DNA of 64,000 bases, from contig NZ_LISW01000007.1 in the NCBI RefSeq assembly GCF_001905735.1, positions 147,600-211,599 of the forward strand, read 5' to 3'. Both the position numbers and the translations under genes were made by a program. The notes below the pieces were generated by a model. That model saw only the letters and a program-made list of their open reading frames with translations. It was not told the DNA's origin and made no database searches. Below, in pieces: positions 1 through 64,000 of this stretch (the first letter of the stretch is position 1; each line of letters starts with the position of its first letter). The stretch is from Streptomyces sp. CB01249 (GTDB taxonomy: Bacteria > Actinomycetota > Actinomycetes > Streptomycetales > Streptomycetaceae).

Positions 1-83
1 GGGGTCTGCGGCTGACGCGGACGGCCTGGGGCACCGGGATCGCGGGCGGGGTGCTGCTGGTGGCGGCGTTCATCGCGCTGTGA
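1..83 (+). CDS. C-terminal end of a membrane protein (cut by window edge)
   Basis: Only the last 26 codons are inside the window, read in the frame that starts at base 3 and stops with TGA at 81-83. The visible residues end in a hydrophobic stretch (GGVLLVAAFIAL) that looks like a terminal membrane helix with almost no cytoplasmic tail. The gene converges on ppc, and a perfect hairpin lies between the two stop codons. The family cannot be identified from this fragment. Confidence 0.55.
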   Translation, partial: GLRLTRTAWGTGIAGGVLLVAAFIAL

Positions 84-112
84 GATCGCGTGGTGGGCGG
101 CCGCCGGACGTG

Positions 113-149
113 CGACGGGGCGCGGGGAGGAGATCCCCGCGCCCCGTCG
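113..149. terminator. Bidirectional hairpin terminator between convergent genes
   Basis: A perfect 15-bp inverted repeat (113-127 with 135-149) encloses a 7-nt loop, AGGAGAT. It lies between the stop of the membrane protein and the stop of ppc, so it can end transcripts from both sides. There is no U-tract, as is usual for Streptomyces terminators. Confidence 0.85.
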
Positions 150-164
150 TCGTGCGGTGCCGGG

Positions 165-2894
<2,730 letters not shown>

Positions 2895-3154
2895 AGTGTG
2901 CGGCTCCTTGCAGTGGTGGTGCACGGGACCCGGGACCGCGGTCGGCGGATGCCGACGCCACCCCGGAAAGCAGGGTGCGGACCGCGCTGTCCGACCTCTC
3001 CAGGATAGGTGTCCGTGCTTTCGGTGCTGTTCGCGCCCCGGACGGGCCTCCGTGTCGGGTGGCGGTCCGGCCGGGGTACGCGGTGTGTGTCTACCCGGTA
3101 TTCGCGCGTCTGTGCGCGGTGTTTCGCCCTCTCGTGGGCGGGCCTTCGCGCTGC
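2895..3154. other. Divergent intergenic region ppc / desaturase
   Basis: About 330 bp separates the ppc start (2894) from the desaturase start (3229). It should hold both promoters, but I find no convincing -35/-10 pair for ppc and no small gene. The right part contains the desaturase promoter and operator candidates listed separately. Confidence 0.4.
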
Positions 3155-3190
3155 CATACTTACGAGGCCGTAGGTTACGGGTGCGTAACC
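3155..3190 (+). promoter_or_regulatory. Probable desaturase promoter -10 and TetR-type operator
   Basis: CATACT at 3155-3160 is a plausible -10. Downstream, 3173-3190 reads GGTTACGGGTGCGTAACC, a palindrome with 7-bp arms (GGTTACG/CGTAACC) around GGTG. Its position, 39 bp before the desaturase start and inside the presumed 5' untranslated region, suits a repressor operator. The TetR gene directly downstream of the desaturase is the obvious candidate binder, but that link is inference. Confidence 0.5.
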
Positions 3191-3228
3191 CGGCTGTCCG
3201 TCCCGTTCTCACCCCCAGGGGACTCCCC

Positions 3229-4212
3229 ATGAAGACCAGCCCCGATGTGATCGAGGCCGCCGCCCCGGCGGCCGGTGATCCGGCTCCTCCCTCCGCCACG
3301 CTCGGCGGGGACAACAAGCGGTCGATCGAGCAGATCGCGCTCCTGCTGTTCATCGTCCTGCCGTTCGTGGCCCTGGTGGCGGCGGTGCCGCTGGCCTGGG
3401 GCCGCGGTGTGAGCTGGCTCGATCTGGGTCTGATGGTGGCGATGTACTTCATCGGCTGCCACGGCATCACGATCGGCTTCCACCGGTACTTCACGCACGG
3501 CTCGTTCAAGGCGAAGCGTCCGCTCCGTATCGCCTTGGCGGTGGCCGGTTCGCTGGCCGTCGAGGGTCCGCTGGTGCGCTGGGTGGCCGATCACCGCAAG
3601 CACCACCGGTTCTCGGACGCGGACGGCGACCCGCATTCGCCGTGGCGGTTCGGCGAGACGCTGCCGGCGCTGCTGAAGGGCCTGTGGTGGGCCCACATCG
3701 CGTGGATGTTCGACGAGGAGCAGACCCCGCAGCAGAAGTACGCGCCGGACCTGATCAAGGACCCGGCGATCCGCCGGATCTCGCGCCACTTCATGACCTT
3801 CACGATCATCTCGCTGGCGATTCCCCCGCTGGTCGGCGGGCTGGTGACGATGTCCTGGTGGGGCGCGGCGACGGCGTTCTTCTGGGGCTCGCTCGTACGG
3901 GTGGCGCTGCTGCACCACGTGACGTGGTCGATCAACTCGATCTGCCACGCGGTCGGCAAGCGCCCCTTCAAGTCCCGCGACAAGTCCGGCAACGTGTGGT
4001 GGCTGGCGGTCCTGTCCTGCGGCGAGTCCTGGCACAACCTGCACCACGCGGACCCGACGAGCGCCCGGCACGGCGTGATGCGCGGTCAGATCGATTCGAG
4101 CGCGCGTCTCATCCGCTGGTTCGAGCAGGCCGGCTGGGCGTACGACGTGCGCTGGCCGGACGAGGCCCGTATCGAGTCCCGGCGCAACCGCGCGGCGGCC
4201 GACGCGGCATGA
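3229..4212 (+). CDS. Membrane fatty-acid (acyl-CoA delta-9 type) desaturase
   Basis: Integral-membrane di-iron desaturase that would introduce a double bond into acyl-CoA or lipid-bound fatty acids to adjust membrane fluidity. The 327-aa protein shows the three histidine boxes of the stearoyl-CoA desaturase family: HRYFTH (85-90), HRKHH (122-126) and HNLHH (269-273). These are separated by hydrophobic segments around residues 35-70 and 195-225. The ATG at 3229 follows AGGGGA at about 8 nt. It is tightly coupled to the TetR gene, whose ATG overlaps this stop codon. An upstream palindrome suggests control by that regulator. Confidence 0.93.
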
Positions 4213-4895
4213 TGGACGATGTGGCGACCGACTCCAGCGCAGGCAGCGAGAACACCCGTGCACCTTCGTCCCGGCGGGCCCGCCGGGTGCGGATGACGGG
4301 GAAGGAACGCCGCGAGCAGTTGCTGGACATCGGTCGCACCTTGTTCGCCGACAAGGGCTTCGAGGGCACGTCGGTCGAGGAGATCGCGGCCCGCGCGGGG
4401 GTGTCGAAGCCGGTCGTCTACGAACACTTCGGCGGCAAGGAGGGGCTGTACGCGGTCGTGGTGGACCGGGAGATGCGCCAGCTGCTTGACATGGTGACGA
4501 GCGCCCTGACCGCGGGGCACCCCCGGGAGCTGCTGGAGCAGGCGGCGTTCGCGCTCCTGGACTACATCGAGACGTACACCGACGGCTTCCGCATCCTGGT
4601 CCGGGACTCGCCGGTCGCCCAGTCGACGGGCACCTTCGCCTCGCTGATCAGTGACATCGCGACCCAGGTCGAGGACATCCTCGGCCTGGAGTTCAAGGCC
4701 CGGGGCTTCGATCCGAAGCTGGCCCCGCTGTACGCGCAGGCGCTGGTGGGCATGGTGGCGCTGACCGGCCAGTGGTGGGTGAACGCACGCAAGCCGAAGA
4801 AGGCGGAGGTCGCGGCCCATCTGGTGAACCTGGCCTGGCACGGTCTGGAGAACCTGGAGTCGAAGCCGCGGCTGATAGGGCATCGCAAGAGCTGA
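4209..4895 (+). CDS. TetR-family transcriptional regulator
   Basis: A 228-aa protein with a typical TetR N-terminal helix-turn-helix: RREQLLDIGRTLFADKGFEG, then IAARAGVSKPVVYEHFGGKE around residues 55-80. The larger C-terminal ligand domain is less conserved. The start ATG (4209) overlaps the desaturase stop as ATGA, and a second in-frame ATG follows at 4212. Co-transcription with the desaturase suggests control of unsaturated fatty-acid synthesis in response to an acyl ligand. The palindrome at 3173-3190 is its likely operator. The ligand is unknown. Confidence 0.92.
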   Translation: MMDDVATDSSAGSENTRAPSSRRARRVRMTGKERREQLLDIGRTLFADKGFEGTSVEEIAARAGVSKPVVYEHFGGKEGLYAVVVDREMRQLLDMVTSALTAGHPRELLEQAAFALLDYIETYTDGFRILVRDSPVAQSTGTFASLISDIATQVEDILGLEFKARGFDPKLAPLYAQALVGMVALTGQWWVNARKPKKAEVAAHLVNLAWHGLENLESKPRLIGHRKS

Positions 4896-4948
4896 CGGCC
4901 GAAGCGATGTTGTTTCATCGGTAAACCACTTCAGTCCCGGCTGTCACA

Positions 4949-5056
4949 GTTGTAGAGTCTGTGAACATCCCGGGAATGCCTCACCCTGCGTGTGACGCAC
5001 TTGTGAAGGCCGTTCTCCCGGTTCCACCACGTACCCCTGGGGGGGCTTTGACTTCT
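4949..5056 (+). promoter_or_regulatory. Leader copy 1 of the FG-GAP gene pair
   Basis: This block is nearly identical to 6873-6981 in front of the second FG-GAP gene. It starts with TTGTAGAGTCTG, in which TAGAGT (4953-4958) is a possible -10. It then has a near-palindrome ACATCCCGGGAATG, and ends with a potential hairpin. In that hairpin GGTTCCAC (5020-5027) pairs with GTGGAACC (5057-5064). The loop contains a seven-G run and an in-frame TTG, and the 3' arm begins with the GTG I take as the start codon. This arrangement could mask translation initiation. Confidence 0.5.
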
Positions 5057-6817
5057 GTGGAACCCGGCCGTGCCATGCCCGCACGCTCGAAGCGTGCGCG
5101 GCGGCTCGCCGCCTGCACCGCACTCGTTCTCTCGGCCGGCATGCTGCTGGCCGCTCCGGCTTCGGCCGATGACACGGCGCCCGCGCCGCACCGCGCCACT
5201 CAGCCGCGTGTGCCCGCCGCCGACGCACAGCCCACGCTGACCCTGCCCGCGCCCACCGCGAAGAAGAAGTCGCGGGCGGCGGGCGCCGCAGGCGCGAAGG
5301 CGGCGGTCGTCCCCGCCGCCCCGCGTTTCGACGTCACCGGCGACGGCTACAGCGACATGCTGTACCGCGCGATCGACGGCAACCTGTACATCAGTCCGGC
5401 GGGCAACGCCGACAATTACGCGTACTACATCGGTGAGGACGACCTCAACGAGAAGTACAAGGACATCATCACGCCGGGCGACCTGAACCACGACGGCAGC
5501 CCCGAGATCCTCACGCTGACCGCGTCCGGCAAGCTCTCGCTCCGCTCGGGCCAGGACTCCACCGGGGCGTCCTACCCCTACTGGAGCGGCACCGGCTGGC
5601 AGCGGTACAACAAGGTCGTCTCGGCGGGTGACCTGAACGGCGACGGGACCGGGGACCTGCTCGCGCGTACGCCCTCCGGCGACATCTACCTGTACACCGG
5701 CACCGGCAACCTGGGCGGCGCGCCCTTCAAGGCCGGCGTCAAGGTGGGCTACGGCTGGGGCTCGTACGACCAGATCGTCGGCGCCAACGACGTCAACGGC
5801 GACGGGATCGGCGACATCTACGCCCGTACGCCCGCCGGTGACCTGTACTACTACGCGGGCACCGGGAACGCCTCGGCGCCGTACAAGGCGCGCGTCAAGG
5901 TCGGTTACGGCTGGGACATCTACAACCAGATCATCCCGGTCGACGACGGCACCGGCGACGGCCTCGGTGACCTGCTGGCGCGTACGCCGAGCGGCGCGCT
6001 GTACTTGTACGAGTCCACCGGCACCGGCACCTTCCTCAAGCGGAGGGGAGGCGGCTCCGGCTGGAACGCCGTCGGCCTCTTCGCGGGCGGGGGCGGCAAC
6101 CCCGACTTCGGCAAGAACGAGCTGATGGCCCGTACCAAGGGCGGCACGCTCTACTGGTACTACGCCAAGAACAACGGCAAGCTCAGCGCCCGCATCCAGG
6201 CGAGCGACAGCGGCGGCTGGGCGGGGGCGACCATCAACTTCCCGTCGTCGCTCGACAACGACGGCATGGCCGACCTGATGGAGACGTACAACGGCACGCT
6301 GTACAACGAGGGTTCGGACCTCGGCGGTGGCTGGAGCGGCTACACCGCCCTCGTCGGCCCCGGCGACCTGAGCGGCGACGGCAAGGGCGACCTCCTCGGC
6401 CGCACCAAGGCCGGCGACCTGTACCTGTTCAAGGGCAACGGGCTCGGCACCAAGCTCGCGTCCAGGATCAAGGTCGGCTACGGCTTCAACACGTACAACA
6501 AGATCGTCGGCGCCGGAGACCTCAGCGGCGACGGCATCGCGGACGTCGTGGCGCGCGACACCAAGGGCAACCTGTACCTGTACAAGGGCACGGGCAGCGC
6601 CACCAAGCCGCTCAAGGCCCGCGTCAAGCTCGGCTACGGCTACAACACGTACAAGCAGTTCGCGGCCCCGGGCGACCTGGACGGCGACGGCAAGGCCGAC
6701 CTGGTCGGCGTCGACGGCAAGGGCGACGTGTACCGCTACTCGTCCACCGGCACCGGCAAGATCAACAAGCGCGTCAAGATCGGCTACGGCTGGGACATCT
6801 ACAACGGCCTCTACTAG
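5057..6817 (+). CDS. Secreted FG-GAP/VCBS-repeat protein, copy 1
   Basis: Exported 586-aa protein built of about nine calcium-loop repeats of the form D-x-[NDST]-G-D-G-x-x-D (for example DLNGDGTGDL, DVNGDGIGDI, DLDGDGKADL). These are separated by beta-strand segments such as KVGYGWDIYNQI, giving an integrin-like beta-propeller. The signal peptide has Arg/Lys-rich SKRARR, a hydrophobic core ALVLSAGMLLA and a cleavage site near APASADD. Function is unknown; surface binding or adhesion is a guess. GTG 5057 is preferred because it gives both tandem copies the same length. TTG 5048 and ATG 5075 are alternatives, but the ATG is absent from copy 2. Confidence 0.85.
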   Translation: MEPGRAMPARSKRARRLAACTALVLSAGMLLAAPASADDTAPAPHRATQPRVPAADAQPTLTLPAPTAKKKSRAAGAAGAKAAVVPAAPRFDVTGDGYSDMLYRAIDGNLYISPAGNADNYAYYIGEDDLNEKYKDIITPGDLNHDGSPEILTLTASGKLSLRSGQDSTGASYPYWSGTGWQRYNKVVSAGDLNGDGTGDLLARTPSGDIYLYTGTGNLGGAPFKAGVKVGYGWGSYDQIVGANDVNGDGIGDIYARTPAGDLYYYAGTGNASAPYKARVKVGYGWDIYNQIIPVDDGTGDGLGDLLARTPSGALYLYESTGTGTFLKRRGGGSGWNAVGLFAGGGGNPDFGKNELMARTKGGTLYWYYAKNNGKLSARIQASDSGGWAGATINFPSSLDNDGMADLMETYNGTLYNEGSDLGGGWSGYTALVGPGDLSGDGKGDLLGRTKAGDLYLFKGNGLGTKLASRIKVGYGFNTYNKIVGAGDLSGDGIADVVARDTKGNLYLYKGTGSATKPLKARVKLGYGYNTYKQFAAPGDLDGDGKADLVGVDGKGDVYRYSSTGTGKINKRVKIGYGWDIYNGLY

Positions 6818-6840
6818 GCCCGCGTGACCGCTTCACCATG

Positions 6841-6874
6841 ACGCCCCGTTCCCGCCCGCGCGGGGGCGGGGCGT
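6841..6874 (+). terminator. Terminator after FG-GAP copy 1
   Basis: ACGCCCCG (6841-6848) pairs with CGGGGCGT (6867-6874), and the CCGCGCGG core can extend the structure. It lies 23 bp after the stop and abuts the second leader block, so the two paralogs are probably separate transcription units. Confidence 0.75.
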
Positions 6875-6981
6875 TGTAGAGTCTGGGCACATCCCGGGAA
6901 TGCTTCACCTTGCACGTACCGTGCCCGTGAAGGCGTTTCTCCCGGTTCCACCACGTGACCCCTGGGGGGGCTTTGACTTCT
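6873..6981 (+). promoter_or_regulatory. Leader copy 2 of the FG-GAP gene pair
   Basis: A near-identical copy of 4949-5056, beginning with TTGTAGAGTCTG directly at the upstream terminator. It has the same near-palindromic ACATCCCGGGAATG, TCTCCCGGTTCCACCACGT, a seven-G run at 6964-6970 and GTGGAACC at the presumed start. One extra base (GTGACCCC instead of GTACCCC) opens an additional GTG start at 6955 that copy 1 lacks. Confidence 0.5.
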
Positions 6982-8742
6982 GTGGAACCCGGCCGTTTCG
7001 CCGCGCGCTCGAAGCGCGCGAGCCGGATAGCGGCCTGCACCGCACTCGTCCTCTCCGCCGGCATGCTGCTGGCGGCCCCGGCCTCGGCCGATGACTCGGC
7101 GCCCGCCCCGAGCGGCGCCACCGCGCAGTACACCCCCGAGCTCGGCGGCCGGCCGACGCTCAGCCTGCCGAAGCGCACGGCGAAGAAGAAGTCCGGCGCC
7201 TCGAACGCGGCGGGCAAGCAGTCCCCGTCCGCCGTCGTCCCGGCCAAGCCGCGCGGCGACCTGGACGGCGACGGCGCCGGCGACATGCTGTACCGGGGCC
7301 TGGACGGCAACACGTACGCCGTGACGGCCTCCGCGGACTCGCACCCGTACGTGATCAACAGCGACGACCAGTTCGAGACGCCCAAGGACATCGTCACGCC
7401 GGGCGACCTCGACGGCGACGGCATGGCCGAGGTCCTGACGCTGTCGGCGTCGGGCACGCTGTCGCTCTACCGGAGCGGGGGCGCGGACGGCACCGGCTAC
7501 GTCACCTGGTCGGGCAACGGCTGGCAGAAGTACAACAAGGTCTCCGCCCCCGGCGACCTGGACGGCGACGGCCGCGGCGACCTGCTCGCGCGAACGCCCT
7601 CCGGCGACATCTACGTCTACATCTCCACCGGCAACGTGGACAGCGCGCCCTTCAAGGCCGGTGTCAAGGTGGGCTACGGCTGGAACGTCTACGACCAGAT
7701 CGTGGGCGCCAACGACGTCAACGGCGACGGCCTGGGCGACATCATCGCCCGTACGCCGGCGGGTGACGTCTACTTCTACGCCGGCACCGGCGACGCGGCG
7801 AACCCGTTCAAGGCGCGCGTCAAGATCGGCTACGGCTGGGACATCTACAACCAGCTGATCAGCTTCGACGACCTCGACGGCGACGGCCTGGGCGACATCG
7901 TCGCCCGCAAGCCGGGCGGCGCGCTGTACACGTACCTCGCCAACGGTGACGGCACCTTCAAGGCGCGCATCGAGGGCGGCACGGGCTGGAACGCGGCGGC
8001 GCTCTTCGCCGGCGCGGGCGGCAACCCGGCCTGGGGCAAGCAGGAGCTGGAGGCGCGTACCAAGGGCGGCAGCCTGTACTGGTACCAGAGCCGGAACAAC
8101 CAGAACTTCTTCCCGCGTCAGCTGGACAGCTCGGACACCGGCTGGAACCAGGTGAGCCTGTCGCTGGCGTCCTCGCTGGACAACGACGGCTGGGGCGAGC
8201 TCCTCCAGGTCTACAACGGCACCCTCTGGGTCGGCGCCGAGGAGATCGGCTCCGGCTGGCAGGTCTACAACAGCCTGACCGGTCCGGGCGACCTGAGCGG
8301 TGACGGCAAGGGCGACGTGCTGGCCCGCGACACCAAGGGCGACCTGTACCTGTACAAGGGCAACGGGCTCGGTACGAAGTTCGCGACCAAGGTCAAGGTC
8401 GGCTACGGCTACAACACGTACAACAAGATCGTCGGCGCCGGTGACCTCAGCGGCGACGGCATCGCGGACGTCGTGGCCCGCGCGACGGACGGCACGCTCT
8501 ACCTCTACAAGGGCACCGGCGACGCCGCCAAGCCGCTCTCGGCCCGTTCCAAGATCGGCACCGGCTACAACATCTACAAGCAGTTCGCCGCCCCCGGCGA
8601 CCTCGACGGCGACGGCAAGGCCGACCTCGTGGGCGTCGACGCCAAGGGCGACGTGTACCGCTACTCGTCCACCGGCACCGGCACGATCGCCAAGCGCGTC
8701 AAGATCGGCTACGGCTGGGACATCTACAACGGCCTGTACTAG
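6982..8742 (+). CDS. Secreted FG-GAP/VCBS-repeat protein, copy 2
   Basis: Paralog of the preceding gene with the same 586-aa length, signal peptide (ending LAAPASADD) and repeat layout. Repeats include DLDGDGAGDM, DLDGDGMAEV, DVNGDGLGDI, DLSGDGKGDV and DLDGDGKADL. The last 150 residues are nearly identical to copy 1, and both end DIYNGLY. The middle has diverged more (for example QSRNNQNFFPRQ). Upstream in-frame starts exist at TTG 6973 and GTG 6955. I chose GTG 6982 because it is conserved in both copies and lies 11 nt after the G-run. The pair arose by tandem duplication that included the leader. Confidence 0.85.
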   Translation: MEPGRFAARSKRASRIAACTALVLSAGMLLAAPASADDSAPAPSGATAQYTPELGGRPTLSLPKRTAKKKSGASNAAGKQSPSAVVPAKPRGDLDGDGAGDMLYRGLDGNTYAVTASADSHPYVINSDDQFETPKDIVTPGDLDGDGMAEVLTLSASGTLSLYRSGGADGTGYVTWSGNGWQKYNKVSAPGDLDGDGRGDLLARTPSGDIYVYISTGNVDSAPFKAGVKVGYGWNVYDQIVGANDVNGDGLGDIIARTPAGDVYFYAGTGDAANPFKARVKIGYGWDIYNQLISFDDLDGDGLGDIVARKPGGALYTYLANGDGTFKARIEGGTGWNAAALFAGAGGNPAWGKQELEARTKGGSLYWYQSRNNQNFFPRQLDSSDTGWNQVSLSLASSLDNDGWGELLQVYNGTLWVGAEEIGSGWQVYNSLTGPGDLSGDGKGDVLARDTKGDLYLYKGNGLGTKFATKVKVGYGYNTYNKIVGAGDLSGDGIADVVARATDGTLYLYKGTGDAAKPLSARSKIGTGYNIYKQFAAPGDLDGDGKADLVGVDAKGDVYRYSSTGTGTIAKRVKIGYGWDIYNGLY

Positions 8743-8769
8743 GCCGCCCGCGTAACCGTGTGACCCACG

Positions 8770-8803
8770 GCGCCCCGTTCCCGCAGTCGCGGGGGCGGGG
8801 CGC
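8770..8803. terminator. Bidirectional terminator, FG-GAP copy 2 / VOC gene
   Basis: GCGCCCCG (8770-8777) pairs with CGGGGCGC (8796-8803), with an inner CGC/GCG pairing. It lies between converging stop codons at 8742 and 8813. It resembles the hairpin at 6841-6874, as expected if the whole unit was duplicated. Confidence 0.75.
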
Positions 8804-8812
8804 TGCCGTGTC

Positions 8813-9178
8813 TCAGCCCGTGACCGGCTCCAGGAACTCCAGCCGGTTGCCGACCGGGTCGTGGCTGTAGAAGCGGCGGTGGCCCGGCAGGTTGTCGTCC
8901 CAGACCACCTCGGCGCCGCGCTCGGCCAGCCGGGCCGCGTACGCCTCGATGTCCGTGACGCGCAGGCCCGGGTGGGCCTTGCGGGCCGGGCGGAAGTCCG
9001 CCTCGATGCCCAGGTGCAGCTGGACCGGACCGGCGGCGAACCAGCAGCCGCCCCGGGCCGCGAGCACGGGCGGCTTCGGGATCTCCGTCATGCCGAGGAC
9101 GTCCGTGTAGTACGCGCGCAGGGCCTCCTCGCTGCCCTCCGGGGCGGCGAGCTGGACGTGGTCGAGCGAGGCGATCAT
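8813..9178 (-). CDS. VOC (glyoxalase/bleomycin-resistance fold) protein
   Basis: A 121-aa single VOC-fold protein. It opens MIASLDHVQLAAPEG, the first metal-ligand-type strand with His, has ADVLGMTEIPKP-like strand spacing (seen as YTDVLGMTEIPKP), and ends FYSHDPVGNRLEFLEP, the usual last strand with the Glu ligand. The fold covers dioxygenases, lyases and resistance proteins, so the substrate cannot be assigned. The ATG overlaps the stop of the upstream methyltransferase as ATGA, so the two are translationally coupled and share the divergent promoter near 10000. Confidence 0.85.
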   Translation of the reverse strand: MIASLDHVQLAAPEGSEEALRAYYTDVLGMTEIPKPPVLAARGGCWFAAGPVQLHLGIEADFRPARKAHPGLRVTDIEAYAARLAERGAEVVWDDNLPGHRRFYSHDPVGNRLEFLEPVTG

Positions 9179-9975
9179 CGGTTCTCCTTGTGGGCGACGG
9201 CGAAGATGCGGCGGAACGGGAAGACCGTGCCGTGCGGGCCCTTCGGGTAGGCCGTGCGCAGGAGGTCGCGGTACTCGGCGAGGAAGGCGCCTCGGGCCTC
9301 CTCGTCCTCGGCGAGGGCGGTGAGGACGGGGCGCAGCCCGGTGCCCTTGACCCAGTCGAGGACGGCGTCGTCGCCCGGGAGCAGGTGGAGGTAGGTGGTC
9401 TCCCAGACGTCGGCGGTGGTGCCGGGGCCGGTCAGCGCGTCCAGGTAGGCGGCGGGGCTCAGCACGGCGTCCGCGTGGCGCAGCAGGCCGCCGAGGCGGG
9501 GGCGCCAGCGCGGGGACTCGGCGAGTTCGCGCATCAGGACGTGCGAGGGCTGGTCGAAGTTGCCGGGGACCTGGAAGGCGAGGGTGCCGCCGGGGAGCAG
9601 GGCGTCCAGCCAGAGCGGCAGGCGTCCGGCGTGGCCGGGGACCCATTGGAGCAGCGCGTTGGAGACGATCAGGCCGTACGGCTCCGGGGGCGTCCAGGTG
9701 GCCGCGTCGGCCTCGGCGAAGTCCAGCAGGTCCGTGGCGTGGGCGCGGGCCCGTTCCAGCATCTGCGGGGAGTTGTCGTAGCCGGTGATCCGGGCGTGCG
9801 GCCAGCGCCCGGCGAGCAGGGCGGTGACGTTGCCGGCGCCGCAGCCGAGGTCGGCGATGCGGGGCGCGGGGGTGCCGGGCGGGTCGGGGATGCGGGCCAG
9901 GAGGTCGTGGAAGGGGCGGGTGCGGTGGTCCGCGTGGCGCAGGTACTGCTGCGGATCCCAGAGGGGTGCGGTCAT
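9175..9975 (-). CDS. tam: Trans-aconitate 2-methyltransferase
   Basis: SAM-dependent methyltransferase of 266 aa that methylates trans-aconitate, a by-product that inhibits aconitase. It matches the E. coli Tam pattern as I remember it: W-P-Q-Y-L-x-H at the N-terminus, the SAM motif ADLGCGAGNVTALLA, ARITGYDNSPQML, SNALLQWVPGH, VPGNFDQPSHVLMRELA and the C-terminal DWVKGTGLRP and YPKGPHGTVFPFRRIF. The ATG at 9973-9975 begins M-T-A-P-L-W-D-P. It is co-transcribed with the VOC gene and divergent from marR, whose product may control both. Confidence 0.93.
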   Translation of the reverse strand: MTAPLWDPQQYLRHADHRTRPFHDLLARIPDPPGTPAPRIADLGCGAGNVTALLAGRWPHARITGYDNSPQMLERARAHATDLLDFAEADAATWTPPEPYGLIVSNALLQWVPGHAGRLPLWLDALLPGGTLAFQVPGNFDQPSHVLMRELAESPRWRPRLGGLLRHADAVLSPAAYLDALTGPGTTADVWETTYLHLLPGDDAVLDWVKGTGLRPVLTALAEDEEARGAFLAEYRDLLRTAYPKGPHGTVFPFRRIFAVAHKENR

Positions 9976-9999
9976 GGGTTCCAGGATCGATCCGAAGTA

Positions 10000-10027
10000 T
10001 CTTGATGTCAAGACACTCGAATTCAAG
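10000..10027. promoter_or_regulatory. Tandem dyad operators between tam and marR
   Basis: Two palindromes lie side by side in the 88-bp divergent spacer: TCTTGATGTCAAGA (10000-10013, perfect 6-bp arms) and CTCGAATTCAAG (10016-10027, one mismatch). Their centres are 15 bp apart. Such repeated dyads are typical of MarR self-regulation. A likely marR -10 (TACACT, 10050-10055) lies only 8 bp before the ATG. Confidence 0.6.
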
Positions 10028-10063
10028 AGACTTCATGTCGACAGACCATCTACACTGATCCAC

Positions 10064-10561
10064 ATGGAGGACGAGGTCGACCGTCTGGTCGCTGCATGGC
10101 GCCGCGAGCGCCCCGACCTCGACGTGGAACCGCTCGAGGTCCTCAGCCGCGTCTCCCGCCTGGCCCGGCACCTCGACCGGGCCCGCCGCATCGCCTTCGC
10201 CGAGCACCAGCTCGAACCGTGGGAGTTCGACGTCCTCACGTCGCTGCGCCGGGCCGGTGCCCCGTATCAGCTCTCCCCCGGCCAGCTGCTCACCCAGACC
10301 CTGGTCACCTCGGGCACGATGACCAACCGCATCGACCGCCTCACCAAGAAGAACCTGGTCGAGCGGCTGCCCGACCCCAGCGACCGGCGCGGCGTCCTGG
10401 TCCGGCTCACCGCCGAGGGCCGCGACAAGGCCGACCAGTCCCTGGCGGGCCTCCTCGCCCAGGAGCGCGCCATCCTCGGCGAGCTCTCCCGCCAGCAGCG
10501 CGCCGAACTGGCCGGGCTGCTACGCCAGTTGACCGCCCCGTTCGACAACATCCCCGGGTAG
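10064..10561 (+). CDS. MarR-family transcriptional regulator
   Basis: A 165-aa winged-helix protein. LLTQTLVTSGTMTNRIDRL is the recognition region, and the wing is LVERLPDPSDRRGVLVRLT, both classic MarR. The helix before it (LEPWEFDVLTSLRRAG) is also typical. No Shine-Dalgarno sequence precedes the ATG at 10064, and the -10 candidate is 8 bp away, so the mRNA may be leaderless. It diverges from tam and the VOC gene over tandem dyads. The last base of the TAG stop codon is the first base of a 163-bp palindromic element. The ligand is unknown. Confidence 0.93.
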   Translation: MEDEVDRLVAAWRRERPDLDVEPLEVLSRVSRLARHLDRARRIAFAEHQLEPWEFDVLTSLRRAGAPYQLSPGQLLTQTLVTSGTMTNRIDRLTKKNLVERLPDPSDRRGVLVRLTAEGRDKADQSLAGLLAQERAILGELSRQQRAELAGLLRQLTAPFDNIPG

Positions 10562-10723
10562 GGCCTGTCCGGCGGATCAGGGTCGGGTAGGGCGCGGCGT
10601 CTGGTGCGGTGCATCGCAAGGCGCCGGAGCGGCCTAATAGCGGAGCTATTCGGGCGTTTCGGCAACGCGGCGAGGTGCCGTGCCAGGCGTCGCGACCCCG
10701 GCCATGATCCGCCGGACAGGCCC
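10561..10723. repeat. 163-bp palindromic MITE-like element
   Basis: Perfect 19-bp terminal inverted repeats, GGGCCTGTCCGGCGGATCA at 10561-10579 and its complement at 10705-10723, enclose an interior that is itself an imperfect palindrome centred near CGGAGCT (10641-10647). No transposase is encoded. I recall this terminal sequence as common in Streptomyces genomes, consistent with a small mobile or REP-like element. It fills the gap between two convergent genes and supplies the last base of the marR stop codon and the last 25 codons plus stop of the luxR gene. It could also act as a terminator. Confidence 0.8.
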
Positions 10724-11470
10724 TGGCTCCGGCTCTTGGGCCAGGTCGGCGGGGCCGACGCCCGCGCGTCTGGCCAGCGCCACCGCGGCCAGCGTCGAGT
10801 GGACGCCCAGCTTCCCCAGCACGTTCTGCATGTGGGTGCGCACGGTGTGCGGGGAGAGGAACAGCCGCTCCGCGACCGCCTTGCGGCCCAGGCCCGCCAC
10901 CATGCACCGCAACACCTCGCGCTCGCGCGGGGTCAGCGACTCGACCAGCTTCTCGCTCTCGGTACGGTGCTTGCGGTCGGCCAGCAGCTCGCGCAGCACC
11001 CCCGTCAGCAGGGCGGCGGGCAGATGCGTCTCGTCGCGCAGCACCCCACGGATCACCGCGAGGAGCCGTTGCAGCGAGCTGTCCTTGGCGACCCAGCCGC
11101 AGGCCCCGGCCTGGAGGGCGAGCGCGGCCCGGGCCGGGTCGTCCTTCTCGGCGAGCACCACCGTACGCACCGAGGGACGCGCCACGCGGACCGCGCCGAC
11201 CAGGGCGATCCCGTCGACCGGACCGGGCTGCCCGGGTCCCTGGCGCGGGGCGGGCACGGCGAGGGCGCCCAGCTCCGCATCGGCCAGCAGCACGTCATAG
11301 CCCCGGCCCTCGGCCGCCGCGCGCTCCAGACAGCGCAGCGCCGCCGGGCCGCTGCCGGCCGCGGCCACCTCGACGTCCGCCTCGGCCGCGAGCGCGGCGG
11401 CGAGCGATTCGGCGAAGATCCGGTGGTCGTCCACCACGAGAACCCGGATACGGGCCACAGGCACCCCCAT
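10646..11470 (-). CDS. LuxR/NarL-family response regulator with repeat-encoded tail
   Basis: A 274-aa DNA-binding regulator. The receiver domain starts IRVLVVDDHRIFAESLA with acidic residues near 14-15, a candidate phospho-acceptor Asp in DVLLADAELG, and Lys in VVLAEKDDP. The C-terminal LuxR helix-turn-helix is LTPREREVLRCMVAGLGRKA followed by LSPHTVRTHMQNVLGKLGV. No histidine kinase is adjacent, so it is an orphan. The last 25 residues (starting GPVRRIMAGV) and the TAG stop are encoded by the palindromic element at 10561-10723, replacing the original C-terminus. An insertion rich in Pro/Gly lies within the receiver (APRQGPGQPGPVDG). Confidence 0.88.
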   Translation of the reverse strand: MGVPVARIRVLVVDDHRIFAESLAAALAAEADVEVAAAGSGPAALRCLERAAAEGRGYDVLLADAELGALAVPAPRQGPGQPGPVDGIALVGAVRVARPSVRTVVLAEKDDPARAALALQAGACGWVAKDSSLQRLLAVIRGVLRDETHLPAALLTGVLRELLADRKHRTESEKLVESLTPREREVLRCMVAGLGRKAVAERLFLSPHTVRTHMQNVLGKLGVHSTLAAVALARRAGVGPADLAQEPEPGPVRRIMAGVATPGTAPRRVAETPE

Positions 11471-11592
11471 GCTGTGTGTGACGGGGCGCCCGAGGCAGGC
11501 CCCGCCGCGCTGAGCCTCAGCGTACGGGCGGGGGCCCGGGGGAAAGGGAAATTGGCGGAACTTGTCCGGGGGTGCGCCCTAGGGTGGGGTGC

Positions 11593-12036
11593 ATGTTCCG
11601 TCTTGAGACAGAAGTGGACAAGGAACGGCGTGCGCTGCTGCACCGGGCGCTGCGGGACGACAACACCGCGCGCTCCCCGCACATGAGCGCCCTGCGCGCC
11701 CGCCCGGACGCGCAGGAGGAGCCGCTGCACGTCTGGGCGCTGGACGCCGAGGGGCGCCTCGCGGGGGGTCTCGCGGCCCGGACCTGGGCGAGCTGGCTCC
11801 ACCTGGAACTGCTGTGGGTCGACACCGCGCACCGGGGTTCCGGCCTCGGCGCGCGGCTGCTCGCCGAGGCGGAACGGGTGGCGCGGGCGGACCGGGCCTG
11901 CGTCCGCTCCCGGGTGGAGACCTGGGACTTCCAGGCCCCCGGCTTCTACCGGAAGCAGGGGTACGAGGTACGCGGACAGGTCGAGGACTTCCCGCCGGGC
12001 GTCACGGAGTTCACCCTCACGAAGGAACTCCGCTGA
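11593..12036 (+). CDS. GNAT-family N-acetyltransferase
   Basis: A 147-aa protein with the GNAT acetyl-CoA core: strand LHLELLWVDTAHRGSGLGAR carries the RGSGLG pyrophosphate loop (Q/R-x-x-G-x-G/A), followed by LLAEAERVARADRAC and the C-terminal substrate lobe FQAPGFYRKQGYEVRG. The acceptor is unknown. ATG 11593 has a purine-rich GGGTGGGG upstream. An in-frame GTG at 11572 would add seven residues. It stands alone between divergent luxR and convergent galK. Confidence 0.88.
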   Translation: MFRLETEVDKERRALLHRALRDDNTARSPHMSALRARPDAQEEPLHVWALDAEGRLAGGLAARTWASWLHLELLWVDTAHRGSGLGARLLAEAERVARADRACVRSRVETWDFQAPGFYRKQGYEVRGQVEDFPPGVTEFTLTKELR

Positions 12037-12058
12037 CGCCCGCGCGGGTCCGCGCCGG

Positions 12059-13228
12059 TCAGACCAGCCGGCGCGCCCCGGCCGACGGCACCGCCGGGAA
12101 GACGCCCGGGGTGCCGTAGCCGGCCGCGGTGAAGGCCTCCAGGACGGACTTGGTGACCGCGTCCGCCCGCTCCTCCTCGACCAGCACGATCGCCGAGCCG
12201 CCGAAGCCGCCCCCGGTCATCCGCGCCCCGAGCGCCCCGGCCGCGTTGGCCGCCTCGACCACGAGGTCGAGCTCCACGCAGGAGACCCGCAGGTCGTCGC
12301 GGAGCGAGACGTGCCCCGCCGTGAGGACCGGGCCCGCCGCGCGCACGTCGCCCGCGTCGAGCAGCGCGATGACCTGCTCGACGCGCTGGTTGTCGCCGAC
12401 CACATGGCGCACGTACCGGACGACGGACTCGTCCGCGCCCAGCTCCGCGAGCCGGTCCAGGGCGGCGCCCAGCTCCTCGTACGGCAGGTCGCGCAGGGTG
12501 GGTATGCCGAGCAGGCGGGCGCCCTCCTCGCAGCCGGCCCGGCGCTCCGCGTACGCGCCGTCGCCGAGCGCGTGCTTGACGCGGGTGTCGACCACCAGGA
12601 GCCGCAGCCCGTGCGCGGCCAGGTCGAAGGGCACCTGGCGGCGGCCGAGGTCCCGGGTGTCCAGGTGCAGGGCGTGGCCCTCGGTGCAGCAGGCGGACGC
12701 CATCTGGTCCATGACCCCGCAGGGGACGCCGACGAAGGCGTTCTCCGCGCGCTGGGCGAGGACCGCGAGCTCGGCCGCGTCGAGCCCGAGGCCGAAGAGG
12801 TCGTTGAGGGCGAGGGCGGTGACCACTTCGAGGGCGGCGGACGAGGAGAGCCCGGCGCCGGTGGGGACGGTGGAGGTCAGCTGGATGTCGGCGCCGGTGA
12901 CCTCGTGGCCCGCCTCGCGCAGCGCCCAGACGACGCCGGCCGGGTAGGCGGCCCAGCCGTGGCCCTCGTGGGGGGTCAGCCCGTCCACGCGGAGCCGGAC
13001 GACACCGCCGGGCACGTCGGTGGAGTGCAGCCGCAGCTCGCCGTCGGTGCGGCGGGACACCGCGGCGCGGGCGGTGTGCGGGAGGGCGAGCGGCATGACG
13101 AAGCCGTCGTTGAAGTCGGTGTACTCGCCGATCAGGTTGACCCGGCCGGGTGCGGCCCAGATCCCCTCGGGCTCGCTTCCGTACAGCGCGGTGAAGGAAG
13201 CGGTGAGCTCTGCGTGGTCCTCGGTCAT
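12059..13228 (-). CDS. galK: Galactokinase
   Basis: Phosphorylates alpha-D-galactose with ATP to galactose-1-phosphate, the first committed Leloir step. The 389-aa GHMP kinase shows the galactokinase signature [15 protein letters not shown] near residue 28, the ATP loop [14 protein letters not shown], and the third motif [15 protein letters not shown]. The ATG at 13226-13228 overlaps the galE stop (ATGA), so it is the last gene of galTEK and translationally coupled. Confidence 0.97.
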
Positions 13229-14205
13229 GGTGCGGTGGGCTCCTCTCGGCGGGCGAACGTCCAGGCGTCGGAGACGATTCCGGCCAGGTCGGCACGGGTC
13301 GGCTGCCAGCCGAGCCGTTCCCTGGCGGTGGCGGCGGAGGCGACGAGGACGGCCGGGTCACCGGCGCGGCGCGGGGCCGCGGTCTCGGGGACGGGGTGGC
13401 CGGTGACCTGGCGGACCGTCTCGATGACCTCGCGGACCGAGAAGCCGTTGCCGTTGCCGAGGTTGCAGATCAGGTGCTCGCCCGGGGTCGCGGCACCGAG
13501 GGCGAGCAGGTGCGCCTCGGCCAGGTCCGCGACGTGGATGTAGTCGCGGACGCAGGTGCCGTCCGGGGTCGGGTAGTCGTCGCCGTAGACGGAGATCGAC
13601 TCGCGCTGTCCCAGGGCGACCTGGAGGACCAGCGGGATGAGGTGGGACTCGGGGCTGTGGCGTTCGCCGAAGCCGCCGTACGCCCCGGCCACGTTGAAGT
13701 AGCGCAGCGAGACGGCGGCCAGGCCGTGGGCCGCGGCCTCCCCGGTGATCATGTGGTCGACGGCGAGCTTGGTCGCGCCGTACGGGCTGGTCGGGGCGGT
13801 GGGGTCGGTCTCCGTGATGGGGCTGGAGACCGGCTCGCCGTAGGTGGCCGCGGTGGAGGAGAAGACCAGGGTGCGGACTCCGGCGTCGCGCATCGCGGCG
13901 AGCAGGGCGGTGGAGCCGCCGACGTTGTTGAGCCAGTACTTCTCGGGGTCGGCGACGGACTCGCCGACCTGGGAGTACGCGGCGAAGTGGAGCACCCCGT
14001 CGTAGGAGGGGTCGAGCCACTTCGCGGCGTCCTGGACGCGGCCCTCGATGAAGTCGGCCCCGGCCGGGACGCCCTCGCGGAAGCCGGTGGAGAGGTCGTC
14101 CAGGACGGTGACGGTGTGGCCGGCCTCGATCAGGTGCTGGGCGACGACACTGCCCACGTAACCGGCGCCACCGGTGACCAGGTACTTCTTCGGGGTCTTG
14201 CTCAC
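13225..14205 (-). CDS. galE: UDP-glucose 4-epimerase
   Basis: NAD-dependent extended short-chain dehydrogenase that interconverts UDP-galactose and UDP-glucose. The 326-aa protein begins with the Rossmann motif [18 protein letters not shown]. It has the catalytic triad region [12 protein letters not shown] and [12 protein letters not shown] (Tyr and Lys), then the substrate segment [16 protein letters not shown]. The GTG start (14203-14205) overlaps the galT stop as GTGA, and the stop overlaps galK. It also supplies UDP-galactose for glycan synthesis, so an internal promoter is possible. The gal operon of S. lividans is known to have a second internal promoter. Confidence 0.97.
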
Positions 14206-15245
14206 TGGCTCGCTACCTCTCGCAGTCGCTGGGCCGCGGTCTCCGGCGGCACGTCGTTGATGAACACGCTCATGCCGGATTCGGAACCCGCGAGGAACTT
14301 CAGCTTGCCGGAGGTCCGTCGGATGGTGAAAAGCTCGAGGTGGAGCCCGAAGTCCTCACGTCCGGGGACCCCGAACGGTGCCTGGTGCCAGGCGGAGATG
14401 TACGGGGTCGGCGGCTCTCCGGGTCCGAAGATCCGGTCGAATCGCCTCAACAGTTCCAGATAGACCTGTGGGAACTCCGTGCGCGCCTCCTTGTCGAGCT
14501 CCCGCAGGTCGGCGACGCGGCGGCGCGGGTGGAGGTGCACCTCGTACGGCCAGTGGGCCGCGTACGGGACGAAGGCGATCCAGTGCTCGGCGGCGAGCAC
14601 GATCCGGGAGCCGTCCTCCTCCTCGCGGGCGACCACGTCGTCGAAGAGGTTGCGGCCGGTCTTCGCGTGGTGGGCGGCCATCGAGCGGAGCATCAGCTCG
14701 GTGCGCGGGGTGACGAAGGGGTAGCCGTAGATCTGGCCGTGCGGGTGGCCGAGCGTGACGCCGATCTCGGCGCCCCGGTTCTCGAAGCAGAACACCTGCT
14801 TGACCTGCGGGAGCCGGGCCAGGGCGGCGGTGCGGTCGGTCCAGGCGTCCAGGACGAGACCGGCCTGCTCCTCGGTGAGGTCCGCGAAGGAGGCGTCGTG
14901 GTCCGAGGTGAAGCAGACGACCTCGCAGCGGCCGGAGTCGCCGGCGAGCGAGGGGAAGCGGTTCTCGAAGACGGCGACCTCGTAGTCGGGCTCCGGGATC
15001 TCGCTCTGCCGGCCCTCGCGCGACGGGCACAGCGGGCACTCGTCGGCGGGCGGGTGGTAGGTCCGGCCCTGGCGGTGCGAGGCGATGGCCACGCTGTCGC
15101 CGAGCAGGGGATCGCGCCGGATCTCGGACGAGGTGGAGACGGCGTCGAGGGGGCGCGTGTCGACGGCCTCGCGCACGAGGTCGTCGCGGCTGTCGTAGTA
15201 GATCAGCTCCCGGCCGTCGGCGAGCGTCGTAACCGTCTTCTTCAC
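14202..15245 (-). CDS. galT: Galactose-1-phosphate uridylyltransferase
   Basis: Transfers UMP between UDP-glucose and galactose-1-phosphate. The 347-aa HIT-superfamily protein shows the zinc-type cysteine pair CPLCPS, the active-site triad [12 protein letters not shown], the [16 protein letters not shown] block, and the C-terminal HLELFTI strand. I chose GTG 15243-15245 (V-K-K-T-V-T-T) because GGGAGGA lies 6 nt upstream. The longer frame would start within the promoter. It is the first gene of galTEK and divergent from a sodium/solute symporter. Confidence 0.95.
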
Positions 15246-15264
15246 CAGACTCCTCCCACCAAAC

Positions 15265-15293
15265 ATAACCCAACACAATGAACCACAAGTCAA
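15265..15293 (-). promoter_or_regulatory. Putative galT promoter
   Basis: On the minus strand TTGACT (15288-15293) is followed, after 17 bp, by GGTTAT (15265-15270), about 20 nt before the GTG start. Between and around them short TTGTG/TGTTG repeats occur (TTGACTTGTGGTTCATTGTG). This recalls the repeat-rich galactose-inducible galP1 of S. lividans, but the exact correspondence was not checked. Confidence 0.5.
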
Positions 15294-15481
15294 CAGATGC
15301 GTCAATGAGTCGACGGCGGGGGCATACGGGCGGTGCGAGGAGGATCACGGCCGCTTGAAGGCTGTGATTTAGGCAATACGATCACAAACAAACAAAGAAC
15401 CTCATGGGAACTGTTCACTTTCCGAACACAAGAGCGTAGTTTCCTTCGGGTTCAGTTCGCGCAACGAAGCGAGACCCCCAC

Positions 15482-17152
15482 ATGCAATATCTGGCAGCAG
15501 GGCTCCGGCTCCCCACGAACGGGCTCGACTACACGATCCTGGCGATCTACTTCGTCGTCGTGCTCGGCATCGGCTTCGCCGCCCGGGCGAGTGTCAAGAC
15601 CAGCCTCGACTTCTTCCTCTCCGGACGGTCACTGCCCGCATGGGTGACCGGTCTGGCCTTCGTGGCGGCGAATCTCGGTGCCACCGAGATCCTCGGCATG
15701 GCGGCGACGGGCGCGCAGTACGGCGTCGCGGTGGTGCACTGGTACTGGATCGGCGCCATCCCCGCGATGGTCTTCCTCGGCCTCGTGATGATGCCGTTCT
15801 ACTACCGCTCGAAGGTGCGCTCGGTGCCGGAGTTCCTGCTCCAGCGCTTCGACAAGTCCGCGCACCTGCTGAGCTCCATACTCTTCGCCTTCTCGGCGAT
15901 CCTGATCGCGGGCGTCAACCTGTACGCCCTGTCGATCGTCGTGGAGGCGCTCCTCGGCTGGCCGCAGTGGGTCGCGATCGTCGTCGCGGGCCTCTTCGTC
16001 CTCGTCTACATCACGATCGGCGGGCTCTCCTCCGCGATCTACAACGAGGTGCTGCAGTTCTTCGTCATCCTCGCCGCGCTGATCCCGCTGACCCTGCTGG
16101 GCCTCAAGCGCGTCGGCGGCTGGGACGGGCTGAGCGATTCGCTGACGTCGAGTCACGGCTCGAACTTCATGTCGGCCTGGGGCGGCACCGGCATCGGTGA
16201 CGCCAACCCGCTCGGCGCCAACTGGCTGACGATCGTCCTCGGCCTCGGCTTCGTGCTCTCCTTCGGCTACTGGACGACGAACTTCGCCGAGGTGCAGCGC
16301 GCGCTGTCCGCGAAGAACCTCTCGGCCGCCCAGCGCACCCCGCTGATCGCCGCCTTCCCGAAGATGTTCATCGTCTTCGCCGTGATGATCCCGGGCCTGG
16401 TCGCCGCCGTGATCGTGCCGAACATCGGCACCGAGGGCTCCGGCACCACGTACAACGACGCGATCCCGCTGCTGATGCGCGAGCTGCTGCCCAACGGTGT
16501 GCTCGGCATCGCGGTGACCGGTCTGCTGGCCGCGTTCATGGCGGGCATGGCCGCCAACGTCTCCTCGTTCAACACCGTGTTCACCACGGACATCTGGGCG
16601 CGGTACGTGAAGAAGGACGAGTCGGACGCGTACTACCTGCGCTTCGGCCGGCTGATCACGGCGCTCGGCGTGCTGGCCTCCATCGGCACCGCGTTCATCG
16701 CCGCCAGCTTCTCGAACATCATGAGCTACCTCCAGACGCTCTTCTCGTTCTTCAACGTGCCGCTCTTCGTGGTCTTCATCATCGGCATGTTCTGGAAGCG
16801 CGCCTCGATGAAGTCCGGTGTCTGGGGCCTGCTCGCGGGCACCACGGCCGCGATGGTCAACTACTTCGTCATCTACAAGCAGGGCGTCATCGACATCCCG
16901 AGCGACCAGGGCGCCAACTTCGTCTCCGCGATCGTCGGCTTCGTCGCCGGCGCGGTCGTCATGATCGCGGTCACGCTCTTCACCGCTCCCAAGCCCGAGG
17001 CCGAACTCGCCGGTCTCGTCTACGGAACCGAGTCCCCGGGCGCCCCCGAGGTGCCCGAGGAGGGCGACAGCGCCTGGTACCGCAGGCCCGCACTCCTGGG
17101 CTGGGGAGCCATCGTGCTCGCCGCCCTGTGCTACGTCCCCTACTCGTTCTGA
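15482..17152 (+). CDS. Sodium:solute symporter (SSS family), probable galactose uptake
   Basis: A 556-aa integral-membrane transporter with about 14 hydrophobic segments. It carries SSS features: FLSGRSLPAWVTGLAFVAAN, NLGATEILGMAATGAQYG, an Arg-Ser-Val-Pro-Glu-Phe loop, ALSAKN after helix 7 and the SFNTVFTTDIW block near residue 365. Together these resemble the SGLT branch of Na+/sugar transporters. Divergence from galTEK over a shared 236-bp region makes galactose or a galactoside the best substrate guess; that is inference. The ATG at 15482 has only a weak purine stretch upstream. The small gene 15 bp downstream is probably co-transcribed. Confidence 0.9.
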   Translation: MQYLAAGLRLPTNGLDYTILAIYFVVVLGIGFAARASVKTSLDFFLSGRSLPAWVTGLAFVAANLGATEILGMAATGAQYGVAVVHWYWIGAIPAMVFLGLVMMPFYYRSKVRSVPEFLLQRFDKSAHLLSSILFAFSAILIAGVNLYALSIVVEALLGWPQWVAIVVAGLFVLVYITIGGLSSAIYNEVLQFFVILAALIPLTLLGLKRVGGWDGLSDSLTSSHGSNFMSAWGGTGIGDANPLGANWLTIVLGLGFVLSFGYWTTNFAEVQRALSAKNLSAAQRTPLIAAFPKMFIVFAVMIPGLVAAVIVPNIGTEGSGTTYNDAIPLLMRELLPNGVLGIAVTGLLAAFMAGMAANVSSFNTVFTTDIWARYVKKDESDAYYLRFGRLITALGVLASIGTAFIAASFSNIMSYLQTLFSFFNVPLFVVFIIGMFWKRASMKSGVWGLLAGTTAAMVNYFVIYKQGVIDIPSDQGANFVSAIVGFVAGAVVMIAVTLFTAPKPEAELAGLVYGTESPGAPEVPEEGDSAWYRRPALLGWGAIVLAALCYVPYSF

Positions 17153-17167
17153 TCGGAGTACCCCACC

Positions 17168-17458
17168 ATGTCCGACCTGCACAAGGAAGTCTCCGACCTG
17201 GAGCAGAAGTCCGCCACGGCGGCCCGCCTCTTCGACATCCGGCGGATCATCGGCGGCCTCTTCGTGGTCTACGGAATCATCGTGACGATCGCCGGGATCA
17301 GCCCGTCCGACGCGGACCTGAAGAAGGCCCAGGGCGTCCACATCAACCTCTGGACCGGCCTCGCCATGCTGGCGCTCGGCCTGTTCTTCCTGGTCTGGAT
17401 GAAGCTGCGCCCGGCCCAGGCGCCGGAGCACGCGCCGGAGGAGACCCCGGAGAGCTAG
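17168..17458 (+). CDS. Small two-helix membrane protein linked to the symporter
   Basis: A 96-aa protein with a charged N-terminus and two membrane helices, RIIGGLFVVYGIIVTIAGI (about 26-44) and LWTGLAMLALGLFFLVWMKL (about 62-81), followed by an acidic Pro/Glu-rich tail. It starts 15 bp after the symporter stop behind GGAG, which argues for a shared transcript and a role as an accessory subunit or stabiliser. I do not recognise a named family. Confidence 0.8.
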   Translation: MSDLHKEVSDLEQKSATAARLFDIRRIIGGLFVVYGIIVTIAGISPSDADLKKAQGVHINLWTGLAMLALGLFFLVWMKLRPAQAPEHAPEETPES

Positions 17459-17474
17459 TACGCCGGTACGCCCA

Positions 17475-17516
17475 GCAGGGGCCGGACACCGTCAGCCGAC
17501 GGGGTCCGGCCCCTGC
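17475..17516. terminator. Hairpin terminator, copy A of a duplicated 41-bp repeat
   Basis: A 13-bp perfect stem (GCAGGGGCCGGAC with GTCCGGCCCCTGC), one mismatch, then CCGTC/GACGG around an AGCC loop. It ends the symporter unit. The 41 bases 17475-17515 recur exactly at 24179-24219 on the other side of the Dap operon. Similarity continues outwards on both sides (TACG.CC before, CGCGT.CCCG after). Confidence 0.9.
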
Positions 17517-17541
17517 CGCGTTCCCGTGTCCCGGGCGCCCC

Positions 17542-17691
17542 GGAATTGTGAATTCCCTTTCAGGGCCGAATGTCATTCACCAATCAACCATTTCCACATA
17601 CTGGAATAAAGATTGATCGGGTCGTCATTTCGTGCCAGGATCCAGGACGGCCGAGCAGCGACGGGGGTCCCTCGGCCAGGGGGAGTACACA
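17542..17691 (+). promoter_or_regulatory. AT-rich upstream region of the Dap operon
   Basis: This stretch is much lower in GC than its surroundings. It contains two dyads, GGAATTGTGAATTCC (17542-17556) and GAATGTCATTC (17568-17578), and further down TTGATC with CAGGAT 17 bp later as a possible promoter. The dyads do not fit the Zur or iron-box patterns I know, so the regulator is unidentified. A good ribosome site, GGGGAG, lies at 17680-17685. Confidence 0.4.
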
Positions 17692-18678
17692 GTGATAGCA
17701 GAAGAAGTCTATGACCTGGTGCTGGACGACGTCTTCGTCCGGCTCGACCAATTAGTTCCCGGCAGCATCCTCTACCTCAAGCTGGAAGGCCTCAATCCAG
17801 CGGGCTCGGTCAAACTCAAGACCGCGGTCGCCCTGGTCCGTGACGCGGAGGAGCAGGCCGAGAAATCGCGGCGCACCTTTCCGCGGACCCGGCTCATCGA
17901 ATCGACATCAGGAAACCTCGGCGTCGCCCTCGCCATGGTGTGCGCGGCCAAGGGGTACGCGCTCACCTGCGTCACGGACCCGAATGCCAACCGCCAGTCG
18001 CTCCAGCTGATGCGGGCGCTCGGCGCGGAGGTCGTCGTCATCGACGCCCCCGACGCCAACGGCGGCTTCCTCCAGTCGCGGATCAACTACATCAGGCGGC
18101 GGCTGCGCCGTGAGCCGCACACCCACTGGCTGAACCAGTACGCCAACCCCGCGGGCCCCGCCGCACACCGGGACCGCACCGGGCGGGCCATCGTCGAGCA
18201 CATCGGCCACCCGGACTTCGTCTTCGTCGGCGCGGGCACCACGGGCACGCTGATGGGCTGCGCGGCCTACCTGCGCGCACACAGCCCGCGGACCCGCATC
18301 GTCGCCGTCGACACCGTGGGGTCGGTCACCTTCGGCACCCCGGCCGCCCCGCGCCACATCCCGGGCCTGGGCACCAGCCGGCGGCCCGAGATCCTCGACC
18401 CGACGCTGGTGGACGACCTCGTCCTCGTTCCCGAGCCGGAGGCCGTCGCCATGTGCCGCTCCCTCGCCAGGGAACGCGGTCTGCTCTTCGGCGGATCGAC
18501 CGGGACGGTGCTCGCCGCCGTACAGAAAGCGGCGAAAGACATTCCGGAGGGGAGCACGGTGGTGGCCCTCTCACCCGATTTCGGCGACCGCTATCTCGAC
18601 ACCCTTTACGACGACCCATGGGTGACGGAGCGCTGGCCCGACACGAACAACGGAACAATGCCTCGGGCTCAGGCCTGA
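17692..18678 (+). CDS. SbnA-like PLP enzyme, N-(2-amino-2-carboxyethyl)-L-glutamate synthase family
   Basis: Fold-type II PLP enzyme (cysteine-synthase superfamily, 328 aa). By the SbnA model it joins O-phospho-L-serine and L-glutamate into N-(2-amino-2-carboxyethyl)-glutamate. Visible motifs are LNPAGSVKLKTA with the PLP lysine, ESTSGNLGVALAMVCAAKG, the phosphate-binding GAGTTGTLMG, and LLFGGSTGTVLAA. The GTG at 17692 follows GGGGAG. It is first in a five-gene operon, with an SbnB-like gene 12 bp downstream, which strongly supports Dap synthesis over ordinary cysteine synthesis. A TTA leucine codon at 17752-17754 (codon 21) implies dependence on the bldA tRNA. Confidence 0.88.
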   Translation: MIAEEVYDLVLDDVFVRLDQLVPGSILYLKLEGLNPAGSVKLKTAVALVRDAEEQAEKSRRTFPRTRLIESTSGNLGVALAMVCAAKGYALTCVTDPNANRQSLQLMRALGAEVVVIDAPDANGGFLQSRINYIRRRLRREPHTHWLNQYANPAGPAAHRDRTGRAIVEHIGHPDFVFVGAGTTGTLMGCAAYLRAHSPRTRIVAVDTVGSVTFGTPAAPRHIPGLGTSRRPEILDPTLVDDLVLVPEPEAVAMCRSLARERGLLFGGSTGTVLAAVQKAAKDIPEGSTVVALSPDFGDRYLDTLYDDPWVTERWPDTNNGTMPRAQA

Positions 18679-18690
18679 CAAGGGGGAGAA

Positions 18691-19692
18691 ATGTTCGACT
18701 TCGACATTGTCACCGGTAAGGCCGTTCAGGAGATCCTGCGGAATTCCCGGACCTCGGTGCTCGACATCGTGGAACGCGCCTATCTGGCGCACGAACGGGG
18801 TGACTCGGTCAACCCCGACAGCTATTTCCTGCGCTTCCCCGACAAGCCCGACTCGCGGATCATCGCGCTGCCCGCCTTCCTCGGCGACGACGTCCAGCTC
18901 GCCGGTATCAAGTGGATCGCCAGCTTCCCCCGGAACACCGCCTCCGGTCTGCCCCGGGCGGCTGCGGTCCTCGTGCTCAACGACTACGAGACCGGCTATC
19001 CGGTCGCCTGCATGGAGGCCGCGGGGATCAGCGCGGCGCGCACCGCCGCTTCGGCCGCCGTCGCCGCCCGTACGCTGCGGCCCGACGGGCACCGGGGCAC
19101 CACGGTCGCCGTCGTCGGCGGCGGAGTCATCGCCCGCAACATCTGCGACTACCTGCACGCCTCGGGATGCGACCCGGACGCGTATCTGGTGCACGACATC
19201 CACGAGCCGTCCGGCCAGGCGCTCGCCGATCACATCCGCGTCACGCAGGGCCGCACCGCGTCCTTCACCGCGGACCTCGACACCGCCCTCGCGGCCGACA
19301 CGGTCGTGTTCGCCACGACGGCGCTCGAACCGTACGTCACCCGGCCGTTCGCGGCGGGTCAGGTGGTCCTCAACATCTCGCTGCGGGACCTGACGCCCGA
19401 GGTCGTCCTGGGCGCGGAGAACATCCTGGACGACGTCGACCACTGCCTGAAGGCCAACACCTCGCCGCATCTGGCCGAACAGCTCTCCGGCTCCCGCTCC
19501 TTCGTCACCGGGACCCTCGCGGCCGTGCTGAACGGCGAGGTCACCCCGGACCCCGCCCGGCCGGTGATCTTCTCGCCCTTCGGGCTCGGGGTCCTCGACC
19601 TGGCCGTCGGCACCCATGTCCTCACCCAGGCGCGCGCCGACGGCACGGCGCTGGCGGTGCCGGACTTCTTCGGGGAGACCAGCCGATGGTGA
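18691..19692 (+). CDS. SbnB-like dehydrogenase, 2,3-diaminopropionate formation
   Basis: Ornithine-cyclodeaminase/mu-crystallin superfamily, 333 aa. By the SbnB model it oxidatively cleaves the SbnA product with NAD+ to L-2,3-diaminopropionate plus 2-oxoglutarate. Motifs include the N-terminal substrate lobe FLGDDVQLAGIKWIASFPRN, the dinucleotide-binding TVAVVGGGVIARNICDYL near residue 145, and ILDDVDHCLKANTSPHLAEQ. It starts 12 bp after the previous gene behind GGGGGAG and overlaps the next gene by 7 bp. Pairing with the SbnA-like gene is the diagnostic evidence. Confidence 0.9.
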   Translation: MFDFDIVTGKAVQEILRNSRTSVLDIVERAYLAHERGDSVNPDSYFLRFPDKPDSRIIALPAFLGDDVQLAGIKWIASFPRNTASGLPRAAAVLVLNDYETGYPVACMEAAGISAARTAASAAVAARTLRPDGHRGTTVAVVGGGVIARNICDYLHASGCDPDAYLVHDIHEPSGQALADHIRVTQGRTASFTADLDTALAADTVVFATTALEPYVTRPFAAGQVVLNISLRDLTPEVVLGAENILDDVDHCLKANTSPHLAEQLSGSRSFVTGTLAAVLNGEVTPDPARPVIFSPFGLGVLDLAVGTHVLTQARADGTALAVPDFFGETSRW

Positions 19693-21665
19693 CGACCGCA
19701 CAGGAACCCTCCACCGCACCGGCGTCCGCCGCGATCATAGGCCTCGGCCCGCGCGGTCTCGGCGTCCTGGAACGGCTGACCGCCCACGCCCTCGCGACCC
19801 CGACCCCCCTCGTCGTGCACCTGGTGGACCCGGGCACCGAGGGACCCGGATTCCACCGCCCCGACGAGCCCGACCACCTGCTGCTCAACACCGTCTGCGC
19901 CCAGGTGACGGCGTTCGCGGACGCGGACATGGTGGACGGTCCCGTCCCCCTCACCGGACCCTCGCTGCACGACTGGTGCCTCCGGCGCGATCTGCGCCTG
20001 GACGAGGACGGCTTCACCGTGCGGCCGGGGCGCGGCCGGGAGATCAGGCCCAACGACTTCCTGCCGCGCAGGCTGCTGAGCGAGTACCTGGCCTGGGCCG
20101 CGCGCCGGATCATGGACGCCGTCCCCGGCCACCTGACCCTCGTACGGCACACGACGACAGCGGTCGACGTGGTCACCGGGACCGGCGGCAACGGGCCGGA
20201 GCAGCGCGAGACGGTGGTCCTCGCCGACGGCGGCCGCATCGCCGCGGACGCCGTCTTCGTCACCGTCGGCCACCACTCCCTCCACCTGCCCCCGCCGCCC
20301 GCCGAGGCGCCCCGGTCGGTCGGCCGCCCGTATCCCCTGCCCGGGGCGCTCGACGCCGTCGCCCCCGGGGACCGGGTCGCCGTGCTGGGCACGGGCCTGA
20401 CGGCGATGGACGTGATCGCGACGCTCACCGTGGGGCGCGGCGGCCGGCACGTCCGCGACGGGGACCGGCTGCGCTACGAACGCAGCCGGCGCGAACCGCT
20501 GATCGTGCTGGCCAACCGGTCCGGGCTGCCCGCCCGGAGCAGGCCGTATCTCCACCCCGGACGGGTCCGCCCCGCCCCGCTCGCGCTGACCGGGGAACGC
20601 CTGTCCGCGCTGCGCGCACGGCGGCCGGGCGGCCGGCTGTCCTTCATCCGGGACGTCCGGCCCCTCGTCGTCGCCGAGATGGAACTCGCCTGGTACCGCA
20701 CCCTGCTCGCCCGCGACCTGGGCGGCCGGACCCCGGACACGGCCCGGGCCGCCGCCCGACTCGCCGACGAGGCAAGCGGGTCGGGGTACGAAGGAGTCCT
20801 CGCCGGTTTACGGGAGCGCTTCGGCCCGAACCCGGTCGCCGGGCTGCTGAACGGCGCACCGGCCACCTCCGACGACCTCGGCGGCGCACCCGCGACCTGG
20901 CCGGACCAGCGCGCGTACACCGCGTACTTCACCGCCGAGGTGGAGCACGACCTCGGCGAGGCGCGCGCGGGTCTCGGTGTCAGCCCGCTGAAGGAGGCCC
21001 TGGAGGTCCTGCGCGACCACCGCGACGCGCTCCGCGCCGTCGTGGACGCGCCGGGCCTGGACGACGAGTCGGCGGCGTACTTCTTCGGCACCTTCGCCCC
21101 GCTGGTCAACCGTCTGGTGATAGGCCCGCAGCTCGACCGCTCCGCCGAACTCCTCTCGCTGCTCGCCGCGGGCGTGCTGCGGCTGGGGCCGGGCCCCGGT
21201 CCCAAGGTGATCCCGCCCCTCGGCGGGGGCGGCCCCTGGCAGCTGGAGTCGACCCTGCTCGACGCGCACACCGTCGTGGACGTCGATCACGTGGTGCACG
21301 CCCATGTGACCGAGCCCGTGGCGGAGCGGGTCACCGGCTCGCTGCTGAGCCGCCTGGTCCGGTCCGGCCGCGCCCGGACCCGTACCGCCGGCGGGACCCC
21401 GCTGCCCGGTCTGGACGTCAACCGGAGCGGCCAGGGCATCGCCCGGACGGGCGCGGTCCAGTCCCGGCTGTTCTTCCTGGGGCCCCACACGGAGGGGTCC
21501 AGCTACTACAACCACTACGTCCCCTCCCCCGGCACCCCGTCGCGTGCGCTGCTGGACGCGGAGCTGGCCCTCACCACGGCCCTGCCGCAGCTGCGGGGCG
21601 TCCCGACCCTCCACCGCACCCCCGCCGCGGCCGGGGCGGCCCCGTCCGACGAGAGGAACCGATGA
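19686..21665 (+). CDS. Large FAD/NAD(P)-binding enzyme, possible N-oxygenase
   Basis: A 659-aa protein with two dinucleotide motifs: IIGLGPRGLGVLERL near residue 18 and VAVLGTGLTAMDVIATL near 235. FRHP-like loop HRPDEPDHLLLNT and GPHTEGSSYYNHYVPSPG near the C-terminus are also seen. This layout fits the NAD_binding_9-type flavoproteins. I recall that amino-acid N-oxygenases of the CreE/FzmM kind are of similar size and type, so oxidation of a Dap amino group is a plausible role, but it is inference. The ATG overlaps the SbnB-like gene by 7 bp, with GGGGAG upstream. TTA at 20808-20810 (codon 375) is a second bldA-type codon in the operon. Confidence 0.75.
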   Translation: MVTTAQEPSTAPASAAIIGLGPRGLGVLERLTAHALATPTPLVVHLVDPGTEGPGFHRPDEPDHLLLNTVCAQVTAFADADMVDGPVPLTGPSLHDWCLRRDLRLDEDGFTVRPGRGREIRPNDFLPRRLLSEYLAWAARRIMDAVPGHLTLVRHTTTAVDVVTGTGGNGPEQRETVVLADGGRIAADAVFVTVGHHSLHLPPPPAEAPRSVGRPYPLPGALDAVAPGDRVAVLGTGLTAMDVIATLTVGRGGRHVRDGDRLRYERSRREPLIVLANRSGLPARSRPYLHPGRVRPAPLALTGERLSALRARRPGGRLSFIRDVRPLVVAEMELAWYRTLLARDLGGRTPDTARAAARLADEASGSGYEGVLAGLRERFGPNPVAGLLNGAPATSDDLGGAPATWPDQRAYTAYFTAEVEHDLGEARAGLGVSPLKEALEVLRDHRDALRAVVDAPGLDDESAAYFFGTFAPLVNRLVIGPQLDRSAELLSLLAAGVLRLGPGPGPKVIPPLGGGGPWQLESTLLDAHTVVDVDHVVHAHVTEPVAERVTGSLLSRLVRSGRARTRTAGGTPLPGLDVNRSGQGIARTGAVQSRLFFLGPHTEGSSYYNHYVPSPGTPSRALLDAELALTTALPQLRGVPTLHRTPAAAGAAPSDERNR

Positions 21666-22864
21666 ACAACCGCGAGAAGTACACGCCCTGGACGCACACG
21701 TACCACGTGGAGACCCGGGCCGCGCAGGGCGACGGCTGGCGCTCCCCCACCACCGGGGCCGTGCCGCCCGCCATCAGCATGGGCGCCACCTACGCCAGGG
21801 ACAGCGAGTACCGCACCCCGGCGGGCCTGGCCTACCTGCGCGACCAGGGGGCTCCCGGGTACGAACAGGTCGAGGACGTGGTGGCCGGGCTGGAGGGCGG
21901 CTCGCGCGGCCTGCTCTTCTCGTCCGGGATGGCCGCCGCGACCGCCGTCTTCCAGGTGCTGCCCGCCGGCTCCCGGGTCGTGGTGCCCCGGACGATGTAC
22001 TTCGGGCTCACCAAGTGGCTCCTGGAGTTCGGTACGGAGCAGGGCCTCGAAGTGGTCCAGGTGCCCATGGACGACCTGGACGCGGTCGCCGCCGCGGTGG
22101 CCGCCGCCCCCACCCGCCTGGTGTGGGCGGAGTCCCCCGCGAACCCCACCTGGACGGTGACGGACCTCGCGGCGGTGGGCGCGGTGGCGCGCGAGGCCGG
22201 AGCCCTGTTCGGCGTGGACAACACGGTGCCCACGCCCGTCCACTCCCGCCCGTTCGAGCTCGGTGCCGACCTCGTCATGCACTCCGGCACCAAGTACCTC
22301 AACGGCCACACCGACGTGGTGGCCGGTCTGCTCGTGCTGGCCCCGGACCCGGGCGAGCGGGCGGCCGCCCTGTGGGAGCGGCTGGAACTGCACCGCAGGC
22401 TGACCGGGCCCATGCTCGGGCCGCTGGAGACCTATCTGCTGATGCGCGGCATACGCACGCTGTTCCCGCGCATGCGTCAGATCTCGGCCACCGCCATGGC
22501 GCTCGCCGAGCACTTCGCCGGCCATCCGCTGATCCGCAAGGTCGCCTATCCGGGGCTGCCCGACGACCCGGGCCACGCCATCGCCGCACGTCAGATGAGT
22601 GACGGGTTCAGTGGCATGCTCTCCCTGCACGTGGCCGGGGAGTGGCAGCGCTCCCTGCGCACCGCCCAGCACTGCGAGTTGTTCATTCGCGCCACTTCCC
22701 TCGGCGGAGTGGAGAGCCTGATCGAACACCGCTATACCTTCGAGGGCCCGGGCAGCACGTCCCCCAAGGACATGCTGCGCGTCTCGGTCGGCCTGGAGAA
22801 TCCCGCGGACCTCGTCGCCGACCTCGAACAGGCCCTGGAGCGGGCCGCGAAGGAAGACCGTTGA
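21662..22864 (+). CDS. Cys/Met-metabolism PLP enzyme (cystathionine synthase/lyase family)
   Basis: Fold-type I PLP enzyme of 400 aa, the usual length. Motifs include YEQVEDVVAGLEGGSRGLLF with FSSGMAAATAVF (phosphate cup), WAESPANPTWTVTDL, GVDNTVPTPVHSRPFELGAD and the PLP-lysine segment VMHSGTKYLNGHTDVVAG. The family performs beta- or gamma-elimination and replacement. In this operon it could eliminate or replace the modified beta-nitrogen group of a Dap derivative, or add a thiol, but the reaction cannot be read from sequence. ATGA overlap with the flavoenzyme gene and TTGA overlap with the transporter show tight coupling. Confidence 0.85.
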   Translation: MNNREKYTPWTHTYHVETRAAQGDGWRSPTTGAVPPAISMGATYARDSEYRTPAGLAYLRDQGAPGYEQVEDVVAGLEGGSRGLLFSSGMAAATAVFQVLPAGSRVVVPRTMYFGLTKWLLEFGTEQGLEVVQVPMDDLDAVAAAVAAAPTRLVWAESPANPTWTVTDLAAVGAVAREAGALFGVDNTVPTPVHSRPFELGADLVMHSGTKYLNGHTDVVAGLLVLAPDPGERAAALWERLELHRRLTGPMLGPLETYLLMRGIRTLFPRMRQISATAMALAEHFAGHPLIRKVAYPGLPDDPGHAIAARQMSDGFSGMLSLHVAGEWQRSLRTAQHCELFIRATSLGGVESLIEHRYTFEGPGSTSPKDMLRVSVGLENPADLVADLEQALERAAKEDR

Positions 22865-24153
22865 GCTCTGAGACCCACACCCCCCACCCCCCGGCGGCCG
22901 ACCCGTCCGCCGGGGGCGCCCCCGCGGACCCCGGCGGGGCACCCCCGGCGGAGGACTCCGCCGGACACCGGCCCGGCCTCTGGCGGGACGCGTCCCTCTC
23001 GGCCGTCCTCGCGGGCTTCATCGCCGTCGTGGTCTCCTACTCCGGGCCCCTGGTCATCGTGCTGGCGGCGGCGTCGGCCGGTCATCTGACCACCGGCCAG
23101 ACCAGCTCCTGGGTCTGGGCCATCTCCATCGGCTCCGGCCTGACCTGCGTCGGGCTCAGTCTGCGGACCCGGATGCCGGTCATCACCGCCTGGTCGACGC
23201 CCGGCGCCGCCCTGCTGGTCACCAGCCTCGGCGCGTACTCCTACGGGGAGGCCGTCGGCGCGTTCCTGGTCACCGGGGTCGTGATCACCCTCGTCGGGCT
23301 GACCGGGGTCTTCGGGCGGCTGATGCGCCATGTGCCGTCGGCGGTGGTCTCCGCGATGCTCGCCGGGATCCTGTTCTCCTTCGGGACCGGGGTGTTCACC
23401 TCGCTCACCTCCGCGCCGTACATCGGCGGGGCGGTGCTTGTGGCCTATCTGCTCGGCAAGCGGATGTTCCCCCGGTACGCCGTGCTGGCCGCGCTGGCGG
23501 CCGGTGTGGTGGCCGCGGCGGCCACCTCGCGCCTGCACGTGCACCTGGACGGCGTCGGCCTGGCCACCCCGGTCCTGACCACGCCGCACTTCTCCGTGGC
23601 CTCCCTGATCGGCATCGCGGTACCGCTGACCCTGGCGACGCTCGGCTCGCAGAACGCGCCCGGGATCGGGGTGCTCACGGCCGCCGGATACCGCCCGGAC
23701 GACCGGCTGCTCATCGGCTCCACCGGGCTGGTCTCGACCCTGCTGGCGCCGTTCGGCTCGCACGCGATCAACCTGGCCGCCATCACGGCCGCGATCTGCA
23801 CCGGTCCGGAGGCCCACCAGGACACCCGGCGCCGGTACGTCGCCGGTGTGTCCTGCGGGGCGTTCTACCTGCTGATCGGCCTGTTCGGCTCCACGCTGGT
23901 GGTGCTGTTCGCGGGGCTGCCCAAGGAGCTCATCGCGGCGACGGCGGGCGTCGCCCTCTTCGGCGCGCTGGCGGGCGGGCTGACCGGGGCCATGACCGAG
24001 GAGAAGGACCGCGAGGCCGCCCTCATCACCTTCCTCGCCACCGCATCCGGGATCACCCTGCACGGGATCGGATCGGCGTTCTGGGGCCTGCTGTTCGGCA
24101 TGGTCACGCACCTCGTCCTGACCCGCCTGCGCCGCCCCGCCCCGGCGGCCTGA
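22861..24153 (+). CDS. BenE-family (benzoate:H+ symporter-like) transporter
   Basis: A 430-aa integral-membrane protein with about 12 hydrophobic segments after a 40-residue Pro/Ala-rich cytoplasmic N-terminus. Features match BenE/NCS2-like permeases: FIAVVVSYSGPLVIVLAAA, SIGSGLTCVGLSLRTRMPV, AWSTPGAALLVTSL and PLTLATLGSQNAPGIGVL. I chose the TTG start (22861-22863) because AAGGAAG is correctly spaced and TTGA overlaps the previous stop. Alternatives would need a much longer N-terminus. As the last gene of a Dap-type operon it probably moves the pathway product or a precursor. Benzoate itself is not implied. Confidence 0.82.
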   Translation: MSSETHTPHPPAADPSAGGAPADPGGAPPAEDSAGHRPGLWRDASLSAVLAGFIAVVVSYSGPLVIVLAAASAGHLTTGQTSSWVWAISIGSGLTCVGLSLRTRMPVITAWSTPGAALLVTSLGAYSYGEAVGAFLVTGVVITLVGLTGVFGRLMRHVPSAVVSAMLAGILFSFGTGVFTSLTSAPYIGGAVLVAYLLGKRMFPRYAVLAALAAGVVAAAATSRLHVHLDGVGLATPVLTTPHFSVASLIGIAVPLTLATLGSQNAPGIGVLTAAGYRPDDRLLIGSTGLVSTLLAPFGSHAINLAAITAAICTGPEAHQDTRRRYVAGVSCGAFYLLIGLFGSTLVVLFAGLPKELIAATAGVALFGALAGGLTGAMTEEKDREAALITFLATASGITLHGIGSAFWGLLFGMVTHLVLTRLRRPAPAA

Positions 24154-24178
24154 CAGGCGCCCCGGGACCCGTACGACC

Positions 24179-24219
24179 GCAGGGGCCGGACACCGTCAGC
24201 CGACGGGGTCCGGCCCCTG
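24179..24219. terminator. Hairpin terminator, copy B of the duplicated 41-bp repeat
   Basis: Identical over 41 bases to 17475-17515. The 12-bp outer stem and inner CCGTC/GACGG pairing are kept. It lies between the convergent BenE-type gene and the LuxR gene. The LuxR stop codon (TCA, 24196-24198) is inside the hairpin, so the repeat encodes the last seven residues (QGPDPVG) of that regulator. Confidence 0.9.
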
Positions 24220-24888
24220 GCGCGTCCCCGCCGCCCGGTCCAGCAGCCCGGTCCGGGCGGCCAGCGCGGCGGCCTCCAGACGGGAGCCGACGCCGAGCTT
24301 CATCAGGACGCGCTGGACGTGCGTACGCGCGGTGCTCGGCGCGATCCGCATCCCGGCCGCGATCAGCCGGGTGTCCTCGCCCTCCGCGACCCGGACCAGC
24401 ACCTCGACCTCGCGCGGGGTGAGCAGCCGCAGCAGCCGGCGGCCCTCGTCGTCCGGCTGGGCCACCGGGTCGAGCAGTTCGGCGAAGGCGCCCTGGAGGA
24501 GCTGGGGTGCGATCGCCGCCTCCCCGGCCCTGGCCTTCGCCATGGCGCGCTCCACGCCCTCGATCCGCTCGTCGTGCCGGACGTACCCGGCGGCCCCGGC
24601 CGCGAAGGCGGCGGCGATCCCGCGTGGGCTGGGGACCGGGCCGAGCACGACCACCGCGGTCTGCGGGCGCTCGCGCCGGATCCGGACGACGGGGTCGAAG
24701 GTGCCGGGCACGGCGGGCGAGGCGGTGCCGAACAGGCAGACCTCGGGGGCCCGTCCGACGACGAGGTCCGCCGCCCCGGCGGTGGGCGCGGCGGCGGCCA
24801 GCACCCGGTGGCCGCGCAGTTTCAGTGCCGAGGCCAGCGCCTCGGCGAGCAGTCGGTGGTCGTCCACCACCATCAGCCGGACACCCAT
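24196..24888 (-). CDS. Orphan LuxR-type regulator with degenerate receiver domain
   Basis: A 230-aa regulator. The N-terminal half looks like a receiver (VRLMVVDDHRLLAEALASAL) but at the usual phospho-acceptor position it reads EVCLFGTASPAV, with no Asp, so ordinary phosphorylation is unlikely. The C-terminal LuxR helix-turn-helix is LTPREVEVLVRVAEGED, then IAPSTARTHVQRVLMKLGVG. The ATG at 24886-24888 follows a G-rich stretch. The open frame extends upstream to 24996 but would overlap a terminator palindrome. It is a relative of the LuxR protein at 10646-11470. No kinase is nearby, and its target could be the adjacent Dap operon. Confidence 0.85.
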   Translation of the reverse strand: MGVRLMVVDDHRLLAEALASALKLRGHRVLAAAAPTAGAADLVVGRAPEVCLFGTASPAVPGTFDPVVRIRRERPQTAVVVLGPVPSPRGIAAAFAAGAAGYVRHDERIEGVERAMAKARAGEAAIAPQLLQGAFAELLDPVAQPDDEGRRLLRLLTPREVEVLVRVAEGEDTRLIAAGMRIAPSTARTHVQRVLMKLGVGSRLEAAALAARTGLLDRAAGTRQGPDPVG

Positions 24889-24963
24889 CGCCCCATTCCC
24901 CCCGTCCCACCGCCAAGGCCCCCCGGCCCTCCAGGGCCTGCAAGTTACACGGCCGGATACGCG

Positions 24964-24997
24964 TGTGGGGGTGGAACCGGCCGGTTCCACCCCCACA
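24964..24997. terminator. Perfect 34-bp palindrome, terminator of the propeller gene
   Basis: A fully self-complementary sequence, with arms TGTGGGGGTGGAACCGG and its complement. It lies 12 bp beyond the stop of the beta-propeller gene and upstream of the divergently placed luxR start. The lack of a loop makes cruciform or strong-hairpin formation likely. Confidence 0.8.
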
Positions 24998-25009
24998 TGT
25001 GATGCGGGC

Positions 25010-26896
25010 TCAGCTGGTGTGGAAGGACACCACCAGGTACTCCTTCTCGTCCAGCGAGCTCTTGCGCGGGGCGCTGATCATCGTCTCGGAGATGAAGAAC
25101 CGCCCCTGTTCGTAGCGGAACTCCGCGTAGTCCGGGGTGAAGCTGGTCTCCGCGTCCCGGACGGCCTTGTCGGCCGGGTTGCGCATCAGGACGGTCTGCT
25201 TGAAGGTGCTGCCGTCGATGGAGACGACCTCACCGCCCTTGTCGTACGGGGGTTCCCGGTACGCGATGATGTTGGTGCCGTCCATGCGCAGCGGGAACAT
25301 CGTGAACTTCTCGCCCGCGTCGGCCCGGTCGCCGGTCTGCTTGCCGGTGGTGAGGTCGAAGGAGACGATCTCGTTGGTCCGGCTGAAGCTCTCGCCGGTG
25401 CCCTCGTGCTCCTCGGTCGGCAGGTAGATGCGGTTGTTGCCGACGGCGAGGTGCTGGCACTGCTCGACCTCGGTGGAGCCGCACCTGGCGGCGTACTTCT
25501 CGGCGTCGGCGGAGATCCGGATCTTCAGCTTGCCGGTGGTCTCGTCGATCGAGAAGAAGTCCGAGATGCTGCTGCCGTCGCCGGCGGTGTCGCCGACGTC
25601 GGCGGCGACGACGAGCGGCTTGGTGGAGACGATGCTCGCGTAGTCGACACCGGCCGGCATCTTGTACGAGGAGAGCGGGGCGCCCGTCGTCGGGTTCAGC
25701 GCCTGGATGACGAGCTGCGGGTCGTCGTACGTACCGCACTTGCGGACGGTGGCCAGGGCCTCGCCGCCGCCGTAGCCGAGGTCGTAGCAGCCGTCGGTGC
25801 TGACCTTCGGCTTCCAGAGCTCGGCGCCGTCGGCCAGCTTGAAGGCGGCGCCGCCGTCGAGGCCGCCGGCGGCGACCGTGCTGCCGCTGAGGGTGACCTC
25901 GGTGAAGCGGACGGGGCGGTCACCACCGGTGGAGGCGGTGATCGACTTGTTCCACAGCAGCTTGCCGGTGGCCAGGTCGAGGGCGCCGACCTGGGTGCAG
26001 GTCTGGTACTTCTTGGCCTTCGTGCGCTTGGCCTCCTCGAAGAGGATGGCGGTCTTGAAGTCCTTGGTCATGTGCCGGGAGGCCCCGCACACCTGGCCGT
26101 CCAGCGGGATCGACCACGCCTTCTTGCCCGTGTCCAGGTCGTAGCCGACGACCTCGTTGACGCCCGACTTCACGTACACCTTGTCGGTGACCCAGGAGCC
26201 GTCGACGGACGTGACGTCGGTGACCTTGGGCTGCGGGAGCTGGAAGCCGACGGCCGAGTCGACGTTGGCCGGGGCCTTCTCCTTGCCGCCGGTGGAGCCC
26301 CCGTTCCCGCCGTCGTCGCCCTTGCCGCCCTTGTTCTCGCCGGAGGTGCCGGCGGAGGTGCCCGCCTCGTCCTTCTTGTCGTCCCCGCCGCTGGAGGCGT
26401 ACCAGATGCCACCGCCGATGATCAGGGCGACCGCGACCACGGCCGCGACGATGATCTGGGCCTGGGTGGAGAACTTCTTCCCGCCCCCGCCCTGCGGCGG
26501 CGTCGGGTAGGCAGGCTGCATCGGGGCGGTCGGGTAGCCGTACGGCTGCTGCTGGCCCTGCTGCGGGAAGCCGTAGCCGGGCTGGGTGGGGGGCTGCTGC
26601 GGCTGGCCCTGCGGGAAGCCGTAACCGGGCTGCGTGGGCGGCTGCTGCGGCTGGCCCTGCGGGAAGCCGTAGCCCGGCTGGGTCGGCGGCTGCTGCGGCT
26701 GACCCTGCGGATAGCCGTAGCCCGGCTCCGTGGGCGGCTGCTGGGGCGGGCCGGGGGGCGGCGGCGGGGTCGGGGCGCCGAAGCCACCGGAGGGCGGGTC
26801 CTGCGGGGCGCCGAATCCGCCGGGCGGCGGGTCCTGCGGCGCGCCGAATCCGCCCTGGGGCGGGTCGTGGGGCGGCTGCTGGGGCGGCTGGGTCAT
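25010..26896 (-). CDS. Membrane-anchored PQQ-like beta-propeller protein, paralog 1
   Basis: A 628-aa protein with three parts. Residues 1-135 are a Pro/Gln/Gly/Tyr-rich cytoplasmic region with 16-residue tandem repeats (PGYGFPQGQPQQPPTQ). Then comes one membrane helix, AQIIVAAVVAVALIIGGGIWYA, and an external domain of about 440 residues. That domain has PQQ/BamB-like blades such as YDLDTGKKAWSIPLDG, ALDLATGKLLWNKSI and SFDLTTGKQTGDRAD. This is a type II membrane topology, with no signal peptidase site. It is the most distal of three consecutive paralogs on this strand. Function is unknown; envelope scaffolding or ligand sensing is possible. Confidence 0.82.
   Translation of the reverse strand: MTQPPQQPPHDPPQGGFGAPQDPPPGGFGAPQDPPSGGFGAPTPPPPPGPPQQPPTEPGYGYPQGQPQQPPTQPGYGFPQGQPQQPPTQPGYGFPQGQPQQPPTQPGYGFPQQGQQQPYGYPTAPMQPAYPTPPQGGGGKKFSTQAQIIVAAVVAVALIIGGGIWYASSGGDDKKDEAGTSAGTSGENKGGKGDDGGNGGSTGGKEKAPANVDSAVGFQLPQPKVTDVTSVDGSWVTDKVYVKSGVNEVVGYDLDTGKKAWSIPLDGQVCGASRHMTKDFKTAILFEEAKRTKAKKYQTCTQVGALDLATGKLLWNKSITASTGGDRPVRFTEVTLSGSTVAAGGLDGGAAFKLADGAELWKPKVSTDGCYDLGYGGGEALATVRKCGTYDDPQLVIQALNPTTGAPLSSYKMPAGVDYASIVSTKPLVVAADVGDTAGDGSSISDFFSIDETTGKLKIRISADAEKYAARCGSTEVEQCQHLAVGNNRIYLPTEEHEGTGESFSRTNEIVSFDLTTGKQTGDRADAGEKFTMFPLRMDGTNIIAYREPPYDKGGEVVSIDGSTFKQTVLMRNPADKAVRDAETSFTPDYAEFRYEQGRFFISETMISAPRKSSLDEKEYLVVSFHTS
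26569..26737 (-). repeat. 48-bp in-gene tandem repeat (Pro/Gln-rich)
   Basis: About three and a half copies of a 48-bp unit encode PGYG[FY]PQGQPQQPPTQ in the N-terminal region of the first propeller protein. The copies differ mostly at synonymous positions, so slippage or unequal exchange in coding DNA explains them. Confidence 0.8.
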
Positions 26897-26954
26897 GGCG
26901 TTGCGTACCTCGGGGAAGGGGGTCGGTCGGGTTCGTCCGGGCAGGGGTGAGCCG

Positions 26955-28829
26955 TCAGTTGCCGAAGGCCATCATGGTCTTCGTCTCCAGCTCTTCCTTG
27001 TCGTTGCTCGCGCTGACCCGCCCGCTCGTGATGAACGAACGCCCGTCCACGTACCGGATCTTCGGGTTGTAGAAGGAGCGCTCGATCTCCGAGGTGGAGT
27101 CCGGGTGCTTGAGGATCATCTTCGGGGTGCCGCCGGCCGGGGAGAGGGTGGCGATGCCGCCGCCCTTGCTGTAGCCGCCCTCGACGTAGAGCAGGATGTT
27201 GCCGCCCTCCATGCCGAGCGGCTTCATGGTCTCCTCGGCGGGCGAGTCGGCCTTCCACTTCGTCTTGCCGGTGTTCAGGTTGAACGCGACGACCTTGTTG
27301 GTGCGGGCGGAGCCGCTGGTGTCGTCCGACGTGGACATGTAGAAGGTGTTGGCGTCGGCCGCGACACCGGTGCAGTCCTGGAGCTGCTGTCCGAAGATGG
27401 AGAAGCCGCCGCCGCACTGCGGGGAGAACTTGTCGCCCTTGTCACTCTGTATCTGGGAGCGCAGCGAGCCGTTCTCGCGGAGCGCGATGACGCTCCACTT
27501 CTTGTCGTCGCTGTCGCCCTTGGTGAGGGAGACGATGAGCGGGGAGACCGAGTAGACCTTGTCGACCTGCCAGCCGAGGGCCGGCTTGTAGGTCCACTTC
27601 GCCTTGCCGGTGTTGGGGTCGATCTCCTCGATCTCGTTCTGCGGGTTGTCGAAGTCGTTGGTACGGCAGTTGACCGCGGCGATGAGCTTGGCGCCGCCGG
27701 CGAAGGCGAACGGCTCGCAGTTGCCGCCCCGCTTGCCGAAGACCTCCTTGCCGTCGCTGACCCGGTAGCCGTTGCCCGTGCCGGTGCGGCCGGCCGTGAC
27801 GGTGTCGCCGCTGATGGCCATGGAGAGGTCGGACATCATGTCGAAGAGGCCGCTCTTCTTGACCTCCTTCTTCCATCCGGCCTTGCCCGTGTTGAGGTCG
27901 ATCTGCTGGAGGGCGGAGCAGTCGGCCTTGTCGGTGGTGCCGTTCTTGATCGCGATGACGATCTTGCCGTCGGTGGTGGTCTGCTCGGGCGCGGAGCAGA
28001 TGTCGGCGGGCAGCTTGAGCGTCCACTTCTGCTTGCCGTCGGCGACCGAGTAGCCGGAGACCGTGCGGTACATGCCCTTGACGATGGTGTCGCCGACGAT
28101 CCAGGGGCCGTAGACGGTCGCGCCGTTGCGCGGGAGGTCGATGTCGTTCTTCTGCAGCCAGAGGACCTTGGCCTCGCCGTCCTTGCGGCCGCTGTTGAGG
28201 TCGTCGTCCTCCTCCCGGCCGGTGCCGTTGCCGTCGCCCTGGTCGACGGTGGGGGACACGGACGGCTTCGTGACCTGCTCGCTCTTCTTGGCGACCGGCT
28301 TGTCGTCGTCGCCGTCGCCGCCGCTCGTCGCGAAGTACACGCCGCCGCCGATGACCAGGAGCGCGACGACCGCGGCCCCGATGATCATGGCCGGCTTGCG
28401 CTTGAACGGGTTGCCGCCGCCGGAGCCGTTCGGTCCGGGCGGCACGGGCGCGCCCGGGTGCTGCTGCGGCGGGAAGCCGTAACCGGCCTGCGGCTGCTGG
28501 CCGTACGGACCCGGCTGCGGCTGCCCGTACGGGCCGGGCTGCTGCTGGGTGTACGGGCCCGGCTGCGGCTGACCGTAAGGGCCGGGCTGCTGCGGCTGGC
28601 CGTAGGGACCCGGCTGCTGCGGCTTGTCGTACGGACCGGGCTGCTGCGGGTAGCCGTAGCCCGGCTGCGTGGGCGGCGGGGTCGGCGGCGCGGCGGGGGC
28701 CTGGGGCGGCGCGGCGGGCGGCGGCGGGGTCTGCGGCGGGCCCTGGGGCGGCTGCGGTACCCCGTGCGGCGGCTCCTGCGGAGCGCCGAAGCCTCCCTGC
28801 GGCGGTTGCTGTCCGGGCGGCTGGGTCAT
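26955..28829 (-). CDS. Membrane-anchored PQQ-like beta-propeller protein, paralog 2
   Basis: A 624-aa paralog with the same layout. The Pro-rich cytoplasmic N-terminus has short GPYGQPQQP-type repeats. A membrane helix, AMIIGAAVVALLVIGGGVYFA, is followed by an external propeller with blades such as YSVADGKQKWTLKLP, IDLNTGKAGWKKEVK, IDPNTGKAKWTYKP and FNLNTGKTKWKADSP. The ATG at 28829 begins MTQPPGQQPPQ and follows a GGGGGA stretch. The longer open frame to 28940 is not needed. The gap to paralog 1 is 58 bp. A motif shared with paralog 3 lies upstream. Confidence 0.85.
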   Translation of the reverse strand: MTQPPGQQPPQGGFGAPQEPPHGVPQPPQGPPQTPPPPAAPPQAPAAPPTPPPTQPGYGYPQQPGPYDKPQQPGPYGQPQQPGPYGQPQPGPYTQQQPGPYGQPQPGPYGQQPQAGYGFPPQQHPGAPVPPGPNGSGGGNPFKRKPAMIIGAAVVALLVIGGGVYFATSGGDGDDDKPVAKKSEQVTKPSVSPTVDQGDGNGTGREEDDDLNSGRKDGEAKVLWLQKNDIDLPRNGATVYGPWIVGDTIVKGMYRTVSGYSVADGKQKWTLKLPADICSAPEQTTTDGKIVIAIKNGTTDKADCSALQQIDLNTGKAGWKKEVKKSGLFDMMSDLSMAISGDTVTAGRTGTGNGYRVSDGKEVFGKRGGNCEPFAFAGGAKLIAAVNCRTNDFDNPQNEIEEIDPNTGKAKWTYKPALGWQVDKVYSVSPLIVSLTKGDSDDKKWSVIALRENGSLRSQIQSDKGDKFSPQCGGGFSIFGQQLQDCTGVAADANTFYMSTSDDTSGSARTNKVVAFNLNTGKTKWKADSPAEETMKPLGMEGGNILLYVEGGYSKGGGIATLSPAGGTPKMILKHPDSTSEIERSFYNPKIRYVDGRSFITSGRVSASNDKEELETKTMMAFGN

Positions 28830-28976
28830 CAGCACGTCCCCCTTCGTGCGGTCCGGTGCCCGTTCCGGACTCCCCCGCGATCCCGCCCGGCCCGGGGGCA
28901 AGACCCCCCGGACCACGACGGAATGGAGCGAATCGGGCATGGATCCCGCAGTGTCACGTCAGTCGAGCGGGACTTC

Positions 28977-28992
28977 TTTGTACCACCCACCC
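28977..28992 (-). promoter_or_regulatory. TACAAAGAAG promoter-like motif before paralog 2
   Basis: On the minus strand GGTGGTACAAAGAAG matches the GGTGATACAAAGAAG found upstream of paralog 3. TACAAA (28977-28982) could be a -10. It lies about 148 bp before the start codon and just beyond the stop of paralog 3. Confidence 0.35.
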
Positions 28993-29070
28993 GGGGGCGC
29001 CTTCCGGTTCGGTCCACCCCTGTTCCCAAGGGAGGACCGGGCCGTGATGCCGCTGTGATGCTTCGGACCG

Positions 29071-30783
29071 TCAGCCGCCGTAGACCACCACGGAGCGCGC
29101 GTCCACCTCGTCGTCGCCGTCGATGCCGCTGAGCCGCGAGGGCGTCAGCACGGTGCGTCCGCCGGTGTACGCGACGCGCGGTTCGAAGATGCCGCGCTCC
29201 AGGTCGGCGCCGGACGCCGGGTGGCGCTGCACGAACTGCGGGGTGCCGCCGCCGGAGGGGAGCGTGGCGATCCCGCCGCCCTTGCCCTTGGCCGCGTGGA
29301 CGTACATCAGCAGCTTGCCGTCCTCGGTGCGCAGCGGGGTGACGGACTGGCCGTCCGGTGCGTCGGCCGACCAGCGGAACTTGCCGGTGGACAGGTCGAA
29401 CGCCACGATCTTGTTGGGCTGTGTGGCTCCGAGCTCGCCGTGATTGGTGCTCATGTAGAAGGTGTTCGCGTCGGCGGCCACGCCCACGCAGTTGTCCAGG
29501 TTCCGGCCGAGCGACATCAGGTCCCGCTCGCACTCGACCTGGTAGTCCCCCGGCCCGCCGGAGAGCTGGGAGCGGTAGGTGCCGTCGGCGTTGAGGACGA
29601 GGATGGCCCATTTGTCGGGGTCCTCCAGCTGCTTCAGCGAGACGACGAGCGGGCTGACCGAGTAGATCTGCCCGACCTCCCACTTCTTCTTCAGCTTGTA
29701 CGTCCACAGCGCCTTGCCGGTGGCGGGGTCGATCCGCTGCACCTGCTGGTCCTTGTACTCGTCGTCGGCGGTGTGGCAGCTGACGGCGGCGATGGCCACC
29801 GGTCCGCTGGCGAGGCCGAACGGCTGGCACGGCCCGGTCCGTTCACCGAAGAGCTGCTTGCCGTCGCTGACCCGGAAGCCCTCGGTGCGGCCGGTGCGGC
29901 CGACGGTCACGGTGTCGCCGTTGATGGACATCGCGAGGTCGGAGAGCCCGTCCCAGACGCCCTTGCGGACGTACGACTTGCGCCAGCCGGCCTCGCCCGT
30001 CCGCAGGTCGACCATCTGCAGCGTGTCGCACTCGGCGTCGTCCGCGCTGTCGTGCCTGATCCCGAGCACGATCTTGCCGTCGGCGGTGGGCTGCGAGGGG
30101 GCCGCGCACATCCTGGTCGGCAGCCGGAGGTCCCATCGCCGGGTGCCGTCGGAGACCGAGTAGCCGGAGACCGTGTTGAACAGGGCCCGCACGACGACGT
30201 CCCCGGCGAACCAGGGGCCGAACTGGTCCCCGCCGTTGCGCGGCAGGTCGATGCCGCCCTTCTGGATCCAGGCCACCTTCGCCTCGCCGGGCTTGGCGCC
30301 GGCGTTGATGGTCCGGGCCTCCTCCTCCGGGCTGACCACCGGCTCCCCGGTGGCCCCGCTCCTGGTGGGCGAGGGCTTGACCGTGGGCTTCGCGGAGTGG
30401 GTCGGCCCGGCGAGCGGCTTGTCGTCGTCCCCGCCGCCGCTGGTGGCGAACCAGATCCCGCCGCCCGCGAGGAGCGCCACGGCGAGCACGGCCCCGACGA
30501 TCTTCGCGGTCCGGCCCCGCAGCGGCCCGCCCGGGCCGGGCGGGGATGCCGGGGGCTGCTGCTGGGTGGGCATCTGGTGCGGCCCCGGCTGCGTGTACGG
30601 GCCGGGCTGCTGGTTGTACGGACCCGGCTGCTGGTTGTACGGGCTCGGCTGGGGCGGTCCGTAACCCTGCGGCGGATAGCCGTAGCCGGGCTGGGCGGGC
30701 GGCTGGGTGTACGGACCGGTCCCCGGATCGTACGGTGCTCCGAACTCGCCCTGCGGCGGCTGCTGTCCGGGCGGCTGACTCAT
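29071..30783 (-). CDS. Membrane-anchored PQQ-like beta-propeller protein, paralog 3
   Basis: A 570-aa member of the same three-gene family. The N-terminus MSQPPGQQPPQGEFGAP is followed by PYNQQPGPYNQQPGPY repeats, a membrane helix (TAKIVGAVLAVALLAGGGIWF), a Thr/Ser/Pro linker and the external propeller. Blades include YSVSDGTRRWDLRLP, VDLRTGEAGWRKSYV, IDPATGKALWTYKLK and FDLSTGKFRWSADAP. It shares most detail with paralog 2, including ANTFYMSTN-type loops (here GVAADANTFYMSTN), so those two are the more recent duplicates. Confidence 0.85.
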   Translation of the reverse strand: MSQPPGQQPPQGEFGAPYDPGTGPYTQPPAQPGYGYPPQGYGPPQPSPYNQQPGPYNQQPGPYTQPGPHQMPTQQQPPASPPGPGGPLRGRTAKIVGAVLAVALLAGGGIWFATSGGGDDDKPLAGPTHSAKPTVKPSPTRSGATGEPVVSPEEEARTINAGAKPGEAKVAWIQKGGIDLPRNGGDQFGPWFAGDVVVRALFNTVSGYSVSDGTRRWDLRLPTRMCAAPSQPTADGKIVLGIRHDSADDAECDTLQMVDLRTGEAGWRKSYVRKGVWDGLSDLAMSINGDTVTVGRTGRTEGFRVSDGKQLFGERTGPCQPFGLASGPVAIAAVSCHTADDEYKDQQVQRIDPATGKALWTYKLKKKWEVGQIYSVSPLVVSLKQLEDPDKWAILVLNADGTYRSQLSGGPGDYQVECERDLMSLGRNLDNCVGVAADANTFYMSTNHGELGATQPNKIVAFDLSTGKFRWSADAPDGQSVTPLRTEDGKLLMYVHAAKGKGGGIATLPSGGGTPQFVQRHPASGADLERGIFEPRVAYTGGRTVLTPSRLSGIDGDDEVDARSVVVYGG

Positions 30784-30842
30784 CGGACCCGTCCCCCTGT
30801 GGTGAAAGTGGCACGGTCATGCCCCGCACCGGGCAGGGCTTC

Positions 30843-30870
30843 TTTGTATCACCAGCCCCACCCGTAACAA
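30843..30870 (-). promoter_or_regulatory. Putative promoter of paralog 3
   Basis: On the minus strand TTGTTA (30865-30870) is followed 16 bp later by TACAAA (30843-30848), and then the AGAAG shared with the site upstream of paralog 2. It lies 60 bp before the start codon. The motif is absent in front of paralog 1. Confidence 0.45.
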
Positions 30871-30873
30871 CGC

Positions 30874-32688
30874 TCAGGCGTCCTCGGCCAGTTCCAGCCA
30901 GCGCATCTCCAGCACATCGCGCTCCGCGACCAGTTCGCGCAGTTCGGCGTCGAGCTTCGCCACCTTCTCGAAGTCTGTGGCGTTCTCGGCGATCTGCGCG
31001 TGCAGGGTCGTCTCGCGGGACGACATCTTCTCCAGCTGCCGTTCGACCTTCTGGAGCTCCTTCTTGGCCGCGCGGGCCGCCTGTGCGGAGACCGCGGGCG
31101 CCGCCGGGGCTGCGGACCGCTCGGCGGCCGGGGCGGCGGGCGCCGCCGTCTCGGCCTGGCGCTGCCTGCGCTCCAGGTACTCGTCGATGCCGCGCGGCAG
31201 CATCCGCAGCGACTGGTCGCCGAGCAGGGCCATGACCCGGTCCGTGGTGCGCTCGATGAAGAACCGGTCGTGGGAGATCACGATCATGGAGCCGGGCCAG
31301 CCGTCGAGCAGGTCCTCCAGCTGGGTCAGGGTCTCGATGTCGAGGTCGTTGGTCGGCTCGTCCAGGAAGAGCACGTTGGGCTCGTCCATCAGCAGGCGCA
31401 GGATCTGGAGCCGGCGCCGCTCACCGCCGGAGAGGTCGCCGACGGGCGTCCACTGCTTCTCCTTGGCGAAGCCGAACTGCTCGCAGAGCTGTCCGGCGGT
31501 CATCTCGCGGCCCTTGCCGAGGTCCACCCGGTCCCGCACCTGCTGGACGGCTTCGAGGACCCGCAGGTTCGGGTTCAGCTCGTGGACCTCCTGGGAGAGG
31601 TAGGCGAGCCGGACGGTCTTGCCGACGACGATCTTCCCGGCGGCGGGCTGGACCTCGCCCTCGCTGCGGGCGGCCTCGGCGAGCGCCCGCAGCAGCGAGG
31701 TCTTGCCCGCGCCGTTGACCCCGACCAGGCCGATGCGGTCGCCGGGGCCGAGCTGCCAGGTGAGGTGCTGGAGCAGCGTCTTGGGGCCGGCCTGGACGGT
31801 GACGTCCTCCAGGTCGAACACGGTCTTGCCGAGCCGGGCGTTGGCGAACTTCATCAGCTCGCTGGTGTCGCGCGGCGGCGGCACGTCCGCGATGAGCTCG
31901 TTGGCGGCCTCGATGCGGTAGCGCGGCTTGGCGGTGCGGGCGGGGGCGCCGCGCCGCAGCCAGGCCAGCTCCTTGCGCATCAGGTTCTGCCGCTTGACCT
32001 CCTCGGTCGCGGCGATCCGCTCCCGTTCGGCGCGCGCGAACACGTAGTCGCTGTAGCCGCCCTCGTACTCGTGGACGGTGCCGCGCTGCACGTCCCACAT
32101 GCGGGTGCAGACCTGGTCCAGGAACCAGCGGTCGTGGGTGACGCAGACCAGGGCGGAGCGGCGGGCGCGCAGATGGCCGGCGAGCCAGGAGATGCCCTCG
32201 ACGTCGAGGTGGTTGGTCGGCTCGTCCAGGACGATCAGGTCCTGCTCGGCGATGAGCAGCTTGGCGAGCGCGATGCGGCGCCGCTCACCACCGGAGAGCG
32301 GGGCGATGACCGTGTCCAGGCCGTTCTGGAAGCCCGGCAGGTCCAGCCCGCCGAAGAGGCCGGTCAGCACGTCGCGGATCTTGGCGCTGCCCGCCCACTC
32401 GTGGTCGGCGAGATCGCCGATCACCTCGTGGCGGATGGTCGCCTGCGGGTCCAGCGAGTCGTGCTGGGTGAGCACGCCGAGGCGCAGCCCGCCGCTGTGC
32501 GTGACGCGGCCGGTGTCGGCCTCCTCCAGCCGGGCGAGCATCCGGATCAAGGTCGTCTTGCCGTCGCCGTTGCGGCCGACGACACCGATCCGGTCGCCCT
32601 CCGAGACGCCGAGGGAGACACCGTCGAGCAGGGCACGGGTGCCGTAGACCTTGCTGACCTGCTCGACATTGATGAGGTTGACGGCCAC
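30874..32688 (-). CDS. ABC-F family ATPase (Uup/EttA-like)
   Basis: A soluble 604-aa protein with two ABC domains and no membrane part. It likely acts on ribosomes in translation or antibiotic protection. Walker A motifs are GRNGDGKTT and GVNGAGKTS, signatures are LSGGERRR in both halves, and Walker B segments are LIVLDEPTNHLD and VLFLDEPTNDLD. The inter-domain linker is Arg/Lys-rich. The C-terminus, after an Ala/Pro stretch, is a coiled coil (KELQKVERQLEKMSSRE) as in Uup. I chose GTG 32686-32688 (V-A-V-N-L-I-N), behind GGAG, because an upstream start would add a spurious basic extension. Confidence 0.93.
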   Translation of the reverse strand: MAVNLINVEQVSKVYGTRALLDGVSLGVSEGDRIGVVGRNGDGKTTLIRMLARLEEADTGRVTHSGGLRLGVLTQHDSLDPQATIRHEVIGDLADHEWAGSAKIRDVLTGLFGGLDLPGFQNGLDTVIAPLSGGERRRIALAKLLIAEQDLIVLDEPTNHLDVEGISWLAGHLRARRSALVCVTHDRWFLDQVCTRMWDVQRGTVHEYEGGYSDYVFARAERERIAATEEVKRQNLMRKELAWLRRGAPARTAKPRYRIEAANELIADVPPPRDTSELMKFANARLGKTVFDLEDVTVQAGPKTLLQHLTWQLGPGDRIGLVGVNGAGKTSLLRALAEAARSEGEVQPAAGKIVVGKTVRLAYLSQEVHELNPNLRVLEAVQQVRDRVDLGKGREMTAGQLCEQFGFAKEKQWTPVGDLSGGERRRLQILRLLMDEPNVLFLDEPTNDLDIETLTQLEDLLDGWPGSMIVISHDRFFIERTTDRVMALLGDQSLRMLPRGIDEYLERRQRQAETAAPAAPAAERSAAPAAPAVSAQAARAAKKELQKVERQLEKMSSRETTLHAQIAENATDFEKVAKLDAELRELVAERDVLEMRWLELAEDA

Positions 32689-32812
32689 GAACGCTCCAGC
32701 TAAGAGGAAGACTCCGGTCTTCCAGCGTAGTCGCCGCCGCACGAACCTCCGTACGGGCGCCCGCCCGGCCCCGGTGTACCTTGCGCGCAACGATCAAGGG
32801 GTGGGGACTGTC

Positions 32813-33442
32813 ATGACACGTCGTACGGTTCGCGGGCTGGTGCCCGTACTGCTGGCCGCGGCCGCGCTGACCGGCTGCTCGTCGGACGCGGATTCCGGCG
32901 GGGACGCGAAGCCGGAGAAGTCCGCGGCGCCCGCCGCGAAGACCGCGGCCAGGGGCGGCACGGTCGGCGGCGCGGGTTCCGGCTGCGAGCTGCCGGTGAC
33001 GTTCGGCCTGGCGAAGGACTGGAAGCCGAAGGCCGTCGCGATCGACCCGGACTCGGACTTCGCCGAGCTGGCCGAGCAGGGCCCGGTCACCCTGGCCTGC
33101 GAGATCGACGCGAAACCGGCCGGGCAGATCGGCTTCCTGCGGGTCTGGCGGACGAAGGCCACGACCGTCACCCCGCGCGAGGCGCTGAAGGGCTTCGTCG
33201 GGGCGGACGAGAACGCCTCCGGGGCCGCGTACAAGGAGGTCAAGGGCAACGGGCAGCCGCTGACCGAGGTGGCGTACACCGTCCACAGCGAGCTCATGGA
33301 CGAGGACCGCCCCGCCCACGCCTTCGCCCTCGCCACCCCCGAGGGCCCCGTCGTGGTCCACCTGGGCGGCCTGGACGCGGACGAGCACGACGAGATGCTT
33401 CCGGCGTACGAGCTGGCGAAGCGCTCGGTACGGGTGGGCTGA
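32813..33442 (+). CDS. Secreted lipoprotein of unknown function
   Basis: A 209-aa protein with a clear lipoprotein signal: RRTVRG, a hydrophobic stretch and the lipobox LTGC (Cys at residue about 22), then a low-complexity Ala/Lys/Gly linker. The mature domain of about 160 residues has two cysteines (GSGCELPVTF and VTLACEIDAK) that could form a disulfide. No named family is recognised. ATG 32813 is preceded by AGGGG. It diverges from the ABC-F gene and converges on ispE with an 8-bp gap. Confidence 0.85.
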   Translation: MTRRTVRGLVPVLLAAAALTGCSSDADSGGDAKPEKSAAPAAKTAARGGTVGGAGSGCELPVTFGLAKDWKPKAVAIDPDSDFAELAEQGPVTLACEIDAKPAGQIGFLRVWRTKATTVTPREALKGFVGADENASGAAYKEVKGNGQPLTEVAYTVHSELMDEDRPAHAFALATPEGPVVVHLGGLDADEHDEMLPAYELAKRSVRVG

Positions 33443-33450
33443 GCGCCCTC

Positions 33451-34344
33451 CTACAGGACCGTCGCGCCCGGGACCGGGGAGGCCGCCGTGCGCGCCGTGC
33501 GGCAGGTTCCCGAGGCGGTGAGGGCCGCGGCCACCCGGTCGGCCGTCGCCGCGTCCTCCGTGAGGAACGCGGTCGTCGGGCCCGAGCCGGAGACCAGGGC
33601 CGCCAGCGCCCCCGCCTCCGTGCCCGCCGCCAGGGTCGCGGAGAGGGACGGGCGCAGGGCCAGCGCGGGCGCCTGGAGGTCGTTGCTCAGGGAGGCGGCC
33701 AGGGTCTTCGGGTCGCCCGACCGCAGCGCGTCGAGGAGGGCGTCCGAGGCCTCCGGTTCCGGGACCCGGGTGCCCGCCGTGAGGCGGTCGAACTCGCGGT
33801 ACACCGCCGGGGTGGAGAGCCCGCCGTCGGCCACCGCGAACACCCAGTGGAAGGTGCCGCCGACCTCGACCGGGGTCAGCCGCTCGCCCCGGCCGGTCCC
33901 GAGCGCGGCGCCTCCGACCAGGCTGAACGGCACGTCGCTGCCCAGCTCGGCGCAGAGGGCGAGCAGGTCCTCGCGCGGGGTGCGGGTCCCCCACAGCGCG
34001 TCGCAGGCCAGCAGGGCGCCGGCGCCGTCCGCGCTGCCGCCCGCCATGCCCCCGGCGACCGGGATGTCCTTGTCGATGTGGAGGTGCACGTCGGGCGCGA
34101 TGCCGTGGCGCGCGGCCAGCGCGGACGCCGCCCGGGCCGCGAGGTTCGAGGCGTCCAGCGGGACCTGGGCCGCGTCCGGCCCGGAGCAGGTGATGCGCAG
34201 GCTGTCGGCGGGGGTGACGGTGACCTCGTCGTACAGGCCGACGGCGAGGAAGACGTTGGCCAGGTCGTGGAAGCCGTCGGGGCGCGCGGCGCCGACCGCG
34301 AGCTGGACGTTGACCTTGGCGGGGACCCGTACGGTGACGCTCAC
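33451..34344 (-). CDS. ispE: 4-diphosphocytidyl-2-C-methyl-D-erythritol kinase
   Basis: GHMP kinase of 297 aa in the non-mevalonate (MEP) isoprenoid pathway; it phosphorylates the 2-hydroxyl of CDP-ME with ATP. It opens [20 protein letters not shown], the substrate motif. The ATP loop is [20 protein letters not shown], and the third motif is [13 protein letters not shown]. The GTG start overlaps the ksgA stop (GTGA). The ksgA-ispE order is conserved in actinobacteria. Confidence 0.96.
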
Positions 34345-35228
34345 CGGTCACTCCCGTTCTCGTCGGCTGCGGGCTTGTTCTCGGCGATCGCCGCGAACTC
34401 CTCGATCGTCAGGGACTCCCCGCGCGCCTGCGGCGAGATGCCCGCCGCGACCAGGGCGGCCTCGGCGCCCGGTGCGGAACCGGCCCAGCCCGCCAGGGCC
34501 GCGCGCAGCGTCTTGCGGCGCTGCGCGAAGGCCGCGTCCACCACCGCGAAGACCTCCGCCTTGCTGGCGGTCGTCGCCACGGGTTCGGTGCGGCGCACCA
34601 GCGAGACGAGCCCGGAGTCCACGTTCGGCGCGGGCCAGAAGACCTTGCGGCCGATGGACCCGGCGCGCTTGACGTCCGTGTACCAGTTCGCCTTCACGGA
34701 CGGCACGCCGTAGACCTTGTTGCCGGGCCGGGCGGCCAGCCGGTCCGCGACCTCCGCCTGCACCATGACGAGCGTGCGCTCGATGCTGGGGAAGCGGTCG
34801 AGGACGGTGAGCAGCACCGGCACGGCGACGTTGTACGGGAGGTTGGCGACCAGCGCGGTGGGCGGCGGGCCGGGCAGTTCGCGTACGAGCATGGCGTCCG
34901 AGTGCACCAGCGCGAAGCGGTCGGCGCGGGCGGGCATCCGGGCGGCGACGGTGGCGGGCAGCGCCGCCGCGAGTACGTCGTCGATCTCGACGGCGACGAC
35001 CCGGTCGGCGACCTCAAGGAGCGCGAGGGTCAGCGAGCCGAGGCCCGGGCCGATCTCGACCACCACGTCGTCCGGCCGGACCTCCGCCGTGCGCACGATC
35101 CGGCGGACCGTGTTGGCGTCGATGACGAAGTTCTGCCCGCGCTGCTTGGTGGGGCGTACGCCGAGGGTGTCGGCCAGTTCGCGGATGTCTGCGGGGCCCA
35201 GGAGGGCGTCGGACTCAGTGCTGCTCAC
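34341..35228 (-). CDS. ksgA: 16S rRNA dimethyladenosine transferase
   Basis: Dimethylates the two adjacent adenines in the 3'-terminal hairpin of 16S rRNA late in 30S assembly. The protein is 295 aa. Motifs are [21 protein letters not shown] motif [32 protein letters not shown] and the catalytic [14 protein letters not shown]. The GTG start is at 35226-35228. The stop overlaps ispE. tatD lies only 35 bp upstream, and the rpfB gene that sits between tatD and ksgA in M. tuberculosis is absent here. Confidence 0.96.
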
Positions 35229-35263
35229 CGGTCAAGCGTACGGGGCCCCGGGCGGGCCCCCGC

Positions 35264-36136
35264 TCAGTAGTCGAACGCCCGCGCCGTGTTCTCCGCGATC
35301 GCCTCGGCCAGCGTGTCCTCGTCCAGGCCCTTCACCGCCGCCATCGCCCGCAGCGTCACCGGGATCAGGTACGGCGCGTTGGGCCGCCCCCGGTACGGCG
35401 CCGGGGTCAGGAACGGGGCGTCCGTCTCGACAAGGACCAGTTCCAGCGGGGCGACCGCAAGCGCGTCGCGCAGCGGCTGGGCGTTCTTGAAGGTCATGTT
35501 CCCGGCGAACGACATGAAGTAGCCGGCCTCCGCGCAGACCCGGGCCATGTCCGCGTCGCCGGAGTAGCAGTGGAAGACGGTCCGCTCGGGCGCCCCGGCG
35601 TCCGCGAGGATGCGCAGGACGTCCGCGTGGGCCTCGCGGTCGTGGATGACGAGGGCCTTGCCGTGCCGCTTGGCGATCTCGATGTGGGCCCGGAAGGACT
35701 CCTCCTGGGCGGCCATGCCCTCGGGGCCGGTCCGGAAGTAGTCGAGGCCCGTCTCGCCGACCCCGCGTACGTGCGGCAGCGCGGCCAGCGCGTCGATCTC
35801 CGCGAGGGCTTCGTGCAGCGCGGCGGTGCCGCCCCCTTCGCGCGCCCCCTGGCGCGACCAGCCATCCGGGTCCCCGTGCACGATGCGCGGCGCCTCGTTG
35901 GGGTGGAGGGCCACCGCCGCGTGCACGTTGGTGTGCGCGGCGGCGGTCTCGGCGGCCCAGCGGGACCCCTTCACGTCGCAGCCCACCTGGACCACGGTCG
36001 TCACGTTCACCGCGGCGGCCCGGGCGAGGCCCTCCTCGACGGTGCCGTCCTGCATGTCCAGGTGGGTGTGCGAATCGGCGACCGGCACCCGGAGGGGTTC
36101 CGGCAGGGGCGGGGCTTCGGTGCGGCTCATGGCCAC
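35264..36136 (-). CDS. tatD: TatD-family metal-dependent deoxyribonuclease
   Basis: A 290-aa TIM-barrel hydrolase of the TatD/YcfH family with 3'-5' DNase activity. Metal-binding segments are ADSHTHLDMQD (His-x-His), VGETGLDYFR with Glu, a His in ALVIHDREAH, FHCYSGDADMARVC and VETDAPFLTPAPYRG. The start could be GTG 36134-36136 or ATG 36128-36130; neither has a good ribosome site. The gene belongs to the conserved tatD-ksgA-ispE neighbourhood. Confidence 0.94.
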   Translation of the reverse strand: MAMSRTEAPPLPEPLRVPVADSHTHLDMQDGTVEEGLARAAAVNVTTVVQVGCDVKGSRWAAETAAAHTNVHAAVALHPNEAPRIVHGDPDGWSRQGAREGGGTAALHEALAEIDALAALPHVRGVGETGLDYFRTGPEGMAAQEESFRAHIEIAKRHGKALVIHDREAHADVLRILADAGAPERTVFHCYSGDADMARVCAEAGYFMSFAGNMTFKNAQPLRDALAVAPLELVLVETDAPFLTPAPYRGRPNAPYLIPVTLRAMAAVKGLDEDTLAEAIAENTARAFDY

Positions 36137-36172
36137 GATCGTACGAGGACCGCGGCCGGCCGGCCTACGAGG

Positions 36173-36562
36173 TCACTTGCGGAACGGGTGCAGGAGGTCG
36201 GAGAGGTGCCAGTGGTGGCCGGCGGACGGGACGGCGGTCGCGGCCACCGGCTCCTCGGCCTGCTCCCCGGGGACCAGCGGCCCGGCCGCGGGCTGGGAAC
36301 GGTTCTGGTTGTGCAGGAACTGCTGGATGTTGGAGACCCGGCCGGCCCGCATGATCCGCACGACGTGTCCGCCGCAGTTGGCGCAGGTCGGGGTGGACAG
36401 GGGCGAGGGCACCTGTTCGCCGTCCGCCTTGTAGACCACGTACGCGTGACCGGACACGTCGGTGTGGTGCTCTATCTCGTACGCCTGCTCCCACCCGTGT
36501 CCGCACCTCATGCAGGCGAAGGCGTATGCCTCGTGTGCGGTGGCTGCTGTGGTGTCGCTCAT
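36173..36562 (-). CDS. Small zinc-ribbon protein
   Basis: A 129-aa protein with two Cys-x-x-Cys knuckles, CMRCG near residue 18 and CANCGG near 62, forming a treble-clef or rubredoxin-like zinc site. The N-terminal half has conserved-looking EQAYEIEHHTDVSGH, and the C-terminus is Pro/Ala/His-rich. ATG 36562 follows GAGGAG. It sits between tatD and rsmI on the same strand. Function is unknown; such proteins are common and conserved in Streptomyces. Confidence 0.85.
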   Translation of the reverse strand: MSDTTAATAHEAYAFACMRCGHGWEQAYEIEHHTDVSGHAYVVYKADGEQVPSPLSTPTCANCGGHVVRIMRAGRVSNIQQFLHNQNRSQPAAGPLVPGEQAEEPVAATAVPSAGHHWHLSDLLHPFRK

Positions 36563-36721
36563 GCCTGCTCCTCTTGTCCGTCGGACAAGCACTCCGGGGA
36601 ATGCGCCCTGCTTCCAGTGGACGCCTTCACCGGCGGGAGCGCACCGGGCCCTGTCGAGTGTTGGAGCGGTTTTGGCCTTCTCGTGGTCAAAGGGGCCGGT
36701 ACGCGGCTCTCGCTTTGCTTT

Positions 36722-37618
36722 TCACGATAGTCCTTTGCCGTCGTCGTGGCCGGTCCGAGCAGCATTCTTTGCCGCCACGACGGCGTCGAACACCTCGCGC
36801 TTGGGCAGCCCCGCCTCGGCGGCCACGGCGGCGATCGCCTCCTTGCGCCGCTCCCCCGCCTCCTCGCGCACCCGCACCCTGCGCACCAGCTCCTCGGCGT
36901 CCAGTTCCTCCCCGCCCGAGGGCGCGCCCTCGACCACGACGGTGATCTCCCCGCGTACCTGCTCGGCGGCCGACCAAGCGGCGAGATCGCCCAGCGGACC
37001 GCGCTTGACCTCCTCGTACGTCTTGGTCAGCTCGCGGCACACCGCGCCCCGCCGCTCGGCGCCGAAGACCTCGGCCATCGCGGCCAGGGTGTCGTCCAGG
37101 CGGTGCGGGGCCTCGAAGAAGACCATCGTGCGGGGCTCACGGGCGACCTCGCGGAGCTTGGAGAGGCGTTCGCCGCCCTTGCGCGGCAGGAAGCCCTCGA
37201 AGCAGAACCGGTCCACCGGCAGCGCGGACAGGGCGAGCGCGGTGAGCACGGCGGACGGGCCGGGCACGGCGGTGACCCGGATGTCCTGCTCCACGGCGGC
37301 GGCGACCAGCCGGTAGCCCGGGTCGGAGACGGACGGCATACCGGCGTCCGTGACCAGCAGCACCCGGGCCCCGCCGGCCAGGGCCTCCACGAGTTCGGGC
37401 GTACGGGCGGTCTCGTTGCCCTCGAAGTACGAGACGACCCGTCCCGTCGTGTGGACGCCGAGCCCCTGGGTCAGCCGGCGCAGCCTGCGGGTGTCCTCGG
37501 CGGCGATGACGTCGGCCGCCTCCAGCTCGGCGGCGAGGCGGGGCGGGGCGTCCGCCAGATCGCCGATGGGGGTCCCTGCGAGCACGAGCGTTCCAGTCGT
37601 TCCAGTCACAAGCCCCAT
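36722..37618 (-). CDS. rsmI: 16S rRNA (cytidine-1402 2'-O)-methyltransferase
   Basis: SAM-dependent tetrapyrrole-methylase-fold enzyme (298 aa) that modifies C1402 in the decoding centre. Motifs are LVLAGTPIGDLADAPPR, AEDTRRLRRL, SYFEGNE, VLLVTDAGMPSVSDPGYR, VPGPSAVLTALALSALP and FEGFLPRKGGERL. ATG 37618 or GTG 37609 are possible starts. It diverges from pmt over 52 bp, so the two promoters must overlap closely. This divergent pairing is a conserved actinobacterial arrangement as I recall it. Confidence 0.96.
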   Translation of the reverse strand: MGLVTGTTGTLVLAGTPIGDLADAPPRLAAELEAADVIAAEDTRRLRRLTQGLGVHTTGRVVSYFEGNETARTPELVEALAGGARVLLVTDAGMPSVSDPGYRLVAAAVEQDIRVTAVPGPSAVLTALALSALPVDRFCFEGFLPRKGGERLSKLREVAREPRTMVFFEAPHRLDDTLAAMAEVFGAERRGAVCRELTKTYEEVKRGPLGDLAAWSAAEQVRGEITVVVEGAPSGGEELDAEELVRRVRVREEAGERRKEAIAAVAAEAGLPKREVFDAVVAAKNAARTGHDDGKGLS

Positions 37619-37670
37619 CCTCCCGCACGGGGAACACCGCTCCCACAGACGCGTTCCCTACGATGGCGCG

Positions 37671-39449
37671 GTGACGAGTACTGCGCCCGAAGCCCGGCAG
37701 GGCCAAGACGCCGGGGAACAGCACGGCCCGGAGCCGACCTCCTGGGAGCGGCGGCTGCGCCGTTTCGGCCATTCCCCGCGCCCCGACACCGGGCTGCGGG
37801 AGCGGCTGATCCCGCCGTACACCCGGCCCGGGAACCAGCTGTGGGCGGTGCTCGGCGTGCCGCCGCTGCTCGCGGACCGGCTGGTGCGCTGGTCGGCGTG
37901 GGGCGGTCCGCTGCTGGTCGCGGCGGTCGCGGGGGTGCTGCGCTTCTGGAAGCTGGGCAGCCCGCACGCGGTGATATTCGACGAGACGTATTACGCGAAG
38001 GACTCCTGGGCGCTGATCAACCAGGGGTACGAGGGCGACTGGCCCAAGAACGTCGACAAGCTGATCCTGAACGATCCCTCGCAGGTGCCGGTGCCCACCG
38101 ACCCCGGGTATGTGGTGCACCCGCCGGTCGGCAAATGGATCATCGGCCTCGGCGAGCAGATGTTCGGGTTCACGCCGTTCGGCTGGCGGTTCATGGTCGC
38201 CGTGCTCGGCACGCTGTCGGTGCTGATGCTGTGCCGGATCGGCCGCCGGCTGTTCCGCTCGACGTTCCTCGGCTGCCTGGCGGGCGCGCTGCTCACGGTG
38301 GACGGGCTGCACTTCGTGATGAGCCGCACCGCGCTGCTCGACCTGGTGCTGATGTTCTTCGTGCTGGCCGCGTTCGGCTGCCTGCTCATCGACCGCGACT
38401 GGGCCAGGCGCCGGCTCGCGGCCGCGCTGCCGGTGGACGAGGACGGGGTGCTGCGCCCGGACGCGTGGGTCGCGGAGCACCTGCGCCTCGGGTGGCGGCC
38501 CTGGCGGATCGCCGCCGGTGTCTCGCTGGGCCTGGCCGCCGCCACGAAGTGGAACGGCCTGTACATCATGGTCGCGTTCGGCCTGATGACGGTGTTGTGG
38601 GACGCGGGCGCGCGCCGCACCGCCGGGGCCGTACGCCCGTATCTGGCGGTGCTGCTGCGGGACGTGCTCCCGGCGTTCGTCTCGGTGGTCCCGGTCGCGC
38701 TGGCCACGTACCTCGCGTCCTGGACGGGCTGGATCGTCCGGAACTCGCCGGACCGGCACGGCTACTTCCGGGACTGGGCGGCGACGGACGGCAAGGGCGG
38801 CAACTGGACCTGGCTGCCGGACTGGGTGCGCAGCCTGTGGCACTACGAGCACCAGGTGTACGACTTCCATGTGCACCTCACGTCCGGGCACACGTACCAG
38901 TCCAACCCGTGGAGCTGGATCGTGCTGGGCCGCCCCGTCTCGTACTTCTACGAGGAGCAGAACGGCTGCGCCGAGTCGGTGACCGGGAAGTGCTCCCGCG
39001 AGGTGCTGGCGCTCGGGACGCCGCTGCTGTGGTGGGCGGCCTGCTTCGCCCTGGTGTACGTGCTGTGGCGGTGGATCTTCCGCCGCGACTGGCGGGCGGG
39101 CGCGATCGCCTGCGGGGTGGCCGCGGGCTGGGTGCCGTGGTTCCTGTACCAGGAGCGCACGATCTTCCTGTTCTACGCGGTCGTGTTCGTGCCGTTCCTG
39201 TGCCTGGCGGTGTCGATGATGATCGGCGCGATGCTGGGGCCCGCGGCGGAGACGGGGCCGCGGTACGAACTCGGGCTCGCGAAACCCGACCCCTCCGGGG
39301 AGCGGCGCCGGACGCTGGGGGCGGTGGCCGCCGGGGTCCTGGTGCTGCTGATCATCTGGAACTTCATCTACTTCTGGCCCCTGTTCACCGGAACACCGAT
39401 CCCGGAGGACGCCTGGCGCGACCGGATGTGGCTGGACACCTGGATCTGA
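37671..39449 (+). CDS. pmt: Dolichyl-phosphate-mannose--protein O-mannosyltransferase
   Basis: A 592-aa polytopic GT39 enzyme that transfers mannose from polyprenyl-phosphate-mannose to secreted proteins. After a cytoplasmic N-terminus, the first extracellular loop holds the catalytic acidic pair in VIFDETYYAKDSW and the conserved NDPSQVPVPTDPGYVVHPPV. About ten membrane helices follow, with AAATKWNGLYIM and RTIFLFYAVVFVPF in the C-terminal half. GTG 37671 is chosen because it gives the family length and a plausible cytoplasmic start. In S. coelicolor Pmt is known to be needed for phage phiC31 infection and affects antibiotic sensitivity. Confidence 0.95.
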   Translation: MTSTAPEARQGQDAGEQHGPEPTSWERRLRRFGHSPRPDTGLRERLIPPYTRPGNQLWAVLGVPPLLADRLVRWSAWGGPLLVAAVAGVLRFWKLGSPHAVIFDETYYAKDSWALINQGYEGDWPKNVDKLILNDPSQVPVPTDPGYVVHPPVGKWIIGLGEQMFGFTPFGWRFMVAVLGTLSVLMLCRIGRRLFRSTFLGCLAGALLTVDGLHFVMSRTALLDLVLMFFVLAAFGCLLIDRDWARRRLAAALPVDEDGVLRPDAWVAEHLRLGWRPWRIAAGVSLGLAAATKWNGLYIMVAFGLMTVLWDAGARRTAGAVRPYLAVLLRDVLPAFVSVVPVALATYLASWTGWIVRNSPDRHGYFRDWAATDGKGGNWTWLPDWVRSLWHYEHQVYDFHVHLTSGHTYQSNPWSWIVLGRPVSYFYEEQNGCAESVTGKCSREVLALGTPLLWWAACFALVYVLWRWIFRRDWRAGAIACGVAAGWVPWFLYQERTIFLFYAVVFVPFLCLAVSMMIGAMLGPAAETGPRYELGLAKPDPSGERRRTLGAVAAGVLVLLIIWNFIYFWPLFTGTPIPEDAWRDRMWLDTWI

Positions 39450-39544
39450 GCGGCCCCATCCCGCCATTCATGCCATGTCCGCGTCGCATTCCGATAACAA
39501 CCGGTACTCCTGTCACTACGGTCCCGTAAGGTGCCCCGTACAGC

Positions 39545-39566
39545 CTTCTTGAACGTGTTCAAGAAG
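39545..39566 (+). promoter_or_regulatory. 22-bp perfect dyad upstream of the penicillin-binding protein
   Basis: CTTCTTGAAC and its exact complement flank a GT spacer, 29 bp before the start codon. It could be an operator or a 5' untranslated hairpin. It differs from the GC-rich terminators of the window and has no T-tract. Confidence 0.6.
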
Positions 39567-39595
39567 CAGGCTCCGGGGGATGGGGACAGCAGGGA

Positions 39596-41248
39596 ATGCG
39601 CAGTGGAGCGAAGGTAGGCATAGTCGGCGGGGTGTTCGCGCTCGTGCTGGGCGGGGTGGGGTACGGGGCGTACAACATCCTGGACGGGCTCGGGGACAGC
39701 GGTGTCGGCGGTCATACGACCACGGCCGCCGACTCCTCCGAGGTGAGGTCGGGCCCGGTCACCGGGGAGGAGATCGCCGACACCTCGAAGAAGTTCCTGG
39801 CCGCGTGGGCGGAGGGCGACGCGACGGTCGCGGCGGCGCTCACCAACAACAAGGCCGAGGCGGAGCCCGCGCTCACCGGTTACAGCGACACGGCGCACGT
39901 CACCAAGGCCGTGATCACCCCGGGCAAGGCGACCGGCTCGACCGTCCCGTACACCGTGAAGGCGACGGTCTCGTACAAGGGCGCGACGAAGTCCTGGTCG
40001 TACGCCTCGAAGCTCACCGTCGTCCGCGGACTGACGACCGGGCGTGCGCTGGTCGACTGGGAGCCCTCCGTCATCCACCCGGACCTCGCCAAGGGCGAGT
40101 CGCTGGAGACCGGCGAGTCCTCCACCGCGTCGATCGAGGCGGTCGACCGCAACGGACAGGTGCTCACCAAGGAGAAGTACCCGTCGCTCGCCGGCATCCT
40201 GGACGAGCTGCGCAAGAAGTACGGCGAGAAGGCCGGCGGCACGACGGGCATCGAGACCTGGATCAACAGCGCGAACGCCGACGGGGCGGACAAGACGCTG
40301 CTGACCCTGGTCAAGGGCAAGCCGGGCAAGCTGCAGACGACGATCGACGCGAAGATCCAGGCGGCGGCCGAGCGGGGCGTGAAGAAGTTCGCGGAGGCGT
40401 CGGTCGCGGCGGTCGAGCCGTCGACGGGGGCGATCCGGGCCATCGCGAACAACCGGACCGACGGCTTCGACGCGGCCCGGAAGGGCAAGGTCGCCCCCGG
40501 CTCCACGATGAAGATCATCACCTCAGCGATGATCATCCAGAACGGCCTGGGCAGTGCGAACGCGCCCGTCAACTGCCCGGCGACCGTGCCCTGGGAGGGG
40601 GTCGTCTTCCACAACCTGAAGGACTTCTCGATGCCGAGCGCCACGCTGAAGACGGCGTTCGCCCGGTCCTGCAACACCGCTTTCATCAAGCCGGTGCTGC
40701 CCCTGGGCAACAAGCGCGACACCGCGCTGGGCAACGAGGCCAGTCAGTACTTCGGGCTCGGCGGCGACAACTGGCAGGCCGGGATCGCGACCTGGGACGG
40801 GAGCGTCCCCGAGTCCTCCGGCGCCGAGACCGCCGCCTCGTTCATCGGCCAGGGCAAGATCGAGATGAACCCGCTCAACATGGCCTCGGTGACCGCCACC
40901 GCCGTCAACGGCCGCTTCCGGCAGCCGTTCATCGTGGCGCGGTCCCTGGACAACCGGACCTTCGCCACCGCGACCCCGCTGCCGCCCGGCGTCTCCACCC
41001 AGCTCAAGGAGATGCTGCGCTACACGGCGACCGCCCCCGAGGGCACCGCGACGCAGGCCATGGCGAGCGTCGGCCCCGACAAGGGCGCCAAGACGGGCTC
41101 GGCGGAGATCGACGGCCACGCCACGTCCGACAGCTGGTTCGCCGGCTTCAGCAACGACCTTGCGGCCGCAGCCCTGGTCCAGTCCGGCGGCCACGGCGGC
41201 GACGCGGCGGGCCCGGTCGTCGCGGAGGTCCTGCGGGCGGGTCCGTGA
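39596..41248 (+). CDS. Class B penicillin-binding protein with MecA-type N-terminal domain
   Basis: A membrane-anchored transpeptidase of 550 aa for peptidoglycan cross-linking. The N-terminal anchor is VGIVGGVFALVLGGVGYGAY. An NTF2-like MecA_N-type domain follows (ADTSKKFLAAWAEGDATVAA, about 55-170), then a dimerisation region and the transpeptidase domain with Ser-Thr-Met-Lys at 303-306, Ser-Cys-Asn at 358-360 and Lys-Thr-Gly at 499-501. A 22-bp perfect dyad lies just upstream. The stop overlaps the NUDIX gene (GTGA). Position downstream of pmt matches the PBP genes in that region of S. coelicolor as I remember them. Confidence 0.94.
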   Translation: MRSGAKVGIVGGVFALVLGGVGYGAYNILDGLGDSGVGGHTTTAADSSEVRSGPVTGEEIADTSKKFLAAWAEGDATVAAALTNNKAEAEPALTGYSDTAHVTKAVITPGKATGSTVPYTVKATVSYKGATKSWSYASKLTVVRGLTTGRALVDWEPSVIHPDLAKGESLETGESSTASIEAVDRNGQVLTKEKYPSLAGILDELRKKYGEKAGGTTGIETWINSANADGADKTLLTLVKGKPGKLQTTIDAKIQAAAERGVKKFAEASVAAVEPSTGAIRAIANNRTDGFDAARKGKVAPGSTMKIITSAMIIQNGLGSANAPVNCPATVPWEGVVFHNLKDFSMPSATLKTAFARSCNTAFIKPVLPLGNKRDTALGNEASQYFGLGGDNWQAGIATWDGSVPESSGAETAASFIGQGKIEMNPLNMASVTATAVNGRFRQPFIVARSLDNRTFATATPLPPGVSTQLKEMLRYTATAPEGTATQAMASVGPDKGAKTGSAEIDGHATSDSWFAGFSNDLAAAALVQSGGHGGDAAGPVVAEVLRAGP

Positions 41249-41736
41249 GCCCGGGAGGCCCGGACGTCCTGGTCGATCCCGGCGTCGACGTCCCGGTCCC
41301 CGCCGACGGCGAGACGTGGGCCGTCGGCGGGGTGATCCTCGACGGCCGGGGCCGCGCCTTCGCCCAGAAGCGTGGCCCGCGCCAGCGGCTGTTCCCCGGC
41401 TGCTGGGACATCGTGGGCGGCCATGTGGAGCCCGGCGAGAGCCTGTTGACCGCCCTCGCCCGGGAAGTGGGCGAGGAGACGGGGTGGCGCCTGCGCCGGG
41501 TGCGGACCCTGCTCGGGGTCACCACCTGGACCGGCGACGACGGCGGCGGGCTGCGGCACGAGGCGGACTACCTCGTGGAGGTCGACGGCGACCTGGAGCA
41601 CCCCGCCCTGGAGTGGACCAAGATCAGCGCGTACGGCTGGTTCGGCCCCGGGAACCTGGACCGGCTCAAGGAGAACCGCGACCCCGCCGACTTCCTGATC
41701 CACGACAGGATCGCCGCCGCGCTGCGCTCTCAGTAG
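41245..41736 (+). CDS. NUDIX hydrolase
   Basis: A 163-aa protein with an intact NUDIX box, GGHVEPGESLLTALAREVGEETGW (positions about 62-85; key Gly, Glu, Arg-Glu and Glu-Glu present), preceded by FAQKRGPRQRLFPGCWDIV. It would hydrolyse a nucleoside diphosphate linked to X, substrate unknown. The GTG start overlaps the PBP stop, so it is translationally coupled. The 3' end overlaps the convergent NAD-binding gene by 7 bp. Confidence 0.9.
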   Translation: MSPGGPDVLVDPGVDVPVPADGETWAVGGVILDGRGRAFAQKRGPRQRLFPGCWDIVGGHVEPGESLLTALAREVGEETGWRLRRVRTLLGVTTWTGDDGGGLRHEADYLVEVDGDLEHPALEWTKISAYGWFGPGNLDRLKENRDPADFLIHDRIAAALRSQ

Positions 41737-42365
41737 CCCACCGTGAAGTGCCGCTCCCCGTACGGCACTTCCATCTCGTCCAGCACCGCCACCGCCAGGT
41801 CCTCCGCCGCGATGCGCGAAGTGCCGTCCGCCGCGGTGAGCAGGGTGGTCGTGCCCCGGCGGTACGCACCCGTGCGGGGGCCCGGCTCCAGGACGGCGGG
41901 CGGGCTCAGGTAGGTCCAGTCGGCCGACGGGTGCGCCCGGCAGGCGGCGAGCTGGGCGGAGCTGGCAGCGGCGACCGTGCGCCACTGCGGCGGTACGTAC
42001 GCGGGGTCGTCCACCACCAGCCGCCCGGGGTGCCCGGGAACCGCCAGCGGGCCTGCGCCGCCGATCACCAGGATGCGCGTCCCGGTCTTCGCCGCCGCGT
42101 CGAGCAGCGCGGTCGTCGTCGCCGCGATCGTGTGCTCGCGCCCCACGGGCGGACGGGTCGCGGCCACCACCGCGTCGGCCCCGTCGAACAGGGCGGCCAT
42201 CGCGTCGGTGTCGTCCGCGTCGCCCGCCACCGGGGTGACGCCGGGCGGCAGGCTGTCCGGCCGGGTGGAACGGTACACCGCGAGGAGCGCGTGGCCCCGG
42301 TGCGCGGCTTCGGTGACGACGCGGGAACCGGCCATGCCTGCGGCTCCGATGACGGCGATCCTCAT
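41730..42365 (-). CDS. NAD(P)-binding protein (atypical SDR, YwnB-like)
   Basis: A 211-aa Rossmann protein starting MRIAVIGAAGMAGSRVVTEA with the G-x-x-G-x-x-G nucleotide loop. VTPVAGDADDTDAMAALFDG, ILVIGGAGPLAVPG and DWTYLSPPAVLEPGPRTGAY are typical of NmrA/YwnB-like NAD(P)H-binding proteins. Lacking the classical Tyr-x-x-x-Lys, it may be a sensor or reductase. The ATG overlaps the stop of the EamA gene (ATGA), so the pair is one operon. Confidence 0.85.
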   Translation of the reverse strand: MRIAVIGAAGMAGSRVVTEAAHRGHALLAVYRSTRPDSLPPGVTPVAGDADDTDAMAALFDGADAVVAATRPPVGREHTIAATTTALLDAAAKTGTRILVIGGAGPLAVPGHPGRLVVDDPAYVPPQWRTVAAASSAQLAACRAHPSADWTYLSPPAVLEPGPRTGAYRRGTTTLLTAADGTSRIAAEDLAVAVLDEMEVPYGERHFTVGY

Positions 42366-43273
42366 CGAGGGGTCCTTTCCGGTACGGGGGTGGGGAGGAC
42401 GACAGGGGCGCGCCCCGGGAGCTGGCCCCCGACGATCGAGGCGAGGGCGAGCGCGAAGCCCGTCAGCTGGACCGGGCCGAGCGTCTGGCCCAGGACGAGC
42501 GCGCCGAGACCAGCCGCGACGAGCGGCGAGAGCAGGCCGAGGACGGCGACCGAGGTCACCGGCAGCGCGCCGATCCCCCGGAACCACAGGGCGTACGTCA
42601 GCAGCCCGCCGACCAGGCCCAGCCAGAGGTAGCCGAGCGCGGCGCGGCCGTCGATCGCGGGCGGGGCGCCCTCGGCGAGGAAGGTCACCGGCGCCAGGAA
42701 GAGGCCCCCGGCGGTGAGCTGCCAGCCGGTGAAGGCGAGCGGCCCGACGCCTTCGGGCCGCCCCCACCGCTTGGTGAGCGTCACGCCGAGCCCCATCGTG
42801 GCCGCCCCGGCGAGACCGGCCGCCACCCCGGCTCCGTCGAGCCGCGCCCCGGGCCCGATGACCACCAGGCCGACGCCCAGCACCCCCGTAACGCCCCACA
42901 ACAGGGGCCTTGCGGCCAGGGGTTGGCGGAGGACGGCCACCGCGAGGACGGCGACGACGAGCGGTTGCGCGGCGCCCAGGGTGGCGGCGACACCGCCCGG
43001 CAGCCGCTCCGCCGCGATGAACAGCAGCGGCAGGAAGAGCCCGATGTTGAGCACCCCCAGCACCGCCGCCTTCCCCCACCAGGCGCCGCGCGGCAGCGTG
43101 CGGGTGAGGGCGAGGGCGATGAGCCCGGCGGGCAGGGCGCGCAGGAGACCGGCGAACAGCGGGTGCCCGGCCGGCAGGAACTCCGTGGTGACGAGGTAGG
43201 TCGTGCCCCACACCGCCGGAGCGAGCGCGGTCAGGGCGGTACGGGGCAGCGCCCCGGATCGACTGGTGGTCAT
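42362..43273 (-). CDS. EamA/DMT-family membrane exporter
   Basis: A 303-aa protein with ten predicted helices in two EamA repeats. The first begins ALAPAVWGTTYLVTTEFLP, and ERLPGGVAATLGAAQPLVVA marks its end. The second contains ATMGLGVTLTKRWGR and SVAVLGLLSPLVAAGLGALVLGQ. It probably exports amino acids or other small metabolites. It is divergent from a LysR gene across 91 bp, and that regulator likely controls it together with the NAD(P)-binding partner. Confidence 0.9.
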   Translation of the reverse strand: MTTSRSGALPRTALTALAPAVWGTTYLVTTEFLPAGHPLFAGLLRALPAGLIALALTRTLPRGAWWGKAAVLGVLNIGLFLPLLFIAAERLPGGVAATLGAAQPLVVAVLAVAVLRQPLAARPLLWGVTGVLGVGLVVIGPGARLDGAGVAAGLAGAATMGLGVTLTKRWGRPEGVGPLAFTGWQLTAGGLFLAPVTFLAEGAPPAIDGRAALGYLWLGLVGGLLTYALWFRGIGALPVTSVAVLGLLSPLVAAGLGALVLGQTLGPVQLTGFALALASIVGGQLPGRAPVVLPTPVPERTPR

Positions 43274-43364
43274 GGCTCGAAGTCTCGGCCCGGGCCCATT
43301 GATGAGTCCAACACATGCTTGTCACCGCATTGATCTCGATCCGCGATGGATGGACGATGCACCC

Positions 43365-44255
43365 ATGGAGCTCCAGCAGATGCGTTACGTGATCGCCGTG
43401 GCCGAGACCAGCAGCTTCACCCGGGCCGCCGAGCGGTGCCTGGTCGTGCAGTCGGCGCTGAGTCACCAGATCGCCCGTCTGGAACGGGAGTTGGGCGGGC
43501 GGCTCTTCGAGCGGACCACCCGCCGGGTGCGGCTGACCCCGGCCGGCGAGGCGTTCCTCCCGGCCGCCCGCCAGTGCCTGGAGGCCGCCGAGCGCGCTGC
43601 CGCCGAGGTCGCGGCGTCCGTCGGCGAGGTGCGTGGGCGGCTCGCTGTGGGCCTGATCCCGACGGTCACCGCGGTCGACATCCCGGCCGCCCTGGGCGAC
43701 TTCCGCCGCCGCCATCCCCAGGTGCGCGTCAGCCTGCGCGTCGGCGCCAGCGACGATCTGGCCGAGCAGGTCCGCGAGGGCACCCTCGACGTGGCCTTCC
43801 TCGGGCTGCCCGCGACCGCAGTGCCCCGGGGCGTCGGCCGCCACGAACTGGCCCGCGACCGGCTCGTCGCCGTGGTCGCCCCGGACCATCCGCTGGCCGG
43901 GGCGCCCTCCGTGGACCTGCGGAGACTCGCCTCGGAGGTGTTCGCGGACTTCCCGGCGGGCACGGCCGGACGCGCCCAGACCGACCAGGCGTTCACCGCC
44001 GCCGGACTCCCCCGCGACGTCGCCTTCGAGGTCACCACCGCGGACTACATCGCAAGCCTCGTCGCCCCCGGCCTGGCGGTGGCCATGCTGCCGCCCGCGT
44101 ACGCCGCCCGCCTCCCCGGCCTCGTCGCGATCGAGGTCTCCGACGCCCCGGTCCGCGTCCAGCACGCCACCTGGAGCCGCACCGGCCGCACCCCGGCCGC
44201 GACGGCGTTCCTGGGGGCGCTCGGCATCCCCGTAAAGGACGGGGAGGACTCATGA
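43365..44255 (+). CDS. LysR-family transcriptional regulator
   Basis: A 296-aa protein with a canonical LysR helix-turn-helix at the N-terminus (MELQQMRYVIAVAETSSFTR, AAERCLVVQSALSHQIARLE, then RLFERTTRRVRLTPAGEAFL). The C-terminal part is a periplasmic-binding-like effector domain with ATMLPPAYAARLP-like segments (seen as VAMLPPAYAARLP). An in-frame ATG at 43350 would add five residues. No ribosome site is clear for either start. It is divergent from eamA, the standard arrangement for a LysR activator and its target. Confidence 0.93.
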   Translation: MELQQMRYVIAVAETSSFTRAAERCLVVQSALSHQIARLERELGGRLFERTTRRVRLTPAGEAFLPAARQCLEAAERAAAEVAASVGEVRGRLAVGLIPTVTAVDIPAALGDFRRRHPQVRVSLRVGASDDLAEQVREGTLDVAFLGLPATAVPRGVGRHELARDRLVAVVAPDHPLAGAPSVDLRRLASEVFADFPAGTAGRAQTDQAFTAAGLPRDVAFEVTTADYIASLVAPGLAVAMLPPAYAARLPGLVAIEVSDAPVRVQHATWSRTGRTPAATAFLGALGIPVKDGEDS

Positions 44256-44272
44256 AGTGATGACACGAAGTA

Positions 44273-44326
44273 TTGACACGCTCTTGTCAGGGACGGAACA
44301 CTCCAGAAAACGGGAGAGCGCTCTCC
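44273..44326 (+). promoter_or_regulatory. Promoter with LacI-type operator (copy 1)
   Basis: TTGACA (44273-44278) and AACACT (44297-44302) with 18-bp spacing form a plausible promoter. Just downstream, 44313-44326 is the 14-bp palindrome GGAGAGCGCTCTCC, followed by AAGA. The same 18 bases occur at 45565-45582. The shape matches LacI-family operators such as the CebR-type TGGGAGCGCTCCCA. Confidence 0.7.
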
Positions 44327-44412
44327 AAGAATGACCGCAGCGCTTCCGTCCTCCCCGGCCGGGCGCCCTCCCTCTCACCCCACGCTCCCCCACGACGCAG
44401 CAGGAGGTCTCC

Positions 44413-45513
44413 ATGGCACGGAGGTCCAGAACGCTCACCGGACTGCTCTTGTTCACCTCGCTGAGCCTGACCACGGCGGGGATCGCCGGGATCGCGGCGA
44501 CGGCGAACGCGGCTCCCGAGACGAGCGCCGCAGCGCACACCGAGCACGCGGCCTACTCGATGCCGGGGATGCCCGGCATGCCGGCGTCCACCCAGGCGTC
44601 CGGCGACGACCCGGACGGCGACGGCTACATCATGGCCGACCCGCCGGTCACCGGGGTCACCCCCTCGACGGACGTCCCGCCGACGGCGTACTTCCACGAG
44701 TTCCAGGCCAAGTGCGCCCCCACGCACACCGCGCCGGACGACCCGATCGTCTACCCGGGCCAGCCCGGCAAGTCCCACGACCACACGTTCATGGGCAACA
44801 CCACGACGGACGCGTACACCACCGCCGCCTCGCTGGAGACCGGCGACACCACGTGCCTGGCGCCCGGTGACAAGTCGGGCTACTGGATGCCGAGCCTGTT
44901 CAACGGGGACACCAAGGTCCTCCCGGACGGCGTCCAGACCATCTACTACAAGTCGGGCGTGACCGACTACCGCAGTGTGCGCCCCTTCCCCAAGGGCCTG
45001 CGGTACGTGGTCGGCAGCCCGATGCAGAGCGAGGAGGAGTTCAAGAACCTGAAGGGCACCGTCGAGGGCTGGGAGTGCGGTGACTCCTTCAAGAACTACA
45101 ACTTCCCGGCCAGCTGCCCCGACCGCCGGGACGTGCAGCTCAACCTGCGCCTCCAGGCGCCCAGTTGCTGGGACGGCATCCACCTGGACACGCCGGACCA
45201 CAAGAGCCACATGGCGTACCCGGTCGCGGGCGGAGCCAACTACAACTCCTGCCCGGCGGACCACCCGGTCGCGCTGCCGATGATCGAGTTCAAGATGGCG
45301 TGGCCGGTCAACGGTGACATGTCGCAGGTGAAGCTGGCGAGCGGGGCGGGCTTCTCGTTCCACTACGACTTCATGAACGGCTGGGACACCGCCACGCTGG
45401 ACGCGATGGTCACCCACTGCATCAAGGGCGGCCTCCAGTGCGACCCGCACGGCTACGACGAGAACCACCCCGAACAGGGCGCGGTGCTCGACGGGAACTA
45501 CGAGCTGCCGTAA
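44413..45513 (+). CDS. Secreted DUF1996-family protein
   Basis: An exported 366-aa protein. The signal peptide is RRSRTLTGLLLF..IAATANA with cleavage near residue 33. A Met/Pro-rich linker (MPGMPGMPAS) precedes the DUF1996-type domain. Family-like motifs are KSHDHTFMGN, ETGDTTCLAPGDKSGYWMP, VEGWECGDSFKNYNFPASCP, APSCWDGIHLDTPDH, HMAYPVAGG and FHYDFMNGWD, with about eight cysteines. Function is unknown; DUF1996 domains occur in secreted, often carbohydrate-associated proteins. The ATG follows AGGAGG. A LacI-type operator in front suggests induction by a sugar, together with the next gene. Confidence 0.88.
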   Translation: MARRSRTLTGLLLFTSLSLTTAGIAGIAATANAAPETSAAAHTEHAAYSMPGMPGMPASTQASGDDPDGDGYIMADPPVTGVTPSTDVPPTAYFHEFQAKCAPTHTAPDDPIVYPGQPGKSHDHTFMGNTTTDAYTTAASLETGDTTCLAPGDKSGYWMPSLFNGDTKVLPDGVQTIYYKSGVTDYRSVRPFPKGLRYVVGSPMQSEEEFKNLKGTVEGWECGDSFKNYNFPASCPDRRDVQLNLRLQAPSCWDGIHLDTPDHKSHMAYPVAGGANYNSCPADHPVALPMIEFKMAWPVNGDMSQVKLASGAGFSFHYDFMNGWDTATLDAMVTHCIKGGLQCDPHGYDENHPEQGAVLDGNYELP

Positions 45514-45564
45514 CCGGCGGCGCGCGCACCCCCACAGGTCCGGGGCCTTTTTTCGGCCCACACC

Positions 45565-45582
45565 GGAGAGCGCTCTCCAAGA
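45565..45582 (+). promoter_or_regulatory. LacI-type operator (copy 2)
   Basis: GGAGAGCGCTCTCCAAGA is identical to the site at 44313-44330. It lies 83 bp before the glycoside hydrolase start. A weak hairpin with a T-run (GGGCC, TTTTTTC, GGCCC at 45543-45559) lies just upstream and may terminate the DUF1996 transcript. Confidence 0.7.
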
Positions 45583-45661
45583 TCGCGGAGGCCCCGGACC
45601 ACGCGCGTACGCACCACTCCTCCATCCCCCCAACTCCCCCCACCCGCAAGGAGAGAGACAC

Positions 45662-47419
45662 ATGCACCATCCCCCCACCCGTACGACCCGCCGCCTGCTC
45701 GCGCCCGTCGCGGCGGCCGCCCTCCTCGGCGGCGGCCTGCTCGCCCTCCAGGCCCCTGCCGCACAGGCGGCCGGGAACGTCGTGAAGGTCACCGGTTCGC
45801 AGGGCAACTGGCAGCTGACCGTGGACGGTTCGCCGTATACGGTCAAGGGCCTCACCTGGGGCCCCTCGGTGGCGGACGCCGAGAAGTACCTGCCGGACCT
45901 GGCGTCGATGGGCGTCAACACGATCCGCACCTGGGGCACGGACGCCACCAGCAAGCCGCTGTTCGACACCGCGGCTGCCAACGGCGTCAAGGTGATCGCC
46001 GGCTTCTGGCTCCAGCCCGGTGGCGGCCCCGGCAGCGGCGGCTGCGTCAACTACCTGACGGACACGCAGTACAAGAACGACATGCTCGCCGAGTTCCCGA
46101 AGTGGGTCGACACCTACAAGGACAACCCCGGCGTACTGATGTGGAACGTGGGCAACGAGTCCACGCTCGGGCTGCAGAACTGCTACGGCGGCGACGAGTT
46201 GGAGGCGCAGCGCAACGCGTACACCTCCTTCGTCAACGACATCGCGAAGAAGATCCACGAGGTCGACCCGAACCACCCGGTCACCTCCACGGACGCGTGG
46301 ACCGGCGCCTGGCCGTACTACAAGAAGAACGCCCCGGACCTGGACCTCTACGCGGTCAACGCCTACGACGCGGTCTGCAACGTCAAGTCGGACTGGGAGC
46401 AGGGCGGTTACGACAAGCCCTACATCGTCACGGAGACGGGCCCGGCCGGTGAGTGGGAGGTGGACGACGACGCCAACGGCGTACCGGAGGAGCCCACCGA
46501 CGCCGCGAAGGCCGAGGGTTACACCAAGGCGTGGGGCTGCGTCACGGGGCACACGGGGGTGGCCCTGGGCGCCACGATGTTCCACTACGGCACCGAGGAC
46601 GACTTCGGCGGCGTGTGGTTCAACCTGCTGCCGGGCGGCGAGAAGCGGCTCTCGTACTACGCGGTGAAGAAGGCGTACGGCGCGGACACCTCCGGTGACA
46701 ACACCCCGCCGGTGATCTCCGACATGACCGTCGACAACGCCACCGAGGGCGTCCCCACCGGCTCCGACGTGCGCGTCAGCACGCACACCACGGACCCGGA
46801 CGGCGACGCGATCACGTACCAGGTCCTGTTCAGCAGCAACTACATCGACCAGAACAAGGCCCTGGTCCCCGCCGAGACCACGGACAACGGCGACGGCACG
46901 CTGACCGCGAAGGCGCCGAGCAAGACGGGCGTCTACAAGGTCTACGTGAAGGCCCGGGACGGCCACGGCAACGTGGGCGTCGAGACCAAGTCCCTCAAGG
47001 TGATCCCGCCGAAGGTGGACGGCACCAACGTCTCCCAGGGCAAGCCGGCCACGGCCTCCTCCTTCCAGACGGACCCGACCGGCGGCTGCCCGTGCGGCGC
47101 GGACAACGCGGTGGACGGCAAGTTCGACACCCGCTGGGCCAGTGACTGGAGCGACCCGCAGTGGCTCCGGGTCGACCTGGGCGCCTCCACGGCCATCAAG
47201 CACGTGCAGCTGGCCTGGGACCCTGCGTACGCCAAGGGCTACGAGATCCAGACGTCCGAGGACGGCCAGAACTGGACCACGATCAAGACCGTGACCGACG
47301 GCAACGGCGACATCGACGACCTCGACGTCACCGGCACGGGCCGCTACGTCCGCATCAACGGCACGGAGCGCGGCTCGGGCTACGGCTACTCGCTCTACGA
47401 GTTCGGCATCTACAGCTGA
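45662..47419 (+). CDS. Secreted glycoside hydrolase with C-terminal F5/8-type carbohydrate-binding domain
   Basis: An exported 585-aa enzyme. The signal peptide ends near residue 36 (APAAQAAG). A TIM-barrel catalytic domain (about 40-340) follows, with the clan-A-like signature VLMWNVGNEST, acid/base Glu166, and a nucleophile candidate Glu258 in YIVTETGPAGEW. Next is an Ig-like domain (NTPPVISDMTVDN). The last domain is discoidin/CBM32-type (about 455-585) with VDGKFDTRWASDWSDPQWLR and YSLYEFGIY. A beta-glucan is the best substrate guess, but the GH family is not certain. The AAGGAGAGAG ribosome site is strong. The upstream operator duplicates that of the DUF1996 gene. Confidence 0.85.
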   Translation: MHHPPTRTTRRLLAPVAAAALLGGGLLALQAPAAQAAGNVVKVTGSQGNWQLTVDGSPYTVKGLTWGPSVADAEKYLPDLASMGVNTIRTWGTDATSKPLFDTAAANGVKVIAGFWLQPGGGPGSGGCVNYLTDTQYKNDMLAEFPKWVDTYKDNPGVLMWNVGNESTLGLQNCYGGDELEAQRNAYTSFVNDIAKKIHEVDPNHPVTSTDAWTGAWPYYKKNAPDLDLYAVNAYDAVCNVKSDWEQGGYDKPYIVTETGPAGEWEVDDDANGVPEEPTDAAKAEGYTKAWGCVTGHTGVALGATMFHYGTEDDFGGVWFNLLPGGEKRLSYYAVKKAYGADTSGDNTPPVISDMTVDNATEGVPTGSDVRVSTHTTDPDGDAITYQVLFSSNYIDQNKALVPAETTDNGDGTLTAKAPSKTGVYKVYVKARDGHGNVGVETKSLKVIPPKVDGTNVSQGKPATASSFQTDPTGGCPCGADNAVDGKFDTRWASDWSDPQWLRVDLGASTAIKHVQLAWDPAYAKGYEIQTSEDGQNWTTIKTVTDGNGDIDDLDVTGTGRYVRINGTERGSGYGYSLYEFGIYS

Positions 47420-47435
47420 CGGGAGGCCGGCGCTC

Positions 47436-47873
47436 ATGATGACCACTCACCACCTGGACCACGCCCGGCCCTACGTGCTCGGCCTGTTCCGCATCGTCAT
47501 CGGGTCGCTGTTCACCTGCCACGGCATCGCCTCGCTCTTCGGCGTGCTGGGCCGCGACACCCTCCCGGCGGGCACCTGGCCCGGCTGGTACGCGGCCGTC
47601 ATCCAGCTCGTCACCGGCCTCCTGGTGACCCTGGGCCTCGGCACACGCACGGCCGCCTTCCTGGGCTCCGGCTCGATGGCCTTCGCGTACTTCGACGTCC
47701 ACCAGCCGGCGGCCCTGCTCCCCATCCAGAACGGCGGCGAACCCGCGGCCCTCTTCTGCTGGACCCTCCTGCTCCTGACGGTAACGGGCCCGGGCGCGCT
47801 GGCGGCGGACCGCGTGTTCGCCCCGCGACCGACGCCCCGGCAGCGGGAACCCCACCTCGGCGTCCCCATTTGA
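47436..47873 (+). CDS. DoxX-family membrane protein
   Basis: A 145-aa protein with four hydrophobic segments: GLFRIVIGSLFTCHGIASLF, WYAAVIQLVTGLLVTLGLGT, AAFLGSGSMAFAYFDVH and ALFCWTLLLLTVTGPGALAAD. This is the DoxX pattern, linked to redox or membrane-thiol functions. It starts 17 bp after the glycoside hydrolase stop behind GGGAGG, so it may be co-transcribed, though a functional link to carbohydrate use is unclear. Confidence 0.88.
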   Translation: MMTTHHLDHARPYVLGLFRIVIGSLFTCHGIASLFGVLGRDTLPAGTWPGWYAAVIQLVTGLLVTLGLGTRTAAFLGSGSMAFAYFDVHQPAALLPIQNGGEPAALFCWTLLLLTVTGPGALAADRVFAPRPTPRQREPHLGVPI

Positions 47874-48190
47874 GGGAACGGATACGCCGCGCCCGCCCCC
47901 TGGGACTGTCCCTGGGGGCCGGTCGGCGTTGGGGGGTATGTGTTCCCCGGTGCACCCCTGCGTGGCCGGCTTCGAAGCCGCCGGATCGTCCGGTTCATGG
48001 AGTAGCTGCCGCACGAGTGCAGGCGAGGCAAGACGGTGTTCCGTGAGCGGAATCCGTCCTGGTCGATCTCGGCTACGTTGACGGCAAGGCACTCGCTCAG
48101 ACCCGCAGGGACGCCGATGCCGCTTTGGCCGTCCCTGATCTGCTGTGCGATGTCCTCGCCCTTGAGGTCGGACTGCGGAGCCTCATGTGA
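47874..48190 (+). other. Accessory intergenic stretch with a possible gene remnant
   Basis: No intact gene is seen. Bases 48047-48190 form an open segment on the plus strand that begins right after an in-frame stop and ends in TGA, overlapping the next gene's GTG (GTGA). Its 47 residues (..VDLGYVDGKALAQTRRDADA.. and ..LLCDVLALEVGLRSLM) have normal codon bias and look like the C-terminal end of a larger protein. The identity is not established. Confidence 0.35.
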
Positions 48191-48662
48191 CCGGCCACGA
48201 CACGGAAGCGGAACCAGTGGAAGCGACGAACCTCCTCTACCGGGACCCGGCCCTGTACGACCTGATCCAGTCCGACAGCACCGGCGCCGTGATGTGTCAG
48301 ACCCTGATCGAGACGTACCGGCCGGACGCCCGGACGCTGCTCGACTTCGGCTGCGGCACTCGCCCGTCGCACCCATCGCGAGTACGGGACCGATGACCGC
48401 CACGGTCGACACCCCGAGCGGCCCGGCGACCGTCACGATCCGCCACGAGTGGGACCTGCGGACCCAGATCAACACCATGCACCGGCACTGGGCACTCCCC
48501 TCCGGGGACGAGGCCCAGGACGAGATCCGCAGACGCGTCCTCTTCCCGCGCGAGATCGAACAGTACGCGGTGCGCGTCGGCTTCGAGATCCTGGACATGA
48601 TGGACAGCTCCGGAGGCACGCTCACGGGGCCGACCGCGTACACGGTGGCCCGATACACCTGA
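48187..48662 (+). pseudogene. SAM-dependent methyltransferase with internal deletion and frameshift
   Basis: The first part, GTG 48187 onward, reads EPVEATNLLYRDPALYDLIQ and then ARTLLDFGCGT, a class I methyltransferase up to SAM motif I. The frame then degenerates. From about 48393 another frame reads MTATVDTPSGPATVTIRHEW, DLRTQINTMHRHWAL, RVLFPREIEQYAVRVGFEIL and GPTAYTVARYT, the normal C-terminal part of such an enzyme. About 90-100 residues between the two are missing and the frames differ. The simplest reading is one ancestral gene broken by a deletion near 48360. Confidence 0.75.
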
Positions 48663-48836
48663 CAGCCAGGTGCTGGTGGCACGATCGACGTTCATCGGCG
48701 CCGAGACATGCACGGCGAGCATCACCATCAGGGTTCGCACATATGGCACGGTGACGCGCAGTCGGCAGTCGATCTCCACGCGCACATTCAGGAGATGACC
48801 ATTCGGCTCGCTCTTCCGGCAATCCACGGAGTCCCG

Positions 48837-49646
48837 ATGACCTCCCAGCCCACGCCTGACCGCCTGGTGACCAATCGCGGCCTTCTCTCCACCAAGGCAT
48901 ACGCCACGGGTCAGCACTTGGCCGCCCGTCAGTCCCTCTACCAATGGCAGACCCCGCGCCATGACCTTCCGGGCATCGTCGTTGACGAACTGGCAAAGGT
49001 ACGGGGCGCGGTCGCCGACGTGGGCTGCGGCAACGGGAAGTTCGTCGCCCGGGTGCGGGACGACCGGCCCGACCTGGACGTGCTGCCCATGGACGTCTCT
49101 CACGGCATCATCGGCGCCATCCCTGGAGCGGTCGTCGCGGACGTCCAGCAACTACCCCTCGCGGATGCGTCTCTCGGGGCGGTTCTTGCGCTTCACATGC
49201 TGTACCACGTGGAGGACCACCCACAGGCTGTAAGGGAGTTGGCGCGCGTACTGGCACCCGGCGGCATCGCGATCGTCTCCACGAACAGCCGGACCGACAA
49301 ACGGGAGCTTGAACACCTCTGGCGCCGGGCCGCAGGCGATGTGCTGGGTGTCCAGGAAGGCCCGGCCCGAATGCAGTTGTCTGCTCGCTTCACTCTGGAG
49401 GACGCTCCGGCGATCCTCGGTGCGGTCTTCGGCGAGATCCGCACGATCCCCCTCCCCGGGGTGATCGAGGTGACCGACGCCGAACCGGTCGTCGCGCACC
49501 TGGCCTCGTACGAAGCCTGGGCGGACAGGATGGGTGTCCCGTTCCAGGAGACGATCGAGCGCGCGCGGGAGCGGGTCGACGACGTCATTCGGGCTGAGGG
49601 CGTTTTCCGTGTCACCTGCCTCGGCGGCATGCTCGTCTGCCGGTGA
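48837..49646 (+). CDS. Class I SAM-dependent methyltransferase
   Basis: A 269-aa protein. SAM motif I is VADVGCGNGKFVARVRDDRP near residue 58. LPLADASLGAVLALHMLYHV (motif II/III region) and ELARVLAPGGIAIVSTNSRT follow, as in UbiE/Methyltransf_11 enzymes. The N-terminus DRLVTNRGLLSTKAYATG is the segment repeated as a remnant at 50823. ATG 48837 has GGAG 7 nt upstream. The open frame begins at 48708, but the longer N-terminus lacks support. The substrate is unknown. The stop abuts the convergent NUDIX gene with only 2 bp between. Confidence 0.88.
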   Translation: MTSQPTPDRLVTNRGLLSTKAYATGQHLAARQSLYQWQTPRHDLPGIVVDELAKVRGAVADVGCGNGKFVARVRDDRPDLDVLPMDVSHGIIGAIPGAVVADVQQLPLADASLGAVLALHMLYHVEDHPQAVRELARVLAPGGIAIVSTNSRTDKRELEHLWRRAAGDVLGVQEGPARMQLSARFTLEDAPAILGAVFGEIRTIPLPGVIEVTDAEPVVAHLASYEAWADRMGVPFQETIERARERVDDVIRAEGVFRVTCLGGMLVCR

Positions 49647-49648
49647 GG

Positions 49649-50182
49649 TCAGCGGATCGCCTCGTCCATGAGTACGTAGAGCAGCCCGACCAGGGAGCCG
49701 CTGCTGACGATCTCGCGGCGGTCGATCATGCCCCGCACGTCCGCCAGCGGAACCCACTCGATCCGGTCCGACTCGTTCTTCTCGGTCGGGGGGCCTTCGT
49801 ACGTCGCTCCGTCGGCGCGGAAGATGTGGTGCTGGGAGTCCGTGATGCCGTTGGCCGGTTCGGCATAGAGGAGGGGCTTCAGTACGTCGGGGCGCCAACC
49901 GGTCTCCTCCCTTACCTCACGGGCCGCCGCCTCGGCCGGGGTCTCGCCCTCCTCGACCAGACCCATGGGCAGTTCCCACGCCCAGGCGTCCGTGATGAAG
50001 CGGTGGCGCCACATCATCAGGACCTCGCGCCGGTCGTTGACGACGGCGGCCACGGCGAGGTGCCGGAGTTTGACGACGTGGTGTTCCCAGCGGTTGCCGT
50101 CCGGTGTCTCCACGTCGGTGAGCCACAGGTTGACCCAGCTGTTCTCGTAGATCGGGCGTTCCCCGTGGATCTTCCACTGCAT
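49649..50182 (-). CDS. NUDIX hydrolase (ADP-ribose pyrophosphatase-like)
   Basis: A 177-aa protein with the NUDIX box GLVEEGETPAEAAAREVREE followed by TGW, preceded by WAWELPM. This E-x-P-x-G arrangement is typical of ADP-sugar pyrophosphatases. The N-terminal beta-sheet, ENSWVNLWLTDVETPDG, also fits. ATG 50182 is behind GAGGAG. It is distinct from the NUDIX gene at 41245. Confidence 0.9.
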   Translation of the reverse strand: MQWKIHGERPIYENSWVNLWLTDVETPDGNRWEHHVVKLRHLAVAAVVNDRREVLMMWRHRFITDAWAWELPMGLVEEGETPAEAAAREVREETGWRPDVLKPLLYAEPANGITDSQHHIFRADGATYEGPPTEKNESDRIEWVPLADVRGMIDRREIVSSGSLVGLLYVLMDEAIR

Positions 50183-50309
50183 CGCCGCTGCTCCTCTCGG
50201 TCGGCCTCCAGCATCGCAGGGCAGGGATCGGCGACCGGCTCCGCAGCGCGGGAAGCCCGCACCCCGCCACCCGGCAGCGGCACCAACACCTCGGCGTCCC
50301 CGCCAAGCA

Positions 50310-50762
50310 TCACCGCTGCGAGGAATCCGCCTCGCCCCCCAGGGCATCCAGCAACTCCGCAAAGCGCCGGTCCTGCGAAGTCCCCCCGGCCATGCCGGTC
50401 AGCGCATACGCCGTGGTCTTGAAGCCGTCCCCGTGGTGGAACTCCGCACCCCAAGCACCCAGCCGCACAAAGGCCACCTCCTCCAGGGAAAGACGTTGCG
50501 TCCCCCACGGATTCACCGCCACGATGCCGCCAGGGCCGACCTCAAGCCGGACCTTGAGAATCGTGCACCAGAAGAACAACGCCGAGCCGAGGGCCAACCC
50601 CGTCCACACTCCGGCCGACCGTGCTGACACCATTTCCGGAGACGAAACCCAGACGCCCCAGCCCGTGGCCGCTTTCAGTCCCAGGACAGCTGGTACTACA
50701 TAGGCCGCCACGAGGGCCGGCCCCTCCACCCGCCACACCGACACCCCACCCTGGTCAACCAT
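50310..50762 (-). CDS. Two-helix membrane protein with PH-like domain
   Basis: A 150-aa protein with two N-terminal membrane helices (VAAYVVPAVLGLKAATGWGV and VWTGLALGSALFFWCTIL) and a C-terminal domain. That domain (VRLEVGPGGIVAVNPWGTQR, then HHGDGFKTTAYALTG) resembles bacterial PH-like domain proteins. ATG 50762 begins MVDQGGVSVW. A further upstream start would overlap the methyltransferase remnant. The last residues are Asp/Ser-rich. Function is unknown. Confidence 0.72.
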   Translation of the reverse strand: MVDQGGVSVWRVEGPALVAAYVVPAVLGLKAATGWGVWVSSPEMVSARSAGVWTGLALGSALFFWCTILKVRLEVGPGGIVAVNPWGTQRLSLEEVAFVRLGAWGAEFHHGDGFKTTAYALTGMAGGTSQDRRFAELLDALGGEADSSQR

Positions 50763-50822
50763 GCCCGCATTGTGAGTCACCCGGCAGTCGGCGGTCGATG
50801 CCGCCTCCCCTGCGGAGCCCCG

Positions 50823-50969
50823 ATGACCGCCCGGCCCAGGCATGATCACCTGGTCACGGATCGCGGCCTGCGCGCTGGCAAGGCGTACGCTTCCCGCAAG
50901 AACCGTGCTTACCTGCGCCGCAGGAAACTCGGCTCAAGCGGTGCCCTGCATTTTCGAGTTACTGCCTGA
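50823..50969 (+). pseudogene. N-terminal remnant of a methyltransferase gene
   Basis: The open segment reads MTARPRHDHLVTDRGLRAGK and then AYASRKN. It parallels the start of the intact methyltransferase at 48837 (MTSQPTPDRLVTNRGLLSTK, then AYATG). The 5' flanks are also related: a 16-bp block GCAGTCGGC[AG]GTCGAT occurs at 48758-48773 and 50784-50799. After about 30 codons the similarity ends and the frame runs into the 3' end of the convergent hydrolase gene. This is a truncated duplicate, not a functional gene. Confidence 0.6.
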
Positions 50970-51530
50970 CGGGTTGAGAAAGTCCAGCACTCTGCGCCAG
51001 GTCAGCTCGGCCGCCGCCGGATCGTGGTCCGGCAGCTCACCGTCGATGTAGAAGTGGCCAACGCCCGGGTAGCGGAAGACTTCCACATCGACGTCGGCCT
51101 CTCGTGCCGCCTGGCAGAAAGCAGCAACCCGCTCGGGCGGTGCGAAGTCATCCGGCTCAGCAGCGTGCAGCTGGACCCGCAGACCGGGGCGAACGGAGAC
51201 GGGGAGGTCTACGGCGGCGTGCAGGAGGAGAACGCCCGTGGTGGCGGGACGCTCGGGCCAGAGACCGGCCACGACGCTTGTCCCCATGGACACACCAGCG
51301 AGTACGGTCTCATCCGGCATACCCCCAAGAGCCTGCCGAGCGTGCCTCATCACCGCTGCCCAGCCGATCCGCTCGACCAGTCGGAATCCCTCGTTAAGAG
51401 TGCGTGCAGTTTCGCCGCTGAACAGATCGGGCGTGATGACCTCATGCCCGGCGCGACGCAGTCGCTCGGCGGCAAGGATCTCAGCGGAGCGCAGACCGAG
51501 AACGGAGTGGAACAACGCGACATGCGCCAT
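50934..51530 (-). CDS. Dienelactone-hydrolase-family protein (serine type)
   Basis: A 198-aa alpha/beta-hydrolase. FHSVLGLRSAEILAAERLRR, the nucleophile elbow GVSMGTSVVAG, LLLHAAVDLP and YPGVGHFYIDG with the catalytic His match the dienelactone hydrolase fold. The nucleophile is Ser rather than the usual Cys of true dienelactone hydrolases. The last 14 residues (..PSGSNSKMQGTA) may be derived from foreign DNA, because they overlap the methyltransferase remnant on the other strand. The substrate is unknown. Confidence 0.85.
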   Translation of the reverse strand: MAHVALFHSVLGLRSAEILAAERLRRAGHEVITPDLFSGETARTLNEGFRLVERIGWAAVMRHARQALGGMPDETVLAGVSMGTSVVAGLWPERPATTGVLLLHAAVDLPVSVRPGLRVQLHAAEPDDFAPPERVAAFCQAAREADVDVEVFRYPGVGHFYIDGELPDHDPAAAELTWRRVLDFLNPSGSNSKMQGTA

Positions 51531-51587
51531 CAGGTCATCCTGCGGTACGGGCTGTAGCTGCGATCAGCACTTTCGAAACACGTGCTA

Positions 51588-51998
51588 CTAGCCGCGCTCG
51601 GGCCAGACCGGGCCCTGGTCGGTCCAGACGACGCCCTTGTTGCGGCACAGGCAGAAGGGGTGGCCGATCGGGTCGGTGTAGACCTGCCAGCCGTAACCGT
51701 TGGGGCCGATGAAGTCCTGCCTCAGCGTCGCGCCGAGGTCGACGACGCGGCGCTGCTCGGACTCGATGTCGTCCACTTCGAAGTCGAGGTGGAACTGCTT
51801 GGGGTGCTCGCTGTCGGGCCACTGCGGGGCGCGGTAGTCGGACACCCGGATGAACGCGAGCTCGATCTCGCCGAACTTGATGCCGGCCCAGTCCTCCGAG
51901 CTGCCCTTCTTCACCGGACGGCCTGTGACCTCGGAGTAGAAGGCCGCCAGCTTCATGGTGTCCGGGCAGTCGATGATGAAATCGGTGAGTCGCAGCAT
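51588..51998 (-). CDS. VOC-fold protein (glyoxalase/bleomycin-resistance family)
   Basis: A 136-aa protein: MLRLTDFIIDCPDTMKLAAF, EVTGRPVKK, HPKQFHLDFEVDDIESEQRR and WQVYTDPIGHPFCLCRN define the two beta-alpha-beta-beta-beta halves of a VOC protein. A GTG at 52022 would add eight residues. No good ribosome site is visible. Substrate unknown. It is on the same strand as the two hydrolase genes around it but well separated. Confidence 0.87.
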   Translation of the reverse strand: MLRLTDFIIDCPDTMKLAAFYSEVTGRPVKKGSSEDWAGIKFGEIELAFIRVSDYRAPQWPDSEHPKQFHLDFEVDDIESEQRRVVDLGATLRQDFIGPNGYGWQVYTDPIGHPFCLCRNKGVVWTDQGPVWPERG

Positions 51999-52174
51999 CC
52001 CGTGATCTTGGCACACGCTCACAACCGTCTCAGAGGAGGACCCAGAACTCCTGCCGAAGCGAGTGGCGGAGCCGGTGGGCTCGGTGGCCCCTCCCCGGCC
52101 CCAACCTCGGTGGGAGCAGCGGCGACTGCCGCTGAGTCAAGATCAGGGCGGGGACGGTGGACTCGGCCGGAGCC

Positions 52175-52909
52175 TCAGCGGGTGGTCAGGGTGCGGTCGA
52201 GGAGGGGGATCAGGTGGTCCCAGTGGCGCCGCAACGCGGCGGGGTCGAAGGCGTCGGTGTCGGGCATGGTGAAGCCGTGGACGGTGCCGGGGTAGATCTC
52301 GGAGGTGTAGCGGACCCCTGCGGCATCCAGGGCCTGATTGAGCTCGCCGAGGGCCTCGGGCGTCAAGTCGCTCTCGGCATGGCCGAATTGGACTTCGGCG
52401 GTGATCTTGGCGAGGCTGTCGGGCCCGTCGGCGCCAACGGGGCCGTGGAATGCGGCGAGGGCGGCCACCTGGCCGGGGTGGGCTGCGGCGGTGCGCGTCG
52501 CCAGGAGGCCGCCGATGCAGTAGCCGGTCACCCCGACCGGTCCGGCGCCGACCTCGGGCTGGGCGGTGAGGAACCTGAGGTAGGCGTCGGCGTCGCTCAG
52601 GGTGCGTTCGGCGGTGTGCGCCTCGATCAAGGGCATCAGCTGGGCGAGGACCGCGGGCCGGGCCTCTGCTCCGATGTACTCGGGAAGCTCGATCACCGGT
52701 GCCGGGCCGTGCCGGTAGAAGAGGTTGGGGACGAGCACGTAGTACCCGTGCCCGGCCAGCTCCTGGGCCATCTCCCGCAGCACGGGCCGGATGCCGAAGC
52801 CATCCGCGTACATCAGCACCCCTGGGTGCTGCTCGCCACGGTCCGGGATGGCAGCGAAGGCGTCGGCCTGGCCGTCCGCGGTGGGAATCTGCAGCGTCTT
52901 GATGGTCAT
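52175..52909 (-). CDS. Dienelactone hydrolase family protein
   Basis: A 244-aa alpha/beta-hydrolase with the classical Cys nucleophile: VGVTGYCIGGLLATRTAAAH (Gly-x-Cys-x-Gly). GVLMYADGFGIRPVLREMAQ is the oxyanion region, and IYPGTVHGFTMPD carries the catalytic His. LVPNLFYRHGPAPVIE is also typical of carboxymethylenebutenolidase relatives. ATG 52909 follows AGGAGA. Upstream, GTTGAT and ATCAAC form a dyad (52926-52951) that may be an operator. The physiological substrate is unknown. Confidence 0.9.
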   Translation of the reverse strand: MTIKTLQIPTADGQADAFAAIPDRGEQHPGVLMYADGFGIRPVLREMAQELAGHGYYVLVPNLFYRHGPAPVIELPEYIGAEARPAVLAQLMPLIEAHTAERTLSDADAYLRFLTAQPEVGAGPVGVTGYCIGGLLATRTAAAHPGQVAALAAFHGPVGADGPDSLAKITAEVQFGHAESDLTPEALGELNQALDAAGVRYTSEIYPGTVHGFTMPDTDAFDPAALRRHWDHLIPLLDRTLTTR

Positions 52910-53153
52910 GAATTCTCCTGTCGTGGTTGATGTGTTGAGCCTGTGATCAACACGACGGAGGCGGAGCCCGCGCACCAGCGCAGGACCCTCGATCGAACAG
53001 CGGGCCCTCACCGGCCCGTACGGCGCTCAGGAGAGCACCGGGTCACCAATCCGTGTGTGGCGCAATGCCGTCCCGGTAGTCATGCGGCGCAGCGTAGCCC
53101 ACCGGACGAGGTGCAACCCGAAACTGGCGCCGCCCTTCGGCCCGGGCCACCCG

Positions 53154-54005
53154 TCAACGCGGATTCAGAGCCCGCCCTGCCGCGTTGATGATGTTGTGGG
53201 CGTCGGCCCCGTACACGGCCGACTCGTGGAGGAGGCGCCAGACCTTCGCGTACAACGTGACGTTGTCGGCGTCGTCCAGCCACATCTCGGCGTGCCAGTC
53301 CTCCGCGACCACCAGGCGTTCGTCGAGGACCCAGAACCCGTTGGCGGGCACGATCTTCACGGAGGCCGCGAACGGGACGACGCCGAGCTCCACCGTGTCC
53401 ATGCCGATCACCCCGGTGAGACGGTCGAGCTGGGCGGCCAGCACGGAGGGCGGACAGATCAGCGACCGCAACGCGGCTTCCCAGATCAGGACGTGAAGCT
53501 TGTGGCCGGGCCGGTACAGCCACTCCTGACGCTGTGCCCGGGAGCGCACAGCGGCTTCAACGTCGCCGGCCCCGCCCAGCAGGCCGGCGTACCGCTGGAC
53601 GACGTGGCGGGCGTACTCGGAGGTCTGCAACAGACCGGGTACCACCGACTCTTCCCAGATCCACACCTGAGAGCTGCGGTCGATCTCCGCACTCAGGCCC
53701 TCGTGCAGCGGCTTGAAGCCGTTCGCCAGCGCCCTGCGCCATGACCGGATGTGGGACTCGAAGCCCGCAAGCCGGGCGGCAAGCTCGGCGTACGTGCCTG
53801 GCTGCTCGGTCGCGTCGGCCCAGGCCCTCAGATCCTCCGGGGTGGCTGTCTGTTTACCGTTCTCCAGCTTGCTGACCTTGGAGCCCTGCCAGCCGAGCCG
53901 CTGGGCGAGCTGTTGGCCGGTGAGCCGGCCGCCAGGACACGAGAACCGGAGTTCTCGGAGCCGCGCCCCCAGTGCTTCCCGTGCCTGCTGGTAGTCGGTG
54001 CTCAC
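53154..54005 (-). CDS. XRE-family regulator with DUF5753-type domain
   Basis: A 283-aa protein. The N-terminal lambda-repressor-like helix-turn-helix is RLTGQQLAQRLGWQGSKVSK then LENGKQTATPEDL. The remainder is the ligand-like domain common in Streptomyces abaA/whiJ loci, with IWIWEESVVPGLLQTSEYAR-like sequence (VVPGLLQTSEYARHVVQRYA) and AEDWHAEMWLDDADN. It starts 12 bp downstream of the DUF6879 gene, so the two form one operon. It probably regulates development or secondary metabolism, by analogy with WhiJ. Confidence 0.92.
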   Translation of the reverse strand: MSTDYQQAREALGARLRELRFSCPGGRLTGQQLAQRLGWQGSKVSKLENGKQTATPEDLRAWADATEQPGTYAELAARLAGFESHIRSWRRALANGFKPLHEGLSAEIDRSSQVWIWEESVVPGLLQTSEYARHVVQRYAGLLGGAGDVEAAVRSRAQRQEWLYRPGHKLHVLIWEAALRSLICPPSVLAAQLDRLTGVIGMDTVELGVVPFAASVKIVPANGFWVLDERLVVAEDWHAEMWLDDADNVTLYAKVWRLLHESAVYGADAHNIINAAGRALNPR

Positions 54006-54017
54006 CGGCCACGCGCT

Positions 54018-54752
54018 CTATTCGGTCGCCGCGAACTGGTTGAACGGCACCGCGTGGTGCATCGCCGCGTCGCGGGCGACGGCGTACCGCACGACCTCGG
54101 CCGGTTCGGTGATCAGCTCGATATCCGTGATGTTGTCGGCGTCATCGAAGTGCAGCAGGGCAACGATGCGCGAGTCGAAGATCCAGAAATCCTCGGTGGG
54201 CAGGTCTGCCGCGTCCTCGCGCCACAGGTATCGGATGTCCTCGCCGACCACCGCGTTGTGTCGGGCGTAGTCGAGCAGGAACCGCTGCTCGATGGTCATG
54301 GGGCGGTCGGCGACGCGCACCCGGCCGACCGTCTTGCCTGCCTCGGTCTGGGCCTTGATGTTGACGAACCAGGGCTCGCTGGGGTCGCAGGGCGAGGACC
54401 CGGTGGCCAGGAACTGCTGAAAGTCGGGGTCCTCACGGTCGGACGCGTATCCGCGCCGCGTCTCCAATCGCCAGGCCGTGTGCTTGAAGGTCTCGAAGAA
54501 GCGGCGGAAGGTGGCCCGATCTAAGAGGTCCGGCGCCCGCTCCATCTCCCTCGGCCCCCAGTTCACGAGCAGTTCGCGCGGCACCACCACCGCCGCATCG
54601 TCTGGCCCGAAGTGCCGGAGCTGTGCCAGGTCTTCCGGGTCGGTGAGGGGCGTGCCTTGCACGATGATCTCGCCCGTGCCGTCGTCCGTGTGCAGGGCGG
54701 GACAACCGTCGACCTTGCTGTCTGTACCGGTGAAGTACAACTTGCGAGCCAT
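54018..54752 (-). CDS. DUF6879-like partner protein, bldA-dependent
   Basis: A 244-aa soluble protein. DRATFRRFFETFKHTAWRLE, VRVADRPMTIEQRFLLDYAR and WREDAADLPTEDFWIFDSRI fit the DUF6879-type partners of XRE/DUF5753 regulators. ATG 54752 follows GGGAGAG. A TTA leucine codon is read at 54522-54524 (minus strand, in PDLLDRATF), so full translation should need the bldA tRNA. It diverges from two small genes across an AT-rich spacer. Molecular function is unknown. Confidence 0.85.
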   Translation of the reverse strand: MARKLYFTGTDSKVDGCPALHTDDGTGEIIVQGTPLTDPEDLAQLRHFGPDDAAVVVPRELLVNWGPREMERAPDLLDRATFRRFFETFKHTAWRLETRRGYASDREDPDFQQFLATGSSPCDPSEPWFVNIKAQTEAGKTVGRVRVADRPMTIEQRFLLDYARHNAVVGEDIRYLWREDAADLPTEDFWIFDSRIVALLHFDDADNITDIELITEPAEVVRYAVARDAAMHHAVPFNQFAATE

Positions 54753-54922
54753 GGACGCTCTCCCTTCGGGGATCTGATCCAACAGCATGGCCGGAGGCTC
54801 TGCTCGCTTCTACGGGATCAGGAAGGGTGCGTGAGAAAACTCCAGCAATCTTCGTGATCATTCGAGCAAATACGAGAAAACAGCATACTCGCAGACAACT
54901 GCGCACTTCTAGCGTCCTGTTC
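54753..54922. promoter_or_regulatory. AT-rich divergent promoter region of the XRE/DUF6879 locus
   Basis: This 170-bp spacer is markedly AT-rich between 54830 and 54915. TAGCGT at 54910-54915 may be the -10 for the plus-strand small genes. It lies only about 8 bp before the ATG, suggesting a leaderless mRNA. No clear palindrome was found. Confidence 0.4.
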
Positions 54923-55126
54923 ATGGCAACCAAGGAACAGCAGGGCATCAGCCCTTACGCGGCAGTGGAGTCTCTGCGGCGGGCACTGACCGACGCCGGA
55001 ATCGTCCTTCCCTCGCTCGGTGTCGACAACGCCTCTCCTGCGCTGCGGCTTGTCGAGCTGGGACGCGTGCATGCCGATGTGGCCGCCCGCCTGGCCGAAG
55101 CACTTCAACGAGGGAGCCACCAGTGA
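54923..55126 (+). CDS. Small acid-helical protein of the XRE/DUF6879 locus
   Basis: A 67-aa protein, MATKEQQGISPYAAVESLRR followed by helices ending LAEALQRGSHQ. It resembles the small helical proteins found divergent to XRE regulators in Streptomyces. It has no ribosome site and may be leaderless. Its stop overlaps the GTG of the next gene (GTGA), so the two are coupled. Function unknown. Confidence 0.75.
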   Translation: MATKEQQGISPYAAVESLRRALTDAGIVLPSLGVDNASPALRLVELGRVHADVAARLAEALQRGSHQ

Positions 55127-55350
55127 CGGGGGTCGAGCGGCCGACGATGCTGAGTCACGGGAAGCTGCCGTACCCGGCGGGCACTCTGGTCATCGACACG
55201 ATCTCGGAGCGCACCGGTCATTTGGTCGGCGTGATCGAGGAGCGCACCAAGGAGACCAACACCTTGGTCAGCCGTCAGGCGTTCATGCGCCCCGTCGGCG
55301 GCGGCATCGAGTGGGACATACCGCTTGAGCGTGTGCACCCTGTGGGGTAG
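55123..55350 (+). CDS. Small beta-rich protein of the XRE/DUF6879 locus
   Basis: A 75-aa protein. PAGTLVIDTISERTGHLVGV and FMRPVGGGIEWDIPLERVHP show the D-x-x-x-x-x-x-G-x-V and LRPxGGGxEW pattern that I recall from small proteins next to Streptomyces XRE/DUF397-type loci. The GTG at 55123 overlaps the previous stop. Function is unknown; a role in the same regulatory switch is inferred from position. Confidence 0.75.
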   Translation: MTGVERPTMLSHGKLPYPAGTLVIDTISERTGHLVGVIEERTKETNTLVSRQAFMRPVGGGIEWDIPLERVHPVG

Positions 55351-55380
55351 TTCAGCCGACACGCCGTCACCCGCCGCCCC

Positions 55381-56229
55381 TCACAGCGAGGTGGCCGCGC
55401 GGACCAGCCCCGCCACCGCCGTCGAGCGGCTGTGCGGGGGCCAGGCGATGACTGTCGTGACGTGGGGGCTGTCGGGTACGGGGACGGCGGTCAGGCCCTC
55501 GTGGAGGTTGGGGCGGATGGATTCCGGGACGATTGCGCAGGCGCGGCCCAGGGCGATGAGTTGGGTGAGTTGGGTGTGGTCGCGGACCTTGGGGCCGGGG
55601 CCGTCCGGGAAGGTGCCGTCGGGGCGGGGCCAGCGTGGGAGGGGGAGGTCGGGGAGGGCGGTGACCTCGGCGAGGCTCAGGTGGGGGCGGGTCGCGAGGG
55701 GGTGGGCCGCCGGGAGGACCGCGACCTGGCCCTCCGTGTGCAGGTCCTCCGTGTCGAAGCCGGCCAGGTCGTCGAACGGTCGGTGCAGCAGGGCCACGTC
55801 GGCCCGGCCGTCGCGCAGTACGCCCGCCTGCTCGCCCGGCCCGCAGAGCAGGACGTCCACGGCGACGGCGCCGGGCTCGGCGGCGTAGGCGTCGAGGAGC
55901 TTGGCCAGCAGTTCGCCGGAGGCGCCCGCCTTCGCGGCGAGGATCACCGCGGGGTGACCGGCCGCGGTGAGGGCGGCCCGGCGAGTACGGCGCTCGGCGG
56001 CCTCGACCGCGTCCAGCGCCGCCCGTGCCTCCCGCAGCAGCACCGCCCCGGCCCCGGTCAGGGTGACGCCCCGGCTGCCGCGCTCCAGGAGCGGCGCGCC
56101 CAGCCGCCGCTCCAGCGCGCCGATCGCCCGGGACAGCGGGGGCTGGGCGATCCCGAGCCGTTGTGCGGCCCGGCCGAAGTGCAGCTCCTCGGCGACCGCG
56201 ACGAAGTACCGCAGTTCACGTGTCTCCAC
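55381..56229 (-). CDS. LysR-family transcriptional regulator
   Basis: A 282-aa protein. METRELRYFVAVAEELHFGR, AAQRLGIAQPPLSRAIGALE and RRLGAPLLERGSRGVTLTGA are canonical LysR DNA-binding segments, and the C-terminal effector domain is complete. I chose GTG 56227-56229. The open frame continues far upstream but overlaps the divergent SDR gene. The shared 103-bp spacer and the LysR logic suggest it controls that SDR. Confidence 0.92.
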   Translation of the reverse strand: METRELRYFVAVAEELHFGRAAQRLGIAQPPLSRAIGALERRLGAPLLERGSRGVTLTGAGAVLLREARAALDAVEAAERRTRRAALTAAGHPAVILAAKAGASGELLAKLLDAYAAEPGAVAVDVLLCGPGEQAGVLRDGRADVALLHRPFDDLAGFDTEDLHTEGQVAVLPAAHPLATRPHLSLAEVTALPDLPLPRWPRPDGTFPDGPGPKVRDHTQLTQLIALGRACAIVPESIRPNLHEGLTAVPVPDSPHVTTVIAWPPHSRSTAVAGLVRAATSL

Positions 56230-56332
56230 ACCACCAGCGTAACGGGCCTCACCAGGAGCGATACCCGGACGGTATCGGCGCCCACCCGGTCGGTCTTGGA
56301 CGCCCCGGCCCGCGAGGAGAACCATCGGAGAC

Positions 56333-57076
56333 ATGACCGAGACGAAGACTGTGAACCACTCCAAGGTCGCCCTGGTGACCGGGGCCAACAAGGGCATCGG
56401 GTACGAAATCGCCGCCGGGCTCGGCGCACTCGGCTGGTCCGTCGGCGTCGGCGCGCGCGACGACGAGCGGCGCGAGGCCGCCGTGGCGAAGCTGCGCGCA
56501 GCCGGGGCCGACGCGTTCGGCGTACCGCTGGACGTGACCGACGACGCGAGCGTGGCCGCGGCGGCCCGGCTGGTGGAGGAGCACGCCGGGCGGCTCGACG
56601 CGCTCGTCAACAACGCGGGGATCACCGGGGGCGGGCCGCAGGAGCCCACCCTTGTCGACGTGGACCGGGTACGGGCAGCCGTGGAGACCAACGTGATCGG
56701 CGTCATCCGCGTCACCAACGCCCTGCTCCCGCTGCTGCGCCGCGCACCCTCGCCGCGCATCGTGAACGTGTCCAGCAGCGTCGGCTCCCTCACGCTCCAG
56801 ACCACCCCCGGCGCCGAGACCGGCCCGATCTCCGCCGCCTACTCGCCGTCCAAGACGTTCCTCAACGCCGTGACCGTGCAGTACGCGAAGGAGCTGGCCG
56901 ACACGAACATCCTGATCAACGCCGTCTGCCCCGGCTTCACCGCGACCGACCTCAACGGCTTCCGCGGGACGCGCACCCCGCAGCAGGGCGCGACCTCCGC
57001 GATCCAGCTGGCCACCGTGGAGGACGACGGCCCGACCGGCCGCTTCTTCAGCGACGAGGGGGAGATCCCCTGGTAG
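56333..57076 (+). CDS. Short-chain dehydrogenase/reductase
   Basis: A classical SDR of 247 aa. The cofactor motif is VALVTGANKGIGYEIAAGLG (TGxxxGxG). ALVNNAGITGGG, IVNVSSSVGSL with the catalytic Ser, and the Tyr-x-x-x-Lys (YSPSK) follow, then VCPGFTATDLNG. An Arg in VGARDDERR suggests NADPH. ATG 56333 has GGAG 8 nt upstream. It is the probable target of the divergent LysR. Substrate unknown. Confidence 0.93.
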   Translation: MTETKTVNHSKVALVTGANKGIGYEIAAGLGALGWSVGVGARDDERREAAVAKLRAAGADAFGVPLDVTDDASVAAAARLVEEHAGRLDALVNNAGITGGGPQEPTLVDVDRVRAAVETNVIGVIRVTNALLPLLRRAPSPRIVNVSSSVGSLTLQTTPGAETGPISAAYSPSKTFLNAVTVQYAKELADTNILINAVCPGFTATDLNGFRGTRTPQQGATSAIQLATVEDDGPTGRFFSDEGEIPW

Positions 57077-57131
57077 CGCGGCCTCCGGCGTCGCGGAGCA
57101 GCGAGTGACCGGCAAGGGGTACTGAGGCCGC

Positions 57132-58049
57132 TCAGCCCGTGGTCCTCGCCGGGCCCGCGTACAGGTACGTGTCGCGCTGCGAGATGTGGCCGGGGTTGGT
57201 GCCGGGCTCCATGTTGCGTTCCAGGAGGCGGCCGGTGGACGGTTGCACGATCCAGTTGGGGTTGTGGTCGCTGTGGACGGGCCACTTCTCCTTCCACTTC
57301 CAGGAGATCCGGGTGCCCGTGCGGCCCGTCGCGTCCTTGACGCCCTCCGTCACCACCGCGCCCGGCGTGGCCGCGAGGACGCGGTAGAGCGCGGCGCGCA
57401 GGCGCGGGGAGACGGGGGCGCCGGTGAGGAGTTCGCCCGCCTGGCGGACCGTCTGCTCGGCGGCGGAGCCCTTCGCTCCGGCCGCGAGGGCGCGGCGGAG
57501 GGCGTCGGGGCGGGTGGGCAGGGTGTCCAGGTCGTCCCAGGCGACGGACGCGTTCCCGACGGCCCAACTGGTGCCGTTCGGGTTCTCCTTGGTGATCGTG
57601 CGGCCGTTCTGCGTCTTGATGACGACCTTGTTCCGGCCCAGATAGGTGTCGTCGGTGTGGGCCCGGTCGCCCTCGACCCAGGTCCGGATGGTCGTCTTCC
57701 AGTACGGGGCCGGGGAAGCGGTTCCCGCCGCCACCCGGTCCGCCATGCTCGTGAACACCTCCGACGCCGACGCGCTCGCCGCCGGGCCGCCGCCTCCGAA
57801 GTCGGTGACCGGGAGCACGGCCGCGCCCACCGCCACCGCCGCGACGGCTGCCGCGAGGGCGAACACCCGGCGGCGTCCGAAGCGGGGGGCGGGCACATCG
57901 GCCGACGCGTCCGCGCCGATCGCGTCCAGGATCAGCGCATGGGCGCGGGCCTGGACCGCCGGGTCGAGGGGTTCGGTGCGGCCGGCGCGTTCCAGGGCGG
58001 CGGCGCCGGGGAAGTCGAGCAGGTCCGTGGGGCGGTTCTCGTGCGTCAT
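57132..58049 (-). CDS. Membrane-anchored partner of an ECF sigma factor (CU044_5270-like)
   Basis: A 305-aa protein with a cytoplasmic N-terminus of about 60 residues, one membrane helix (VFALAAAVAAVAVGAAVLPV) and an external domain. WKTTIRTWVEGDRAH and GTRISWKWKEKWPVHSD are recognisable as the CU044_5270-type extracytoplasmic domain. Its ATG overlaps the sigma-factor stop (ATGA), the standard sigma/anti-sigma layout. Anti-sigma activity is inferred, since no zinc-binding anti-sigma motif (His-x3-Cys-x2-Cys) is present. Confidence 0.82.
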   Translation of the reverse strand: MTHENRPTDLLDFPGAAALERAGRTEPLDPAVQARAHALILDAIGADASADVPAPRFGRRRVFALAAAVAAVAVGAAVLPVTDFGGGGPAASASASEVFTSMADRVAAGTASPAPYWKTTIRTWVEGDRAHTDDTYLGRNKVVIKTQNGRTITKENPNGTSWAVGNASVAWDDLDTLPTRPDALRRALAAGAKGSAAEQTVRQAGELLTGAPVSPRLRAALYRVLAATPGAVVTEGVKDATGRTGTRISWKWKEKWPVHSDHNPNWIVQPSTGRLLERNMEPGTNPGHISQRDTYLYAGPARTTG

Positions 58050-58609
58050 GCGAAGTCTCCCGTCAGGGTCGTACGGGCGGAGCCGGTCAGTCCGTCGCGC
58101 AGGCGGGCGCGGGCCCGGTGCAGGCGGGAACGGGCGGTCCCGGCGGGGATGCCGACGGCGGCGGCCGCCTCGGCGGGGGTCAGCTGCTCCCAGGCCACGA
58201 GCAGCAGCAATTCGCGCTCGGCGGTCGGGAGTTCGGCCAGTCTGCGGCGCAGCTCCGGGGCCACCGAGGCCGCGTCGAGGCGCTGGTCGACCGCCTGCCA
58301 GGGGTCGGCCGTCACGGCGTCGGGGCCCCGCTCCTCGCGGGCCGCGGCGCGCGCCGCGGTCTGCCGGTGGCGGGACAGCACGTTGCGGGCGACGCCGAAC
58401 AGCCAGCCCCGGGCGGAGCCGCGCGCGGCGTCAAACGTCGCGCGGTGGGCGTACGCCTGGAGCCACACCTCGGAGAGCAGGTCGTCGGCGGCGGCCGGGG
58501 CGCGGCGTACGAGGTAGCCGTGGAGGGCGGCCGAGTGGCGGGCGACCAGCGGCTCGAAGGCCGTGGGTTCACGTGCGGAGCGAGCGAGCAGGTCCTCGTC
58601 CGGGTCCAT
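58046..58609 (-). CDS. ECF-type RNA polymerase sigma factor
   Basis: A 187-aa sigma-70 family factor with region 2 (FEPLVARHSAALHGYLVRRA, DDLLSEVWLQAYAH, ARGWLFGVARNVLSRHRQ) and region 4 (LPTAERELLLLVAWEQLTPA, EAAAAVGIPAGTARSRLHRA). ATG 58609 follows AGGAGA. It is coupled to the downstream membrane partner, so it probably responds to an envelope signal. Its own promoter target sequence is not evident nearby. Confidence 0.94.
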   Translation of the reverse strand: MDPDEDLLARSAREPTAFEPLVARHSAALHGYLVRRAPAAADDLLSEVWLQAYAHRATFDAARGSARGWLFGVARNVLSRHRQTAARAAAREERGPDAVTADPWQAVDQRLDAASVAPELRRRLAELPTAERELLLLVAWEQLTPAEAAAAVGIPAGTARSRLHRARARLRDGLTGSARTTLTGDFA

Positions 58610-58691
58610 GAAGTCTCCTGTCCGAGGCCGCCGGGGCGGCGGTCTCACCCCGTACTTGCACAGGAGAACCTCAAGCGTTCGCGGGCAGACC

Positions 58692-59465
58692 TCAGGAGAC
58701 CGCCGCCCGGAACCCCGTGTTCACCGCCGTAAGCCCCCCGTCCACGCACAACGACGTGCCCGTGATCCACTCCGCGTCCGACGACGCGAGGAACGCCACC
58801 GCCTTCGCGATGTCCTCCGGTTCGCCGACGCGGCCCAGCGGGTACAGCGCGCTGACCCGGTCCAGTTCCGCCTCGCGGCCCGACCAGGCGTCGGTGCGGA
58901 TCGTGCCGGGGACGACGAGGTTGGCGCGGACGCCGCGGGGGCCCGCGTGGCCGGCGAGGGTGCGGGTGAGGCTGGCCAGGCCCGCCTTCGCCGCGCTGTA
59001 GGCGTGGTTGCCGAAGTCCTGTACGCCGTTGACGGAGCCGATGGAGACGATCGCGCCCCGCCCGGACGCGGCGAGATGCGGCATCGCGGCCCGCGAGCAC
59101 CGGTACGCGCCGCCCAGGCTGACGTCCAGGTCGCGGTGCCACGTCTCGTCCGGCTCGTCCTCGAAGAGCATGCTGTCCAGGCTGCACGAGTACGCGTTGT
59201 TCACGAGGACGTCGAGACCGCCGAAGGTCTCCACCGCGTGCGCCACCGCCGCCTCGACCGCCGCCCGGTCCGCCACGTCGCAGGCCCGCGCCTCGGCCAC
59301 GCCCCCGGCCGCCCGGATGTCCGCCGCGACGGCCTCCGCCCGGTCGCCGTCCAGGTCGGTGACGAGGACGCGGGCGCACTCCGAGGCCAGCAGGCGGGCG
59401 GTGGCGGCGCCGATGCCCCGGCCCGCACCGGTGATGAGGACGGCGTATCCGTCGAAGCGAGTCAT
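58692..59465 (-). CDS. Short-chain dehydrogenase/reductase
   Basis: A 257-aa classical SDR. AVLITGAGRGIGAATARLLA, VTDLDGDRAEAV (Asp favouring NAD), DVLVNNAYSCSLD, IVSIGSVNGVQ and YSAAKAGL (Tyr-x-x-x-Lys) are present. The C-terminus DAEWITGTSLCVDGGLTAVN is the usual end. Its ATG overlaps the stop of the serine hydrolase gene (ATGA), so they form a two-gene operon. Substrate unknown. Confidence 0.93.
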   Translation of the reverse strand: MTRFDGYAVLITGAGRGIGAATARLLASECARVLVTDLDGDRAEAVAADIRAAGGVAEARACDVADRAAVEAAVAHAVETFGGLDVLVNNAYSCSLDSMLFEDEPDETWHRDLDVSLGGAYRCSRAAMPHLAASGRGAIVSIGSVNGVQDFGNHAYSAAKAGLASLTRTLAGHAGPRGVRANLVVPGTIRTDAWSGREAELDRVSALYPLGRVGEPEDIAKAVAFLASSDAEWITGTSLCVDGGLTAVNTGFRAAVS

Positions 59466-60646
59466 AGCGCCGACCGTACCGCCCGCACCAGGGCCTGGGC
59501 CCGGGGGTCGGCGGTAACTCCCTTCTGGAGGCCGTTGGTTACGTACCCGAAGGCGATCCCGGACTCGGGGTCCGCGAACCCCAGCGACCCGCCCCGGCCG
59601 GGGTGCCCGAAGGAGCCCGGCGCGAGGAGCGGGCTCGACGGGCCGTGGAGCATGTAGCCCAGGCCGAAACGGGTGTTGACGACGAGCACCTGATCCGGGC
59701 CCGCCGACTCCTCCGTGCGCGCGAGCGTCAGCGTCGCCGGGGCGAACAGCCGCTGGCCGTCGACCGGGCCGATCATCGCGGCATAGCAGCGGGCCAGGCC
59801 GCGCGCGGTCGCGGTGCCGTTGGACGCGGGGAGTTCGGCGGCCCGGTACGCCGCGTCGTTCTCGTCGGGCAGCGGGTCGATCGCGCCGAACGCCCGCCGG
59901 GTCAGCGACTCCGGGTCGCGGTAGGCGTCCACCACCGACCGCTTGGGCCGCATCCGCAGCGCCCCGGTGTTCTCGGCGGCGGGCGGCTCGACGGGCCCGA
60001 TCCGGCCGACCCGGTGGGCCTCGTCCTCGGGGATGCCGAACCAGAAGTCGAGGCCGAGCGGGCGGGCGATCTCCTCGGCGACCCAGCGGCCGACGGTGCG
60101 CCCGGTGACGCGGCGCACGAGTTCGCCGATGAGCCAGCTGAAGGTCTGCGCGTGGTAGCCGTGCGCGGTGCCGGGCTCCCAGGCCGGGGCCTGGGCGGCG
60201 ACGGCCTGCGCCCCGCTCACCCCGTCCGCGGCCTCCTCCGGGGTCAGCGGCCGGTCCAGGGCCGGGACGCCCGCCCGGTGGGCGAGGAGGTGGCGGACGA
60301 GGACGCGTTCCTTGCCGTTCGCCTTGAACTCCGGCCAGTACGTGGAGACCGGGGCGTGCAGGTCGATCTGGCCGCGCTGGTGGAGCAGCAGCGGGACGGC
60401 GGCGGCGATGCCCTTGCCCGCGGACCGGACGACCTGGACGGTGTCGACGGCCCAGGGTTCGGTGCCGTCCACGTCTCTGGTGCCGGCCCACAGGTCGACC
60501 ACCTTGCGCCCGTGCCGGTAGACGGCGACCGCCGCCCCCCGGTCCCCGCGCTGCTCGAAGTTACGGACGAACGCGTCCCGGACCGCTTCGAATCCGGGCG
60601 CCGCCGTGCCCCGTACGTCCACGCCTGCTGCCGCACTCCCGCTCAT
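59462..60646 (-). CDS. Serine hydrolase of the class C beta-lactamase/esterase family
   Basis: A 394-aa protein with the Ser-x-x-Lys motif in VVRSAGKGIAAAVPLLLHQ, a tyrosine motif in HGYHAQTFSWLIGELV and a C-terminal HPGRGGS in place of Lys-Thr-Gly. This pattern is typical of EstB-type esterases more than true beta-lactamases. There is no signal peptide, which also favours a cytosolic esterase. ATG 60646 is chosen; GTG 60661 would add five residues. It is co-transcribed with the downstream SDR, perhaps acting on the same ester substrate. Confidence 0.9.
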   Translation of the reverse strand: MSGSAAAGVDVRGTAAPGFEAVRDAFVRNFEQRGDRGAAVAVYRHGRKVVDLWAGTRDVDGTEPWAVDTVQVVRSAGKGIAAAVPLLLHQRGQIDLHAPVSTYWPEFKANGKERVLVRHLLAHRAGVPALDRPLTPEEAADGVSGAQAVAAQAPAWEPGTAHGYHAQTFSWLIGELVRRVTGRTVGRWVAEEIARPLGLDFWFGIPEDEAHRVGRIGPVEPPAAENTGALRMRPKRSVVDAYRDPESLTRRAFGAIDPLPDENDAAYRAAELPASNGTATARGLARCYAAMIGPVDGQRLFAPATLTLARTEESAGPDQVLVVNTRFGLGYMLHGPSSPLLAPGSFGHPGRGGSLGFADPESGIAFGYVTNGLQKGVTADPRAQALVRAVRSAL

Positions 60647-60688
60647 CCCCCCATGGTGCACGGCACCGCAGGTGGGAGGCAGGGCGGG

Positions 60689-61462
60689 TCACCCGGAATT
60701 CACCGTCACGGAACGCGGGTCGAAGCCGAAGGGGAGTTCCAGGCGGTGGGCGCGCATCAGGGGCTCGTCGCAGAGGAGGTCCTGGGTGCGGTCGTCGGCG
60801 GCGATGACCCCGTCGCTGAGGATCACCGCGCGGCCGCAGAGCTCCAGCGCGTACGGCAGGTCGTGCGTGACCATGAGGACGGTGACGTCCAGGGAGCGCA
60901 GGATGTCGGCGAGTTCGCGCCGGGACGCCGGGTCCAGGTTGGAGGAGGGCTCGTCCAGGACCAGGATCTCGGGCCGCATGGCGAGGACGGTGGCGACGGC
61001 GACGCGGCGGCGCTGCCCGAAGGAGAGGTGGTGCGGCGGCCTGCCCGCGTACTCCTCCATGCCGACCTGCTTGAGCGCCTCCATGACCCGCTCCTCCAGC
61101 TCCGCGCCGCGCAGTCCCCCGGCGGCGGGTCCGAAGGCGACGTCCTCGCGGACGGTGGGCATGAAGAGCTGGTCGTCGGGGTCCTGGAAGACGATGCCGA
61201 CGCGGCGGCGGATCTCGGCCATGTTCCGCTTGTCGACCGGCATCCCGGCGACGCGCACCGACCCGGCGCCCGCCTCCAGGATGCCGTTGAGGTGGAGGAC
61301 GAGGGTCGTCTTTCCGGCGCCGTTCGGGCCGAGCAGCGCGACGCGTTCGCCGCGTCCGACGGTCAGGTCGACGCCGAAGAGCGCCTGGTGGCCGTCGGGA
61401 TACGCGTACGCGAGTCCGCTGACCTCCAGGGAGGGCGGTACGGGGGCGGGGTCGGTGCTCAT
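60689..61462 (-). CDS. cbiO: ECF-type cobalt/nickel transporter ATPase
   Basis: A 257-aa ABC ATPase: Walker A LLGPNGAGKTTLVLHLNGIL, Q-loop VGIVFQDPDDQLFMPTVRED, signature HHLSFGQRRRVAVATVLA and Walker B ILVLDEPSSNLDP. LEVSGLAYAYPDGHQALFGV is the CbiO/EcfA N-terminus. The ATG overlaps the cbiQ stop (ATGA). It energises metal uptake together with CbiQ and CbiMN. Confidence 0.94.
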   Translation of the reverse strand: MSTDPAPVPPSLEVSGLAYAYPDGHQALFGVDLTVGRGERVALLGPNGAGKTTLVLHLNGILEAGAGSVRVAGMPVDKRNMAEIRRRVGIVFQDPDDQLFMPTVREDVAFGPAAGGLRGAELEERVMEALKQVGMEEYAGRPPHHLSFGQRRRVAVATVLAMRPEILVLDEPSSNLDPASRRELADILRSLDVTVLMVTHDLPYALELCGRAVILSDGVIAADDRTQDLLCDEPLMRAHRLELPFGFDPRSVTVNSG

Positions 61463-62298
61463 ACGGTCCATCCCACCAGACACACGGCGAGGGCGAGCAC
61501 CGGGAGGGCGGAGGCGTACGCCCACTGGGTGCGGGACGCCGTCACCTGGTCGATGACGGGCATGGTGCCCGCGTAGCCCCGGCTGACCATCGCGAGGTGG
61601 ACGCGTTCGCCGCGTTCGTAGGAGCGGATGAACAGCGCCCCGGCCGACTTGGCGAGGACGCCCCAGTGCCGGATGCCACGCGCCTCGAAGCCGCGGGAGC
61701 GGCGGGCGATGGACATGCGGCGCATCTCGTCGGTGATCACGTCGCCGTACCGGATCATGAAGGACGCGATCTGGACGAGCAGCGGCGGCAGCTTGAGGCG
61801 CTGGAGGCCGAGCAGCAGTTCGCGCAGTTCGGTGGTGGAGGCGAGGAGCACGGAGGCGGCGACCCCGAGCGTGCCCTTGGCCAGCACGTTCCAGGCGCCC
61901 CAGAGGCCGGGGACGCTGACGGAGAGGCCGAGGACGTGGGTCTGCTCGCCGGGCACGACGAACGGCATGAGCAGCGCGAACGCGACGAACGGCACCTCGA
62001 TCAGGAGGCGCTTGAGCAGGAAGCCGGCCGGGATGCGGGCGAGCGCGGTGACGCCCGCGATGAGCAGCGCGTAGAGCCCGAAGGCCCAGACGGCTTCGCG
62101 CGGGGTGGAGACGACGACCACGACGAAGCAGAAGACGGCGGCGAGCTTGCAGTGCGGCGGCAGGTCGTGGACCGGTGAGTGCCCGTGCCGGTAGAGCTTG
62201 TGCGCGTGGCCGGACGCACCCTGGTACGGGGCCGGCCTGGGCCGGGGGCGTTGTGGGTTGCTGTCAGTGGTGGGTTTCCACGGAGCACCGGCGCCCAT
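61459..62298 (-). CDS. cbiQ: ECF-type cobalt/nickel transporter transmembrane subunit
   Basis: A 279-aa membrane protein with five or six helices. The coupling motifs of the T-component are MSIARRSRGFEARG and FIRSYERGERVHLAMVSRGY. ATG 62296-62298 lies 1 bp beyond the cbiMN stop. It forms the transport core with CbiMN and CbiO. Confidence 0.92.
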   Translation of the reverse strand: MGAGAPWKPTTDSNPQRPRPRPAPYQGASGHAHKLYRHGHSPVHDLPPHCKLAAVFCFVVVVVSTPREAVWAFGLYALLIAGVTALARIPAGFLLKRLLIEVPFVAFALLMPFVVPGEQTHVLGLSVSVPGLWGAWNVLAKGTLGVAASVLLASTTELRELLLGLQRLKLPPLLVQIASFMIRYGDVITDEMRRMSIARRSRGFEARGIRHWGVLAKSAGALFIRSYERGERVHLAMVSRGYAGTMPVIDQVTASRTQWAYASALPVLALAVCLVGWTV

Positions 62299-62299
62299 G

Positions 62300-63358
62300 T
62301 CAGACCTTCTCTTCGGTACGGGTGTCGGCCTCGCCCTGCGTACGGCGTCGGCGGGAGACCACGTAGAAGGCACCGCTGCCCACGACGAGGGTGGCGCCGA
62401 CGCCGATGATGCCCGCGAGGCCGCCGGAGAGCCGGGTGTTGGAGACGTCCTTGACGCCGTAGTCGGCGAGCGGGGAGTCCTTGGCGGCGTGCTCCTTGGC
62501 CTCCTTGTCGATGCCCTGGTCGGTGGCGACCTTCTCCAGGCCGTCCGGGTTGGCGGAGGCGTAGAAGGAGACGAACCCGGCGAGCACGAGGGCGGTGACC
62601 AGGCCGGTGACCCAGAGGCCGCGGGTCGGGCGGTGCGCGGCGGGGGCGGGCTCGCGGACCGGCGCCGGGGCGTCGACCAGTTCGCCGTCGACGCGGAGCT
62701 TGAGCGGGGCGGTGAGGCCCTTCGCGCCGTGGACCAGGTCGGGGCGGACAGCGAGGACGGCGCCGACGGTGAGCGCGGTGATCACGGCCTCGCCGATGCC
62801 GATGAGGACGTGCACGCCGACCATGGCGGTGAAGACCTTGCCGATCGGGATGTCGGTGGTCCCGCCGATCCAGTACATCAGCGTGAAGGCGCAGGCGGCG
62901 GCCGGTACGGAGACCAGCGCGGCGACGAAGGAGGCGGCGGTCATCGAGCGGCGGGTACGCGGCAGCACGCCGACCAGGCCGCGGAAGAGGGCGTACGCGA
63001 CGACGGTGGTGACGACGCCCATGTCGAGGACGTTGACGCCGAGCGCGGTGAGGCCGCCGTCGGCGAAGAGGATGCCCTGCATCAGCAGGACGACGGATAT
63101 GCAGAGCACGCCCGTATACGGTCCGACGAGGATCGCGGCGAGCGCCCCGCCGAGCAGATGGCCGCTGGTGCCGGCGGCGACGGGGAAGTTCAGCATCTGC
63201 ACGGCGAAGATGAAGGCGGCGACGAGACCGGCCAGCGGCACGGTGCGCTCGTTCAGCTCGCGGCGGGCCCCCCGGAGGCTGACGGCCACGGCACCGGCGG
63301 CGACGACGCCCGCGACGGCGGAGACAGGTGCGTTGATGAATCCGTCGGGTACATGCAT
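62300..63358 (-). CDS. cbiM: Fused substrate-binding subunits of a nickel/cobalt ECF transporter
   Basis: A 352-aa fusion. Residues 1-210 are CbiM/NikM, starting MHVPDGFINAPVSAVAG, where the N-terminal Met-His coordinates the metal, with LNFPVAAGTSGHLLGGALAA and FTAMVGVHVLIGIGEAVITA. After a Pro/Ala linker (VDAPAPVREPAPAA) comes a CbiN/PDGLE-type domain with YASANPDGLEKVATDQGID and a C-terminal helix. A Nur-box-like dyad upstream favours nickel over cobalt. It heads the operon cbiM(N)-cbiQ-cbiO. Confidence 0.92.
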   Translation of the reverse strand: MHVPDGFINAPVSAVAGVVAAGAVAVSLRGARRELNERTVPLAGLVAAFIFAVQMLNFPVAAGTSGHLLGGALAAILVGPYTGVLCISVVLLMQGILFADGGLTALGVNVLDMGVVTTVVAYALFRGLVGVLPRTRRSMTAASFVAALVSVPAAACAFTLMYWIGGTTDIPIGKVFTAMVGVHVLIGIGEAVITALTVGAVLAVRPDLVHGAKGLTAPLKLRVDGELVDAPAPVREPAPAAHRPTRGLWVTGLVTALVLAGFVSFYASANPDGLEKVATDQGIDKEAKEHAAKDSPLADYGVKDVSNTRLSGGLAGIIGVGATLVVGSGAFYVVSRRRRTQGEADTRTEEKV

Positions 63359-63424
63359 GGGGGAGGCTCCGCTTCCTGCGTTCTCGCGTTGCTGCGCCGG
63401 GTGCGCGGGGTCGTGAACCTCTCA

Positions 63425-63455
63425 ATGATAGGACCTTGTTGCGAAGCGTTCGCAA
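63425..63455 (-). promoter_or_regulatory. Nur-box-like operator and promoter of the metal-uptake operon
   Basis: TTGCGAAGCGTTCGCAA (63439-63455) is a perfect 7-3-7 palindrome. Read as 6-5-6 it is TTGCGA-N5-TCGCAA, close to the known S. coelicolor Nur box TTGCAA-N5-TTGCAA (Nur is the nickel-responsive Fur protein). On the minus strand TATCAT (63425-63430) could be the -10. The dyad would then cover the -35 and spacer, a repressor position. Confidence 0.6.
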
Positions 63456-63557
63456 GAGCGCGTCTGCCACAACTGCATAGGACTCCCCTAGTGCCCTTTT
63501 CGTAAAATATGGGACATTAGATAACAAAGTTGCAGAAGCAGGATGGAGAGTCGGCCC

Positions 63558-63914
63558 ATGTCCTCCGTGATCCATGACCATGCCCGTGCCCGGCTCGTCA
63601 CCGACGCCCGCGACCTGCCGGTCGTCCCGGTCGAGCTGCGGTTCGACGGCGCGGACTCCCCCGCGAAGGTCCGCATCGCCTATCCGGGCGGCACGGAGTG
63701 GGCCGTCGAACGCGAGCTCCTGGAACGCGGGCTGCGCTACCCGGTCGAGCAGGACGGCTGGCGGATATGGCCGTGCGGCAGGGTCCAGGTGGTCGTGGAG
63801 CGGCACGACTCGGCCGGCGTCGACGTCGTCCAGTTCGACTGCGCCCCGCTGGTCCGCTTCCTGCGGCGTACGCACAAGGAGGCCGACGCCCCCCACGCCG
63901 CCGCGCGCACCTGA
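63558..63914 (+). CDS. SsgA-like (SALP) sporulation/cell-division protein
   Basis: A 118-aa protein of the actinomycete-specific SsgA family. LPVVPVELRFDGADSPAKVR, WAVERELLERGLRYPVEQDG, WRIWPCGRVQVVV and LVRFLRRTH follow the SsgA/SsgB pattern. These proteins direct septum placement and peptidoglycan turnover during sporulation. I chose ATG 63558, which has GGAGAG 7 nt upstream; ATG 63543 is an alternative. The upstream spacer is AT-rich, divergent from cbiM, and is followed downstream by a strong terminator. Confidence 0.88.
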   Translation: MSSVIHDHARARLVTDARDLPVVPVELRFDGADSPAKVRIAYPGGTEWAVERELLERGLRYPVEQDGWRIWPCGRVQVVVERHDSAGVDVVQFDCAPLVRFLRRTHKEADAPHAAART

Positions 63915-63926
63915 GCGGACGACGCA

Positions 63927-63961
63927 GAGAGCCCCCGTGCACACCGTGCACGGGGGCTCTC
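63927..63961 (+). terminator. Strong hairpin terminator after the SsgA-like gene
   Basis: A 16-bp perfect stem (GAGAGCCCCCGTGCAC and its complement) with the 3-nt loop ACC, 12 bp after the stop codon. No T-tract follows. Confidence 0.9.
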
Positions 63962-64000
63962 GCCGCCCCGGCCCCCCGTCCCCACAGGTAACCCGGGCTT

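Follow-up and report, generated by a model that had tools for sequence, protein, structure and literature searches.

A five-gene Streptomyces island that combines a diaminopropionate synthase pair with a predicted amino acid N-hydroxylase

In the window, by which we mean the whole stretch of 64,000 nucleotides of Streptomyces sp. CB01249 DNA that was analysed, five coupled genes encode an SbnA/SbnB-like enzyme pair, a flavoprotein, a PLP enzyme and a transporter. What is new here is that the flavoprotein, judging from its sequence, is a relative of L-aspartate N-hydroxylase, and that its Asn413 site is changed in nearly all homologues linked to SbnA and SbnB. Our main reading, to which we give a probability of roughly 0.6 on the basis of sequence comparison and a structure model, is that of a free-standing island in which SbnA and SbnB would make L-2,3-diaminopropionate (L-Dap) and the flavoprotein would hydroxylate it. 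Our best guess for the output is a small modified amino acid, together with its transport. The sequence-only reading had already arrived at the Dap pair and at this output, but it had missed the nature of the flavoprotein, the existence of several architectures on the SbnA-SbnB-flavoprotein core, and the fact that the island is a self-contained insertion.

Organization and boundaries of the island

The five genes, designated A to E, lie on the forward strand and comprise the sbnA-like A (17692-18678; GTG start, 328 aa), the sbnB-like B (18691-19692; ATG start, 333 aa), the flavoprotein gene C (19686-21665; ATG start, 659 aa), the Cys/Met-family PLP enzyme gene D (21662-22864; ATG start, 400 aa) and the BenE transporter gene E (22861-24153; TTG start, 430 aa), the start of the latter having been picked for its overlap with the stop codon of D. 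A and B are separated by 12 bp, and the other genes overlap by 7 bp (B/C), 4 bp (C/D) and 4 bp (D/E). These overlaps, the ORF coordinates and the family matches bear out the earlier description of five coupled genes at 17692-24153, and a protein-family search of all five recovered SbnA, SbnB, the flavoprotein, the Cys/Met PLP enzyme and BenE. The Pfam search detected no NRPS, siderophore-synthetase, ligase or carrier domains in the five genes, in agreement with what had been read from the sequence. Third-position GC is coding-like, with 0.92-0.96 in B to E and 0.87 in A, whose start was set too far upstream in this calculation. Since the composition of B to E is close to that of the neighbouring genes (0.94-0.98), foreign base composition was dropped as a sign of transfer.

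The island is bounded by two copies of a 60-nt direct repeat with hairpin structure, located upstream at 17475..17534 (-41 kcal/mol, z -5.9) and downstream at 24179..24238 (-38.2 kcal/mol, z -4.7), which are 92% identical and 6704 nt apart. In 13 of 18 relatives the convergent flanking genes adjoin, leaving the site empty. By these marks the island is a discrete, self-contained 6.7-kb insertion. A putative leader or promoter stretch (17535..17691, forward strand) is all the non-coding DNA that separates A from the upstream hairpin. In an alignment of 15 five-gene rows, 12 have the sequence TTCTGC some 120 bases or more upstream of A, and it is absent from the window copy, L026 and L030; no conserved element common to the other five-gene loci was recognised in the leader of the window copy.

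The SbnA/SbnB pair

A matched the SbnA model TIGR03945 with 398.7 bits (equivalog cut-off 349.95), with S. aureus SbnA (5d84-5d87) as its top PDB matches, and B matched the SbnB model TIGR03944 with 389.2 bits (equivalog cut-off 326.9), with 4m54 as its top PDB match. In the source genome, A was the only gene to pass the TIGR03945 cut-off, and none of 14 control genomes had a gene that passed it. The equivalog scores and this genome-wide control rule out an ordinary cysteine synthase and ornithine cyclodeaminase, and the earlier assignment as a genuine L-Dap pair therefore stands. SbnA and SbnB convert O-phosphoserine and glutamate in two steps to L-Dap, and such synthase pairs are found in the pathways for staphyloferrin B as well as viomycin, zwittermicin and dapdiamide. 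A is predicted to be the N-(1-amino-1-carboxy-2-ethyl)-glutamate synthase of this route, and B is predicted to release L-Dap in an NAD-dependent reaction.

Flavoprotein C and its substrate chamber

C matched PF13454 with 109.4 bits (cut-off 21.8), and its sole PDB sequence match at E <= 1 was the L-aspartate N-hydroxylase 8cp2 (E 3.2e-51). A structure model of C (pLDDT 87.2) aligned with 8cp2_A over 574 of 600 residues (Z 35.8, 3.1 Å), the next entry reaching a Z of 19.1. By sequence and model, C is related to L-aspartate N-hydroxylase over its full length and has a changed substrate chamber. It has the three-domain fold of class B N-hydroxylating monooxygenases, and we predict it to be a class B flavin N-hydroxylase that acts on L-Dap. 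The catalytic Asn62 of 8cp2 is kept as N68, and Arg266, Arg409, Arg412 and Arg416 are kept as R286, R443, R446 and R450. Two aspartate-binding residues of the entry chamber are changed, Asn413 to D447 and Arg577 to S614.

Homologous loci, 72 in number, were found by a scan with two peptide patterns, and the alignment of C omits L082 (274 aa, too short) as well as L007, L009, L014 and L088 (duplicates or self). Among the 79 homologues with linked SbnA/SbnB, 76 have Asp or Glu in the Asn413 column, which lies outside both patterns; of the 17 unlinked homologues, 12 have Asn there. The three linked exceptions have Asn (L070, L076) or His (L068), and four unlinked rows have Asp or Glu (L010, L011, L036 and L062), of which L062 retains remnants of SbnA/SbnB. 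The Arg577 column has Ser in 76 of 79 linked homologues versus Arg in 13 of 17 unlinked ones, but this column, like that of Val571, is partly selected, since EG[SA][SCT]YYNH was one of the scan patterns. The catalytic Asn62 is kept in 78 linked rows, the remaining row having a gap, and Arg266, Arg409 and Arg412 are kept in all 79. In trees of the quick kind, for which long-branch warnings were raised, one branch (SH-aLRT 97) separates all 79 linked rows, together with L010, L036 and L062, from 8cp2 and 14 unlinked rows. As described in PMC10404684, L-aspartate N-hydroxylase with the N413E exchange still oxidises NADPH but no longer hydroxylates aspartate, and this enzyme, the closest characterised relative of C, carries out three oxidations to a nitro compound. 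A hydroxylamine as product of C is thus not assured, and the product class predicted from its kinship with this enzyme is N-oxidised Dap.

The PLP enzyme D and transporter E

D matched PF01053 with 313.6 bits (cut-off 27) and is, by sequence, a cystathionine gamma-synthase/lyase-like PLP enzyme of Cys/Met metabolism. Its best NCBIfam score was 307.9 against a cut-off of 513 bits (PRK07811), and it fell below the cut-off for all matches listed (25 of 49 models). The catalytic motifs SGTKY, VDNT, SLGGVESL and LRVSVGLE, which include that of the PLP-lysine, are present; compared to the usual Cys/Met enzymes, A/T-P-G stands in place of NPT and the HPxxMTH loop is shortened. The source genome encodes three other members of the family, with 39-44% identity to D. 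The entries 9gj9, 9hde and 9hee, which we take to be canavanine gamma-lyase, were discarded as relatives of D, since its C-terminal 65 residues fit 9uuw, a fungal enzyme of the Cys/Met family, and cystathionine enzymes equally well or better.

D shows 79% identity or more in 13 of the 14 five-gene loci (69% in L030), always lies 3' of C there, and is better conserved than C. A D homologue of about 40% identity in three carbamoyltransferase-type loci (L035, L041 and L083) has normal NPT and HPxxMTH motifs and is divergently placed; it looks like an ordinary cystathionine enzyme and was not counted as D. E matched the BenE model TIGR00843 with 399.2 bits (cut-off 203.4) and is, from this match, a BenE-family H+-coupled transporter, a family known from benzoate uptake. 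It comes after D in 14 of the 72 loci, and a second BenE is encoded elsewhere in the source genome. An E homologue (60-62% identity) lies inside the carbamoyltransferase-type operon of L035 and L041, a hint that E might move a Dap-derived compound.

Distribution and cluster architectures

A gene-neighbourhood survey, as suggested from the sequence alone, found the identical order A-B-C-D-E in 14 of the 72 homologous loci, and with this recurrence the set is not a chance neighbourhood. Both C (at least 62% identity) and D (at least 81%) occurred in exactly the same 7 of 121 Streptomyces. Of the 72 fetched loci, 68 contained both SbnA and SbnB besides C, counting a match anywhere in the locus rather than strict adjacency. 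The five-gene loci fall into eight context groups, and most of the 14 have no other gene families in common around the island. Elsewhere, the SbnA-SbnB-C triad stands beside a NodU-like carbamoyltransferase (10 of 72 loci, seven with CPSase) or a sulfotransferase and APS kinase (3 of 72), both transferases being of a kind that places its group on a hydroxyl, and other cluster types combine it with hydrazine-synthetase-like or NRPS genes. Three of the 72 loci (L031, L032 and L059) contain the triad and a lactate-permease-like transporter, with no other partner that was searched for. By gene content, the five-gene island is one of several architectures on the SbnA-SbnB-flavoprotein core, and we infer that SbnA-SbnB-C serves as a portable module for N-hydroxy-Dap; the carbamoyl- and sulfotransferases may have different intermediates as their substrates instead.

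Proposed pathway and alternatives

In the main reading, SbnA would almost certainly join O-phosphoserine and glutamate, after which SbnB would free L-Dap, and C would probably hydroxylate L-Dap using FAD, NADPH and O2. The kept arginines (Arg266, 409, 412 and 416 in 8cp2) would grip the single carboxylate of Dap, and the alpha-ammonium group would pair with Asp447, the residue at the Asn413 position. The loss of Arg577 would fit a substrate that has no second carboxylate, and the beta-nitrogen would sit where the nitrogen of aspartate is oxidised. We slightly favour N3-hydroxy-L-Dap over the nitro compound as product of this step. The best reading of the remaining genes is that D would either conjugate or cleave N3-hydroxy-L-Dap, and that E would move the product; that E would carry it outwards is an even guess. 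A tentative guess, modelled on the cystathionine gamma-synthase reaction, is that D would use N3-hydroxy-Dap instead of cysteine and transfer to it the four-carbon unit from an activated homoserine, which would yield N-hydroxy-aza-cystathionine or an N-O-linked isomer, an amino-acid class of which we know no natural example. A general scheme in which every cluster type caps the N-OH of N3-hydroxy-L-Dap made by the triad (carbamoyl, sulfo or N-N bond), with D as an aza-cystathionine synthase that adds an aminocarboxypropyl cap, seems doubtful.

Beta- and gamma-eliminating lyases are among the members of the Cys/Met family, and D, which keeps the catalytic motifs of the family, might instead form part of a source of nitrite (HNO2) parallel to the aspartate-nitrosuccinate pathway, whereby C would oxidise Dap fully to 3-nitroalanine and D would beta-eliminate this to nitrite, pyruvate and ammonia. 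The threefold oxidation described for the nearest characterised relative of C, in PMC10404684, would agree with this, but there is no nitrite-using gene in the island, the five-gene loci in their eight context groups mostly share no surrounding gene families, nitrite release would not need a dedicated membrane transporter, and the group-transfer partners in other types point to a hydroxyl; we consider a nitrite source unlikely. It is also improbable that N-hydroxy-Dap itself is an exported antimetabolite, which D would just degrade, detoxify, racemise or trim. The three loci in which the triad is accompanied by a transporter and none of the other searched partners suggest that the product of C can be an end point; however, the conservation of D, exceeding that of C, suits a biosynthetic step. 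Alternatively, the island might feed a larger pathway coded elsewhere, leading to an alanosine-like diazeniumdiolate, a hydroxamate siderophore or a peptide, with the Dap chemistry as its start. The NRPS or hydrazine-synthetase-type genes in other cluster types favour this, as does the use of Dap in alanosine clusters, which carry CreE and CreD homologues according to PMC11705231 and PMC7347517. However, these same papers describe the Dap flavoprotein of alanosine as an acyl-CoA-dehydrogenase type that works on a carrier, and the island is a discrete insertion in eight different surroundings with no common partner, making a larger pathway very unlikely. Finally, it is highly improbable, in spite of fold and sequence family, that C would be an ordinary L-aspartate N-hydroxylase that happens to lie next to Dap genes, given its Asn413 to Asp and Arg577 to Ser changes, the inactivity of N413E on aspartate (PMC10404684), its place on a separate side of the tree, the SbnA/SbnB linkage in 68 of 72 loci, and the absence of a CreD-family lyase from the five genes in the Pfam search.

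If Dap production and hydroxylation by the island are true, the aspartate N-hydroxylase family would comprise a large branch specialised in a diamino acid, and this branch could be recognised by a single pocket residue, for which the effect on aspartate has been measured. Such a marker would help to find pathways for N-O and N-N amino acids beyond NRPS clusters, in Streptomyces, Pseudomonas, Burkholderia and other bacteria, and many bacteria would be candidates for making nitrogen-oxygen amino acids of an as yet uncharted group. The compact, self-contained five-gene set would be transferable to a laboratory host for direct testing.

Comparison with known systems

In the open-licence PubMed Central literature we found no characterised pathway that fits the five genes one-to-one, and no title or abstract describing the five-gene set or an N-hydroxy-Dap enzyme of the family of C. 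Like known SbnA/SbnB pairs, A and B are above both equivalog cut-offs, adjacent and in identical order. Unlike those systems, the island has no siderophore synthetase, NRPS or amide ligase, the NIS siderophore synthetases of a staphyloferrin B cluster being absent from the five genes, and free Dap is predicted to be N-oxidised. With L-aspartate N-hydroxylase (nitrosuccinate synthase; CreE, FzmM and 8cp2 from Streptomyces sp. V2) C shares the fold, the FAD motif, Asn62 and most arginines, whereas Asn413 and Arg577 are replaced and the genomic partner is SbnA/SbnB instead of nitrosuccinate lyase; a scan of the five genes and of nine neighbouring genes detected no CreD-type lyase (Lyase_1 domain). 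D belongs to the fold family of cystathionine gamma-synthase and gamma-lyase and has their catalytic Lys and substrate Arg/Glu motifs, but is under every equivalog cut-off among the matches listed and has altered NPT and HPxxMTH motifs. E exceeds the cut-off of the BenE benzoate/H+ symporter family, and differs in its context of an amino-acid-biosynthesis operon. Compared with the L-alanosine cluster (aln/ala), the island is without carrier, cupin and lyase; the search for carrier protein and acyl-CoA-dehydrogenase-like AlnG domains covered the five genes and detected neither. In PMC7347517, AlnM, the alanosine homologue in the family of C, is described as the aspartate enzyme that serves to supply nitrite, and carrier-bound Dap as being oxidised by a flavoprotein of a different class. 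What the island and the alanosine cluster would have in common is the combination of Dap with N-oxidation.

Gene content of the operon

The five genes at 17692-24153 on the + strand form a compact operon that combines a synthase for L-2,3-diaminopropionate (Dap) with a relative of aspartate N-hydroxylase whose specificity has probably shifted, and its last two genes, D and E, are conserved. The sequence-only reading had placed five open reading frames here, encoding SbnA-like (A) and SbnB-like (B) proteins, a 659-aa flavoprotein (C), a Cys/Met-family PLP enzyme (D), and a BenE-type transporter (E), and all five were found at these positions. A is separated from B by 12 bp, and each later gene starts before its predecessor stops, the overlaps being 7, 4, and 4 bp. 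The family searches bore out the assignments: A and B scored 398.7 and 389.2 bits (NCBI equivalog cut-offs 349.95 and 326.9), C contained Pfam NAD_binding_9, D belonged to the Cys/Met PLP enzymes, and E reached 399.2 bits as BenE (cut-off 203.4). A single gene in this genome exceeded the SbnA cut-off, and none in 14 control genomes. Among the open-licence papers searched, no published pathway matching the gene set was found.

Relationship and substrate chamber of the flavoprotein

The only distinct PDB sequence matching C at E <= 1 was 8cp2 (E 3.2e-51), an L-aspartate N-hydroxylase from Streptomyces sp. V2 (PMC10404684). An AlphaFold2 model of C, based on 33 sequences (mean pLDDT 87.2, pTM 0.88), matched 8cp2 over its full length (Foldseek E 8.8e-47; VIA Z 35.8, 3.1 A, 574 residues), the next-best structural entry having a Z of 19.1 and the ornithine/lysine N-hydroxylases falling below that (about 15-17.6).

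According to the publication on 8cp2, aspartate is bound in an entry chamber of Arg13, Arg276, Asn413, Arg416, and Arg577, and an N413E variant retains NADPH oxidation with hydroxylated product undetectable (PMC10404684). When aligned to 8cp2, whose numbering is used here, C retains the FAD motif, Asn62, and Arg13, 266, 409, 412, and 416, and has Asp447, Tyr608, and Ser614 (numbered as in C) in place of Asn413, Val571, and Arg577, respectively. Position 413 is Asp in 50, Glu in 26, Asn in 2, and His in 1 of the 79 homologues linked to SbnA/SbnB genes, versus Asn in 12, Asp in 3, Glu in 1, and Thr in 1 of the 17 unlinked ones; position 413 is independent of how loci were fetched. The 12 unlinked Asn413 rows, L120-L131, and linked rows L113-L119 came from a separate genus search. 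Position 577 is Ser in 76/79 linked and Arg in 13/17 unlinked homologues, but this position and 571 depend on sampling, because loci were fetched with the peptide pattern EG[SA][SCT]YYNH. At positions 413, 13, and 416, the linked flavoproteins L070 and L076 carry Asn, Thr, and Cys, respectively, a further alteration of the chamber. In a tree of 97 rows, whose root and long branches are uncertain, the 79 linked homologues and L010, L036, and L062 split from 8cp2 and 14 unlinked ones (SH-aLRT 97).

Compared to aspartate, Dap has a single carboxylate and an additional amine. If this carboxylate occupied the kept arginine cluster, where the aspartate side-chain carboxylate overlaps a sulfate, the beta-nitrogen would lie where the aspartate nitrogen is oxidized, the alpha-ammonium could meet Asp/Glu413, and Arg577 would be left without a partner. 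This placement predicts that C acts on N3 of Dap, giving N3 hydroxylation.

Distribution and insertion site

A scan of 84,980 species genomes yielded 72 loci, 68 of which had SbnA (>200 bits) and SbnB (>90 bits) in the same locus as the C homologue. The exceptions were L027, without SbnA on a contig beginning 4 kb upstream; L042, with a weak SbnB match; L062, with short remnants of both; and L036 (4579-12498), in which an SbnA-like domain is fused to an ATP-grasp amino-acid ligase. In L036, a tRNA editing-domain (tRNA_SAD) gene adjoins the flavoprotein gene and perhaps provides self-protection against a mischarged amino-acid mimic. The full A-B-C-D-E order was present in 14/72 loci, in 8 groups of surroundings. 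C (at least 62%) and D (at least 81%) occurred side by side in the same 7 of 121 sampled Streptomyces genomes, including the source genome, and parts of A, B, and E were seen in the other six.

In the window, the five genes and their leader are bounded by a 60-nt direct repeat with a strong hairpin fold, the copies being 92% identical and 6704 nt apart. Upstream lie a sodium-solute symporter and a small partner gene, and downstream, on the opposite strand, a LuxR-type regulator; three tandem paralogous PQQ_2 beta-propeller proteins are encoded on the - strand at 25010-26896, 26955-28940, and 29071-30783. Among 18 relatives carrying the upstream genes, 13 had both the small partner gene and the LuxR-type regulator within the same stretch, with matched ends 26-389 bp apart in 12 and 1014 bp in one; the LuxR gene had no match within the fetched stretch in the other 5, and SbnA was at the site in none of the 18. 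In one relative (G023), the site is empty and a C-D pair lies elsewhere in the same chromosome, and by eye, L090 and L091 have one similar hairpin between the small and LuxR genes. So the mobile unit is the five genes and leader alone, which argues that the five genes suffice for function.

Other architectures around SbnA, SbnB, and the flavoprotein

Within 9 kb, partners of this triad included a Lys N6-hydroxylase (22/72 loci), in 21 accompanied by MetRS-like, cupin, and D-amino-acid-oxidase-like genes, a lactate-permease-like transporter (22/72), GST-like (16/72) and HAD (6/72) genes, a carbamoyltransferase (10/72, in 7 alongside a CPSase large subunit), and a sulfotransferase with APS-kinase-like and ATP-grasp genes (3/72). 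PMC11705231 gives the known hydrazine-synthetase kit as MetRS-like, cupin, and lysine N-hydroxylase. This kit, with the DAO-like gene, stands beside the triad in L044 (2496-7922) and 20 more Pseudomonas/Burkholderia-group loci, which suggests a Dap-containing N-N compound; L071 (Paraburkholderia fungorum) matches both the kit and the carbamoyltransferase.

Carbamoyl-phosphate synthase and a NodU-type carbamoyltransferase accompany the triad in L035, L037, L041, L075, L080, L082, and L083. L037, which was scanned, also has an NRPS module and a thioesterase, and in L035 and L041 the operon ends in a BenE gene with 60-62% identity to E. In L033, L034, and L042 (about 9000-17100), the triad is joined by a 260-aa sulfotransferase, an APS-kinase-like gene, and an ATP-grasp amino-acid ligase, L034 additionally having PAPS_reduct/GTPase genes; the sulfotransferase assignment rests on Sulfotransfer_5 (cut-off 23.2), which L034 exceeds (34.5) and L033 (21.9) and L042 (21.5) just miss. 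An O-sulfated N-hydroxy-Dap dipeptide is a possible product. In L031, L032, and L059, the lactate-permease-like transporter was the only partner among those searched, and the flavoprotein product itself may be exported.

As the product of C, we prefer a hydroxylamine over a nitro compound on indirect grounds, because the carbamoyl- and sulfotransferases of these architectures require a nucleophile such as a hydroxyl, although they may use other intermediates.

The PLP enzyme and comparison with known systems

D has kept VDNT, the Glu within SLGGVESL, its PLP lysine, and the substrate Arg, but the counterparts of two regions of cystathionine gamma-lyase 6k1n, its NPT segment and HPxxMTH loop, are altered. 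D reaches the cut-off of none of the 25 matching NCBIfam models listed, and since the genome has three other family members (39-44%), it is not by default the household enzyme. D might perform beta-elimination; the most natural proposal is instead a putative cystathionine-synthase-like gamma-replacement, because N3-hydroxy-Dap has a nucleophilic nitrogen in place of the cysteine sulfur. As for C, its predicted model has the fold of the aspartate N-hydroxylase family, whereas its substrate residues set it apart from that family.
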